From Microthyrium microscopicum (lineage: Eukaryota > Ascomycota > Dothideomycetes > Microthyriales > Microthyriaceae): 64,000 nucleotides of DNA. Position 1 is the stretch's first letter. Every line of letters begins with the position of its first letter. The notes beneath the pieces were generated by a model that saw only the letters and a list, made by a program, of their open reading frames with translations, was not told the origin of the DNA and did no database searches. The position numbers were made by a program, and so were the translations under genes. Shown piece by piece: positions 1-64,000 of the stretch. The DNA lies in NCBI GenBank assembly GCA_010405405.1, contig MU004234.1, positions 1,631,563-1,695,562 of the forward strand. The letters run 5' to 3'.

Positions 1-492
1 TGATCTTGGTAACCAACCACTTTTCAGCGGAAGATTTGTTCGAATCTCACCCTCGTTATTTACAAATACAAGTACAGCAAGTTATGCATATCATATGCAT
101 CTTTATATCGTATAAAAGTTTTCGACTCTATTGATCATTCAAGGAGGAACATTGATTCGAGATATTCCGCGCGCCAAGGAAGGGCCCCCTGATTTCCCTT
201 CTGAGTTCTCGAGGTTTGTTCTCAGCCTTTTTCGACTTCTTTGGGCAGGCTGTTCTCCCACGCGTGTGGCGTACTGATTGCAACGCCACTAATCACCGGC
301 TCCCGCGGTGCCGCGCTTTTGGGTCGATGGCAAGATCTGCGGAAAATTGTTCCGAGAATGGGAAAAAGTCGGAGAAAAGAGCAAAGCGCGCTTGCGCCAT
401 GCTGCCGATTGAGTTTGTGCAGGAGTAGAGTTGGTCCAAAGCGTGTTTCAACGGCAAGAGTATGGAGGTTGTAGAAGATTGAGGAATTTTCA
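1..492. other. left edge, no gene recognised
   Basis: This stretch lies downstream of the 3' end of the Gem1 gene. The small open frames here overlap the last Gem1 exon or lack any recognisable protein. The TTCGAATCT string near position 40 is not part of a foldable tRNA. I see no supported feature. Confidence 0.5.
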
Positions 493-2515
493 TCAAGATG
501 CGTTGGAGCTCTTCTTCCAAAGGATAATTGCCGTGGCGAGGGCAGCCACAGCTGCACCACTGGCTAGGTACATGGACGTACGATCAGATGGTTCGTCGTT
601 ATCACCGCGTGGAAATGCAAGGGATGGGAACGATGCATATTCAGCAAGCTGTCAACGGTGTCAGGTGGATGCTTTCTTCAGGTACGAAAGTCAGGGTAAA
701 CTTACATGCGTGAACACCTCCTGGATGCTTTTCCACGTTACGCTGACATGTAGTGGGACCGCGAGACCGCTCTTGGTGCAGTACTCGTCAGGCTGCATTT
801 CATATCGCTGCATGGCCTTATCTTGATCTGCTTTGAGTGCCACAAAGATGGAGGGAAGGCCTTCAAGGGCTGGGTGTTTTGCTCGAAGCTCGGCGACGTG
901 TGTGAAGCTATCCGGATCGCTGCTATCGTACGTATAGCACAACAAGTCGCATGCATCGAGTTTCGTCTGATTTTCCAGTACTGCGGTTTCCACCTCGCCT
1001 AGTTCGACAAGGATCAGGTAACATTGCTTTCCTCCGGGTAGTTCTACGCTGTTTACTGCTGAGCGTGGTTTTATGGTCGGCGAGTGTGTGTCCGTGAATG
1101 GGCGTGCCAGGAAGGCGTCGAGCAAACTAGTTTTGCCGCTTCCAGAACCGCCCAGGATGTAGCAGAAAAAGACGCTGCGTTCCACGCGACCTGGTCGTCG
1201 CCGATTCTTGCGAGCTTTTGTAATGCGGAGAGCTGCAGTAGTGTTGGGATTCCGAGCATCGCCAGACTCGAAGCCAAGATATGCCAGGTACTCCAAAGTG
1301 GTTTTCGGTTCCTCAAACGTTGTCATGCTCCATTGCGCAAGCCATCCTTGTAGGGTTATATGTCCAGCTTCATTGCGTACAGCACAGCTCGGAAAAGCAC
1401 TATCTATCCAACTAGATGGCAAGCCCGGTGTAGGAGCAAATAGTGTTTCGAGTTCCTGGGCATTGAGTCCACCATCATTATCCTTGTCATGAAGAAGAAA
1501 CAGGTCTACAAAGAATCTATAGCCTTGAGGGGCTAGTTCAGCAGACGCAAATGGTGGAATATTGAGCTTGGGATGTAAGAACGAATCGTGGAGAGAGAGA
1601 CTGTCTGTGTAGTGAAATCTCCGTAGAATGGTCCATATAGTTTCATGCCGACCCTTCTCTGCGAATATCTTGTTCAGCAAGATAAATCCTTCCACATCAA
1701 TGCCTTGATCTCCAACAGAACGCGGTAAAACCTTTTGTATACTTCTTTTTATGTCGACCAACTCTTCATCATCGAGGTCCTTTTCGAAGCATTTCAGCTG
1801 GAAAGCTCGAAGCTCTCCATCATCCAGATAACCGTCTTGATCTCTATCACAGAGATAGAATATGCGTTTCAAGGCAGCTACAGCTGCAGGTTTCAACGCG
1901 GCCTCCTTCGCATCGTAAAGTGGAGCTATTGGGTGAGTTACAGCCTTTTGGCATAGGAAGAAGGTCTCGTGGATGTTGGAATGATCTTTCGCACTGATCC
2001 GTATGCAAGAGTCAATCTCCTTGAACTCGCTCATCAGACCTAGCATTTCACTGGGTTGGAAAGCAGCTGCGCCAGGCTCCGCGTGAAGGTCTGCTTTGGA
2101 GGCGCATAACACTACCGGGACATTGACCCCCAATGTACGAAAAAAAGGTAGCCAAAAAAGCGCAACGCGCTCATAGCTGTAGTGGTCTGCGTAGACAAGA
2201 AGTATAACGCTAGCTTTGCGAAGCTCTTTCTTGAGGGTCTCGCGCTCGTGGGGCAGGGCGGAGGTATCGACTATGACGGTGGATATAGAGCTGGTGGAAG
2301 ATGAAACAGAGAGATCATTGGCGGGGGTAGTAGGAAGAGTAATAGGAGGTAATACGGCTTGAAGGCGGGCGGAGACGAATGTGTCTTTGATTAGAGATGT
2401 TATGAGGGAGGTTTTGCCGGTGCCTTCATCGCCGCAAACACAGATGCGCACTGTATTAAAGGGTTAGAGCATATCCTAGTTGTGTTCACATAAAGCTAAA
2501 CGTACCAGTGGCCAT
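493..2515 (-). CDS. gem1: mitochondrial Rho GTPase Gem1 (Miro)
   Basis: Outer-mitochondrial-membrane GTPase. In yeast, Gem1 controls mitochondrial shape and inheritance and associates with the ERMES ER-mitochondria tether (family knowledge). Exons are 2506-2515, 706-2450 and 493-648, giving 636 aa, the usual family length. The first exon is only 10 nt (ATG GCC ACT G) and supplies the conserved MAT start ahead of [10 protein letters not shown]. Visible parts in order: GTPase 1 with P-loop GDEGTGKTS (about residues 10-18), EF hand 1 ([12 protein letters not shown], about 205), EF hand 2 ([12 protein letters not shown], about 325), GTPase 2 with GGSGSGKTS (about 437), and a C-terminal tail anchor [17 protein letters not shown] followed by basic KK. 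Both GTPase P-loops are intact. It is divergent from creC with 1.2 kb between. Confidence 0.95.
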
Positions 2516-3729
2516 TGCAGCACTTGTATTTGTAAGGAAGATATCATATGGAAAGAAGTATGGACAAGGCAGCAATTTGAAGATGGAGGTTTATAAAAGA
2601 CTAAAAGTAGACCCTTGACATTTGGTGCCAGGTGGTGGAGCTTCAAAACAGACGCTAAAGTAGATCAATCTTATCTTATTCTACCCTATCTGCGGGTTAC
2701 CGTTTGGTTATCCCCGGACCTTTTATCCAGTGAGAGAAATGAGAAATAGTTACTCGACTTCCCATCAACCACGCAATGTTGCGTTCCGGTGCGATGGAAA
2801 GGAACACCTTTTTTCTTCATACCTGCTGATGGCAGGAGCGAATAGAACCACGCCATTGATTCTTTCCAGCACTATTTAGAGCATAATGTCTACCTCGATT
2901 GATAAGCGGGATGTTTCGTATATCAACAAATCCAAAGAACTTGAAAGAATAATGGCTTTCCAGATGTTGCTTGATTTATGAATTGCGGGGCAGCTTGCGC
3001 ATAAGCTCCACCACAAACTGCACGTCAACGTAATAGACTGACAGCAATAGCTAAATTTGGAGATGTAAAAGGCAGCAATTGATTGTTTCGGCTCAGCACA
3101 GGACTTGTACACCCTTTCCGTTGTTGTACTTGGTGTTCGCAGGGTTATTGCCAGATGTAATGTGGAGTTCAACCGGGTACCTACGGTAGTCTAGTTCCCC
3201 AGTCTTTCGGCGAGGGCCTTGACAAGGCGCATTTACCACTGGTCCTTCAGCTAACCTCCATATTCTGCCTATATCCATCAACTTTACCCATCACCTTAGG
3301 GAACAGGAGCTAGATGGGCATATATCGATCATGTTGTGCGTATATCCTTCTCAGACCCCTCACTCGCTTTGGTCTTTGCCATCAAATCTCCTTGTGGCTG
3401 CTTCTGGTGGAGCCTGTCCAATCACAATGTCTTGGCTGGTACCTGGGAGTGCGGAAGGTTGGTGGCAGCCTCCGAGGCTTTGAGGCTTGATGTGAAGCTT
3501 CCCTTTTTGGTCGCCAAATTGGCATGATCACCTCGACGTGGGAGCTTCCAGCTCTCCCTCTCCCCACGCATTCGCATCAAGATTCCGGCACCCAGGACAG
3601 CACCAGCACCAATCTCTCTTGTATTACATGCGCATGCTTTTCTTAAGCTAATAGCGTTTTCACTATAGCATCTTACCACCCAATTATCCTAGCGGGTATC
3701 CCGCGGCGGGGCTTGATGCCGCGAGAGCC
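2516..3729. other. divergent intergenic region, gem1 / creC
   Basis: About 1.2 kb between two genes transcribed away from each other, so it must hold both promoters. The small open frames on both strands have no recognisable content. I identify no repeat or RNA gene. Confidence 0.5.
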
Positions 3730-6112
3730 ATGGAGACAAACAACAGACTCGAGACTTTGGAGGGCGAAGAGTATCAATTAAGTGTTGGCGAGGGTACTGT
3801 CTTCCCTCTCATCTTATCATCATAAAGCTGCGGTTACTAACTGATAACAGGGACTTATCAATTGCGCGACAGCATAGCACTGGGTCAACCCAGTCTCCCT
3901 CACTCCGAACAACAACCCCCTCCACCTCCCAATCCTCTCGATACGCGAATACAGGCTCCAATGGTCGGGACGAGGCTATCTATTATACTGTTTGGCCCAA
4001 AGAATGGCATGACAATGGCGCCAAAACAAATTCGCCCCGACAGTCCCATCAGTACAGGAGATAATTCCAGTCAGACTGGAAGTCAACAAGACCAGCAAGA
4101 CAGTCGTAGCAGCAACAGTATATCAATGTTTCGGGGTCCAGATTGGGGAGCTGAGATGCTTAGTGGACAAAAGACGCAAATACTCGGTCATGATAATCCT
4201 GCTCTGGCGCAAACGAATGGAAAAGACACGAAAGACAGTAGAAAAGCAAAGAAGCCTAAAAACAACCTTGTGAAAACCAATTCGTCGTTCATTCAGAGGG
4301 TGTTACCGGCCGACAATCTTACGAAAAGGTTAAACGACAGAAATGCTGAAGGCCTGCTGGTCTTCGCCAATGTTAATCGAGCCTTTCAATGGTTAGACCT
4401 AGCAGCGTCAGAGAAGTCGCAAAAGGTAATTGCAATTATTTTCTATGTGTGCAACAACATCAGACGTTGCTAACCCATCTAGGCTGATCCATTAACGAAG
4501 ATACTCTTTGCCAAAGCTCACGCGCTTTGCCACGATGTCAATCAGCGCACATCGAATTCTAGTCATATTGATTTTATTATGGGATTTTCTACTGGTGATA
4601 TCATTTGGTATGATCCCATTAGCCAGAAATACTCGAGAATCAACAAAAATGTGAGCTTGAAAGTACCAAACCTTGACACGAGCGCAGTTAACATGATTAC
4701 AGGGAACCATAAACCCCAACCCAGTGTACGATATCAAATGGATACCCGGTTCGCCAAACCTTTTTATCGCTGCTCATTCGGATGGTACACTGGTAGTATA
4801 CGATAAAGAAAAGGAGGACCAGGCTTTTGTTGCCGAGCACGCCGACGTTCCTGACATCGACTATAACAAGCCGCAACTACAAATTTTCAAATCAATACAA
4901 TCACAAAACCAGAAATTTAATCCCGTTGCCTTCTGGAGAATCGCGAAACAACGAATAAATTCCTTTTCCTTTTCTCCAGATGCCAAAGTCATTGCAGCTG
5001 GTACAGAAGGAGGCAGATTATATCTTGTAGACCCTCACGAGGAAAAGATAACAGATCTGTTTCTCCCACTTTTTGGCGGTATACAAGCGATATGCTGGTC
5101 ACCGGATGGCCGATATATTCTCTCTGGAGGTCAAGATGATCTCGTACATCTATACAGCTTTGACGAGAAGGAATTGGTAGCTCGTTTCCAAGGACATAGA
5201 GGGTGGGTGAATTGCATAGCGTTTGACCCATGGCGCTGTGATGGACGCAACTATCGATTTGGGAGTGTAGCCGACGACCGCAGACTGTTACTTTGGGATT
5301 TTAACGCATCAATGCTTCAAAGACCTCGCGCGGTACGTAACTCCCCCAATTCTTGCTTCATTGCAATTCCAACCCCACAAAGCAATCAAGAATAAAGTCG
5401 CCAAGAAGGACTCGCACGACAAGAAATCACAGGACCTTTATATGCTGACGCGTCTATAGGTGTCAATTCGACAGCGAACAAGCGTGTCTTCTAACATAGA
5501 CTTGAGAACTCACTCTGAAAGTGTGAACGCGCGTCTGGCATCCAATGCTGAATTGGCGGACCGACTACATTCAAATATCGAAGTGGGACCTGACGTGGGA
5601 GTACATATTGCTAAGGGCTGGAATGCCGCACCCAAGGTTCCCGCTATCATGGTATGTTTATTTCACCTCTGTCGTATTCACTCTCCAACCCTCTAGAAAT
5701 CCCTCATTTGCTCCGTGGATCTCTACTGACCAAACTCTTCAGGATCTTCAGGTTGACAACCATGAGTTATCCTGGATAGGATTCCATCAACAAGGCATCA
5801 TCACCTCTTGTGGAAAAGGTAAGCTTGTCCGAGTGTTTTTCCTAGTCACTACGCCATCCCTCACAACCTCCCCCGCGTATTATTTAATCTATTTATATTA
5901 TGGTTCTTGGCGGCTCAAAACGGGGAGTTCGGCAGCGGCTTGAGCAAGCTTCCCGCTGTCTGGTTTGTGGCGAAACTAGTCTTGTAGCCCTCATGACATC
6001 TCATGATATCTTCTGAGGCAGAAACTCGAAACAGAACAATTGACTGACGTATCGTGCCATAGGTCACATCCGAACATGGGATCGACCACAAGAACATCAT
6101 TCGAATGTATGA
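3730..6112 (+). CDS. creC: catabolite repression WD40 protein CreC
   Basis: WD40 partner that stabilises the CreB deubiquitinase in fungal carbon catabolite repression (known for Aspergillus CreC). Seven exons join in phase: 3730-3793, 3851-4425, 4483-4650, 4703-5332, 5460-5651, 5743-5818 and 6063-6112, giving 584 aa. Diagnostic stretches are EGTYQLRDS at the N-terminus, [38 protein letters not shown], the WD blade [41 protein letters not shown], and the C-terminal [10 protein letters not shown] Pro/Gln-rich, probably disordered segment (about residues 30-130) precedes the propeller. The ATG at 3730 is chosen because its short first exon splices directly onto EGTYQL. It is followed on the same strand by an alpha-arrestin, another class of protein tied to the Cre ubiquitin pathway. 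Confidence 0.93.
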
Positions 6113-8865
6113 TGAAACGAAACGTCACGACTAAACTTGAGCAGCTTCCTACAATAGCTTACAAGCAGCGCAAATGCGCCAGCCAAGAGCTTTGGTTGAT
6201 GACATGAATCACGGTTGCTACCTTTCTTCCCAGGCCTTGCTGCTGATTCAAGGCACTACTGGACAGTTTTGATACCACTCTACGATACCTGAACAGGATT
6301 TTCTCTTGACTGCGCCACTCGAAGCTGGAAAAGGTAACCAGGACATCCATTATTGAGCAAATTATCAGCTCGGTCTGAGGATGATCGAGGCCCTAAATGC
6401 CCTTAAATGTTTTGAGCCGTCATAGAAGCTGGTTTCCAGGCTCAAGGTATGCTCCTATCAACGATCATCCATATTACTACCAGAAAGTTCAATAAAGTTT
6501 GGAAACCCAATCTCCGCCATATTGTTATTTCATGCAAGGGGAAACTAGTGTACAAACATTTGCAAGAACAACATGTGCGCGGAAAATACCTAGGCTTCAC
6601 TGAAGTATATTTTAACGGACCGAACAGTAAACATTGACTTGATCCATCTAATGCCTTGGGCTCAATTATCAATTCGAAAGAGTACCCAACGTTCTTTGAC
6701 ATCATCCTCAATCAATTGTAAGTGTCAATAATACGCCTTCCTAGCAACAAGCGGAAACGGCCCTTTTCCACTCCCACCGCTTTCATTTGCTTCGAGAAGG
6801 TTGAAAGCATATCTTGCCACAGCCAAGCTTCACAATTTTCAATTTTCAGATTGCATGTCGTCAGTATTGCCGCGTTGCGGTTCCGTTATAAGAAAATGCT
6901 AGAGTGAATATGGATATAGCCAAGACGCCAGCGGGCCGTTCGTGCCGTGTAAACTACCACGAATAGTGACCAATGTCAGTGCTGTAAAAGCGATATTTTC
7001 TCCCCTCCGTTATCGCTCAGGGTACAACTGTCACGATAGCATAATTGTGGCGTTGAGAAATAGTCCGATCTTATTCGTGATATCGGGAGACATCGGGCTT
7101 TTTGGGCAATCGGTTGCGACCCAAACGTTAAATCTACTGGGTCCAAGGCCTTATCCATCTCAGCCTCGCAACCTCGCGCTCCTTGCATGATGACCATGCA
7201 TTAACCTTCCTACCTATCGTGCCTGTCTATCTTGTTCCTGAAAACCTTTTCTTACTCGTCCTTCCAATCTCGACCTTTCATCTTGTTCTAGGTCTTCATT
7301 TGACATCCTATTTTCTGTTCTTTAGTCGCCAAGGAGGGCTATTCTCGCCATTCACAACTTTTGACTCGTCCAAAACTTGTTCTTATAATTTGGCTGATTT
7401 TGTTATTAAAGACTTTCCCCATTGAGCAGCAATACCAGGCTACGATCATCGGATAGATTAAACCTTCGCCATCCTGACTCTTGTATTGGTGCGATCAACT
7501 CTGCCTCCAGGGATCCTGTCCTTCCTTTCCTGATTGTCTAAAACACGCCTTCGGTTACTTGCCGTAGTCGCCCAGAGACTGTAGCCAGTATTTGGGGACA
7601 TTATTGGACTCTTGGACACATCCTGCCCCATCTGGAGATCCTACACCCCTGGCATTATATGCGAGATTGTCTGACTGGCAGGTTAATGTTCTCATTGAGA
7701 CCCTGCGTGTTCTGTCATCAGCAAACTACTCCACACTGGTGACTTGGTCCCAACATACTGCTCCTTCTATTATCAAACGGCTGTCCAAGAGCAGGATTCG
7801 CGGCCCCAACTTGGATCCTACGTATGCTCTATACTGGGATAAGATTGCTTCCATAGCCACAAAACCTGGGGAAAGCTCTGCTCAGATCCAGACTCAAACC
7901 TTTTTACTCGCCCATTGTCCCTTGGGACTGTTGCAACACCCTCATCAGTTGATCATCCTTTGCCGCAAGATCGGTCAAGGGCTTCCTTCTTGCAGTGCAT
8001 CTTGACGAGCTACCTTGTCGAATCAAGGGTAGGGATTGTGTTTCTCTCATCCCCATACTTTCACGTTGAGCAACATTGTGGAGTTCGTTTCGTTTTGCAT
8101 CATATAATCTAGGCGCCCGCTGTTAAGTCAACGGTGTTTCTTTAGACGACCACTCCCATCAGAACGTTGGCAATCCCACGTTTCAGCCTATACCTCAACT
8201 TCAGGTCCAAATACTCCGAGAGCCAGCACATCATTTCTGAAGAGTCTCGACTTTTGATCTGAGCCTAGATTCTTGGTACCAAGCAGCCTTGAATTCCGAT
8301 CAGCTTCTATAGATTAACACTTCCCTGGCCGTGATCTCGGGTCTCCCTCTACAATACAACTCCGAACCGCTCATCACATCATTGATTCCGACTCACCGAC
8401 ATTCCACCAAGCCAATTATATATATTGCGCAAACCAGCTTACCATACAATCTCCCATGCAACGCAATAAGCTCGGACACCGCCTGGACTCTATTCTATTG
8501 CTGCCTTCTCGCACAATCCAACAGATTAGGAAAACACGTACCGAATCCGTGCGGTAACCGTCTTAAAACTCTCTTAGTACCGTAAGTGAGGACTTGGGGC
8601 GAACAATTACACCCTGGTTTTCGCTGCCTGAATCCTTAGCGAATTCCATCAAATTTCTCCTTTGGATCGCGGAACACCCAGACCAATTGTTCTTGACATT
8701 TGATCTAACCTGAAGTTGAAGGAGCCGCGGATGTTACATTGTCGCCACTCACCGCAAGGCTGATATTAACTTCTCAGCATACGCATCTCCGAAAACGAGG
8801 CAACATTTTTCTCTCACCATAAACAAAATCTTCTTCACTCCGACTGGATATAGAATTTAACGACC
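6113..8865. other. long gene-free stretch before the arrestin
   Basis: About 2.75 kb without a recognisable gene. The part from about 7200 to 8800 is rich in CT tracts, as expected for fungal promoter or 5' leader DNA. An open frame at 7592-8005 begins at TTG, has no ATG start and no family I recognise. No transposon ends or tRNA were seen. It may carry a long 5' leader, a non-coding transcript or a decayed gene. Confidence 0.4.
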
Positions 8866-11108
8866 ATGGCTGGTGTTTTCGGAGGCACCAAGCACTCGAA
8901 AAACATTGAAATACAGTAAGTTGTTCTTTGGAACTATCACTGCTCTAAGAAGTTGTTCTCTGACCAAATATTAGGTTGGATGACCCGTTCCCAGTCTTCT
9001 ACGGTGACAGCCATGAAGCAGAGCCTGTAGCTGTCTCCGGTGTTGTTATACTCAATAACCCCGATCATATGAATGTACGAGGAATAAAAATAAAGCTTGA
9101 AGGGAAATGGCGGGTCAATTGGACAATACCAGGAGCTCCAGGTAACAACAATGCGGCCCAAAATGTCGTACGAGACAAAGGAATTCTTGTTAGCGAAGAG
9201 CAACAATTCATTCCGGCTCCAGGAGCACCAGTAACCACGCATCGGATAGCTCCTGGGCGACATGAGTGGCGGTTCAAATTCATGTTGGATCCAAGTCTGC
9301 CCGAAAGTGTGGAAGGATTGTCATCGAGCTTCGTGGTGTACAACCTGACTGCAGAATTCGATCGTGGATACATGTCCAAATCGCTGACAGCAACGAAGCA
9401 TGTTCGTGTTGTTCGAACTCTGAGTCAAGACATGACGGAAACAGTTCCATTTCCATATGTAAGTTTCTTAGAAACCTTGCAATGGTGAGATTCTAACAGA
9501 ATATAGAGCAACGAAGACACCTGGGCCGACAAGATCAAATATCACATCTACATACCCAGCCGATATTACGCGTTTGGTTCCACAGTACCAGTTCAATTCA
9601 CTCTTCTACCTCTACGGAAAGGCGTGCGGATAGGAAAGATAAAAATGGAGGTTCTCGAACGAGTCGGCTTGGAAACAAGTAAACAAGGAGATCAAGCTCT
9701 AGCAACAACCCTTCCAGACAAAGTGGTAGCGAGCGTCGAACAGCACATGCCCGCAGATGCCAGCAGAACACTTATAGAAGAGACTTCAGGTCTTGCAGAT
9801 GATTCGTATCATTTCCAAGTCGCTTTACCTCTCAAAAAATCACTTAACGCATGTCGACAATCTGTCAACACTGATCATATCAAAGTCCACCATAACCTCA
9901 AGATTTACATCAACATACACAACCCCGACGGTCACGTCAGTCAACTATGTCTTCGCAACCTCATTCACCTCTACATATCGCCTCGTATGCGCATCAGCGA
10001 AGACCAGGTTCTGGTTTCTCCAGCTTCAGATCCGTATGCAAATAGCATGAGCATGGGACTTGATGGTCAAAGTATCGATGCGCCACCAACATATGGCACT
10101 CATCTACTTGATCAATTGTACGACGATATTGATCCAGCCGGCTATCTGTCCGGAATCGCTACACCCGCCAACTTCATGTCAAGAAACCACTCTGTCGAGA
10201 ACTTTGCATCTCTCCTCTCCGCCACCTTCCCCAATTCAGCAGAGACTTCTGAAGAAGACAGTTCACGCTCATCCTCTATCACCGATTCCGCAGCAGTCCA
10301 ACTCCAAACCCGCCTTGCTGCCCTCCAAGACCGCCGGCCCAGTATCCCTACCATAACTGAACCCATAGACGAAAGCATGCTGCCAAACTATACCGCTTCA
10401 GGTGCCTCCTCAGTCCGCCACTCGCTTGCGTTCCACAACCGTAACCGTGGACATAGCGCCCACAACAGTGTCACCCTCTCCAACGCTGCCATAGACCCCT
10501 ACATCGCCTCCTTCGGCCAACCCACCACTCCGCCACACACCTCTTCCCTCGCTCCATCCTCTGGCTTCCAAAACGGCACCCGCCATGCGCCCCCGACGGC
10601 CTTTGATCTCGAAGCCCTCACCCGCATCCCCAGCTACAACACCGCCGTCCGCAGTCCCTACCACGCCTCACCCCATGCCGACGAACTCCCCTCCTACGAC
10701 CTCGCCTGCCGACTAGCCGTCCCACCCGCCACACCTGCAGCACTCACCACGCCACTACCACCAACACCTCCCGCAGACAGCGAGGACTATTCGCGCAATA
10801 TGCTCAGTAGACGCGGCTCTGCAATCGGTGCGGAAGCAGATCCCAGCCTCTTCAACAACTTCCAAGGCTTCACCGGCCGTCCGCACGCAAGCAATTCCAA
10901 TCCACCGCGGCCAGGTACAACAACTGGAGAGTCAGGAATGCTGATGCCGCCAAAGAAAGCTCATGTGCGCGGAAGAAGTGTGAATGAGACACAGCCGCGA
11001 GAGAGGCCAGACAGTGATGGCGAGAGCACGGCTGAGACGAAGAAGGCGGTGTTTGGGGCTGGATCGCTGGCAGGATTGTGGCATGGAATGCGTAGGGGTT
11101 CACATTGA
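8866..11108 (+). CDS. alpha-arrestin, CreD/Rod1 type
   Basis: Arrestin-related adaptor. Members of this family bind a HECT ubiquitin ligase (Rsp5/HulA) through PPxY motifs and direct plasma-membrane transporters into endocytosis. Three exons, 8866-8915, 8975-9458 and 9507-11108, encode 711 aa. The arrestin N fold covers roughly residues 15-180 (QLDDPFPVFYGDS, GIKIKLEGKWRVNW, LPESVEGLSSSFVVYN). The C fold follows (FGSTVPVQFTLLPLRKG, NPDGHVSQL, ISPRM). A canonical PPTY motif is at residues 371-374, followed by LLDQLYDDIDPAGY as in CreD proteins; LPSYD further on is a weaker variant. The last 300 residues are Ser/Pro/Thr-rich and probably disordered. The N-terminal half differs enough from CreD that this is more likely a paralogue, so no symbol is given. 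Confidence 0.88.
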
Positions 11109-11905
11109 GACAGACCAACGACTTTGGTAGGGAGCGGCTGGAAGGCGGTAATGGTAGTTTGATGTTATGTTGACATGAGAGTATTTTTGTATTGCATGGC
11201 GAAGGATACCCATTGCATTTGGCGAGATTGTTTGTATTGCTAGTGAAGAGAACCTAGGATTAGTTACTAGTATAAAATCAAAACTGATAGTAATGTCAGA
11301 ATATAAATTTCATTCTTGTTTCGAAGACTGTGAGCTTGTTACCGAAATTGTCAACAACATGGCGAATCTCCTCATTCAAGAAGGCCTGATCTGAAAGCTC
11401 TGTGGCTTACCTTAGATCCATCACGATATATCAGCAACAAGGCAACGAACGGCAAGGATTCAGTCCGACCACACTCTTTCCAGTGCATAAATCTTGGAAG
11501 CTTGGAGCCTACAGTGCAGATAGTGATCGAGAGTGACGTCCGATACAAGGGAACAGGGCGAGCTATTGGATTTGGAGAACAATCCCGGCCCTGAACTTCA
11601 AACTCATCCAATCAATAGCTCCTGTCAAGAAGATCAAGGATCAGGCCAAGAGTGGTGATGCACAAGGCTGAGGCTGTGCTATTGTGCAACTTGTGCTGCG
11701 GTGCATATGCACGCAAGCTCCATCTCTGGGCAATCTATTGAAGTATTACAAAGATAGCACCAACTTTCTAACTGCTTCATATCATTGTTATCTACCTAGT
11801 TGTTGTAAATCCCCTTTATCCTCCATGAAGCCATCATATCTCTCCTACTATCTAGGGGAGCTATATACTCGCCGATTGCTCTACCAAGAACCTCCTTAGC
11901 ATACG
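11109..11905. other. intergenic, arrestin / HET gene
   Basis: About 800 bp between two plus-strand genes. Short open frames only, none recognisable. It must hold the terminator of the arrestin gene and the promoter of the HET gene. Confidence 0.45.
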
Positions 11906-14209
11906 ATGTCCGACGCTCTGGGGACTCAGGACGCGTTGACTGATAGAAGCTCCTCCGAGGAACACAGTCTGAAGATCGAAGCTCCGGTATCACCTTGCGA
12001 GTACTGTAGGAACATATTTCTCCGCGAAAACGTACACATACTCCTTAACAAACGTCATGGCATCGAATATAATCGCAAGTACCGGAGCGTTCTACGTACA
12101 GCAATAGACGGCTGTGCTTTGTGCCGCGAGTTGCTTTGCATGCCTTACTTCTACTCTTTTCAAGATGAATCAAGCATATATGATGTTAGAGACTGGCTTG
12201 AGCACAAGAGAATCTGGCCGGTGGAGAAGTGGAAAGCTACACTGGATACATACGCGCTCCACCAGCGACTTCGACAGCTTACAGGCAGAAAGAACCCGGA
12301 TATTCGTTTCCTTTTTAAAAGAGACATCAAAAGGGGGCCATATGTTGATGTGATAAGACGACGAAGAGGGTTTCCCTCAGAACAGCAGTTACGATTTGAA
12401 ATATCAGCTAGACGTGGTAGGTCACAATGAAACCTATAGACCCCATTATCTAATAGTACGCTTGAAGGGGACCCGGCCGCAAATCATACCTCGAACCTGT
12501 CAATCAACCACGATGTCTCCTCAGACAAGATATTTGGAATGATTCGAAAATGGCTCTGGAAATGTGATACTCAACATATGGAATGCCAAGCCAACCAAGA
12601 TGTCCTCCCCAGTCAAGGCACTGGCTGGCCTTCCCTGATCCTCGATATATCTTCTGAAAGCACAGCATCAGATGTGATAACTCTCAAGACGGTTTCTGAA
12701 GACTCCAAGTTCGATTATGCGACTCTTTCATACTGCTGGGGTGGTGATCAGTCCACTGCAACCCGCACTCACAACTATGTGGACTACCTGCAAGGAATAT
12801 GTCTGGCGTCACTACCAAAGACAATTCAAGATGCGGTAACTGTAGCCAGGAAGCTTGACTTGAAGTATCTATGGATTGACTCCATGTGCATCATCCAAGA
12901 CTCAGAAGACCATAAACGACATGAAATAGGACGGATGGAATCGATATACTACAACTCTTACATCACTATCTCGGCAAGTTGGGCTTCAAACTGCCACGAA
13001 GGGATGCTAAAAACTCGAAAACCAATAGATACCATGATCAATTTGCCATTTCAATGCGCCAATAAAGAGATTGGCACAGTGTCAATGATGTGTTGGGGCT
13101 GTCCAACTCGGAGTCCATCAATCGGTCCTTTTGACACAATGGAGTACTATCCAGAGAAAGAACCCATCAATGACCGAGCATGGACACTACAAGAAAGTTT
13201 CATGTCCCGTCGTCGACTCATCTTTACGCAGTTCCAAGTATTCTGGACCTGTCGCGATGTTTGGGGCAGTGATGGTGGCAGACAAGGACGTCCTTATAAT
13301 GAAGAACTCTCATGTCAATCGATTCGAAAGCTCGAGTATGCCGACTGGATCTCGATTGCTGAGGGATATTCCAGGAAAGATCTCACAGATCCAACTGATA
13401 AGCTCGATGCTTTATCAAGTATAGCCAGTTACTTCTCACGTTTTCTTCAGGATCAGTACTTGGCTGGCTTATGGGAGAAAGAACTTCTTCGACAACTTTG
13501 CTGGAGGGCCGATACAGCTTATCGGACCAAGTTTACCGTCGGTACTCGAAAGACGAAGCGAAGTGAAGTTCGGTGTGCCCCATCGTGGTCTTTCCTGTCC
13601 ATCATGGGCCCAATTACCTTTAAGATGCCTCGGCTCTCTGCCTCTGGTGCTGCACTGGATCCTGTCTGCAGTGTCCTGGGTTGTGATGTCGAGCCAATAT
13701 CTCAAGAGGCACCTTTCGGGAAGGTATCTCACGGGCGACTCACCATCAAAGGACATTTATTACAACTCAACCCTCCCGTAGCTCGTCGTCCAAGCTTCCA
13801 AGAGCGCATGCCATTTCGCAAGATTTCATGGAGCAACGAGATAAAAGTTGGTGAACCACAGATTTACCTCAGTAGAAACGTTTCCCTGCTATACGATACT
13901 TCGCGAGGCCAGAACGTTACAATTGGCCATCTTTATCACGATGCTATGGATGAGTCTGGACAAGTTATAGCCACCAACTATGGAACTTGGGACCATACTC
14001 AACCTGTCTGGTTTCTCCAGATCTATTGCAATTGGAATATGACCTGGTCCAAGGGAGAGGGAATATCTTGGGGTATTGCTCTGGCTAAGCTTCATGATGG
14101 TAGTTATCATAGGATTGGGTGGTTTGAAGGTATTGGTATTCGGACTGGAAGGCTTCCTTGGAAAGAAGCTTTTGAAGAAGCTCGACCTCTTGTTATAACG
14201 ATTGCTTGA
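11906..14209 (+). CDS. HET-domain protein, internal join uncertain
   Basis: Heterokaryon-incompatibility (HET) domain protein; family members trigger cell death or sense non-self in filamentous ascomycetes. The N-terminal part (11906-12430) has two Cys pairs, PCEYC and CALC. The C-terminal part (12539-14209, open upstream to about 12457) carries the HET signatures YATLSYCWGG, LPKTIQDAVTVARKL, LWIDSMCIIQD and RAWTLQESFMSRRRLIF. Both parts lie in the same reading frame but are separated by in-frame stops near 12428 and 12437. A 69-nt intron, 12388-12456 (donor GTTACG, acceptor TAATAG), would join them in phase to 744 aa, but the donor is weak. The segment before EGDPAA also reads protein-like in the neighbouring frame, so the gene could instead be decaying. 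The family is secure; the structure is not. Confidence 0.78.
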
Positions 14210-14464
14210 ATTCTTGTAATGAAACGATGAGCTAGACAATTGCTCTAAGGATGAAATGTCAATCTCATAAAGCTGTGCAAAATCAACCTCAGGCTCTCAG
14301 CTGCTCGAAGTCGCGATATTTGGAGGCGCTTGAGGCGTTTGTGGTCGAGGCCGCAGCGTACGGAAGCGCGTCGCAGCGCCCCCACAAGAAGGACCAAGCT
14401 GTCGAGTTCGACATAGGTATAGCATTGAACCCGCTACATCCCTCTGCTTTCAGTACAAATAACA

Positions 14465-15769
14465 ATGCACTTGAAACTCGCTGTCGTTGTCGCTACGCAA
14501 ATCTGTGTTGTATGGTGTCTGTCAGTCCCCACAAATCTCAGGATAGCTCGAGGCGACGTTACCCCTGAATCTGCCATTAACACCTCAACATCCCCTGGCC
14601 TGAAACATACCCAACCTTCCTCATCTTTATCCTCCTCATCCTCATCTCACTCGATATGGAAGCCTCTGTACCTGCCAGTCACTTCGTCCCAACCAGATCC
14701 CCTGGGCATTGCACAAGTCAGTGGCTTCTATGGCCCAGGAGCATGGGCAGCATGGTTCATCACCGGCGTCGCATCTTGGCTCCGGATATTTCGAAGAACA
14801 AAGGACAAAGTCGACGTGAACACGGTGTTGTTCTTGCTTGGGACGAACTGGGCTGCAGTTGATATGCTTAAGAGCATCCACATGCTGGGGAATTTGCAGC
14901 CCAACGAGCCAGAATATCTTGTGAATGTCGAAAAGAGCATGGGTACTTATGGTGCTTCCTTCAATGTGGCATTCTGGGGGAGCATCCACATTATATTACA
15001 GGTTCCAGCCACTTGGATACTGTTTGAAGATATGAAATCTCGTCGGAGGCGACGCATATTTATACTCGTTGTTGGAGCTTTGCTCCCGTTGATTGCTCTT
15101 ACTGCAAATGGTTTCGGGCCCTCCCTTTACCAGATTATCGATTACTTTTACCTTTCATACCCGCAAGTTGGACTAGACTCAATGCCAGCCTTGTATTCCA
15201 AGGGAATGGCTTTGAAAACTCACCGATTCATGATGTTGCTAGGAAGTCATCTTGTGTTGTTATTCATTGTGCCGCTGTCATTGCTCACACTTTGGGAAGC
15301 TGCCATGATAGGGGAGTGGACGTGGGGATTGAAGATATGTCTACGAGCTATAGGTCTGTTGAACTTGGCCTTCTTCATCTTGATGCTTGCGGCCAGCTGG
15401 CTTGGTTTCTGGGCTTGCTATCCGTTTGCTTGCCTAGTTATGATTCAGGCCATAGTCGGACTCCGTTTCACCTATGGCATAGCGGCGTTCTGGGCGTTCA
15501 GCGTTATTATATACTGCCTGATTTATGTGCGTGAGGCCTACTTTCACTCTGGATCCCTGGCTTCGGAATCATGCTTCTTCATGCCATGCGCTTCACAGAC
15601 GCTCTCCGACGAGGATCAACTGTTCGGCTTGTTTGCTGGTCTCACCACTTTTGCTGGATTCGAGATACTCCCACCTTTATGGGCACATTACAAAGTCCGC
15701 CACCAATTTGTTGAAGAGTGGGAAGAGAAGGCCCGGCGATTCAGGTTAAGACTCACACACCGAGACTAA
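14465..15769 (+). CDS. multi-pass membrane protein, function unknown
   Basis: Single-exon gene of 434 aa that I do not recognise. A hydrophobic N-terminus (HLKLAVVVATQICVVWCLSV) looks like a signal peptide or anchor. A Ser/Thr-rich stretch (about 35-65) with a run of Ser follows. The rest holds about six to eight hydrophobic segments, for example WAAWFITGVASWL, FILVVGALLPLIAL, GSHLVLLFIVPLSLL, AIGLLNLAFFILML and FWAFSVIIYCLIYV. The C-terminus is short, charged and presumably cytosolic (EEWEEKARRFRLRL). It follows the HET gene by 255 bp on the same strand. It resembles the many uncharacterised fungal integral membrane proteins; no catalytic motif is visible. Confidence 0.75.
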   Translation: MHLKLAVVVATQICVVWCLSVPTNLRIARGDVTPESAINTSTSPGLKHTQPSSSLSSSSSSHSIWKPLYLPVTSSQPDPLGIAQVSGFYGPGAWAAWFITGVASWLRIFRRTKDKVDVNTVLFLLGTNWAAVDMLKSIHMLGNLQPNEPEYLVNVEKSMGTYGASFNVAFWGSIHIILQVPATWILFEDMKSRRRRRIFILVVGALLPLIALTANGFGPSLYQIIDYFYLSYPQVGLDSMPALYSKGMALKTHRFMMLLGSHLVLLFIVPLSLLTLWEAAMIGEWTWGLKICLRAIGLLNLAFFILMLAASWLGFWACYPFACLVMIQAIVGLRFTYGIAAFWAFSVIIYCLIYVREAYFHSGSLASESCFFMPCASQTLSDEDQLFGLFAGLTTFAGFEILPPLWAHYKVRHQFVEEWEEKARRFRLRLTHRD

Positions 15770-16600
15770 TGATTCTGTCACCTTCAAATGGCATTAAAGA
15801 ATCGGTGAAACTTCTCGCTTTGCATTTTTCATGCCTCCGTTCTCTGAGATTGATTTCTTCATACGTATTCAACAAGGCCATACCGCGAAGCAGCTTCGCT
15901 GTCACCTAAGCTCAAGTAGTGGCTTATTCAATTGAGGAGGTGACTTGACGACGAACTCAACAGGCTTATTCATGGCGAAGCTCTCGCATGGATCGATGCA
16001 GCCAAAGATTGAATAAACTGGCGACATGTACAACAGCAGTCTGAAGTACATTTGGATTTGTTAGGTTGTTGCGCCGAATAGTCTTAAAAACCCCCCCTGG
16101 TTTTGAAATATCAAAATTTCAATTTTAGTTGTTGGAGTGGTAAAAGGTAGCAAGCAAGCTATTTTGGATTTCACAGGGCGATTCAGAGTCGGCAACAGAT
16201 TCCCCCGAGTCAGGGTAGAGTCATTGCAACTGTATGGATTTGTAGACTGGAGTGAATTACAACAGGAAGAATCTTCTGCTCTAGCTCCAAGATTAGCATC
16301 AAAGGCGCTGCAATATTCTCTTACCACAAGATCTCATTAGGACACCGCATCCTTGCATCATCCCCGCTCGCTGTTGCTCAATTGCACTGATTATTGTGCC
16401 TGAAGTGACCCAGAAGAATTAGTACGCTGTTTATGCGGACTCCGAACCCATTGAGCTATAAATCTTGATATTCCATTCTTGAATGAGCACCTATGGTCTG
16501 TATAGGCCGCTGGCTCGTCCATAAATATATCGTAGTGGCCAAATCTCATCACTTGAGCAAGGTTCCAACACAGAAAGCAGAGGTCCAAATCTTTTTCAGA
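15770..16600. other. intergenic, membrane protein / ABCF gene
   Basis: About 830 bp. It includes an AT-rich patch near 16090-16140 and a C run (CCCCCCC near 16090). An in-frame upstream ATG for the ABCF gene lies at 16493. No other feature seen. Confidence 0.45.
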
Positions 16601-18950
16601 ATGCCCTTATCAAAGAGATCAGCAAAGCAGGACGAAGGGCTCCAAATAACAGCGCAGCAATCGCGATACGCTGTCGATGCAATCGATGCGCCAGCCACCA
16701 AGGAAATCTTAATCAAGGATCTTACCATCAGCGTTGGCCAGCGCGAACTCATCAGTCGCGCTACCCTCCACCTCGTAGAAGGCTTCAAGTACGTTCTGAT
16801 TGGCAGAAATGGCGAAGGAAAAACCACAATGCTTCGAGCGCTGGCACAACAGCTTGTTCCCGGGGTTCCATTAAATCTGAGGATTTTACTTCTCGGTCAA
16901 ACGCGCGAACTTTCTGCTGAGGAAGCAATTGGGGGACTTCAGATTGAAGAGATTACTGTGTTGCAACATGTTGTTCGCAGTGATGCGGTGAGAGAATTAT
17001 ACTTGAAGGAAGAGAAAGGTAAAACGCTGTGGCCACTAGCTGGTGTTCGAAAGCTAATGAGAGCTTGCAGTTCTGTCAGATGCTATTGATTCACAGGAGA
17101 CAGATTCAACATCAATCCCAAGAGCGTATAGAACGATATCTCATCAACGACTCCAGAGGAAGTGGGATGAAGGTAACAGTTATGCTGAGCGGAGAAGTGG
17201 AGCAAGAGGCAAAAATGCAAGAAAGGCCTTGCTGATAGTAGAGGAAGAGCTCAAGATGAGTCAGGAGAGGTAAAGCTACTCTCAGACCCTCGAAATCGTT
17301 TGCTAATAGTCTAAGGTTGGCGGAAGATCTATCTAAGTTGGATGCGACCGTTCTGAGTCAAGAAACACAAGCAGTATCGGAAATGCTGGCGGACACCCAT
17401 ACAGCTCTTGAAATGGTACTACTCTGACGCTTCTCTTCCGCAGCCGCTGACAACTACAGATGGATGCCGCCGCAGCAGAGAGCCGAGCAAGAACAGTGCT
17501 CCTCGGTCTTGGGTTTCCTCCTGAGAAGATTGACGATTCCATGATGAAACTGTCCGGTGGGTGGAGAACACGCTGTGATCTGGCATGTGCTTTATGTCAG
17601 ACTGCAGACGTACTACTTCTTGACGAGCCGAGCTCTTTCCTGGATCTGCCTAGTATTATATGGCTGGAGAACTACATCAACGGCGATGAGCTCAAAGACA
17701 CTACAGTGGTTACCGTGACTCACGACCGCGATTTCGCAGACGCTGTAGGACAGGAACTAATTATCTTGCGTCATCAAAAGCTCGAAGTATACAAAGGAAC
17801 TCTTTCAGGCTACGAACACACCAAGATGAAAAAAATCAAGTGGCTCACAAACATGAAAGAGGCGCAAGAAAAGCAGAAGAAGCATATGGAATCCTCTATC
17901 CAAGGCAATATCCGCGCTGCTAAAAAGACAGGCGACGACAAGAAGCTCAAGCAAGCAGTAAGCAAACAAAAGAGACTCGATGAACGAATGGGAATGCAAG
18001 TAAACGAGAAGGGTCATCGCTTCAAACTCAATCGCGACCATGGAGGCTATCACTTGTCAAACCGTAGCGAGATAAACATACCAGAGTTTGATCCAATACC
18101 GAAGATCCGATTCCCCATGATCCCAGCAGATCTTCGATTTCCCGGTGCACTTGTAAACTTGGAAAAAGTTTCATTCCGATATAACAAGAAGTCGCCTATG
18201 ATTCTCAACGACATCTCTCTCACGATTCACTACGGTGAGCGCCTTGGTCTCGCAGGTCTGAACGGTAGCGGCAAATCAACTCTTGTCCAACTTCTTGATG
18301 GCACTACCACACCTACCACTGGTACAGTCACTCGGCATCCGCGAGTTAAGATAGCCCGGTTCAATCAACATGTCGTCGAGGAACTTGCTGCCATTGGCCA
18401 AGCGAACCCGGCACTCACTGCCCTTCAACATCTCATGGAACTTAGCCAATTGCCTGAGAAAGATGTGCGCGGCTGTCTCGGCTCACTTGGTCTTCAAGGC
18501 TCTGTAGTCTCAGATGTACCTCTCCAACGTCTCTCAGGCGGCCAAAAAGTGCGTGTTGCGTTGGCGAAACTCGTATATTCGCCGCCGCATTTGCTTGTGC
18601 TGGATGAAATCACAACACATCTCGACGTTGAGACGATTGTAGCTCTAGTGCCTGCGATTCGAGACTTCGAGGGTGCTGTTTTGGTTGTCACTCACGATCG
18701 GTTCTTTATGCGTTGTGCAGTCGAAGGAGTGAGTCCAGGCGCATTGTCGAGTCGCGCGGCAATGGAGGCTGAAGAAGACGAAGACAGTAGTGAGGATGAT
18801 GAAGAAGATGTTCTGGACAGACACAAGGGCACCGTCTGGCGTATGTTTAAGGGTGGTTTGAGGAAGTTGGATGGCGGAATGGAGAAATATGAGGAGATTG
18901 CCTTCAAGGCAGCTGCTAAGTTGGTGTCGAAAGGATTAGGGAAAGCCTGA
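16601..18950 (+). CDS. ABCF-type twin ATPase (Arb1/Gcn20-like)
   Basis: Soluble ABC protein with two ATPase cassettes and no membrane segments. ABCF proteins act on ribosomes or ribosome assembly. Exons 16601-17018, 17071-17269, 17316-17415 and 17460-18950 give 735 aa. Cassette 1: Walker A GRNGEGKTT (68-76), signature LSGGW (270-274), Walker B ending LLLDEPSSFLD (about 291-301). A charged Lys/Glu linker (about 355-425) follows. Cassette 2: Walker A GLNGSGKST (about 506), signature LSGGQ (597-601), Walker B LLVLDEITTHLD (about 617-628). The usual ABCF LDEPTNHLD is altered in both cassettes. An acidic stretch (EEDEDSSEDDEED) lies near the C-terminus. An in-frame ATG at 16493 would add 36 residues; the start at 16601 is preferred because the protein-like content begins there. 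Orthology to Arb1, Gcn20 or New1 cannot be settled by eye. Confidence 0.88.
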
Positions 18951-19266
18951 AATCGTAGACAGTGTTGTATTCTCTCCATAAGCCGCTGAATGATACCAGA
19001 AGAGCTCTTCGAAAACAACATACCCGTTTTGGATGGCCCATGCTCTTTTTCTAATGACAGTGTCAACCACATATATATTGCATCCGAGGACCTAATTTTG
19101 CCAATCAGTTTTTACGAATGACCTAATCAAAGTCACCTTAATACATCTCTTCCCCGCGAAAGATATAACTCTAATGAACCAGCAATACGAGTGTTAAACC
19201 GGCCCTTGAACTAGACACCGTACTTGTGGCCCAATTGACACCATCACTGCAACTTTACACTCTCCC
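18951..19266. other. intergenic, ABCF gene / SDR gene
   Basis: About 316 bp between two plus-strand genes; nothing distinctive seen. Confidence 0.4.
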
Positions 19267-20332
19267 ATGGCCCACGATCTCAACAAATCCTTTAGATTCC
19301 TCCTTCGCTACCTTGGCCTCCCTCTAGTCTCCTTCTACATCCTCTCCGCCCTATACCGCAAGCACAACGCCCCCAAGAAAGTCACCATGAAGCCACCATT
19401 TCCCTCCGTCACCAGCGAGTGGCACAACGCACCATACGCCGCCATCTCTCCTACCCTTCCCGCTCTCTCCGTCGCCGGAAAAACCGTCCTCATGACCGGC
19501 GGTGGCCGTGGAATTGGCAGCCGAATCGCCTACGCTTTCGCGGCGGCAGGAGCGAAGATCGTCGCCATCACCGGCCGCACCGCTGCATCTCTTGAAGAAA
19601 GCAAGGCCGCGATCGAGAAGGACTTTCCAAACGTCACCGTTGTGCCCTTGACATCAGATGTGACAGATGCAGAAGCCATCAACACCGCTTTCGCCAAAAT
19701 CGCTGCTATGAACGGTGGTATCCACATTTGCGTACACAACGCTGGGGTTGCGCCGCCTGGAGCAAAAATCGCTGAGATCAGTAATGCGGCGGCACGTAAG
19801 GATTGGTGGAATGGATATGAGATTAATGTGCTTGGCACATTAGTCGTGCTGAATGCGTTTGCGCAGCACAAGGCACAGGGAGCGAAATTGTGCTTCATCG
19901 GCACTGCGGCGTCAGCAGTGTTTCCGAGCACGATGTTGGGGACTAGTGCGTATAGTATGAGTAAGAGTGCTGCTGCGGTGTTGGTGCAGTATTTTGCGGC
20001 GGAGAATCCGGAGATTGGTGTGTTTACGCTGCATCCGGGGGTGGTATTGACGGAGATGGGGAGTCGGGGAAAGAAGTCGGGGAATACGTTGCCGACTGAT
20101 GATAGTGAGTCTTTGAGCGACTAGATATATGGGCGGTACTGACAGTAGTGTGATAGTTGATCTACCAGCGCATTTCGCGGTTTGGCTGTTGAGTCCTGAG
20201 GGCGAGTTTCTGAGGAATCGGTTTGTCTGGTGTAACTGGGATGTCAATGAGCTGAAGGAGAAGACGACTAAGATCACTGAGACCAAGGGGTATCTGAATA
20301 TTGGCATGATCGGTTGGCCATATCGATTGTGA
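19267..20332 (+). CDS. short-chain dehydrogenase/reductase, membrane-anchored
   Basis: NAD(P)-dependent oxidoreductase of the SDR family; substrate unknown. Exons 19267-20104 and 20157-20332 give 337 aa. The N-terminus has one hydrophobic segment (about residues 9-30, LGLPLVSFYILSALY), suggesting anchoring in the ER or another membrane. The Rossmann motif TGGGRGIG is at 77-84, NAG at 158-160, and the catalytic pair Tyr229 and Lys233 (YSMSK). The second exon gives the C-terminal FAVWLLSPEGEFLRNRFVW, typical of fungal SDRs in which this region closes the substrate pocket. A later ATG (residue 41) would remove the anchor; the first ATG is kept because the frame is open and coherent. The gene ends 53 bp from the end of the opposite-strand gene. 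Confidence 0.88.
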
Positions 20333-20385
20333 GGGTATGGAATCATATTTGATATAGCCAAATGAAAGAGCTTGTTTCATGGTCT

Positions 20386-21331
20386 TCAAATTGAGTGGTA
20401 GACGTCTACTTCTACGCTCACTACGTTGTTCATCCAGCCGCCATACTATGCGAGCATTAGCAAGGTTCTTCTTCATCTCTGGCTTTGCAAGACTTACTTT
20501 CGAACGAGCCCAAATACCAATTCGATCACCTCGCTGTAAGCTTCTGACGAACCCACCCCCTACTCCACATCCATCCAATGGCCATGCAATCTCCTCGCCT
20601 TCATTGTCTGGATCCCAGGTGACAGTCATTGGCCCAGATTGACGACGCGCTACTCGATTCCGTGCCACCAGCCACTCAGAGCTCTCACCATTTTTAACTG
20701 TCTGCCAGCCTTGACTCTCCAGAGCTTCATTGTAGTCATCTGGATCTATTCTGTGATCCATCGGAGTAGCAGCCCGTGTTACATTGGTCATGGCATGCCC
20801 TCCCCATGGCCCCCTTATAGTTTCTGTATTGCTAATTCCATTAGGCAGTATCTCTTCTAGCGGTGCTGTCCCTCCTTCATCACGATAGATTCGTGCCTCA
20901 AACCAGGTGAATGAGCCTGAAAATGTGCCGTGAATGCCTGTATCATCACACCATCCTTGATCATGTGCTTCAATCCGTAGTACGACGCGTCGCGGCTTTA
21001 CAAGTGCAAGCTCTTCAAAGTATTCGCCACGACCAAGTGCGCCAGTGGTCAGATATAGAACAGCACCCTGTGGCGGGTCGTGCGTGAATTGAGCTTGCAC
21101 TTGCACGTGTTCTCGTCTTATATAGTTTTGCCTTATCCAGTATTCCGCGTAGTCGAGAACGATGTCTACAAGCTCGAGTGGGAGACGGTTGGTTAGGACC
21201 GCGCGGGCTTCTTGGACTTGGTCGCGTGTGATGGCAGAGGCGTCGAAGGGCTCAGGTTCGGGGGCCTCATTGGAGACGAAAGATGAGATATAACTGCCTA
21301 CGGAGCTGGCAATGTTAGCTAGGAAGTTCAT
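20386..21331 (-). CDS. unrecognised protein, conserved-looking, two exons
   Basis: Exons 20498-21331 and 20386-20445 are joined by a 52-nt intron (donor GTAAGT, acceptor GCATAG), giving 297 aa. Without the splice the frame would run on into the opposite strand of the SDR gene, so the unspliced 389-aa frame is wrong. The N-terminus contains an F-box-like helix (LPLELVDIVLDYAEYWI, about 50-66). A beta-rich body follows, ending RGDRIGIWARSKYGGWMN and VVSVEVDVYHSI. That ending recurs in a family of uncharacterised fungal proteins as I recall it. No catalytic residues can be named. It is tail-to-tail with the SDR gene. Confidence 0.8.
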
Positions 21332-22063
21332 CGTGCGATTTTTACTGTTGTGGTTGACGAGATTAGTTGAAGTTGAAAGGGTGGAGGGCGTAGAAGGTTG
21401 ACATGACGTCCGTAGGATTTGCGTTTGTTAGGGCCGCCTTCAACAACACTTCCATGAAGCACCAAGACCGACCTTCACTATCATGGGTTCGATATCAAAG
21501 CAAAACACAGTTCAGTGCTGCAATTTCCAATGTCACAGAGCAACCCAATGTGGGATACATATGGGCACTCTGACTTGGCACAGTTTGGTAATGCGCTTCG
21601 TGACCACAGGCTACTAAGTCGTTGAAGCATACTACTACTAGTAGTAGTAAAGATATCGTTACGAACATATTCAATATTCACTGCGAAGAGGAAATGATTC
21701 AGAAATATTAATCAATTGATCATCGTTAACCTCATTCAGACAAGAAAAGCAGTCATCCTGAAAAACAGCCGTAACGCCATCCCAATGCTGCTGTGGAAAA
21801 CCCGCCTACAAACAACGCCTTCATATGCATCGTGACGAGTATGATGAAAAGCATATACAGACACCGTCATATCCAGTCCAGCACATCGGCAGTAATGCGC
21901 AATGCCCAAACCTCCTCTCTCATCATCCACCCTCTCACACACCCTTCCCCTTCATCTGCCCCGTACTACATCGTGGCGCCTTCTTCACACCCAACCGCGT
22001 CGGCACTCCTGGCGAACTCTTCGCCTTGCGCCCACCCAGTAGTCCATCAAGCGACGGTCGGCC
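21332..22063. other. intergenic, includes a 20-bp palindrome
   Basis: About 730 bp between the start of the minus-strand unknown gene and the 3' end of cdc14. The only notable item is the palindrome at 21630-21649. Confidence 0.45.
21630..21649. repeat. perfect 20-bp palindrome
   Basis: TACTACTACTAGTAGTAGTA is its own reverse complement. It lies about 300 bp upstream of the minus-strand gene at 20386-21331. It could be a dimeric factor site, a small hairpin or a trinucleotide expansion with an inverted partner. Confidence 0.7.
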
Positions 22064-23953
22064 CTACGACTTTGCCTTTGGTACTGGCGGTGCATTTCCC
22101 AAACTGCCCACACGGCCGCTAACTTTCCGCACACTGCCTGGTCCGCTCTGCGCACTTGCTGCGCGACGCTTGGCTTGTGCTGCGCTTGGAGTTCGTGAAG
22201 CGCGACGTAATCGCATGTGTACTTGCAGTTCGTCGGCACTATCTTCTCCACTGGCATGCTCCACGTGCCGCTGCATCGCAACGATCTCAGCGGTCGCATC
22301 TTGATGGATATATGGTGCAGAGTTTTCGCTGCCTTTACTAGAGAGCTTGCCGTAGGACTTGCTAGTCTTGCGGGGTTGACCGGGCGTTGGCGCGGGCAAG
22401 AATGCATCGTCGACGGCATTGGCGGGTGAGTGGTCATTCGAGTGGATTTCGCCTAGAGCAGAGCGTTTGGCGTTTGGTGGTGTGCAAGCTCCGAGGGAGG
22501 CTTCGCGCATTTTGCTGTTGCGAAGGATGCTGCGTGGTGGTGTGGAGGGTTGTAGGAGCGCCATTTTCTCTTTCATGCTGTCTTCGAACCACCATTCGCG
22601 AAAGGTGTTTTGGTTGAGATGTAGCCAGTGCTGTTGTGGGCCGACGACCATGCCGGGGCGCATAAAGCGCATGAAGGCGATGACTTCGTTAGCGGTGAAT
22701 CCGTGGCGGTAGATGAGGTATGCGCCGATCAGGCAGCCAGTTCGACCAAGACCTGCTTTGCAGTGCACACCGATAGCCTTTTTCTTGACGTTGATCATGT
22801 CGTGTGAGATGCGAATGAATTTGCGAACGGTGGGCATGGTTGGACATGTGCCGTCGTCAAAGATCATGTCGAGATGTTGGATGCCGTTGGCTGTGAAGTA
22901 AGATGGCGAGTATAGAGGATCGTTTAATCGGACTACGAGACCAACGTTGCGTTGCATAAAGTAGCTGAGAACGTTCTTGAATGGACCGCCCATGTCTTCG
23001 TTTTTCGGTATGTCTTCTACTGTCCGAGGGATCGTTGCATGCTTGGGATCGGATTTTGAGATTGGTTTTTGGATGGAATCTTGAGGCGATGCAAGTGCAA
23101 TGAATGATGGACTTATCCAATTGAAGTCGCCATTCTCGACGCGCTCATACGTCTCATACCTATATCAAGTCAGATGCAGAAATGAAACTTGGACATAATC
23201 ATGCTTACTCTTCAAGGTTGAAGTTGTCCAACGTAATCAACTTTTCTTCTTTTGCTCGCCACACACCATAGACAATGTCTTGAATTGTGAGGCCAAAGTC
23301 TGCAACACTATATCCAGCATCGCGGAAAGGCATGCATGGAGGATCCATCTGCGCAATTGGCGCCAGCGCCAAATGAGGAGGCCAGTTTTGAATGAGAACC
23401 ATGTAGCACGCTAAAATAGCTGCCGAGTTAGCTCTCCCTATTATCATGTTAGTAACTGGTCGCCAGGTCCATCTTTATTATAGTACTATTCAACTTACGT
23501 CTTGAGTCCGCATAGCTCCAGAAAACCACAACTCGCTCGGGATTGTCAGCCAATACCTCATGCAATGTTATTGCGAAGCGGTAAAGGTGACCAATGTGTA
23601 GTGGACCGAAATCGGCGTGGAAAGCGTTGTACATCAAAGTCTGATCAATCGAGAAGTACACTATCGATTTTCGAGCGGCAGCTGGTCGCGCAACTGGAGT
23701 GCTTCTGGAAGATGTTTTGTGATGGGTGCGCCGAGGAGTTTTGGCTTCGCGATCTGGCCAGGGGAAAGGGGTATGTGAGGTAGGCGGATGGGTGTAAGAT
23801 GCCAAGTAGAGTTTATCTGTGAGTTTAGTTGTTAGAAGATGTTTTGCTTGCTCATGTTCAATATTTACCTTGAATAAACTCGATGACTTGGCCATAACAA
23901 ACCGCAGTCGCACCACTTGACTTGGTCGGCGAAGCGCCAGACTCTCGAGGCAT
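22064..23953 (-). CDS. cdc14: Cdc14 dual-specificity phosphatase
   Basis: Cell-cycle phosphatase that reverses CDK phosphorylation at mitotic exit and cytokinesis. Exons 23869-23953, 23499-23816, 23209-23437 and 22064-23159 join in phase to 575 aa. The non-catalytic A domain is recognisable from FGPLHIGHLYRFAITLHE, MPFRDAGYSVADF and TIQDIVYGVWRAKEE. The catalytic B domain carries GIQHLDMIFDDGTCP and the signature HCKAGLGRTGCLIGAYLIY with nucleophile Cys near residue 344, followed by RPGMVVGPQQHWL, a Cdc14 hallmark. The C-terminal 180 residues are Ser/Arg/Lys-rich and probably disordered. The start at 23953 is chosen because the short first exon gives the conserved EFIQDKLYLASY across the splice. 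Confidence 0.95.
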
Positions 23954-24726
23954 GTTGACGGGAGAAAGTTGAGAAGCTCACAAAGGAGCTTTTTGTGAAG
24001 ATGTCTGGTTGCACTCAAGTACAAAAGTTGCTGTTGCGGTGAGTAGTTTAATCTAGACGGTCTCGGATATGCAAGCAACCCGCTCGGTGCGTCAAGCTCA
24101 GATGCGCGGTATGTGTAAGGAGCGCAGTAATAATTGCAAAGAATATGCAGTAATGGCAGTGCAACAAATGCAAGCGACGCTGAGAGCAGTCTATGGAGAT
24201 TATGGTGAGAGACGGAGAATGGAGTGACGATGCTGTTGATGAGATGTTGTTGTGCGGATTTAGAGACACTTTAAAACTGGAGTCAATGTTATGGTGGCGT
24301 AGCGTCGTTGCTGGGGCTACCCAAACAAACACACATAACATTGACTGAGGCTCAATTTGACTGACCCTGGTCCTTGTTACAGTACAGAGTACAACTGAGG
24401 AAGTACAACTTTAAATGACAGCAGAATAAACAAATGATTCCTGATATAATCCTTTCAAATCATCATGTCAGTCTTGATGTCTTCGTGATTATAGATTTGT
24501 AGTAGATCATCTTCAATAGCTCCTTCCACAACAAAAGTGAGACATAACAGTTCCTTCTCTTCGCAAAACAAGCGCTCGCGTGCCTCTTCCACGTGCTTAG
24601 GCTTGGCATCAAATCCATCCCACGTCCTCTCCCACTTTGGTTGGTTCTTCTTCTCCATCTGCATTATTGTTGTGGTTCATGAACTTGTCTTGTTCCACTG
24701 CCTATCATCTACATCCGCTTTAACAA
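23954..24726. other. divergent intergenic region, cdc14 / SET gene
   Basis: About 770 bp between two divergently transcribed genes, hence both promoters. No repeats or RNA genes recognised. Confidence 0.45.
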
Positions 24727-26445
24727 ATGATTCGCTCTGGAAAGTCCTCGTCGAGTCCCTGGCTGACTTTGCCGCCTGATGCATTTCATGCCTGGGCAAC
24801 CCTCAACGGCATATCTCTTTCTGAAGTAGCTGTTGCTATCCCTGCGTCCATCTCAAATTCTGGAAGCGCATCTCAAGATGGTTCTGAACATGCAGACCCA
24901 GCTTCATCTATCAAAGGCTATGGCCTCGTAGCAAGTCAGGACATCAAGTCTCATGATACGCCACTGTTATCTGTGCCTAGAGATATGGTGCTTTCTGAAA
25001 GAAGAGTCCGCGAGCTTGCCAGCGGCGATGTTCGATTAGCCGAGTTGCTCAAAGCCTGTGGATCATACGCTACTGTACGATATCATCTATCGAGAAAAAC
25101 ATACACACAATTTCCTGACACGAACTCAGTCCTCGCGCATTGTGATTATGATCTTCCTCCTCTACCAAATCACTATCGTGAATCCAAACATCAAGACAAA
25201 AATAGGCTTGCAGACTCCATTCATTGAGTATATAAAATTCATGCCACTTCCCCAACTAACCACTCTCCTATCCGAAGACGAACTGCTTCTGTTTGAAGGA
25301 ACAACAATAGTGCCAGCGACAAGAGTAAAACTCAACAAACTCCTTGCCGAATATACTACTTTACGACAAGCGACAAAATCAATCTCATGGCTAGCACCGA
25401 CCTGGTGGGGCTTCGAGAGTCCGCCCGTTCCAATCGAGCTGTCTGTAGCAATGTCCGGACTCGAAATCGACGTGGAGGAAGAATTTGCCAACTCAGATCC
25501 TCTAATCACACTTGAAGACTGGATTTTACTTGATGCCATGTACCGTTCAAGGGCCCTGGAATGGCCAGGTGAAGGGGAAGCCATGGTTCCTGCAATAGAC
25601 ATGGCAAACCACACCGTCCCTGCCAACGCTGAATTCCAAGTAATGCCCGGTGGTGATGGCGCCCTACTAGCTAAAGACGACACGCCAATTAAGTCTGGCG
25701 ACGAGATATTAATCAGCTACGGAGATCATAAATCTACCCTGGAGATACTTTTCTCGTATGGTTTTCTGCCAGACTACGAGCCTACGGCTAAGTCTATCCT
25801 GCTGTCGTTACCGCCGCCTGGAGAAGATCCACTAGGTCCACCGAAAGCATTCATTGCGCAGAAAGAGAACTTTGCACCTGGTATCAGGATACATGAGGAG
25901 CAAGGAGAGATCAAATGGGACAGTGAGGTATTGTGGCTTATGATCCTTAATGAAGAAGACGGTCTCGATTTTAAAGTCGCTTATGGGCCTGATAGAGAGA
26001 GGGAATTGGATATGACGTGGAAAGACGAAGTTGTCCGTCTCGGTGTTATGAAAGATTTGCTAATGCAAGATTCTATGGCGGAACTCTTTGAGCTGCGAGC
26101 AACTGTATTGGTCCTTGGTCAGATCGAACGACAGCTTGAGAGACTGACGGGAGGGTCTGGTGTTGACTCGAATGACGGAGTGGAAGTTTCCAAGGATCTC
26201 TGTGTCGTTGCTGAAAAGCTTCGAGAAATGGAGACGAGATTGCTAGTTGAGGCTCGCGATCAGCTCGACACTCAGGTACGTATATCCTTCCAAAGTAATG
26301 CTCCAGTACTAAATTCGGTTTCTAGAAGAGTAAACTCGTACAATCAGAAACGGTACAGAGCTACTTTCGATCTATACAGCACCCAATCGAAGATACTATC
26401 GAGAGCAATGATAACGAGGATGGTGAAGAAGAGGACTTCACCTGA
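24727..26445 (+). CDS. SET-domain lysine methyltransferase, SETD3/RKM type
   Basis: Protein-lysine or histidine methyltransferase of the class with a split SET domain and a Rubisco-LSMT substrate-binding domain. Fungal members modify ribosomal proteins or translation factors (family knowledge). Exons 24727-25074, 25130-26275 and 26326-26445 give 537 aa. The SET start is KGYGLVASQDI with VPRDMVLS (about 62-90). The SET core is PAIDMANHT and SGDEILISYGDHKSTLEILFSYGF, containing the SAM-binding NH and the catalytic Tyr region. The LSMT-like C-terminal domain continues to about residue 500. The third exon replaces a read-through tail and ends in an acidic stretch (EDGEEEDFT). It converges with the carboxylase alpha gene, 102 bp between stops. 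Confidence 0.87.
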
Positions 26446-26547
26446 GTCATTCATAATCAAACGAAATCAAAGTCAAGTCAGCAACGACAGCAGCACCATG
26501 AGCTGCGATGAACTGCAAAACTGAATCTATTACTGCCTAGGAAAACC

Positions 26548-28622
26548 TCACAGTCGTGGTCCTTCAACCTCAATCTCAGCAGCCAATATTCCTTCAACAA
26601 CTTCCTCTCCATCTTCAACTTCCGTTATCCACTTCACGCGCCCTCCCCTTTTAGCTCTGATCTCAACTTCCATCTTCATCTGGCGAACAACACACACTAC
26701 ATCGTCAACTTTGACCATGTCGCCTTCGTCTACGCATACTTCAACGAGCTTGCCTGGAAACGGTATGACAATGTGTCGAGGATTATTAGGATCGCCTCGC
26801 CTGTGCTGACACGTCACCGCTGAAGCAGATGCTGTTGTACTCGACAGCTCTAGCTTGTACTTTTGCGGAGCCGAAGATGATGAGGATGCGAATGTGACTT
26901 CGGCCGTTAGCGCAGTTGGGAAATCATTTCGTAGGATCCGCGTGAGCTGTAGATGGTTTGTCGAGCTTGAGGCTTGACTTCTGTTCAACGGGATGAGATT
27001 TGCAGTGAAGGAATCGCCTTTTCTGAAGATAGGAGCGCCCGCTGTGATGGCCGAAGTGGCACTTGTCGAACTGGATTCTTCCCGGCTCTCTATTGGCATG
27101 GCCAGATTCTGAGTTATGGTAGCTCCAAGCTCAAGCAGCTCCGCTTGCCGCGTTTCCAACCAAGTTGTATCGCAATCTCCAGCCGAGAAGTCTGGATGCG
27201 CTGCAATCCCTCGTAGTATCTCGAGATTTGTCTGGATGCCTTCTATTCTCGCCTCATTCAATGCTCGCCGCGCTTTCGCAACCACGATTGGCCAAGTTGG
27301 GCCAGTAACAATGATCTTGGCCAACAAACTGTCAAATGAGCTTCCTATTGCTTGGCCAACTTCGAGCGCTGCGTCGACCCGGATACCATTCCCTCCTGGT
27401 AGCTTAAGAGCGGTGATCTTGCCCACGCTGAGACTCCAATTTTTGCGGACATCTTCAGCTGTGATACGAAATTGTACTGAATAATCGCTGGGCTCGAAGT
27501 TCAGACTGACCGTATCCAATGGTAGTCCGGATGCTGAGAGTGATGCTCCTTGAGATATTAGAAGTTGCGCACGCACGAGATCTATCCTGCATATCGACTC
27601 GGATATGGTGTGTTCTACTTGGAGGCGGGGGTTTATTTCCAAGAAGAAGAATTCTTGAGTCGTAGGGTTGGCTAGGAACTCGAATGTTCCCAGCGAGAAG
27701 TATTGGACCTGGGTTCTGTTTAGTAGTAATCTGCCCGCTGGATATACGAGCACCTTACTTTCTTGGCCATTGTGATAGCAGCCTGAATGATCTTTGCTAT
27801 GAAAGCACAATCTGCGCCCACACAAGGTGCAATCTCGACGACTTTCTGGTATCGTCGCTGAATCGAACATTGACGCTCGAAAAGATGTATTACATCCGTC
27901 CCATCGCCGACAATCTGTACCTCCACATGTAAACAGCCATCCACCGCCGCCTTCTCCGCAAACACGCTCTTTGAGACACTCTCTTCGATCGCCCGCTTTG
28001 CCATGCCCTCAAGCTCTGATTCTGATCTTACCAGTCGTATTCCGCGCCCTCCGCCGCCGTCGACAGCTTTTATCATCACAGGATACTCAACATCAGCAGC
28101 AAACCTACGCAGCGCGGCGACATCTGCCGTGGGTTCACCCAACGCAGCTAGAACAGGCACAGAACATTCTTCAGCCAGTTTCCGTGCGGCCAATTTATCT
28201 CCAGTCCGATTCAATAGCTCCCATCCTGGTCCTATCACCACCGCGCCTGCCTCTTCCCATACTCGGCGACTGAACTCGGCACTCTCGGATAAGAAGCCAT
28301 AGCCTGGATGCACGGCGTCAACTTTATGCTGCTTGATAATGTTGACGAGCGCGTCAATATCCAAGTAGGCTTCTGGACTAGGTAGCTCAACTGCTTCCGA
28401 GGCGCCATGAGTGTGTGCTGTATCTCCCCTGGAGTACAAAGCGATAGTAGGTAATGAGAGTTCGGCAGCGGCAGATATTATGCGCGCTGCAATTTCTCCT
28501 CTGTTAGCGACGCTTTTGACATGTTAGACAAGTGCTAAATTGGAGAATGGAAGATGAAAAGAATCATGAACTTACAGTAGACGGCTTATGGGACGAGTTA
28601 GTGGGCGGCCATTAAGGGACAT
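26548..28622 (-). CDS. acyl-CoA carboxylase alpha: biotin carboxylase plus biotin carrier
   Basis: Carboxylates biotin with bicarbonate and ATP and carries it on its own biotin domain. Exons 28576-28622, 27759-28512 and 26548-27708 give 653 aa. The order is: N-domain RLLVANRGEIAARII (about 14-28), HPGYGFLSESAEFSR, ATP-grasp glycine loop DGGGGRGIRLV, FERQCSIQRRYQKVVE, FLEINPRLQVEHTISE, a biotin-carboxylase C domain, a linker, and a biotinyl domain whose acceptor is Lys612 in VRQMKME (the usual AMKM is changed). The N-terminus (SLNGRPLTRPISRLL) is short and basic, at most a weak mitochondrial signal. It is divergent from the carboxyltransferase gene with 367 bp between starts, so the two probably form one enzyme. 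Propionyl-, acetyl- or another acyl-CoA specificity cannot be decided; standard methylcrotonyl-CoA carboxylase alpha is the main alternative. Confidence 0.9.
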
Positions 28623-28989
28623 GTTCGCGCGTGAATGGTTTACTTTATATCTCTCTAACTCATATAGAGAGTTGTTGCTGGTGCTTTTCTTCAATTCCAA
28701 GCTCTTCAATGAAATGATTAGAGACCGATTCTATATGCTCCACGAATGTGATGGCAAGAGCTCCCAGATTCTGAAGAGTTGAGAATCTACCACCTATTGA
28801 AGAAAAGCTACTGGTATACAATTATGAAGCTATCTTTAAGGCAATTACATTGATCGTCAGATCGTCCAATGTGTGGGGAAGCAGCCGAGGTACCCCATGC
28901 GAGCTCAACGTTTCGAGCTCTCCATCATCAACACCAACAGCATTACCGTTTTTCTTGATACTTGCAATTGATCATAAAAGATTCTCACT
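28623..28989. promoter_or_regulatory. shared divergent promoter of the carboxylase subunit genes
   Basis: A 367-bp gap between the start codons of the biotin carboxylase gene (-) and the carboxyltransferase gene (+). The arrangement predicts joint control of the two subunits. No specific factor site was identified. Confidence 0.6.
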
Positions 28990-30961
28990 ATGCCTGACGA
29001 CAGCAATGGTTCTCCGTCCGCTTCAAAATCTAAGGAGATCGCCTCCGAGTCACAATCTCAGTCCCCAGCTCCGCCTCCGTCAACCCCAGCTACTATCGAA
29101 GCTACAAACGCTGCAGAACCCTCTCAACTGACATCCACAATAAACGAACGCTTATCACAAGTCGCCTCCCATGTTTCTCCGTCGGCAAAACCCAACACCT
29201 CCCGACCGCGACGCCGTTCGCGCAGGAAATCCTCCAGTGACGACCTGCCAGCCGATTATTCAGATATACTAAGCCATGTCGCCAAACTACGCGAAATTGC
29301 TGCGACACCAGACCATAGTAATCGTGGATACCAACGGCAACTAGCCGCTGGCAAGCTATGGGTTAGAGAAAGGGTAGAGAAATTTGTGGATCCGGGCTCT
29401 TTCAAAGAGGTCGGAAGCGTATCTGGCACTGTGACATGGAAGAAGACTGGCGATGGCAGAGAAGAGCCAGTGGCGTTCATACCTAGCAATAATGTTCAAG
29501 GGTTTGGGAAGTTGAACGGCAGAACGATCGTCTTCACCGCGGACGACTTTTCCATACGAGCAGGACATGCTGATGGGAGCTTGGCGGCGAAGACGATGCA
29601 TATGGAAGAGATGAGTCTCAGTCTGAAGCTGCCCACTATCAAATTGGTAGACGGATCATCTGGTGGGGGGTCCGTGACAACTATCATATCAACCGGCTGG
29701 TCATATTTGCCAACAGTCAGGACGTTTGTGACAGTTTCAAAGGCACTTAACGAAGGCATACCAAATCTGGGAGCTGTTCTTGGACCTGCAATTGGACTTG
29801 GAGCGGCACGAGTGACAGCGTGTCATTTCAGTGTCATGGCTGCAAATGTTGGGAGTCTTTTCAATGCTGGACCCGCTGTAGTTGCGGGATCAACATTTGA
29901 GGAAGGTTTGACTTTGCAGGAACTCGGGGGTCCAGATATCCATTGCAGGAACGGAACGATTGACAACAAAGCACAAAATGAAGAAGAAGCCTTTGAACAG
30001 CTGCGTACAGTCCTCGGGTTTTTACCTAACCACGGCGGGGAGTTGCCCCCACAACTCCTCAACGACGATTCACCTACCCGAAAGTCTCCAAATCTACGCA
30101 GCATAATACCACGACGTCGCGAGCGCATGTATGATGCCCGCAAAATCATCACCACCGTCACCGATACAGACTCATGGTTCGAGATTGGTGCATTATGGGG
30201 CCAGACTGCGATTGTTGGTTTAGCAAGGCTGGGTGGATTTCCTATAGGAGTAATATCACTTGACCCTGAAGTCGGAGCTGGCGCTATTGATGCTTTAGGA
30301 AGCCAAAAGGTTACGCGGCATCTCAAGTTCTGTGATATCTTCAACTTGCCCATCATACAGTTCATTGATTGTCCAGGTTATGCGATAGGCACAGTAGCTG
30401 AGCGCACTGCAACAATGCGCCATGGAATAAACCTGGCCCTAGCATATCATGGGACCACCACTCCCATTGCTTCAATAATTACCAGGAGATGTTATGGTGT
30501 TGCTGGTGGTATAATGGTTGGAAGCAGGTAAGAGTTGTCTCCATTATGCTTTCATCGATCTGATCGCCAAAATCTCGCGTGCCGGCCTTCCGAGCTATGT
30601 CATGGTTACTAATAGCTCATAATATAGAGATCCACGATTTGTCGTAGCTTGGCCCTCTGGTGTTTGGGGATCGCTGCCCTTGGAGGGTGGCATTCAGGTC
30701 GGTCACAGTTACGAGCTATCGCAGATCGAAAAGACCCGAGGCACTCAGGCGATGAAAGAGCGATATCGCGAGCTAGAAGAAGAATATACCAGACTCATGA
30801 ATCCGGTGAGAACAGCGAACAATTTCGGCGTAGAGGAGATAATAGATCCTGCAGAAACGAGGACGATATGCGCCGAATGGTTACGGCATATGTATAAAGT
30901 CTTGTTGCCGCAGAGAGTGATGGACCGAGCTGCTGGACGTATAAGTCCTGTATTCTATTAG
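28990..30961 (+). CDS. acyl-CoA carboxylase beta: carboxyltransferase
   Basis: Transfers the carboxyl group from biotin to an acyl-CoA. Exons 28990-30527 and 30628-30961 give 623 aa. The first 90 residues are Ser/Pro/Arg-rich and unlike the family. The carboxyltransferase N half includes GKLWVRERVEKFVDPGSF, GTVTWKK and FTADDFSIRAGHADGSLA. The C half includes WFEIGALWGQTAIVGLARLGG, FCDIFNLPIIQFIDCPGYAIG, ITRRCYGVAGGIMVG and, across the splice, RDPRFVVAWPSGVWGSLPLEGG. It resembles bacterial-type PCC/ACC beta subunits more than the fused fungal cytosolic Acc1. The partner is the divergent alpha gene. Confidence 0.9.
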
Positions 30962-31413
30962 ATCAGAATATTAAACCACATATCAATCCAGACTTGCAAC
31001 GACATGCAGAATCCTACGATGAAATGCTTCTCGGGCATGCAGGAGAGAGCATACGCCGCCACATCGCCAGGTGATCAACAACGTCTCGAACGCGTAAGGG
31101 ATAACGAGCTTCACTTCGATGATGCAAGAGCTCATCTTGATCGACGTTTTATGAAGCTGAAGTTGAGACGTTAAACTTCTTGACCAAATGTCGTTGAAAT
31201 GGTTGATTGTAGTAAAAAGTTGCGTTCACAGCCCCAAATCTAATTTTATTGCCCCTGCTCTTCTCGAAATCCAGAAACTTCAATTTCTCAGGTCATCGAA
31301 CCATCATCGCAAACCATCCGATTGTTCCAAAAAGACCTCTGGAACCCAATTTCTATTTGCAAATAATGCCTATGAAATGAAAGATCTACGTAGCTCGGGA
31401 TTGCACTCGAACG
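30962..31413. other. intergenic, carboxylase beta / dsc1
   Basis: About 450 bp between plus-strand genes; nothing distinctive. Confidence 0.4.
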
Positions 31414-33777
31414 ATGAGCTTATGGGGTCGGCGCGTCGTGTCCGTTGTGGTAATTCTTCTGCTGCTCTCCTTATTCGACTCATCACCCGGCTCGCGCTCA
31501 ACCAACAAAGAGGTTGACAATGCTGTTGCGACAGAGGACAGTGCTTGGCATTCATTGAATGGATCTGTCTTTGGAGACTTCAACCCATCCGAAAACAAAT
31601 GGCTTAATCTTACCGGTTTCAGGGAATCAGATGGCTGGGCTTGGGAAGGTCTCGTAAAAGCACGAAACAGAGCCCGAGAGCAAACCATTCATGCTCTCGG
31701 GGAAGGTGATGGTGAGCAATATTTAGGGGGAAATATACCAAAAGATGCCACCATACCATTTTATCGCAATGTGTCTGGATGTATCAGAGGCACGTGGATA
31801 CGTTCTTCGGCTGGAGAGGCTCTGAAACGACCGACTCCAGATCTGGAAACTCTTTTACCTGACAAAATCCAACGAGAGAAGCATCATTATCACCGAAACG
31901 TATCTGGCACAACTGGCAAGATTCAAATCTCATTCGGAGAGAAAGGTGAAGCTGACGAATGGGATAATCTCCATGCTAGAGGTGTAAAGGCCAAGCTGTA
32001 TATTGAACATGGGAGGAAGCTCGAAGACTCTTCATATGTCATATTGAATGGCCTACATCTTCTGGAAACTGGAAGCATGATTTTAGTCACTCAAAGTGAA
32101 AAGTTCCCGGGATTGTTTGCATTACCACACTTTGCTCTATCCGATCGTCATTTTTCAGCATATCAACATCGACTCAATAGGACCTTGAAAGATATCATTG
32201 ATTTGCAAAAGTCTCATCGCTTCCACGATGCGAACCCCTGGAGATCCTCTCTGGACGAAGAAAGCATTGATTGTGAGATTATTCTTTACTTACAACAACA
32301 TCCCATTTCAACTGTTTTTGATGTATCATCATTGGAGAAAGAGCTTAGATTTCCTACAGGACGGACCGGATACTCTGTAGACAGCCTCAAAATTTCCATG
32401 ACTTTATTCTCCCCGGACTGTGGATATATCCTCGAATCAGCGGATTCTGCCCAACTCCCTGGTGGAGCCAAACATTTGGTCGGAGAGAAAACCGAAGTGT
32501 TCTTTTTCAAGGCGAGAAGGCATCTTATTGCTTTTGGCGTCGCTCTTCTTCTACAAGCTCTCTCGATTATGCGACAAACGAAAGATTCCTGCACACCTTC
32601 AACCAAAAATAGAATCAGCGTCACATCAATCACCATATTCACGATAGGGGATGGCCTCGTCTTACTGGCGCTGTTCACCATGACCACCATAGCCGATATG
32701 ACCTTTATCACAATCCTAGCCATGACATATCTTGCTGGCATTTCTAGTATCATGTTCGATACGAATTTTGTTGTCGGTATTTACCTTGTACAGCTTGAAG
32801 ATGACATACGAATGCGACGTCAACAAGAAAGCCAGTCACCCAACCGCTCCTCGACTCCTCAAGTGACGCATCCTCCCGTGGATATTGATGTACTACCTCT
32901 CCCTGTAACAGCTAGCCGGGCATTCACACCAGAAGCTCCAATGGCTTCTGACGGCGAAGGTCCTATGGAGGTCCCTACTGACGAAGTATCAACAAGTGAA
33001 GCTAGCCGCCAGATGTTCAGCCGAGTAATCTTCTCTGTGGTTTGTATTTTCATACTAACCTTCTGGGCCATGACTTGGGGAACTTTTATGCGTAACGCGT
33101 ACTTCAACTTAATGGCTTTCATCTACGTCTCATGCTGGATTCCACAAATCTATCGAAACGCGATTCGAAACTGCAGAAAGGCTCTGCGTTGGGACTTTGT
33201 TGTTGGCCAGAGCACTTTACGACTGCTACCACTAATGTATTTTTACGCTTATGACGGCAACCTACTTTACCTCGCGCCTGAACGAAACAAGGCAATATTT
33301 TTTGCTGGATGGGCATGGACTCAAATATGCATACTGGTCATACAAGATGTGTTTGGACCGCGCCTGTTTGTTCCCAAATCATGGATGCCACCAGCATATG
33401 ACTACCATCCAATTCTACGAGAAGATGATGAGAACGCACGTATCATTCTTGGATTCTCATCTTCTCCAAATGCAACTTCCCCAACTACCAGTCGTCCTGG
33501 TCGCATACGAGAAGATGGAACAGAATCTCGAGATTCTAAGTTCAAGAGATTGTTTGATTGTGCAATTTGCATGCAGTCGGTAGAGGTGCCAATCATTCCC
33601 AACAGTAATGCGCCAGATGGGAAAGCAGCAGAGGGTTTGACTGGAAGTGCATTTTTATGGCGCAGGAATTATATGATCACACCTTGTAGACATGTTTTTC
33701 ATACAAAATGTCTGGAGGCGGCAATGCGTTATAGGCTGCAGTGTCCGATCTGCAGGGAGGGATTGCCGCCTTTATAG
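31414..33777 (+). CDS. dsc1: Dsc1/Tul1-type Golgi-endosome membrane RING E3 ligase
   Basis: Catalytic subunit of the Dsc ubiquitin ligase complex, which in fission yeast and Aspergillus is needed to activate SREBP and in yeast (Tul1) for membrane-protein quality control. Single exon, 787 aa. It has an N-terminal signal-anchor (VVSVVVILLLLSLF, about 8-21) and a large lumenal domain with several N-x-S/T sites (NGS, NLT, NVS twice). A membrane region follows with about six to seven segments from about 370 to 660, broken by a Ser/Thr/Pro loop (470-530). A C-terminal RING-H2 comprises FDCAICMQSVEVPI, TPCRHVFHTKCLEAAM and QCPICREGLPPL. All eight metal ligands are visible. The RING ending at the very C-terminus is the Tul1/Dsc1 layout. 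Confidence 0.92.
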   Translation: MSLWGRRVVSVVVILLLLSLFDSSPGSRSTNKEVDNAVATEDSAWHSLNGSVFGDFNPSENKWLNLTGFRESDGWAWEGLVKARNRAREQTIHALGEGDGEQYLGGNIPKDATIPFYRNVSGCIRGTWIRSSAGEALKRPTPDLETLLPDKIQREKHHYHRNVSGTTGKIQISFGEKGEADEWDNLHARGVKAKLYIEHGRKLEDSSYVILNGLHLLETGSMILVTQSEKFPGLFALPHFALSDRHFSAYQHRLNRTLKDIIDLQKSHRFHDANPWRSSLDEESIDCEIILYLQQHPISTVFDVSSLEKELRFPTGRTGYSVDSLKISMTLFSPDCGYILESADSAQLPGGAKHLVGEKTEVFFFKARRHLIAFGVALLLQALSIMRQTKDSCTPSTKNRISVTSITIFTIGDGLVLLALFTMTTIADMTFITILAMTYLAGISSIMFDTNFVVGIYLVQLEDDIRMRRQQESQSPNRSSTPQVTHPPVDIDVLPLPVTASRAFTPEAPMASDGEGPMEVPTDEVSTSEASRQMFSRVIFSVVCIFILTFWAMTWGTFMRNAYFNLMAFIYVSCWIPQIYRNAIRNCRKALRWDFVVGQSTLRLLPLMYFYAYDGNLLYLAPERNKAIFFAGWAWTQICILVIQDVFGPRLFVPKSWMPPAYDYHPILREDDENARIILGFSSSPNATSPTTSRPGRIREDGTESRDSKFKRLFDCAICMQSVEVPIIPNSNAPDGKAAEGLTGSAFLWRRNYMITPCRHVFHTKCLEAAMRYRLQCPICREGLPPL

Positions 33778-34213
33778 ATGTATTTGTAGTGCGTATACGA
33801 AAATGACTCTATCACATGTTTCGAGGTTGGATTTCGATGATGGATCCCTAGTATAATTTAAGTGCTCAAGCTCAAGCTACCAGTGTCAAGATTGTCAAGT
33901 CTTCACATTCGGGGGCAGAGTCGAGCATACGCCTCGGAAACGTATCCGCTATGTTCAAGGGCTATAGCCTTTCAGGTCGGTCGCGATAGGTAAGTGATTG
34001 CGCGGTTAACAATGGTAGTAGGAAGAAGTGAAGAAATGGCAGGCATGGCAAGCTAATGAAGCTACAGGGATTGTTGAGATTAAGTCAGTCACGTGAGCAT
34101 ATCCACGCCACCATCGGTCCCACTACAATCTTGTTGCTGCCCTCTACCCAAACACCAAACTACATCCCGCTACATCATAACACTCTCAAATACCAGCCGT
34201 TTCCAACGCAAAC
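33778..34213. other. intergenic, dsc1 / RanBP1 gene
   Basis: About 435 bp. It contains the TCACGTGA site at 34089-34096, and pyrimidine/ACC-rich leader sequence just before the RanBP1 start. Confidence 0.5.
34089..34096. promoter_or_regulatory. TCACGTGA palindrome (Cbf1/bHLH-type site)
   Basis: A perfect 8-bp E-box palindrome 118 bp before the RanBP1 start codon. The sequence matches the core bound by Cbf1/CpcF-class bHLH factors in fungi. Binding is inferred from sequence only. Confidence 0.55.
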
Positions 34214-35069
34214 ATGGCTGAAAACACGGATACCAAGGCTGTTGATACCAAAACTGGTATTGTCGACACCGCGAGCAACGCTGCCGCCGCTGTCGCCTCC
34301 ACCGCCACAACTGCCGCTACCACTGCCAAAGACAATGTCTTTTCAATGTTTGGAGGTGGTCCTGCAAAAGTGAAGAAGGAGGAAGAGGATGTAGACGAGC
34401 CAAGCGGTTCCTCCAAAGCTAAGAAAGATGCTGAAGTAAGTTTGAACACAAAACAATAAAGTTATTCGTTGCTAAGACTTTTGAATTAGGAGGAGGACGA
34501 TCCCGAAAACCAGGAGCCAGATGCACATTTCGAACCTGTTGTCCACCTTACCAAAGAAGTCGAGACCAAGACCAACGAGGAATCGGAGGACATGGTTTTC
34601 AAGATGCGGGCCAAGCTTTTCAAGTTCGATCGCGAGAGCCGCGAATGGAAGGAACGCGGAACCGGTGATGTTCGTCTGTTGAAGCACAAGGAAAACGGCA
34701 AGACTCGTCTCGTTATGCGACGCGACAAGACACTCAAAGTTTGCGCAAATCACTACAGTATGTTGCGATTCTTGTGAATATCACTTTCCATGAGATGCTA
34801 ATTGATTATCAGTTGTCCCTGAGATGAAGCTCTCTCCCAACGTTGGTAGCGATCGTTCTTGGGTTTGGAACGCCGCCGCCGACGTCAGCGAGGGCGAACC
34901 TGAAGCACAAACACTCGCTATTCGCTTTGCAAACTCTGAGAACGCCAACAAATTCAAGGAGGCATTTTTGCTCGCCCAGCAAGAAAACGAGGGTCTTATG
35001 AAAAGCGACTCAACCGAAGCACCTGCTGTTGAGCCCGCTACCACTGAGGAGCCCGCCAAGGAGGCATAG
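34214..35069 (+). CDS. yrb1: Ran-specific GTPase-binding protein RanBP1 (Yrb1)
   Basis: Cytoplasmic cofactor that binds Ran-GTP and stimulates RanGAP during nuclear transport. Exons 34214-34435, 34490-34757 and 34813-35069 give 248 aa. The Ala/Thr-rich N-terminus (1-45) is followed by acidic/Lys stretches. The Ran-binding domain runs from about residue 85 to 220: [67 protein letters not shown], and [13 protein letters not shown]. All are canonical. The tail is Glu/Ala/Pro-rich. Intron 2 splits the codon after ANHY and restores IVPEMKL. Confidence 0.95.
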
Positions 35070-36571
35070 ACCGCCAAAGACTGGGGTCCGAGATACTAGA
35101 AGGCGTGCAATTACTATTGTCATGCCTGCTAAAAGTCGAAAAGTTAGATCAAGTTGGGTCAGCAGGACGCAGAAAAGCACCAAATTGGCGGGCCGAGTCT
35201 GAGCAATGTCAACAACCTCACGCCTATCGCACTTCATCTCGCCCGTCATACTTCATCCCATCATAACCCATTACGACCACCATCCCCATCATACCTGAAT
35301 ACCATCAATCCACAATGCCCATTATCCATTGCCGAATACACTTGATCCCCCTTGTTGCCATGGTTGAATAGCCCAGCAGTGTTCTGTACAGAAAGCAGAG
35401 ACAGTTGCTCATGTAGAGATGACATTATGTATGTAGACAGGATAGCACAATTAAAAAAATGTACTTTTCCAATTCTCATACTTGCTGATAGACAAATAAT
35501 TGACGCTGGCGCGTTGTACTGAATGGCTAACCTTTATAGGAGGTTTAGAAGCAAAGATTACAGTTTCCTAGACAATTTGAGGACTATCGGCTGGTAGCAT
35601 GGTGGGCAAAGGCGTTGAGTTCTCCGATGTCTCCGATAATCTATATGGTTGATGTCACGATCAATTAAGCATCACATATTTTATGTATATTTGCGCGACT
35701 ACATATGTACTTGATAGGGACTGAAATACCATGTAAGAAAGCGTAGCATATGGCAGCCAACAAACTTGATGAGACAGGCCACTTATTGTCCATTGATTGA
35801 TTTAGTACTGACTAAAGTGACCCACAAATGTCATTCAAATGGGCATTTGAACTAGTTGGCATATAATGAAGCGATAACAAGCTTTATGAAATCATGATTT
35901 TACTGCGAAATTAGGATTGAAGAAGGGGCAAGGAGATGAACTTCAGAAAGACGAATGGCACGCTTCCCATTCCGAATATTCGCATCTGCTACGCTTTGCT
36001 GTTGATTAAGTTTTTCTTCTTCAATACGTAGAAATGGTTGTGGAGTATTGAATGCGATGAGGATCAAAATATATGTTCTTCATAAGATGCGGTGGTAGAC
36101 ATCGCACTCGGTGGGAGCGTGCCCAATTATTTTCTCGATCAATTACCTTAGAGATCGATGATGAAGAATGGAAGCTCGTCCGTTTTCTGGGAAGGAGTAA
36201 GTAAGCTAGCGTGGGCTAGCCAACCAAGCTTTGGCAGGCCTAGCCGATAGCCAGGATTCCAGCTTCAATTACTATCACTCCAACCTCAATCATCACCAAC
36301 CATTTCCAACTTTCTACAACAAAGAAACACCCCATCAGCAATTATTACCTGCCCTCATTCTCCCTGAAAACCTAATTCTATCACTCCCCACAACCTCACC
36401 TCTCGCATAATATATTCTTCCAACCTTTGCTGACCTCATAAACTATCCGCCGAGTACCTCAAGAAACATCGATCGGGCCGGTCTATCTTCGACCTTCACT
36501 TCGACCATGAACCCTCCTGGGGCCCACCAACCGCTGTCTCCTTCTTCGCGAAGGTAGTTTATACACCCGCA
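35070..36571. other. intergenic, RanBP1 / fmp27
   Basis: About 1.5 kb. The last 330 bp are CT/CAA-rich, typical of a fungal 5' leader. Around 36198-36245 there are several short GCTAGC/GGCTAGCC inverted copies. No gene is recognised. Confidence 0.45.
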
Positions 36572-39500
36572 ATGGCACTCCCCAATTCGTCCCTACTCTC
36601 CTTTGTGCTCGGCGCGCTCGTCCTACTCTACCTGTCCACCTTTGTGGTTTTCGCCGTCTTGCGCGTCCTTACTGGCGTATCTATTCAACGACTCTGGGGT
36701 CTTGGTCTAAGGCATGTCTCCTTCAGCCCGCGCGAAGGCTTGCGCATTGATATTCGCGGATTGGGGTTCTCCTTGCATCGACCAACTTTCTCACAACCAA
36801 CTTGGATAAGCATCGTCGTATCCGAGCTAAAGGTCACAGTCGATCTGCGGTTATTGGGCTCCAAGAAAGTCAAGCGATCGGCTTGGGAGCGCTGGACTAA
36901 TGGTGGGATCATTTCGCCTCCGGCGTCACCAGGCCCACCCGTGACGCCTGTCATGGACGCGGACTCGGACACTGAGGATCGGGAAGATACGTCGGACTCG
37001 GAAGATGGGCAAAGCAGAACTTGGGAGCGGCTGACGCAAATCAAAGAGCGCATCAAGCGACTGCATCGTAGTATCAGCTACCTACGGATGGTGGATGTCG
37101 TTGCGACCAACTCTTCCCTTGTCATCGTCGACGTAGGCTTTTTCCAGGTCTCCAACTTCACAATGGGAGTCGATACGCGCAAAAAGACGATTGACCGCGG
37201 GCGACTCTTCCAGCATCGAAAGACGTCGGAGGAGGATAATCGTAGGCCAGCGGAATGGATAATGACGGGCAGAAGTTTGCTATTTTCTACGGATGGCGTG
37301 GACTTCAACGAGTTATTGGATCACGCTACTCTCAATATTCATGGAATGCTCTCGCAAAAGCAAGAGGGCTTGCGAGATGCTTCTATTGCTCTCAAGCTCG
37401 GACGACTAAGTCTGCCAGTCGACGATTTGCAACTTTGCCTTGATCGAATTCACAATTGTCGCAAATCCCACTCGCGCCACTCAAGCCGCGCAAGTCAAAT
37501 GGACGCATCATTACTGGATCTCCTTGATGCCCCGGATAGCCCTGGGTCCCCAAAGGACCAGTTTTCCAAAGCCGTCGCTGACTCGAAAGGCTTCGTTGCT
37601 TCCATACTGCGCGGCATTCAAGAAATACAATTCGCCATCAGTTATGTTGGCCTATCTAAGCGCATCGATCCAATTAAACTGAAGGGTGCGCCAGCCTACT
37701 TGAACATGTCAATGAAAGAAGTTGGCGTGGATCTTCTGCGATTGGATTCTCGGAGTCCTGCACATCTGACATACTTCTCGCCGAGCGATGTGGCCCATCA
37801 AGCTCTCGTGACGGCAATTAGTATATCCGTTGGGATTGACGATGGCCATGATCATCCAGAACGGCTGCTTTATATACCCCTTGCTACCGCGACTTTGAAA
37901 ACAACGCTACCTTCAAAGGCCATACAACTTTCCACCGAAAAGAACCTTGCGCAGAGAAACTCCAACATTCTATTCGCAAATCTAGTCATCACTTCGCCCT
38001 CTGTTGACCTTGATCCAAAGCATCTTCCTCTTACCCTTGCACTTCTCGATCGTTGGCGCGACCGGTCCTCTTCCCTCCCACGGGGTAATAACCACCGCCT
38101 CATTTTCAAGCTACTGCCCAAAGCCAATATCAAGGTATCTATTCATGAACCTGTTTTTCGAGTATCACTACCGGCCATGGATGTGGAACGGCGTGGAACC
38201 GGGGAATATGACTTGCTGATTTCTGCCATGTCATCCATGTCGCTTGATATCGAGTCATCCCATGCTCCAACTGGCGACACCCACTATTCTTTGAACTCGA
38301 GTTATAGAGTGACAACCCACCAACTCTACTATCAGACCGCAAGTGGCGACAAACACAATCTACTTATGACTGATACCTTCGAGATCAAGCTTCAAGTCAA
38401 CGCAGCTCCAAATGTTGCTGTAGCAGCTAGTGTTAATGCACAAACGTTCAACTTGTACATGATACGACCAGAAATCAGCGAGGGTGTACGGCAAATTATC
38501 ATTCAACTACATCGAGATGCTCATAAGCGACGGCGTCCCGCTGCTGAAGGACCTAAAATGTCATTTTTGAGGCGCCTTCCAACATGGCTGCATCATGTTC
38601 ACATCTCTGGGGCTGACTTCAACCTCGAAGTTGCCGGAGTTGACGCAAGTGTCAGTGATCAAGCCAAAGGGGCATCCATTCATCTCGAGTCTTGGACTGC
38701 CGAGTACAAAGTGGATCGAACCGACGAAAGCTCATCAAGACCAGCTAGACGCAGAACAACAAGTCGATCCTTCCAGAATGATGATTTATTCTTACGGCCC
38801 ACATCAAGCCACTCTAGTCGTAAACTCATATCTAATAGTACAGATGGTCGCAGATTGGCTATCCATACCTACGGACTCGAAGCATTTGTCATTGAAGCTG
38901 CAGACACTTGGGAATCCGAACCATTCTTGTCGCTACCTCGATTTGAAACGGCCATAACCACCCTCACAGATCAACAAGGGCCGGTTCAAAACATCCACTC
39001 CTTTGCTCGCCATGTGTATTGCCATTATTCTCTTTATCGACATTTCGCCATTGGTCTTGCAAGCTCTGTCTTGCGAAAGACATTTTCAGTTCCACGTGCA
39101 GAGCAGTTGGCTTCTGATCAGTCTCATATGCGTTCTAAATCGGAGGACTTGCGACCTCTATCGCCAGGAACTCTTGCAAGAACGGAGATTACCACTGTCG
39201 ACTTCAAATCCTCCCTCATTCAAATCAAGGCCGCAACACCTAGTGATCCTAATTTAATGATACAACTCTTCGCTGTTGAAGCAGGACAACATAGATGGGG
39301 CTCACCATTTGCAAAAATCCAGCTTGCACGCTTATATGCCGAAGCCCCTCACGTCAAGAAGGCATGGAGTCGTATCGTGAGCTCAAGAAATCTTCAATTT
39401 ACATATCGATCTTCAAAGCGAAAACAAGGATCTTCGGTGACAGAGGAGAGGTCTGTTGATATTGTCACTGATGCTATCCGCGTGGCTGTACCTCATCAGC

Positions 39501-42500
39501 TAGTAGTGCACAAGATATTTGACAACATCACAAACATCGTGAAAACAGTGGAACAGCTGCATCATCGAGTCCGGACTGGAACTTCCGAGTATGTTTTGAA
39601 GAAAGGCCCCCAAGGTCCGAAAAGGGTGCCGAAAGTCTCTTTCAGAGCCTCGACGCTATTATTTGAGATCGAAGATTCCGCATTCGAGTGGAAATTGGGC
39701 CTGATCTATGTGCAAGGGCTCCATGAGCAAAAACAGCGGCTCGCTCGACGGGAAGCATTTGAACTCAAGAAAAAGAAAATCTTGGAGATGGAAGCGGTCA
39801 TGTCTGCTCGTCAAGATACACAAGAATCCAAAGAGCGTCGAGGGTGGCATATCCGTGGTCGGTACAAGCGTCGTTCATCCGACGATGTCACGACCACGCA
39901 GAAACGTAGCAAAAGCGCCGGAGATGAAACGCCTCAGCTGTCACATAGTCCAACTCGGCCAACGTCTAGAAGATTACGGTACGATGCGGAAGGTGTCTCG
40001 TCTCTCAGTGAACACGCTCTGCGATCCATTAAAGATTCGGAGGCAGCACTTGATCGCTTCAATGCCAGCAGCTGGAAGAAACGCATTAACAAGGCATATC
40101 AATTCCAACAGCATCGTATGCGTGACATTCACTCCATGGCTTGGGGTCAAGACGAGATTCCCGATAACATCGAGCAAAAAGAGAAGATTACAGCTACTCC
40201 GCTGCGGCCTGCGCTGTTTGGATGTATGGTGCGCGACTTCAACATCACCATTGACAAGCCATCATTTGCTCTGAACGATTACCCAAACTTTTTACATAAA
40301 GTCGGTAAAGGTCTACCACGAGATATGCAATATTCTCTTTTGATTCCAATGCACGTCACAATCACCATGGGAGATGCACGGGGAACTCTTAGAGACTATC
40401 CAATTCCTCTAATTCACATCCCTCCAATCAAGTCGGGTCAGTCTGCTAGACTTTCTGCTCTTTCTTTGAGTACCGATTTTGTCATCGCAGAAGAATACCG
40501 GGACGAGGAGTCAATACGGCATGCAAAGATTGTCGTTGTTCCACCTAACCTTGGGCCAGACGGTGATCGTACGAAAGGGCTGATAGTCGATGTGCGACGT
40601 ACTGTTGGATCGACCAAAACATACTCGGACATCAGTGCCGAAATCAATACAGCTTCGCCTACCAGAATCACATGGGGAGCATCTTACCAGCCTGCCATAC
40701 AAGATATGATGCAGGTAGTAGAAAGCTTCATGAAACCTGCTGTTGATCCATCTCAGCGGGTTGGATTCTGGGACAAAATTCGACTTGCGTTCCACTCGCG
40801 TATTAATGTTGCTTGGAAAGGACAAGGTGATGTCCACCTTATCTTGAAAGGTTCACGCGATCCTTACTCAGTAACGGGTGTTGGCGCTGGCTTTGTCATG
40901 TGCTGGCGAAATGATGTCCGCTGGAGCATTCGCGAGACTGATGATCCCAAAAAGTTTATGACTGTCAACAGTGGCGAATACGTCTTAGCAATTCCTGACT
41001 TTGGTCATTTTGCTCGCCGAGCCCTCGAAGGTGATGTCGTCGACAACACAAATGTAGCCAACACCTCTCCCGAGAATGCCGGAAAATTCAAGAAGACCGT
41101 CATGAAACTATCTGGCAAGGTCCAATGGCTTGCCGGCATCGTGTTTGAGCGAAACATAGATGGTGGTGGCCGCTCTTTTGAGTTTAGGCCCCATTATGAT
41201 ATAGTTTTGAAGAACCCCAAGTACGCCAAACCGTCAAAGTCTGGCGAGCAATACGATGCCTTCCGTGGATTCCGAAGTCATCATATTCATCTTTCGATTG
41301 CTGTTGCCGCGCCAGTGGATCGAGATTGGACGGTTACAAACCTCAAGCCCTCTTCGAATTACAACAGTGTGCATTTGACGCCTCGATTTTTCAGCCATTT
41401 CTTCAACTGGTGGTCCATGTTTTCTGGCAACATGTCTTTGCCTATTAGACAGGGTAAGCTCTGGCCAGGCGTGGACAAGACAAGCAAAAAGTTTGGTCGG
41501 CATCTGGCCACCATCAAGTACAATCTGCTACTATCACCTCTTTATTTGAGCCACATCTACAAGTACAAAGGACCAGACCAGGAGGGTCAAGAGTGTATCT
41601 TTGCGGCTGGATTAAAGGTCAAACTGGACAGCTTCATGCTCGATCTGCATCAGCGCCGAGAAATTTTCCGCAAATTCATGCAGGGAAATCGTCAAGTTCA
41701 AACTAGTGGAATAAGAATCAACAAGGCTCAACTTGACTTTATCTCTGCCGATTTTCGAGCCGTCTCGGCTACAATGCGAGAACCAACCCAGGCTGACTTG
41801 GACGAGGCATCAGATGAGACACTTGCGACGCTGTCTGATCACATACCAAAGGCTAATTTGGCAAACTTTACTATCCCCGATCGTGACACAGGTTGGGTTG
41901 ACATGGACGATTTCGTCGAGCTTGATTGGATATTGCCAATGGGGTCAACACCAGAGACTGTGATTCTTCCGCTTGCGTTCTCGCCTCGCTTCACCTATTT
42001 CCGGCAGACCGATCATCAAGATGTCATTTCGGGTGATCCCACTCGATCTAGCCCGTTCGGCAACGAGGATACTCATTATTGCGTTATGTCAGCACGAAAC
42101 GATCCTCGACGTGTACAATGCGACCTTATTCAAGGCCGTCTTGATCGAATCGCAGAGCAACTCTCCCATCACAAGCGGAACATAGGTGAGCACGAGCTTA
42201 ACGTCATTCGTGATCGTGAATCTCAACCCCAGCTCAAATTGCGACTGGATGCAATGCAGAAAAATCATGACATGCTCGTGCGGAAAGAAGCTTTCTTGAA
42301 GGCCATGCATAAGAATTGGATCCGCCAGCTAGAAGACGCAGACGACCGCTCAGACGGTCCGGCACCAGAAGACGAGTTCTTCGAGGCTCACGAGGATGGC
42401 TCTGGCTTTGAAGATGTAGAAGGCATGGCTAACGACCCACTCGCTGAAGACATTAGCGATTTCAGCAATCGTTTCATCGTGCATAATGCGCAACTCAAGT

Positions 42501-45500
42501 GGAGCAATCCGCTGCGAGATATTATGCTACGGTATATCCATCAAATAAGCCAGCGACGAGGTTTTGTCTACTACATGTCTCGGCCAGCGGTCAAGTTCAT
42601 CATTGACATTGTTGAGGAGCAAAACAAAGCTCGCGAAAGCTCATCCAGGCAACAAAGTGAGCGTCGGCCTGGTAGTACAGAGCCAGTCACGCCTCTGACG
42701 CCCATGCCGCCCGATTTGCCAAGTGATCGTGATGAAGAGGCACAAGGGATGATTCAGCAGCTACTCGAAGATGGTAAACGCTTTGTCGAGGCTGATGACA
42801 ACCCGGAAGATGAGACGCCGAAGAGCCCTGGACATGGCGGCCCAGGTGATGAGATTTCTCGCGAATTCCTCGCGCAGAACTCATATCATGTGCGGTTGAT
42901 TGCTCCTCAAATCCAGATGCAGAGCGAAAAGAACACCAAATCCGCGGTGCTTGTAACGGCTAAAGGAATGCAACTCCGAGTGGTCCAAATCATGGACAAG
43001 GACCGCATTACTGACGAAGTAAGCGGATTGGTGCAGCGGCGGTTCACTGCAAACATGGATAGTGTCCAGGTTTTCGTAACCAGCAGTAAAACATTCTCTT
43101 CTGAACTCCTTGAGCTGTATTCTGGCAATCGATATGGAGCACCATCCGGAACCTCCTGGCCACCTTGGGTCCCACTCGAAGACATGTATGACTTCCACGT
43201 CGATCCGTATGGCTTCTCGCGTGTTGTACAGCGCACTTCTGCTAGCATGCAGTACAACAAGTACAATACGCTTCGTCTCAAATACAACGATGATCTGACA
43301 AATGGCCAAGAAAACACGGAGGGTGACGAGAACGAGAGTCGTATGGACCATATCTGGGTCGACTTTCCCCAATTGCTCACGAAATGCAACTCCACCCAGT
43401 ACTATGCTCTCTACGTTATTGTCATGGATCTACTGCTTTATAGCGAGCCCCAAGAGAAAACCCGAGAAGAAAAGCTGGAGAAGATTATTCTTGCTTCGGA
43501 TTTCAGCGATTTGAGCGAAGCACCAGACATGGTCACCAAACTTCAAGAAAAAATTCGCACTTTGCAGGAAATCAAGCTCATGTTCCAATTACATGAGAGT
43601 CTTCTCACGCGACAGCAGTGGAAGGAGCGTATATTGCTCGAAGATGACATTGCGAAACGTGAAGATGAACTGTTCTTCATTATGAAAGCCATCACAACAT
43701 CCCAGCGCCAAATCGAGGACCGAATGCAGACCGGCCAGCCTACCGGTACACTGAAGTATGAAATCGCTGCCAAAGAGCTTGTTTGGCACATGGTCCGTGG
43801 ACTGAATGAATCTTTGATTGAACTCCAACTCAAGGATGTCCAATATCTTAGGACTGACAATACTGATGGTTCAAATGACAACACCATGGAACTTGGCAAG
43901 ATTGAGGGTTGGACTTTACTTTCCAACGCAAACTACCCACAGCTGATCGCGCCATTCGAAGAAGGCACCAAGAAAGGCGTCGGACAAGGTGATTCTGGAC
44001 CTAGTCCCATGGTTCGTGTACATTGGTATATGCTCGAAGCTGTGGCAGGCATCGTCGTCATGGAGAAATTCGAAGTCAGCATCTTCCCCATCCGGATTCA
44101 ACTCGAATACGACACAGGCATGAAAGTACTCGAGTACATCTTCCCGGGTTCTCTTTCATCTGGAAAAGACGCAGAAATTACGCCGTTCCTGAAGCATCTC
44201 TTGCCTACACATCAGGAAGAGGATGAGAATGAAAGTAAAGAGCAAGAGGATCACGATCCGGCCCCTGATATCATACCTGACCATCATTTGATCACACCTA
44301 CCGACAATTTGACTGGGGCAGGTGATCTAGAACTCCGCCTACAACCTACGTTGACACTGCCAGACTCGAGATCACCGAAATCGCCACGTAAGATGAAGCA
44401 ATCGACGGCCAGTAATTCTGACCTCAAACGCTTGAAAAATCTTGGCCATGCAGAGGGCACTGATCTGCGCAAGCTGCTGGCGCGCAAGAAAGACGGTGCC
44501 TCGACAGATCAGTTTCCTGGCCCAAAGGCAATGTCCAGAACCAATTCTCAAATGTCTGAAATGACCAAGGCCACAGAAACACCAAAGAGATTCGGCCTTC
44601 TCCGATCCACCTCCACCGCTAGCAATATTGCAGGTAATAAGAAGCAACAACAACAAAGATCGAACGATGTTTCTGAGATGATGGATCGAGCGTCAAAGTA
44701 TATGACTCTCTCTTATGTAAATGTCTCCTCCATGGTGCTTTGTCTAAGCTACAAAGGCAAAGGCGAACGCAACATCGTCACCGCCAACGTTCACGATCTT
44801 GTCTTCCGCCTTCCAACGCTCGAGTATCGCAACAAGACGTGGAGTACCTTTGACCTGGTCAATCATCTCCGCAAGGAAGTTGTGCAAGCTCTTCTCCGAC
44901 ACAGTCCTACCATTCTTGGCAATATGTTCACCCACCACCGTCCGAACAGAAATCAACAAAGTCGCCTGAGGGAAATGGCTAACTCGAGTGTCATATTGGG
45001 TAATGGCCTGAACGACTCGGCGGCAGCTCTCTCAATCCGCGATCCCAGCAAACACTTCTCTGATGTTAGCTCTTCCCGCGCTATGAGCACCACCGACTAC
45101 GATATCAGCTTCAATGATGATGAGTCTGGCTACCACTCGCGCGACCCTTCATTGCCTCGTGGCTCATTTGCTTCCAACCGTGAATCGCAGTACTCACGCG
45201 ACGAGGCTGGTCATAGCGCGACCAGCTCCGCGCCCTCGTCATCATTCCGCAACTCACATCATCTTTCCATGACTCCAGCTAATGGCAATGGAAATGGTCA
45301 TGGTGCTGACATCCCTGTACCCTCCATCGAAGCGGCGGACCGAGACCAGCTGCTCAAGTCACGCCCTAGAACGGCTTCTGGTGCAATGGCTCGTCTATCC
45401 GGCGCATTTCCGGCTCGAAGACCTAGCACTGCCCATTCAGAGTCGACTACGCCGTTCGTCACACCAGCGGGTTCGCCCGCGCCGGCAGTCCAACCAAGTT

Positions 45501-45766
45501 CCGCAAGTGGCAAAGATGTCGGTCGCGGAATGAGCTTTCGGGACCGCGTTAGGCGTCGTTCAAGGAGAACGACACCAGAACCACAGGATAGTCCGGGCTC
45601 AAGTCTAGCTGCTAGTCGAGAAATTGAAGAAGGTGGTGAGGAGGAGGTGAAATCGGAGCGGTAAGTCTATTTCATGCCAAAACTATACCGAATCAATACT
45701 AATGAGGCTTGTAGGAAAAGTAAAATACCGCTCGCGCGCTTCTTGCCTCATAGGCGGGAAAAGTAA
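36572..45766 (+). CDS. fmp27: Fmp27, bridge-like lipid transfer protein (BLTP2/Hobbit/SABRE family)
   Basis: Giant rod-shaped protein with a hydrophobic groove, thought to move bulk lipid at ER-plasma-membrane contacts (family: yeast Fmp27, human BLTP2, fly Hobbit, plant SABRE). Exons 36572-45660 and 45715-45766 give 3046 aa, in the family's usual range. A single N-terminal anchor (FVLGALVLLYLSTFVVFAVL, about 11-30) is followed by RBG-type beta-rich repeats. Diagnostic Fmp27 motifs are GFWDKIRLAFHSR (about 1396) and WPPWVPLEDMYDFHVD (about 2195). A coiled stretch around 2310-2400 (LQEKIRTLQEIKLMF) precedes the C-terminal region. The tail from about 2600 is Ser/Arg-rich and disordered. A 52-nt last exon adds a basic end (RKSKIPLARFLPHRREK). 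The 9-kb first exon is uninterrupted. Confidence 0.95.
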
Positions 45767-46496
45767 TCATTGGGAGCTTCTTCTTTGTCATTAATTATGT
45801 TTTTTTTGTTTCTATTGCATGGTGTTGGGGAAGGGGTCAAGCATATTGATACTCAATCAAGGGCGGCGGTTTTGGTAAAAGTGCCTCTTGTGTGCATTGT
45901 CGGGGTGTTGAGGACTTGGTAGTTTCTAGTCTTAGCGGTGGTATTCTTACTTTGAATATATATGGCTACTATGGTGGTGTTTGTATCATGTTGCGCAAGA
46001 CTTCATTACTTGTTCTCTAGGAACATCCGTTAGCTTGCTTTCAGTTGCTTCTTGTTGGTCCCAATGTGCTTTATATCAACAGCCACTGACGAAAGGGAGA
46101 TCTTGGTCAGTCAGGTCGTGGCACCGTGAAATTTGTGCTAGTGAGAAAGGGAGAAACTTCTCGTTATACCGGCGTCCTCGTCTGATGAGAAGCGCATAAT
46201 CCGTGATTAGAAGTCTTGGTTATGTTATGAACAGAATTGACCAAAGACTGCAGAGGCATATCGAGCTCTTTACCTTTGAAGTATTGGCCAGTAGAGTATA
46301 TGCTAAGGTTTAACCTGTTAGTAGCTTGAATATAGTAGTAATCAGGCACTGCGACCTAGTTCAATATACAATTAATATACTAGCACATATAGCGAAGTAA
46401 TTGCTACATTGACTACAAGCCCTGTGTCAATCTTGAATTCTCCTTGCACTAGCTATCATGATATAACATGAAAACTGCAGGTCTACAATCTACTCC
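45767..46496. other. intergenic, fmp27 / Kelch gene
   Basis: About 730 bp, AT-rich in places (46300-46470). No gene or repeat recognised. Confidence 0.45.
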
Positions 46497-47483
46497 ATGA
46501 AAACGTTACAACTTCTGGCCGTCTGGGGCCTTGAAGTAGTGGCTGTCTCAGCCGCCTACTGTGTAAAGACTCTAGCACCCATCGGCGGCGGTCCACGACA
46601 AGAGCAAAGCGTCGTGGCAGCCGGAGACAAGATATACATCGTCGCGGGTCTTCGAAAAGGCGCGGGCCTGCGAGGCGAAAACATCACATCCGCAGTTGAA
46701 GTCTACGATACTGTTAAGGACACCTGGTCCGACGTCGCTCCACTCCCATTCGCCGTTCACCACAGTAATGTCGCCGCCGTAGATGGCAAGCTGTATTACC
46801 TAGGCGGCCTCTACAGTGCCACCGGCAGCATCTTCCCATCCGTCGTCAGAGCAGACTCGTACCGCTACGATCCCACCACCAACAAATGGGAGCCGCTTGC
46901 GCCAATGCCAAATGCTCGTGGCAGCGCAGCCATGGGCGTACATGGCAAAACTATATATCTTGTGGGAGGATTGCTGGCTGATATGCAAGCAGTCGACACA
47001 GTATCCTCATATGACACAGTCACAAACACATGGAAAAGTCTGGACGCGCTCAAATTGCCCGAAGCACGCGATCATGCGGGCAGTGTAGTTGTCAACAACA
47101 CGTTCTACCTCGTCGGCGGACGCGTCGGAGGACCATGGCAGAATCGCGGCACGGTATTGACGCTTGATTTGAAGAACCCGTCCACGTGGATGCCAAAGGC
47201 GAGTATGCCAGTTGCGAGAGGGGGACTGGCGGTCGCCGAGGCAGCAGGCAGGATATGGGCATTTGGAGGAGAAGGAAACAAGGCGAGTGCGAAGGGCGTG
47301 TTTGGCGACGTTAATGTTTATGATATCAAGAAAGATACTTGGGAGACAGCCGCGCCGATGACGGCTCCAAGGCATGGCTTTGGGGCGGCTTCAGTCGGTG
47401 GTCGCGTGTATGTGCCTGGTGGAGGAGCTAATCAGGGTGGCGGAGGAATGGTGGATGTCAATGAGGCCTATTATGCATGTTAG
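46497..47483 (+). CDS. secreted Kelch-repeat beta-propeller protein
   Basis: Single exon, 328 aa. An N-terminal signal peptide is likely (KTLQLLAVWGLEVVAVSAA, cleavage near residue 20). Six Kelch blades are visible with the usual GG pair plus spaced Tyr/Trp: IYIVAGLRKG, LYYLGGLYSA, IYLVGGLLAD, FYLVGGRVGG, IWAFGGEGNK and VYVPGGGANQ, linked by YDTVKDTW, YDPTTNKW, YDTVTNTW and YDIKKDTW strands. There are no oxidase domains, so it is a bare propeller rather than a galactose oxidase. Extracellular or cell-wall function is unknown. Confidence 0.88.
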   Translation: MKTLQLLAVWGLEVVAVSAAYCVKTLAPIGGGPRQEQSVVAAGDKIYIVAGLRKGAGLRGENITSAVEVYDTVKDTWSDVAPLPFAVHHSNVAAVDGKLYYLGGLYSATGSIFPSVVRADSYRYDPTTNKWEPLAPMPNARGSAAMGVHGKTIYLVGGLLADMQAVDTVSSYDTVTNTWKSLDALKLPEARDHAGSVVVNNTFYLVGGRVGGPWQNRGTVLTLDLKNPSTWMPKASMPVARGGLAVAEAAGRIWAFGGEGNKASAKGVFGDVNVYDIKKDTWETAAPMTAPRHGFGAASVGGRVYVPGGGANQGGGGMVDVNEAYYAC

Positions 47484-47637
47484 TGGTAGAACTTCTTGAC
47501 AGAGAAGCAAATTCTAAAATCGTGAGATCAAGATCTATGTCAAAACGCACGGACCGCTTGGTGTTTTAGACCTTTCACTTTGCCATTTTTCAATGTTGAG
47601 CCATCCATCTCCCATCTGGTTAATTTCCATACGCTTA

Positions 47638-47668
47638 CGGAAGCGCATTGCGGCCTACCCTTCCACAT
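47638..47668 (+). repeat. left terminal inverted repeat of the MITE
   Basis: 31 bp starting CGGAAGCGCATTGCGG; pairs with the right repeat with one mismatch. Confidence 0.88.
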
Positions 47669-48220
47669 CACAGAACACCAAAATCCAAAAAAATTCTAAC
47701 AGCATGTCTACATAAGATAGTATCCCTAGAGCCCCAATTTAGGATTTTAAACATAGTTTTAAAGATCACTAGAGAGCTTAAGATAAGGGCTTACTTTTGG
47801 TCTCTTCAAAAATAAATTTAAAGTATTTTTAGTTAATAAGATTAACTATACTTAAGCTATAAGGTTGATATTACTTTTTAGCTAAAATATGTTTGGCAAG
47901 TTAAGGCAGAAAGTATCTCTCTTGCTAAATTAGTAGGAAACCTACTAAATTAGTAGGTCGTTAAGCTAGGCTAGTGACTTCTCTACTAAATTGCCACTAT
48001 TATGTCATTCTAGCGATATCTTTACTAATATAGCGACAACCTTACTAAACCGTAGACTCATAAAAGACGGAATTTTGATCTTATTAACTTAAAAGAAAGC
48101 CCCTCGTCTATAATATAGATTAGCCTTTTTAGATACCTTAAAAAGGGTAGAATAGGGACGTAGGAAGGCCGTAAAGTTGTCAAAATGTGCATATTTGATG
48201 TTAGATTTTGGATGTTGCTA

Positions 48221-48251
48221 ATGTGGAAGGGTAGGCCACAATGCGCTTCCG
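48221..48251 (-). repeat. right terminal inverted repeat of the MITE
   Basis: 31 bp; read on the minus strand it starts CGGAAGCGCATTGTGG, differing from the left repeat at one base. Confidence 0.88.
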
Positions 48252-49003
48252 TATACGCTCAAGGAACTGGTCATAATTAGTTAAACATCGAATGTGTCTT
48301 TGACTCATTCCAATTTAGATTTAGTCCATGATAACCAGCGGACGTCCGCAAATACGGTAGCCCGTGGATCCGCGTTGACCCTCAGGGAATATCGAAAACG
48401 ACACCAATTGTCTTCCACAATTCATTCCCGCCGTGCGCTTCCATGATTATTGAGCGAGCCCATTTTCTTATGCAGCTTCCCCTCATCTCAACACCTGACG
48501 CGTATTCACGTGGCTACGCGAGATGCCAAGCATATTCGGGACAATTATTGTAGCGACTGAGGCCCGAATTTGGTCAGAGTTGAGTAATCAGGCTTCAAAA
48601 TCCTCCCATTCTCGCTCTGTTACTGCATGGTTGCGGACCGGGATGCAGGCATAGGGCGCGTTATGTCGCGTCTAGCTGCGGTCCTTATGCAATCATGCCG
48701 CATTCTCTTCGTACCAAGTCCAAATGTTTGGAATCGCTTCTTGAACAAGAAATACAGGCTTGCTCAATTGGGCGTTGCTTAGCTAATGACTAGATCCATT
48801 ATCTGCTGTAGGTGATTATGACTCAATCAGAAATGCTAACACGAGGTAGGTAATACAGGTGTGCTATATCCTGCATCTTGCTGTTGGTGATCTGTATAAA
48901 GTTGAGTACAGTCACCTAGTACTTGAAGTTGACCCTACTCTCATCAACCATCCTTCTTACCAACCAAAAACTAAACATATCAGACCCCAAGCAAATAGCC
49001 AAC

Positions 49004-49777
49004 ATGTCTAAAGCCGCACAAAACAAGCTCGCCATCCTCCTCAGGAGCCTCCACAAACCTGGCGACCCAGTAATCATGGCCAACGTCTGGGACGCTGTCA
49101 CCGCCGAAGCTCTCACCAAAGTCCCCGGTGTCAAAGCCGTCGCCACAGCATCCTATGCTATTGCAGCAGCTCGTGGCGTTGCGGACAACGACATGACATT
49201 CGAGCAAAACCTTGACGGCATCCGCTCAATTGCACCCAAAGTGGCCGCCGCAAACCTTCCACTCAGCGTAGATCTTCAAGACGGGTACGAAGATGTTGCC
49301 GCTTCCATCAAGGCTATCATCGAGCTTGGTGTCGTTGGCTGCAACCTTGAGGACTTCAACGACCGCACCAACTCACTTAGGCCAAAAGAGGAGGCCGTGG
49401 AGCGATTGAAGATTGCCATGAAGGCGGCAAAGGAGGCAGGTGTGCCTGACTTCTGTATCAATGCACGCACTGATGTGGTGGTGCATGGCGGATCGATCGA
49501 TGATGCGATTGATCGGGCCCATGCATACCTGGATGCTGGTGCACATAATTCCTTTGTTTGGGGTGGTGGAGCACGCGGATTGAGGACTGAGGAGGTGGCA
49601 AGGTTGGCTGAGGCATTGGATGGGCGGTTGAATGTCATTAGGAGGTTGACGCCTGAGGGACTGACGCTGGGCGAGTTGAAGGAGATTGGAGTTGCGCGGA
49701 TTAGTGTTGGTCCGACGCTACAGTTCAAGGCACTGGAGGCATTCAAGAAGGCGGCGCAGGATATGTTGGAGAAGTAA
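49004..49777 (+). CDS. PEP mutase / isocitrate lyase superfamily enzyme
   Basis: TIM-barrel enzyme that makes or breaks C-C, P-C or related bonds next to a carboxylate; family members include PEP mutase, oxaloacetate hydrolase and 2-methylisocitrate lyase. 257 aa from the ATG at 49004; the frame is open further upstream but that part is leader-like. The metal and substrate site appears as SVDLQDGYED (about 87-96), then GCNLEDFND and CINARTDVVV. The isocitrate-lyase KKCGH loop is absent, so it is not a glyoxylate-cycle enzyme. Many fungal relatives carry the label carboxyphosphonoenolpyruvate mutase without biochemical proof. It converges with the O-acetylhomoserine lyase gene, 257 bp between stops, and might belong to the same functional group. 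Confidence 0.85.
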   Translation: MSKAAQNKLAILLRSLHKPGDPVIMANVWDAVTAEALTKVPGVKAVATASYAIAAARGVADNDMTFEQNLDGIRSIAPKVAAANLPLSVDLQDGYEDVAASIKAIIELGVVGCNLEDFNDRTNSLRPKEEAVERLKIAMKAAKEAGVPDFCINARTDVVVHGGSIDDAIDRAHAYLDAGAHNSFVWGGGARGLRTEEVARLAEALDGRLNVIRRLTPEGLTLGELKEIGVARISVGPTLQFKALEAFKKAAQDMLEK

Positions 49778-50034
49778 GACAATCTTCTGCGAAGTATATG
49801 TAGCAGGATACAATGAAAGTAGAATCTTCACTCTCTAGTTAACGAAGTTTTGTTTAAGCAGTGTGACTTTTGAAATGTACCATAAGTTCAATGATACGCG
49901 ACGATAGTAAGTGGAAAACGGTACAAAAGAGATAGGATTCAAAGCTAACGTCATTAAATAGAATATCCATCGAGAGGCACTTCCCATCCTTCCCAAACTC
50001 CTGCTTTACAAACCAAGAACAAATATTATGCCTA

Positions 50035-51722
50035 CTAGTGCACTCCATTTGTACCATTCTCCTCTACGGCGACAGTTGTGCCATTTGTACCATTTTCTTC
50101 TACGGCGGCAGCTGTTCCGTTCGTAGGCTTCTCGCCAGCGGCAATTGTGCCATCAGTTCCTGGTTTGGGAGCACCAGTGGCCTTATCCTTCATGAAACCA
50201 CCTTCAATCAAGTTCATAGCAGTCTTGAACGGATCACTCTTTGACTTTGTGGCTGCTGGCAGACCGGCGGCAATGAACGCTTGCTCAAAGTCATGTTGGA
50301 TATCCTCAAATTCCTCCAGACCGACACTGACGCGAATGAGATCAGGGGTGACACCTCCCTTGATCTTCTCCTCGTCGGGTAATTGTTGATGGGTAGTGAC
50401 CCAAGGGTGAATAATGAGTGTCTTTGCGTCACCAACGTTGGCCAAATGACTGCAGAGTTTCAGATTGTTGACTACATCGCGGACCTGATCGACGTTGCCG
50501 GCCTGGTTATAGGATTAGCAGATGCATTTCATGCATAGAAGAGGACACTTACCACGCCGAATGTGAGAACACCGCCTTGACCATTTGGCATGTTCTTTTG
50601 CCCGTACTCATAGTCAGGGTGTGACTTCAAGCTTGGATGAAGAACCCAGTTGACAGAAGGATGCGCTTCAAGCCACTCGGCAAGCTGCTTGGTACTGTCG
50701 CAATGGCGCTTGCCTCGAAGTGGCAGTGTTTCTAGACCTTGAAGGAAGAGCCAGGCATTGAAGGGACTCATACATGGGCCAAGATCGCGCATAGAATCCA
50801 TGCGAAGCTTGGCTGCTAAAGCACCATAACCATATGTTTCCCAGAAACGCATGCCGTGGTAGCCATCAGCAGGCTCGGTGAATTCCGGGAATTTGCCAGA
50901 AGCAGACCAGTCAAAATGGCCACCATCGATTACAATACCGCCCATGCTGGTGCCGTGGCCTCCAATCCACTTGGTGCAGGAATGTGTGACAATGTCAGCA
51001 CCGAGAGTGAGCGGTCTAGAGACGAAGCCACCCATTCCGAATGTGTTGTCGACGATCAGTGGGATGCCATGTTTGTGGCATACTTCTGCAATGGCTGCAA
51101 TATCTGGAACACTGTGCTTGGGGTTGGAGATGGTCTCGATGTACACTGCTCGAGTGTTCTCGTCAATGGTAGCGTCGATATCAGCTGGCTCGTTACCAAC
51201 AACCCACTTGACGTCTATCTTAAACTTCTTCATATACACTCTGAACTGATTGTAGGTGCCGCCGTATAGCCAGCTGGTGCTAACAAAGTTATGTCCTGGT
51301 TGGCAGCAGTTGGTGATGGCCATGAACTAAGAACATAATGGTTAGCTGTGCCTGTAAAGCATATGATAGTACCTACTTGAGCAGCATGACCAGAAGCAGT
51401 AGCTACAGCTCCAACACCTCCTTCAAGCATGGACATGCGTGTCTCAAAAACGTTATTGGTGGGATTGCCCATGCGTGTGTAAACATATCCTTCTTTGGAC
51501 CAGGCGAATTTGCTGGCGCCATCTGCAGCGTCGGTGAAGTTATAGGCAGCGGTCTGATAGAGCGGAACTGCTCGCGATCCATTGACTGGATCTGGCTCTT
51601 GACCTCCATGGAGGGCGACTGTAGACCATGCTGGCGTCCTATATCAGATGATTAGATAAGCTTTTGAAATGAATGATGGAACCTTACTTGGAGACGTTGG
51701 CTAGGGAACCGGAAACTGTCAT
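50035..51722 (-). CDS. O-acetylhomoserine (thiol)-lyase, PLP enzyme
   Basis: PLP-dependent gamma-replacement enzyme: O-acetylhomoserine plus a nucleophile (sulfide in methionine synthesis) gives a gamma-substituted amino acid. Exons 51688-51722, 51377-51638, 50553-51326 and 50035-50502 give 512 aa. Diagnostic stretches are [52 protein letters not shown] and [16 protein letters not shown] with the PLP Lys at 218, plus [18 protein letters not shown] and GLEEFEDI near the end. After the fold ends (about 460) there is an extra tail of roughly 50 residues with a duplicated 12-residue Asn/Gly unit. The sequence departs from housekeeping Met17/CysD at several sites (CCQPG, AAYNF), suggesting a paralogue. 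The nearest regulator is the Zn2Cys6 gene upstream. Confidence 0.92.
50044..50115 (-). repeat. tandem 36-bp coding repeat in the lyase tail
   Basis: Two adjacent copies encode [12 protein letters not shown] and [12 protein letters not shown], each with two Asn-Gly steps, directly before the final VH. A single TNG just upstream suggests a third, decayed copy. Confidence 0.85.
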
Positions 51723-52574
51723 ATTTTCTGATATGAATGCTTAAATAGTAGATAAGGTGAATTGCTAAAGGGAGAGTAGCTTCAAGTTGAATGAGTTTCA
51801 AGTCAAAAGTGGTACTTTTTGAGGGAAGATATAAGTGATGTGATCGTGTAGTTTGAAGTAGACTGAGCTAATTATCGACCTGATTGCAGATACCATCTCG
51901 TTATAGATATATAAGTATCTGATTTGTATCTTAGTCTTCAAAAGATGCTCGATTCAGTATTCGGCTTGCTCAATCAGGTTTCATGATGTTGCGGCATGTC
52001 AACGCGGCCAGGGATCTATCAAATCCCGAATCCATCCCACACCTCAACAACCAGACACCGAGATGCCTGTTAGCTCTAATGCGGCCCCATAAGCTCTGCT
52101 TCATCTATGAACCCGAGATCCGGGATTGTGGTAGGCGTAGTGCGTTCTTCTAATGCGTTGTACGATGCTTGTATGCTCCTGGGAGACCGGAAGTGCTGAC
52201 AGGCTACCCTTTGAGGTAGTTTGAGACAGTTGTCCCAATTAGAGGCATCAACAGGAAGACTGTGGTGAGGCATGAGCATTAGATACCAAGCTTGTGCGGC
52301 TAGCTAATAGGTTCGAACTCAAGATCTTCCCCATTGTGAGATTATGCATGATAGGACCACTTGCTGGAAGATTGGTCTACAATAATTTTCCATCTCATGT
52401 TTTCTGATTTGCCACTACGACAATCGGTATTATTACATTCTATAAGCTATCGAGTATTTTGTTCCAAGCATTGGTATCTATTGGCTACATAATCCTTCAA
52501 GCCAAACCAGTCAGCCGCTCAACACTATTCTACTTGTTTTGATGTAGTCACACTCCATGCAATTGGGATCAACA
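51723..52574. other. intergenic, lyase promoter / 3' side of regulator gene
   Basis: About 850 bp. It holds the lyase promoter, a CCG-N5-CGG motif at 52113-52123 (391 bp from the start codon) and a tRNA-like fragment near 52297-52375 on the minus strand. No protein gene seen. Confidence 0.45.
52113..52123. promoter_or_regulatory. CCG-N5-CGG everted half-site pair
   Basis: CCGAGATCCGG. Zn2Cys6 dimers bind CGG half-sites in this everted form, with a spacing set by the protein. One such match in a promoter of this size is not unlikely by chance. Confidence 0.25.
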
Positions 52575-55081
52575 TTAATTCCCGAAGTGGGTCTGAATGA
52601 ACTCTTGAATTTGATCTAAACATTGTCAGTGAATTCATAGACTTGCAAATCCAGTACCTTTACATACCTCGCATGCCTGCTATGGCTTCGGAAGCTATCG
52701 AGTAGTTCTCCAGAGTGCTGGCAATAGAGACAAGAGCTCGGTGCATTTTGATGAACAGAGTTTGTACATAAATATCATTAGAAGCATTTTTCTCTGCCAA
52801 TGTCTTTTGCCGCAGCATTAGAAGAGCATATCCGGCTTGCATGGCACAACAAGACATGGAAGGCATCGTTCGAGGCATAGGCTTGTTCGAGATCAGAAAT
52901 GGATATGGCAAGGTCTCAAATGATTGGACAATATTGAGCGCTGACTTGAGGCATATCTTCTGGGAAGCTCGACTGCTGAAAGGGAAGAGCTCAATCAAAT
53001 CACCGGTGCTCCGGAAGTCTTGTCCTGATGAAGCAACTGTGGGCTCACTTGGTGTTAGTGGTAGGTCCAAATCCATGTTAATATTCATGGATATCATGGA
53101 TGTGCTGCAGCATGCCATGGAAGACATGGAGGGTGTGCGGTCTCGAAAATCCAAAGGAGACGAAATCGGTTTCAGGTCGCAGTATTTCTTGCTGAAAATG
53201 GGGTGATCGAAGAAGGCACAAAATCTGTGCAGTTTTATTCTCGCACTGGATTCATCTCGTTAGTTCTGGGAAACAAAATATAGCATTCACATACCTATTT
53301 AGTTTCACACGAGCCATGCTTTTGAGCGTCTCAGCAACAATTTCTTCATCCGAGTCAACAGGGTTGAAGCTGGGCATGCATTGGGCATATTTGTCCGCCT
53401 GGGCGACGAGAGGCGCCATTTCTTGCTCAAGTTGTTGCATACGATCACATATTATGTCAAGATTTTCGTTCCTCTCAAGTGTCTTGTTTAGATCGACCAC
53501 AAATAGCGTGGCAGATAGTATTGTTTGTTGAGCTTGAATGAAGAAGGGCCATGCCTATGATTTGTCAAGAAGATTTCCATGACTGAGCCACAGGATACTT
53601 ACGTCTATATCGGAGTTCGTAGAAGGATATAGAGTCGTAAACGACGGATCGTAAAGTGATATGATCGGTGGCTGTTCAGTAAAGTCAGGCTAGCGCCAGG
53701 CAAGTCTTCAGAAGGCAACTTACACAACTGCTATAAATTGAAGCCTGACAGACACATATATACTGTACACATGTTAGAGTTTGGAGTAGTGGAAGAACGT
53801 CTTTTGGTAACGTACAGTCATCCACCAAGCCCTTCTTCTTGACTCCTCGAACTGGTCAAATTCTCCTCCTCTGGAGTGTAGGGACAAATTCATTGCGGCA
53901 ACTAAAGCTTGGCCTGCACGGCTGCGCATGCGGTTGATGTTGCCTCTTTGCGAATACTCGTATATGCTGAGAAGATCCAGTGCTATAATGCTTTCTAGCT
54001 CTACCGGAACCATGGGATGAAATGACGCTCGCATACTACGATCATGTGAGTCTGTAAGAGTATCACTAGGATCAACTGAAGAACCAGGAAGTTCAGACTC
54101 GATTTCTATGCTTTCAAGAGCAGATTGGACCAGAAAGTAGGAATATTTTCTTCGAAACAGCACCGCTTCTTCATTTGCCCAATCTGCATCCTGCTCATGT
54201 GGAATTAAGGCCAGAATAGCCGCAATGACGAGGCTTAAGGGTGACGAGGGATGATACTCGTCATCACCTGCTTCCAAGTCGTCCATGGAATAGGCAATAG
54301 CATTGTCACAAAGTGAGGCTGATAGGCTAGGTGGAGGTAAAATTGGAAAGTACTGGTGTATGAATATGTAATAGCCGTTCAATCTAAACTGAAATTAGCC
54401 AGCCGGCTCATTACTAGATAGGCTGCTTCTTTGAGAATGGTCTCTTACAAATCTGAATCGCTTCCATATGCTCGAACAATGGGTGTGGCTGGCAATGAGG
54501 GTTCTTCCTCGTATAAAGATCCGGAGCCTGGAGTCGTGGAGGGTGGTGTCGGATAGTTGAAGATGCTGTCAAAGATCATGTCGCTATCCTGATCCAATTC
54601 TTGATGACCTTGGGTTTGCGCCAGCCCTGCGCCAGGGTTCACCATCGATAAGACCTCGCCAGAAAAGTGTATTGAGTTAGGAAGATCTGTGTATCGTGTT
54701 GGATCAGTCAAAGGGAGTGGCGAGCAAAGAATCGAATCCTGATCCGCAGGTTGCGTGATTGATGATTTTGATGATAGGGCTTTAGACGCAGCTCGCCGTG
54801 ATACTCGTGGACCACCTCTTTTGCTAGGAACGTATATGCATTCTCTACTTTTCTTTACACACTGTCCCATTGTCAGCCGAATTTCAAGGAGATCTCGCTT
54901 TCGACTTTGACTCACACTAGTGCAGTCTCTCTTCCCATCACATCGCGTTCTAGAAGCACGACTAGAAGCATAGCATGTCAGCCTGGGTACTTCGTTCTTC
55001 GATTTCCTTGTCATGAACTCACCAAGCTGTACATGCTGCTTTGACTGGAGGTTGAGCGAGCTTTTTTCTTGTCGTATGCAT
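52575..55081 (-). CDS. Zn2Cys6 transcription factor, possible pathway regulator
   Basis: Fungal binuclear zinc cluster activator, 690 aa. Nine exons join in phase: 55023-55081, 54916-54961, 54449-54861, 53816-54383, 53724-53762, 53603-53671, 53295-53554, 52668-53245 and 52575-52615. The zinc cluster is complete: Cys17, Cys20, Cys27, Cys33, Cys36 and Cys43 (CTAC, RASRTRC, DGKRDC, TSC, VKKSREC), followed by a basic linker SKRGGPRVSRR. Two introns interrupt the cluster itself. The middle homology region is the fungal-specific TF domain (IHQYFPILPP, RRRAWWMTYICVCQASIYS, SLYDPSFTTLYP, ARIKLHRFCAFFDHPIF). The gene sits between the O-acetylhomoserine lyase and nitrilase genes, as expected of a cluster regulator. 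Exon 5 is only 39 nt. Confidence 0.9.
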
Positions 55082-55722
55082 TTTGCTAACGGTGTTCGGG
55101 ATTCAATTACGAGATAATAAACCTAGAATGCCGCATTGTAGGGGGCTTGTATCTCTATTTAGTCAAGGGCACACCGCGTGGCGATACATTGTGAAGGAAG
55201 AAGTGATAAGGCTACATATGTGTGCGGCATCTGCGGCATCTCAAGGGATACGCTATCCAGGTATTTCTGACAGGCCTTATCGCACATCTGCCGCAAGCAC
55301 CCCACAGATAAATGTAATTGTGCTCATGTTGAAGGTAGGAAATCCCGGATTCCTGGTTAGAACAAGCTGTTGTGGCTGTCAAACAGCTTTTCTACTTGTT
55401 GAGTCTGGGCTTCAGACTATTGGGATACGGAACGAGCGGGAACTGGTTGTACATGCTTTTTACTTTCTGTTTTATCAGCACAAAGGGACAACGGAAGAAA
55501 TGGAACAGGTTGGTTGTCATTCGAGCACAAGAGGCACCCATGGCATGGACAATAGACGATAAGTTAGTGGATAGTAGGATAGAGATTGAAGTTGGAGAAT
55601 GTTTATATACCCCTATTATGATGGTCCGTGCACATATTGAGCTTTTCCCTCCTCCATTTCTTATTCCACTGCTTCCACCACTACAACAACCCTTTATCCA
55701 AAGATATCCATATCCATCTCGC
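55082..55722. other. intergenic, regulator promoter / nitrilase 3' end
   Basis: About 640 bp between two minus-strand genes. Plus-strand open frames here have no recognisable content and overlap the last nitrilase exons. Confidence 0.45.
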
Positions 55723-56993
55723 TCATCCTTGAAACTGGACGTTCACTGCAGGCTTGGTGTTCACAGTCAAGGAGCTGCTGTATGTCAGAAATGTGCTTCT
55801 TTACCAACGCGCCGAAGAACTACTCACAAAACATCGGGACGAGAATAACTGCCCACAGGATCAAAGTCGAGCTGCAGGATCGTTAGCGGGAGCAGCATAG
55901 ATTTTACATTTACATACTCGTGCCTCGACGATGTCTGATAGCTTCAGTGTCGCGTATACGATCTCTTCTTTATCCCACACGGGCTCAGCGATGAATGTAC
56001 CCAAAGGCCCTATGATGCAAGAACCACCATGCGATAGAATATCGTTGGGCTCCCATCGAGAACCATCTGGCTTGCGATCATAGTGACCTTCCGAGAATGG
56101 CGGGTAGTCTTTTGGAAAGTCCGATACCTTTGCAAACTGATTGACGTTCATCACAAAACATCGTCCTTCTTTCGCGATATGCTTCATTGTTGCTGTCCAT
56201 TCTGGAAGATCGTCTGCGTTTGGAGCAATGTATATTCTGGTAACAAGAGTCAGCTGTAATACAAGAGAAGATCACGTCATATACTCTATTCCTTGTTGAT
56301 AGAGAGCCATTCTTGCTGCGGGCATGTAGTTTTCCCAGCAGATGAGGCCACCAATCTTGCCGACCTCAGTTTGTGCCACTGTCAGGCCATCTCCAGCCCC
56401 GCGTCCCCAAACAAGCCTTTCTGCGGCGGTTGGTATCAACTTCATATATAGTAAGTAGCTTCGAATATATTGGAACTGGAGCTCACTACCTTGCGATGGC
56501 GTGACAGAATCGCGCCCTCTCTGGATAAGAGTAAGGAAGTACAGTACAGCGTTCCTTGATCTTTCTCAATGATACCGACCGATAGGAAGATCTCATTGCT
56601 TCTGGCTACCTCTGACAGGAATTCCGTCTCGCTTGATGGTATGGCAACAGCGGATTCGTAGTATCGGGCATACCACTTTCGTCCTGCACACTTATCAGCT
56701 CCGCAAATAGGTTTAGATAAGGAGAGAATAGCCAACCACGAGGCTCACGAGCACCAATGGTTGCATCAAATGCATATCGCCAAGGATAAGCCGTTAGAAA
56801 TCCTTCCCTATTGGAAGAATTAGTGAGCCGCACCAATCAAGCACAGAAACTCGTACGGAAATGCAACAATCTGGGCTCCATTGGTCGCAGCTTCAGTGGC
56901 TAATGCCGATAATTTCTTCAAAGTATTTGGCAAGTCGAATGAAACTGGGGCTGCTTGAACAGCAGCAACCTTCACTACTTTTTGGCTTGACAT
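55723..56993 (-). CDS. nitrilase
   Basis: Hydrolyses a nitrile to the acid and ammonia through a Glu-Lys-Cys triad. Seven exons join in phase: 56857-56993, 56737-56807, 56490-56683, 56285-56439, 55918-56236, 55828-55871 and 55723-55777, giving 324 aa. Triad: Glu47 (FPEGF, completed across the first splice), Lys134 (RHRKLIPT) and Cys168 (GGLICWENYMP). RHRKLIPTAAERLVWGRG and CWEN mark the true nitrilase branch; cyanide hydratase and amidase relatives differ here. The last two short exons give LDFDPVGSYSRPDVF and LTVNTKP, the standard nitrilase C-terminus. Intron 2 has an unusual donor, GTTGGC. It is divergent from the homoserine O-acetyltransferase gene, 382 bp between starts. The substrate is unknown. 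Confidence 0.92.
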
Positions 56994-57375
56994 GCTTGAA
57001 ACTGCCCTTTGGATGACTGACTAAGGATTCCGAGGTGGCCTGAATTTGGGAAAAGTGGTTTTTACGACTATCGAACAGACCGGGAAGAATGTTTATGAAG
57101 CGATCGTCTTTCCACTTGCCGCATATCCTGCCATTCTGACACCCTCGCGGCTCATAAGTTTGAGGCTCGGTGTCTGACCCAAAAGCAAATCCCGACTACG
57201 GCTGATCTTCCCATGGCTGCACAAATGCCTGGAAACGCATCTGGGATCGAAAACGGAGTAATTCTTAAGCTTAGGACGACAATGTGTTTTGCCGAGTGTG
57301 TTGGGTAAATATCAAAAGTTCAAATTACTGCCACAACGGTGACGTTTCACGCTTCCACATTACTACTTGCCCACC
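56994..57375. promoter_or_regulatory. divergent promoter, nitrilase / acetyltransferase
   Basis: A 382-bp gap between the start codons of the nitrilase (-) and homoserine O-acetyltransferase (+) genes, implying shared control. It contains the everted CGG pair at 57192-57201. Confidence 0.6.
57192..57201. promoter_or_regulatory. CCG-N4-CGG everted site (Leu3-like spacing)
   Basis: CCGACTACGG, two everted CGG half-sites with a 4-bp spacer, the geometry used by yeast Leu3. It lies in the divergent promoter and could be bound by the neighbouring Zn2Cys6 protein, but one match can arise by chance. Confidence 0.35.
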
Positions 57376-58818
57376 ATGACACATTATAGTCATGCTGTCA
57401 GCACCACGCTCAAGCAGAACCAAAAGACAATGCACTTGACTTTGGAAAATACCGAAGCTACACTACTGGATACCCATCTGGAATCACAGAATCTTTATTC
57501 CGAGTTCATTCGCGATCAGAATTTCGCGGTGATACCTTCTTTCATACTTGAATCTGGAGAAGAGCTTCTCAACTGTCAAATTGCTTACAAAACTTGGGGA
57601 CAGCTTAGCGCTCGAAAGGACAACGTTCTAGTTGTATGCCATGCTCTGACTGGCAGCAGTGACTTGGTAGATTGGTGGCGACCACTTTTTGGACCAGGGA
57701 AAGCACTTGACCCAACAAGATATTTTATCTTTTCTGCCAACACTCTAGGCTCTCCATACGGTAGTAGCTCTGCTCTGACTCTGGATCCAAGAACTAAAGC
57801 TCCATACGGATCAAACTTCCCAAATACTACCATTAGAGATGACGTGCGGTATGCCACCTCTTCATGCCTCATACCGATACAGTCACTGACACAATATAGA
57901 GCACAGAAGCTTGTACTTGACGCGCTTGGCATAATCTCTGTTGCAGCTGCTGTGGGAGGCTCAATGGGAGGCATGCATGCCCTTGAGTGGACTCTTTGCA
58001 CGCCACGGAACTACGTTAAGAGTCTTGTCGCTGTCGCTACCTCGCTTTATCACAGTGCATGGGGCATTGCGTGGGCAGAAACACAACGGCAAGCCATATA
58101 CATGGACCCCGTGTTCGATGAGGGAAACTACGAGCAAAATCCCATGGGCCAACCAGCAGCTGGCATGACAGCCGCCAGAATGATAGCCATGTTGACATAC
58201 CGGTCGTCTGAGAGCTTCGTCGCCCGCTTTGGTCGCAAAGAAAATACAACTGCCAGACAGGGTGTCAAAGTCCGTAACATCGCGCCTCATCTGTCAAGGC
58301 CTGTGTCGGCAAACAAGAATATTGACATGAGACCTCTTTCGAGAAACTCCGATCCTTATTTTTCTGTTCAAGGTTATCTGGATTACCAAGGATCGAAGTT
58401 TCTGTCTCGATTTGATGCCAACTGCTATCTTCACCTGCTTAAGAAAATGGATTCTCACGATATCTGCCGTGGTCGAACGACCAATAAGAACGGCATTAGT
58501 CACTCAGACGATGTCATCAAAGCTGTTTGTTCAAGGGCGCCGTTTGGCGCATTGGTGGTGGGTGTCAGCTCAGATGTCTTATTTCCTGTGGCAGAGCAGA
58601 AACATATTGTAGATGTTTTGCCGGAAGCCAAGCTCCGCATTCTGCAGTCGAGAAATGGTCATGATGGCTTCTTGTTGGAGTTTGAAGAGTTGAATCGCTT
58701 GATTATAGAGCATCTCCAAGGAAAACATCCCGAGATGTACAAAGGGGCACCAACGCCTTATCAAGTTCCTAGTCTTGTATATCAACGTGCGCCAAGCATG
58801 GTTGGTGAAATGGAATGA
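57376..58818 (+). CDS. homoserine O-acetyltransferase
   Basis: Alpha/beta-hydrolase-fold enzyme that acetylates homoserine with acetyl-CoA, giving O-acetylhomoserine, the substrate of the lyase at 50-51.7 kb. Exons 57376-57848 and 57900-58818 give 463 aa. The 51-nt intron has no stop and keeps the frame, so the gene looks intronless by ORF; splicing restores the family sequence TTIRDDVRAQKLVLDALG. The triad is Ser179 (GGSMGGMHALEW), Asp383 (SSDVLFP) and His412 (NGHDGFLLEFE). Other family marks are VVCHALTGSSD, WWRPLFGPGKALDP, NTLGSPYGSSS and YLDYQGSKFLSRFDANCYL. It is shorter and more diverged than housekeeping Met2 as I recall it. It is convergent with the aspartate kinase gene. Confidence 0.93.
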   Translation: MTHYSHAVSTTLKQNQKTMHLTLENTEATLLDTHLESQNLYSEFIRDQNFAVIPSFILESGEELLNCQIAYKTWGQLSARKDNVLVVCHALTGSSDLVDWWRPLFGPGKALDPTRYFIFSANTLGSPYGSSSALTLDPRTKAPYGSNFPNTTIRDDVRYATSSCLIPIQSLTQYRAQKLVLDALGIISVAAAVGGSMGGMHALEWTLCTPRNYVKSLVAVATSLYHSAWGIAWAETQRQAIYMDPVFDEGNYEQNPMGQPAAGMTAARMIAMLTYRSSESFVARFGRKENTTARQGVKVRNIAPHLSRPVSANKNIDMRPLSRNSDPYFSVQGYLDYQGSKFLSRFDANCYLHLLKKMDSHDICRGRTTNKNGISHSDDVIKAVCSRAPFGALVVGVSSDVLFPVAEQKHIVDVLPEAKLRILQSRNGHDGFLLEFEELNRLIIEHLQGKHPEMYKGAPTPYQVPSLVYQRAPSMVGEME

Positions 58819-59159
58819 TGATCATTGTATATTAGAACATTTTATAGATTTCAGTTGATTCATTGTACAAAGACAGAGGCTTTTCCGTAGTGTCCTTGTG
58901 TCCTTGTATGTCCCAGGTTATCATTTGTCCACGAGAAATAAATTAGAGAAACGATTTGGCCCCAAAGTACATCATAGTAGGCATCGAAATGATCGCTAGC
59001 ATGTCAAGAAGACGAATTTCAACCCAAGAATTTTTTCCTTCATAGACTTCAACTCAAGGTGGTTAAGGTAGTACATACCATAGACTTCTTATGTACGTTT
59101 CTTCAAAAGAGGCAAAGATATCTTCAAATCAAGATATAAATTTGAATATAACAATATAT
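58819..59159. other. convergent intergenic, acetyltransferase / aspartate kinase
   Basis: About 340 bp between two 3' ends; AT-rich from 59090. No feature recognised. Confidence 0.45.
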
Positions 59160-61019
59160 CTAGTATAACCAAGGCCCCTTAATAAAATTATTTTCCATCT
59201 CCGATTTCGACGGAATCTTCAGCACATTCTCATGAATAACCGACGTAGCCAACAATGCCTGATCTTTTCGAACAACGACACTGCAATTTCATTAGTTTCC
59301 TCAATGCAAAGACAGCGGATAGACACTTACGATATATTGATCTCACTGGCTCCCTGACTGATCATATATATGTTGATCTTTGCCTCCGCCAACGCATCAA
59401 AAATCTCACTCGATACACCGACCATGTTCTTCATCTTATGTCCTACGACGGAGATGATCGCCCTCTCGTCCGAGACATTCACAGTTCCAAACGTCTCCAG
59501 ATCCCCGATCAGCCGCTGCAAGCGCTCTGGGCTGTCGATATTCTCCAATGCAACGGATATGCTTCGTTCGCTGCTTGTTACCAAGTCGATGTTGAGTTTG
59601 TGTTTGGTAAACTGCTCGAGCACGCTGACGAGAAAGATGCTGAATTTGCGCTTCTGGTTGCATAGCACGTTTAGAACAGTGATCGGCTCTTTTGCTGTCA
59701 CCGCTGTAGGCACGCGACGGTTTTGGTGCTTTCCGTGGTAGCCGTTACTGAGCAGGAAGGCTTGACTTGGTGGTGAGGCTGGACGGGTCGGTGCGGGCGA
59801 GAGCTCAGGAGATGAAGAGGTACTGCGAGTGGGATAGATTCGTGTGCCGGCACCGCTAGGATTGAAAACGTTCTTCAGTTGTAAGCGTATGCCAGCGTGG
59901 CGAATTTGATCGACTGCAAGAGGGTGGACGACCTGAAGTATAGTTAGATGAGAGTCTCATAACCAGCTATAGGCAGTAAATCGTACCTCACTGCCGTAAT
60001 ATGTAAGTTCTGCAGCTTCCTCAACCGTCACTGCAGGCAGCAAACGCGCAGAAGGTATCTTCCTCGGGTCCGACGTGTATATCCCGTCCACTTCCTTCCA
60101 AATCTGAAGTTCATGAGCTCGAAGACCGAGAGCACATAGTGCGGCACAGAAGTCTGAGTAGCCGCGACCAACTGCTTTCATCAAGGAATCAGGCATGATG
60201 CCAAAGAAGCCTATATCTACTTAGCAACAAGCACACGGATCAAAGAAGCCACACGGACCTGTAAGAACCGGAAGACGTCCATCACATTGCTCAATCTTTA
60301 ACGCAATCTGTTGAGCCAGAAGAGGGTAGACTTCAGATCCTAATTGTTCTATAGCATATCTTTGATTGCTGACAGAAGAGCCGAAGGCTTCTTCCACGAG
60401 GTTGTCAAGGAATACCGCTTGTGCCGGTATACCCTACCAGGTTATCAGTAACCGGATGAAGACCAAAGTATATCAAAGAGAACTAACCTTGACTTGAAGT
60501 GCCGCAGCAACAATGATACAAGCAAGTCTTTCTCCAAGCGCAAGTATTCGATCCTTCGCTCGAGGCGAGAGCTCTCCAACTGTCTACCATTTGTTAGCAT
60601 TCGAACGAATTAGCATCCACAAACTTGCTCACCTGCGCTGCGATCATAAAGGCTCGTATCTGCTCGCATTCCTTGGAAACTGTCAGACAAGCGGCTTGTA
60701 GTGTTTCCTTCGCGCTGGCTTCAGTCGACTTTGAAGCAAGATTTTCGAGTATAGAAAAATGATGATCCTTGAGGACATCAAAGACATTGTTCATTTGAAT
60801 CTGTGATGCTAAAGATGTAGATGAGATGAGCTCGATGCATTGTAATAGCAAACTTGTTGTTCCAGAGTTCTTCGTTTTGCCAGAGATGGCTGAACAGACG
60901 ACCGCTACGTTGTTTCGTGCCCAGAATGATGGTATGATTTCACCACAGATGCTGTCTAGTAGCTTTCCTAAGCTTGTTCCTCCATACTTTTGAACAATCC
61001 AATCTTCTTGACGATGCAT
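59160..61019 (-). CDS. aspartate kinase
   Basis: First step of the aspartate pathway: phosphorylates aspartate, leading to homoserine, threonine and methionine. Exons 60633-61019, 60488-60583, 60259-60433, 59987-60210, 59331-59932 and 59160-59280 join in phase to 534 aa. The kinase domain shows WIVQKYGGTSLGK (residues 7-19), VAVVCSAISGKTK, LSPRAKDRILALGE, PVLTGFFGIMP, GRGYSDFCAALCALGL, IWKEVDGIYTSDPR and ELTYYGSEVVHPLA. In the FFGIMP region most homologues have FFG plus a longer loop. The regulatory ACT pair starts near residue 365 (ITVLNVLCNQKRKFSIFLVSV; IISVVGHKMKNMVGVSSEIF; INIYMISQGASEINIS). Whether it is feedback-sensitive cannot be read from sequence alone. It could be the housekeeping Hom3 or a pathway paralogue. 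Confidence 0.92.
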
Positions 61020-61574
61020 TTTGTAGGTTAGTATTTTTGACTGGGGAGAAACGTTTCAGTGACGATGACAGGTAGAGGAGAGCTATTTGATATATTGTGA
61101 GTTAATACAGACGACGTAACACTTTAATGCATTTTCTAAATGCCATGCCTGGGAGCATTGTTGGTTGATGCCGCACTGGCGGCACACAAGCAACAACTCG
61201 GGGTTTGCTGGGCTTCGGGATTTGGAGTATCGCTCAAGAGCCCATCTCAATGGAACTTGAGCATTTAGCCTTTGGACAGCTCCTATTGCAGAATGCTTGA
61301 ACAAAGGGCTGAGTGGGAACTCCGAATTGGATTCTAGCCCATGGGACGGCGTAGAAGTGATCTGAGAGTATAAACAAATTCTTTGCACTAATGTCTCTCA
61401 TTCGATTCCTTGCCTTGGGGATGTGAAGTCCAGAGTCGTGTGCAGTTCCTATTCTTACAACTAAACTTACAAATTGATTTACAGGATGTGGCCACTACGA
61501 AATTTCGCTATGTCGCTGATTGAGGGACAATTCTGCCATAGACTAGACGTTTGAACAGAAGAACTGAGCTGAAT
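61020..61574. other. intergenic, aspartate kinase promoter / hydrolase 3' end
   Basis: About 555 bp between minus-strand genes. A CCG-N6-CGG pair lies at 61171-61182, a spacing different from the two other candidate sites, so it is weak evidence. No gene seen. Confidence 0.4.
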
Positions 61575-62603
61575 CTACGTCTTAGGCCCGTTCTCTACTG
61601 AACCAGCCTCTGGTACGAGTTGAGCAAGTACTTCTTCTAGTTTACTCTTGGCTAAGTCGAAATGACTGCCATCGTACTCTGTGAGAATACTGTGAGGTAG
61701 TCGTTCGTTCAGGTAACGGATTTGCTGCACCGGCGCGTTTTTGTCCTGAGTTCCGTGCCATATTTGCACTTTATCATAATCAACATCTTCGAAGTCGAAG
61801 CCCCAGTCCAAATCAGATAGTAGCTCAGCTTCCTGTGTGGTCCCTCTTGCACCTTGCGCAAATGCTTCAAAAATAATGCGGAATATAAGTTCTCTCCGCT
61901 CAGCGACAGACTCTTCGGCTGACACCGTCTTGTCTCCAATTTCAGGCTCTCCCCTTCTTAGCTGCGACTCTTTCTTCTCATCCTTGAGCAGCCCATCAAG
62001 ATAACGCGTCACGACATCTGTCTGCGCCGTCCTCTTGAGGAAATTCACCATTGCGTCTGCAACCATTGTGAATCCAGCAGGCCACGACCGTACCGCCATA
62101 GCAGTCATATGGCCCAGCCGTGGTACACCCGCCGTCCCCGCGCGCCATGGCCCTGCACTTGCAAAGAGTCCCACCGCCGACATCATCTCGTGAGGTAGTA
62201 CGCGCGCACAAGCCAGCGCATACGGCCCTCCACCTGACCCACCAAGCACAGCAAAGCGCTCGATGTTGACATGGTGTGCAAACTCGAAGACATCAGCCGG
62301 CCAATCGAGTATTTTGCGGTTAGGCTGAAATGTGCTGAGGCCGAAGCCTGGACGGTCAAGAGCGAAGAGCCGGATGTTGCGCCGATGGGCTAGCTTCGTG
62401 ATGGACCCAGCTTCGAGCCGTGAGGAGGGGAAGCCGTGGAAGAACAGGAGTGGGTAGCCGGTGGGTGAGCCATACTCTGCGAAGCCGAGAGTACGGCCAT
62501 CGGGGAGTGTGAGGGTCTGGTTCTCGAGATTTGGTTTCGACGTGTGGATGAAGCGCGGTGGAGATGAGGATAGCGAGCGGGTGAGTGTCGTAGGGATTTT
62601 CAT
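61575..62603 (-). CDS. alpha/beta-fold hydrolase, substrate unknown
   Basis: Single exon, 342 aa from the ATG at 62603; the frame continues upstream to a TTG but with no earlier ATG. The N-terminus (KIPTTLTRSLSSSPPRFIH) is basic and Ser-rich and may be a mitochondrial signal. Core motifs are GYPLLFFHGFPSSRLEAG with the oxyanion HGFP, DRPGFGLST, nucleophile Ser in VLGGSGGGPYALACA, acid Asp in HGTQDKNAPV and His in DGSHFDLAKS. It is a general alpha/beta-hydrolase_1 member. It lies next to the aspartate kinase gene on the same strand but is not clearly part of that group. Confidence 0.87.
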   Translation of the reverse strand: MKIPTTLTRSLSSSPPRFIHTSKPNLENQTLTLPDGRTLGFAEYGSPTGYPLLFFHGFPSSRLEAGSITKLAHRRNIRLFALDRPGFGLSTFQPNRKILDWPADVFEFAHHVNIERFAVLGGSGGGPYALACARVLPHEMMSAVGLFASAGPWRAGTAGVPRLGHMTAMAVRSWPAGFTMVADAMVNFLKRTAQTDVVTRYLDGLLKDEKKESQLRRGEPEIGDKTVSAEESVAERRELIFRIIFEAFAQGARGTTQEAELLSDLDWGFDFEDVDYDKVQIWHGTQDKNAPVQQIRYLNERLPHSILTEYDGSHFDLAKSKLEEVLAQLVPEAGSVENGPKT

Positions 62604-62916
62604 GGCGCCGGTAGAACCAAGAACAATTAAAGCATTTTGAGCGATCAATGCTGACAGCTGTATTGCTTACAACTTTTCCTCCAGAATGTGAAGCTTTTCT
62701 TAGAGTTGGAGTTGTTGATGTTTGTTGTTCATGAAGAAGGAGAAAGAGAGCAAAAAGCGTGGCTACAGGGATATCCCTGTCTTTAGCTGGGACCCCTGCC
62801 ACTTGACGCATTCAAGGGCGAATTTCGAGAGTTATTGGAACTTTTTGACATCCAATCGCCCGACTTCGCTTCATAACAATCACCATCAAATTTCGTACTA
62901 TCGACTTGATCGTGAG
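62604..62916. other. divergent intergenic, hydrolase / trpC
   Basis: About 313 bp between divergent genes; it must hold both promoters. No specific site identified. Confidence 0.45.
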
Positions 62917-64000
62917 ATGACTGTTACAATGCCTGAGCTTGATCTGGTTGATCATTCACCTCAACAACCGGTAGCGAAAGCGCCCATTGCCACCGCCTCA
63001 AATGTCATCCTGATCGATAATTATGACAGTTTCACCTGGAATGTATATCAATATTTGGTTCTTGAGGGCGCCACTGTAACCGTATATCGAAACGATGAGC
63101 TCACGGTAGAAGAGCTTGCTAGCAAAAATCCTACCCAGCTCGTTATAAGTCCTGGACCAGGACATCCAGATACCGATGCTGGTATTAGTAACGATGCCAT
63201 TCGCCATTTCGCAGGCAAAATACCTATTCTAGGCGTGTGTTTGGGCGAGTAAGTACAGATCCTAACAATCGATCAATTGATGCTCAATGGAACAGGCAAT
63301 GCATGTATTCGGTGTTTGGCGGCACAGTTGATGTCACTGGGGAGATTTTACATGGAAAGACGTCTCAGTTGGCTCATGATGGGAAGGGATGCTATAATGG
63401 TTTGCCACAGAACCTTCCGGTCACCAGATATCATTCTCTAGCTGGGACTCATTTGACTTTACCAAGCTGTCTCGAGATCACTAGCTGGACAAACAGTTCT
63501 GATGGCGAAACTAAAGTCATTATGGGCGTAAGGCATAAAGAATACACCATCGAAGGAGTACAATTTCACCCGGAGAGTATTCTCACAGCTGAGGGTCGGC
63601 CAATGCTTTGGAACTTCTTGAAGCTTCAGGGTGGTACTTGGGCAGAGAGTGAGCAACTAGCGAAGCGAACAACGACAGTGAAATCCTCAAGTGGCGCATC
63701 ATCTGGCAAGAGAAACATACTTGAGGATATCTACGACCACCGAAAAGCAATGGTTGCTGAACAGAAACGGATCCCATCACAGAGACCAGAAGACCTTCAG
63801 TCTGCATATGATCTCAATCTCGCTCCACCACAGATTTCGTTTCCAGATCGTTTAAAGCTATCTCCATATCCGCTGTCGTTGATGGCCGAAATCAAGCGAG
63901 CTTCACCATCAAAAGGCGTTATTTCGCTGTCAGCATGTGCACCAGCCCAAGCTCGCACATATGCTCTGGCTGGGGCCAGTGTTATCTCAGTCCTTACGGA
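62917..64000 (+). CDS. trpC: TrpC trifunctional tryptophan enzyme, 5' part
   Basis: Ascomycete fusion of glutamine amidotransferase (anthranilate synthase II), indole-3-glycerol-phosphate synthase and phosphoribosylanthranilate isomerase. Exons 62917-63248 and 63296 to the window edge are seen, 345 complete codons. The amidotransferase shows [31 protein letters not shown] and the catalytic Cys in GVCLGEQCM (its Glu codon completed by the splice), then GVQFHPES with the catalytic His and Glu. A linker follows, then the IGPS start [17 protein letters not shown] and [17 protein letters not shown]. The isomerase domain must lie beyond 64000. A second ATG at 62929 is possible. Confidence 0.95.

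Follow-up and report, generated by a model that had tools for sequence, protein, structure and literature searches.

What a compact group of fungal genes for making and spending O-acetylhomoserine is for is the question raised by a 64,000-nucleotide stretch of Microthyrium microscopicum contig MU004234.1 (hereafter, the window). The initial annotation had placed six gene types in a 12-kb part of it, encoding a PEP-mutase/isocitrate-lyase family enzyme, an O-acetylhomoserine (thiol)-lyase, a Zn2Cys6 transcription factor, a nitrilase, a Met2-like homoserine O-acetyltransferase and an aspartate kinase, and spliced gene models together with family profiles found all six intact in those places. With splice sites picked by hand, the reading frames of all six genes at 49004-61019 are complete after splicing of GT-AG introns of 46-71 bases, and the Pfam matches across them comprise Zn_clus, PEP_mutase, CN_hydrolase, AA_kinase and ACT.

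The activities match those of housekeeping methionine-pathway genes, and the set might be no more than the fungus's own copies of these. A search of the 36.9-Mb genome for second copies of aspartate kinase, Met2 and Met17, proposed in the initial annotation, recovered all three on other contigs, 42–55% identical to the window genes; that the window genes might be the only genomic copies, named there as the outcome that would count against the proposal, was looked for and not found. The other lyase (contig C3), aspartate kinase (C6) and Met2 (C1:2.598 Mb) are the presumed housekeeping copies, and 8ovh, a fungal homocysteine synthase of solved structure, and Fusarium FUB7 fall with the C3 lyase, not with the window lyase. 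With other copies of all three found, a housekeeping identity for the window set was rejected and is hardly credible. Homoserine dehydrogenase and aspartate-semialdehyde dehydrogenase (ASADH) were each found at one locus in the genome, so the steps duplicated here are those of the FUB3/FUB5/FUB7 type. Chance would not be expected to bring paralogues for three steps of a single pathway branch together in about 11–12 kb of a genome of this size. The region 49004-61019 very probably represents a real, dedicated gene set.

The Met2-like acetyltransferase paralogue (57376-58818, + strand, 2 exons, 463 aa) scores 352 bits with NF001209 (cut-off 331) and 410 bits with TIGR01392, below the cut-off of 500 for that profile, and carries the GGSMGG motif. 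It is 46% identical to the C1:2.598 Mb copy and the window lyase 55% identical to the C3 copy, in each case the nearest other copy in the genome, in keeping with the earlier view that both had diverged from housekeeping forms. Two further, more distant MetX-family loci lie at C1:2.06 Mb (39%) and C12:0.77 Mb (31%). Among solved proteins, the Met2-like one comes closest to deacetylcephalosporin C acetyltransferase (285 bits); a CefG-like identity was considered and rejected, since the other Met2 is closer to CefG than the window one (51% versus 43%), which leaves no special CefG link. The aspartate kinase paralogue, with an ACT domain (59160-61019, − strand, 6 exons, 534 aa; Pfam AA_kinase and ACT), scores 302 bits with TIGR00657 (cut-off 209) and is 42% identical to the C6 copy.

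The lyase paralogue (50035-51722, − strand, 4 exons, 512 aa) reaches 584 bits with TIGR01326 against a curated cut-off of 495, and keeps the PLP lysine motif HSCTKW along with further motifs typical of O-acetylhomoserine sulfhydrylases; its C-terminal tail is of low complexity. To place it, the genomes of 35 of 80 nitrilase-relative loci were searched, 33 of which gave matches, and 30 loci were extracted; of these the tree took in 18 (L137-L154) and left out 12 that were partial or more distant (L155-L166). FUB7 grouped with the presumed housekeeping Met17 (C3), and the window lyase branched outside that group. Identity to FUB7 is 49% for the window lyase and 72% for the C3 copy, and a clade of window lyase plus FUB7 was rejected (p-AU 0.0014); on these identities, the tree and the AU test, FUB7 orthology was discarded. 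A bacterial origin is likewise unsupported, the window lyase falling with fungal enzymes (support 95/84), on a long branch.

These results bear on the initial comparison with the Fusarium cluster. As described in the available text of PMC6738028 and PMC10967133, adjoining kinase, O-acetyltransferase and lyase paralogues with Zn2Cys6 regulator(s) are common to both systems, so the claim of the same three activities stands; that of a special relationship to FUB7 does not, and as far as the lyase is concerned the likeness is one of kind, not of descent. The PKS FUB1, the NRPS-like FUB8, the FMN enzyme FUB9 and the MFS transporter FUB11 have no counterpart among the window ORFs scanned, and a nitrilase is present in the window set instead. 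The earlier statement that the window holds no PKS or NRPS was borne out within that scan, in which ORF lists were read by eye and 15 further window ORFs were searched with Pfam, smaller exons and the left flank (L042) lying outside it; neither oxidase nor transporter was seen in the same ORFs.

A biosynthetic set for a gamma-substituted amino acid or derivative would work along the lines of FUB3/FUB5/FUB7. A carbon, nitrogen or sulfur nucleophile from another source would be coupled by the lyase to O-acetylhomoserine, and the nitrilase would serve a nitrile in that other branch. The matching activities and the Zn2Cys6 regulator favour such a path, the PEP-mutase-family enzyme could fit it, and a precedent exists in FlvA, a fungal PLP enzyme that builds the unusual amino acid of flavunoidine from O-acetylhomoserine, likewise outside methionine synthesis (PMC8902786, available text). 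FlvA is, however, fused to an oxygenase and has the SDR FlvB and the NRPS FlvI as partners, and aspartate kinase is not named in the available text of that source. The lack of any PKS, NRPS, oxidase or transporter in the ORFs scanned and the position of the lyase outside the FUB7 lineage count against this explanation, which we consider possible and rather doubtful.

Evidence on whether the genes act together comes from their promoters. The nitrilase and the Met2-like gene have a divergent promoter of 382 bp in common (56994-57375), with TGCGGCA at 57117 (−) and CGGGATTT at 57187 (−). The same two motifs occur upstream of the lyase (51723-52574; 51990 (+) and 52021 (−), respectively), of the aspartate kinase (61020-61577; 61169 (−) and 61216 (+)) and of the regulator (55082-55823), where TGCGGCA is found four times (55129, 55223, 55232 and 55289) and CGGGATTT at 55340 (−). 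TGCGGCA totals 8 sites across all five promoter regions of the set, with another 4 within its coding sequence; as extreme a result spanning all five segments turned up in 1 of 1,500 random sets, and some 7-mer was equally enriched in 56 of 1,500. CGGGATTT occurs once in each of four of the five regions and at no other place in the window, an 8-mer common to four regions being found in 78 of 3,000 random quartets. Neither motif is present upstream of the other lyase, kinase and Met2 copies (0 of 3).

The motifs common to these promoters argue for co-regulation of the set as predicted from sequence, and we infer that the adjacent Zn2Cys6 protein (52575-55081, − strand, 9 exons, 684 aa; PF00172, 27.5 bits, cut-off 21) controls it. 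Together with the other genomic copies, they support the initial proposal of an additional, diverged route supplying O-acetylhomoserine that has a regulator gene within it. They also bear on a further possibility, that the genes share no function and that diverged paralogues came to lie by accident around a general nitrile-degrading enzyme. Taken singly, the motif tests give modest figures (78 of 3,000; 56 of 1,500), as such an accident would allow, but three paralogues of one branch lying close together, the divergent promoter and two motifs common to four regions all make it quite improbable.

A genome search for the motif pair in two arrangements and spacings gave 1 and 2 matches (reversed control, 0 and 1), and one of the three lies outside the set, at C5:2.02 Mb. 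No wider regulon was thus found with these two of the arrangements that occur in the set, and a single further place in the genome tells against a gamma-substituted product assembled with partners elsewhere. ATGRYRYCAT, which we take to be the MetR/Cys-3 motif, is absent from all five promoter regions, and also from all three regions before the other copies, which makes it a weak control; counts of MetR/Cys-3, GATA and CCAAT sites were uninformative. With that reservation, the absence weighs against a conditional methionine or thiol-scavenging route, in which, under stress, the lyase would turn to sulfide or methanethiol and the nitrilase would treat nitriles met then, such as plant nitriles. 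The retained sulfhydrylase motifs and the TIGR01326 score would suit that role, but the genome has another Met17-type lyase and another Met2, and we regard it as improbable.

Membership of the PEP-mutase-family gene (49004-49777, + strand, single exon, 257 aa; PF13714, 226 bits) is uncertain. A single TGCGGCAT site lies some 300 bases ahead of the gene, which lacks a CGGGATTT site; the nearest solved protein is 4mg4, ‘Phosphonomutase' (123 bits).

The nitrilase (55824-56993, − strand, 6 exons, 307 aa; Pfam CN_hydrolase) offers the most specific clue to the chemistry. A Glu-Lys-Cys triad whose cysteine sits in a CWE motif marks branch-1 nitrilases, and the window enzyme has E47, K134 and C168, the last within CWENY. 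Its best solved relative is plant NIT4 (6i00; 281 bits, 46% identity), the next solved enzyme reaching 167 bits. Scores of 115 bits with the cyanide hydratase 9ofa and 160–167 bits with cyanide dihydratases led us to reject a cyanide hydratase identity. Seven CN-hydrolase loci were found in the genome, none of them seen to encode a cyanide hydratase; two carry CWE, and both are nearest NIT4 when compared with cyanide hydratase (281 versus 115 bits and 228 versus 55 bits). Since the second of these lies outside the set, the type is not peculiar to 49004-61019. The window enzyme is nearest to the NIT4-like type, and by likeness it may prefer beta-cyanoalanine. In purified form, two NIT4-like nitrilases from fungi, with 52% and 40% identity to NIT4, favour beta-cyanoalanine over other substrates by more than tenfold, and such enzymes are common in Ascomycota, with more than 500 relatives of NitAb (PMC7503981, available text). 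Among the best 80 of at least 567 confirmed relatives of the window nitrilase, bacterial ones are equally near (44–51%), and none of these 80 prokaryotic loci, with flanks partly shorter than 6 kb, has another of the window genes beside it.

Taken together, the set would make O-acetylhomoserine apart from methionine metabolism and spend it in a gamma-replacement. Aspartate kinase would open the flow from aspartate, the single-locus ASADH and homoserine dehydrogenase would supply the two middle steps, and the Met2-like enzyme would acetylate homoserine. The lyase would then swap the acetate for a nucleophile, most likely cyanide. The product would be 2-amino-4-cyanobutanoate, from which the NIT4-like nitrilase could form glutamate and ammonia, perhaps in part glutamine. 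The net conversion would be aspartate + HCN to glutamate + NH3. No simple nucleophile other than cyanide would make O-acetylhomoserine directly into a nitrile, which favours cyanide here, and a primary-metabolic product would account for the absence of PKS, NRPS, oxidase and transporter from the ORFs scanned. Formation of gamma-cyano-alpha-aminobutyric acid is reported for a Bacillus O-acetyl-L-homoserine sulfhydrylase (PMC9317851, available text), and an activity of the same name, with the reaction proposed here for the window lyase, is tabulated for ‘Bacteria' (PMC13257105). That known system is bacterial, and neither nitrilase nor gene set is mentioned in the available part of the source. 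Formation of 2-amino-4-cyanobutanoate from cyanide and O-acetylhomoserine, and thence of glutamate, is an idea already raised in the initial annotation and our leading specific reading, offered tentatively and at somewhat less than even confidence, with each reaction and the nucleophile predicted.

The proposed route would be a fungal counterpart of plant beta-cyanoalanine synthase and NIT4 (PMC6928751 and PMC7503981, available text), in which a PLP enzyme likewise fixes cyanide ahead of a NIT4-type nitrilase. The PLP enzyme differs, its substrate being O-acetylhomoserine, not cysteine, and the predicted product is glutamate, not asparagine or aspartate. It is conceivable, if rather doubtful, that the whole set is devoted to cyanide assimilation through O-acetylhomoserine under its own regulator, the plant logic having been reinvented independently, one carbon longer, where no cyanide hydratase was seen.

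Several observations sit less easily with cyanide. The known preference for beta-cyanoalanine concerns a nitrile that has one carbon fewer than 2-amino-4-cyanobutanoate and that could arise from cysteine without the window lyase. The scheme leaves the PEP-mutase gene without a part to play, and the route would be costlier than cyanide hydratase. Also counting against it are the wide occurrence of NIT4-like nitrilases, the second such enzyme of this genome, the lack of other window genes beside the 80 prokaryotic nitrilase loci, the TGCGGCA sites in coding sequence and the modest random-set figures for the motifs.

Among the matches listed in the open literature, we found no description of this gene set, nor of a cyanide-detoxifying, nitrogen-recovering route through O-acetylhomoserine in fungi. 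The set is very probably a dedicated cassette for the supply of O-acetylhomoserine, with a lyase that arose apart from FUB7. This suggests that the duplicated aspartate-to-O-acetylhomoserine cassette is apparently not confined to fusaric acid; with the same three steps beside different partners and a lyase of separate descent, it may recur, feeding PLP gamma-replacement chemistry. If cyanide is the nucleophile, the set would provide a cyanide-detoxifying, nitrogen-recovering route; if it is not, the set would point to an undescribed amino acid product.

Six complete reading frames emerge at window positions 49004..61019 of the Microthyrium microscopicum genome (36.9 Mb, 20 contigs) once GT-AG introns are spliced, and the names of all six products agree with profile searches. 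By these spliced models and searches, the PEP-mutase-family gene (one exon) and the Met2-like homoserine O-acetyltransferase gene lie on the + strand, and the genes for O-acetylhomoserine lyase, the Zn2Cys6 regulator, nitrilase and aspartate kinase on the − strand. The nitrilase and Met2-like genes are transcribed divergently from a shared intergenic region of 382 bp. The set is adjoined by a Kelch-repeat protein gene and an alpha/beta hydrolase gene (Pfam), with a tryptophan-synthesis gene, which we assigned from its translation, farther out. The initial annotation had described the window as free of PKS and NRPS genes; in agreement, none was seen in ORF lists inspected by eye or in Pfam searches of 15 further window ORFs and two right-flank ORFs. 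A 618-bp element between the Kelch and PEP-mutase genes (47636-48253; 53-nt inverted ends, 83% complementary, AT-rich interior) resembles a MITE or a degenerate DNA transposon.

Elsewhere in the window, a single unbroken frame of 3076 residues (36434-45664) belongs to the Hobbit/FMP27 family (PF10344, 849 bits). At 26548-30531, two adjacent genes point away from each other, one for a biotin carboxylase with biotinyl domain (−) and one for a carboxyl transferase (+), arranged like an acyl-CoA carboxylase pair; the former is read in two overlapping frames and its gene probably contains an intron. A HET-domain gene (11900-14209, Pfam) has a 176-residue frame with several cysteines immediately upstream, and a 446-residue frame at 14429-15769 resembles a multi-span membrane protein, with no Pfam match.

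The second aspartate kinase, Met2 and Met17 copies that the initial annotation had proposed to look for were located by genome search on contigs C6, C1 (2.598 Mb) and C3, respectively, and spliced by a home-made protein-to-DNA alignment. Identity between window and other copies is 42% for the kinase, 46% for the Met2-like protein and 55% for the lyase. Judged from sequence, these would be the housekeeping copies: the kinase because it is the sole other one found, the Met2 because it is the nearest copy, and the lyase because it groups with 8ovh (the solved 'homocysteine/cysteine synthase' of yeast) and FUB7. More distant PF01053 loci occur on C1, C10, C11, C12 and C6 (lyase-query matches among them, 29-38% identity), and more distant MetX-like loci on C1 at 2.06 Mb and on C12. 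Homoserine dehydrogenase and aspartate-semialdehyde dehydrogenase have one locus each; therefore, duplicates exist for the first, acetylating and replacement steps but not for the two in the middle. With such copies elsewhere, it is hardly credible that the window genes are the housekeeping ones.

The FUB gene list of the Fusarium fusaric acid cluster has the same pattern, three steps duplicated and two middle ones not, as excerpts of two papers indicate (PMC6738028, PMC10967133). The likeness to FUB3, FUB5 and FUB7 raised in the initial annotation thus holds for the pattern, but not for the descent of the lyase. The C3 copy shares 72% identity with FUB7 (PDB sequence), the window lyase 49%. 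A tree was built from 24 rows, namely 18 prokaryotic lyases plus six others. In it, 8ovh, the C3 copy and FUB7 form a group to which the window lyase is sister (support 95/84, own branch 0.89), a placement needing care as the row of the window lyase differs in letter make-up and its branch is long. Uniting the window lyase with FUB7 was rejected (p-AU 0.0014), which together with the identities rules out that it is FUB7; joining it to FUB7 and the C3 copy to the exclusion of 8ovh was weakly rejected (p-AU 0.034). By these tests the set is not a member of the FUB cluster, and a FUB-like biosynthesis of a gamma-substituted amino acid is possible but rather doubtful. The window lyase carries a low-complexity C-terminal tail of ~70 residues in which the unit EENGTNG recurs (50035-50250); chains of its nearest solved relatives stop within ~10 residues of the aligned part.

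Among solved enzymes, the window nitrilase scores best against plant NIT4 (281 bits; 46% identity to the NIT4 stretch), versus 160-167 bits for cyanide-degrading dihydratases and 115 for cyanide hydratase. It is 33% identical to the genome's other branch-1 nitrilase, which is also nearest NIT4 (228 bits versus 55 for cyanide hydratase). Excerpts of published work give beta-cyanoalanine as the specific substrate of NIT4 (PMC6928751) and as the best substrate of two fungal relatives studied in purified form, NitTv1 (52% identical to NIT4) and NitAb (40%), which yield Asp and Asn from it and show at most 8.6% activity on others tested (PMC7503981). In an earlier whole-cell study, the activity of NitTv1 was ~12.5 times higher on fumaronitrile (PMC6928751), which could stem from uptake according to the later paper (PMC7503981). 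The nitrilase facts speak both ways. The type fits a cyano-amino acid substrate; on the other hand, NIT4-like nitrilases are common across Ascomycota (PMC7503981, excerpts) and prokaryotic relatives are as near (44-51% identity, best 80 of at least 567), so the type is not peculiar to this locus. None of those best 80 prokaryotic loci had other window genes in the flanks searched. CWE occurs in two of the seven CN-hydrolase loci found in the genome, the window gene and C6 at 2.13 Mb, and a six-frame search without introns, which could miss one, revealed no cyanide hydratase. A sulfur or thiol route is unlikely.

Five promoter regions were compared: the 1000 bp upstream of the PEP-mutase gene, and the intergenic stretches preceding the lyase, regulator, nitrilase/Met2 pair and kinase. 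They hold eight TGCGGCA sites (1, 1, 4, 1 and 1, respectively), versus three in ~48 kb of window. In 1500 random five-segment sets, some 7-mer was at least as enriched in 56, present in all five segments in 199, and both in one. Four more sites in the set's coding sequence count against co-regulation, however. CGGGATTT has one site in each of four regions, being absent before the PEP-mutase gene and elsewhere in the window, and one site in 41 kb of other loci; when four random segments were drawn 3000 times, all four had some 8-mer in common in 78 cases, so that this motif alone is modest evidence. Neither motif was found in the 960, 480 and 999 bases preceding the other three copies. Both contain CGG, which is present in many Zn2Cys6 sites. 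A genome-wide search for CGGGATTT with TGCGGCA 20-50 bases after it gave one match, in the regulator promoter; with TGCCGCA 10-40 bases after it there were two, in the lyase promoter and at 2.02 Mb on C5 (one match in the reversed control). That the genes are mere neighbours is less probable still than a sulfur route. The PEP-mutase-family gene, with one TGCGGCAT and no CGGGATTT upstream, may therefore fall outside the set, and its product is without a place in the scheme below. At 49268-49288 it carries VDLQDGY, as against VDLESGY in the nearest solved relative, with Gln replacing one acidic residue.

The most likely scheme, all of whose reactions are putative, is one of supply, replacement and nitrile hydrolysis. 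Aspartate kinase, the two shared dehydrogenases and the Met2-like enzyme would provide O-acetylhomoserine, the lyase would exchange its acetate for a nucleophile, and the nitrilase would hydrolyse the product. The nucleophile would be cyanide, the simple one that yields a nitrile at once, and the end product glutamate, which would account for the lack of tailoring enzymes and transporters among the ORFs examined. A Bacillus enzyme of the same name as the lyase forms gamma-cyano-alpha-aminobutyric acid (PMC9317851), and this activity is tabulated for bacteria in a 2026 paper (PMC13257105), according to excerpts of both. Among the open-access literature matches listed (titles, abstract openings and passages, subscription papers being mostly outside), no description of this gene set was found. 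In its way of working the set is perhaps similar to cyanoalanine synthase with NIT4, and it resembles the supply part of the FUB cluster. As the window lyase stands apart from the FUB7 lineage, the cassette would thus have been assembled on more than one occasion, at least where the lyase is concerned.
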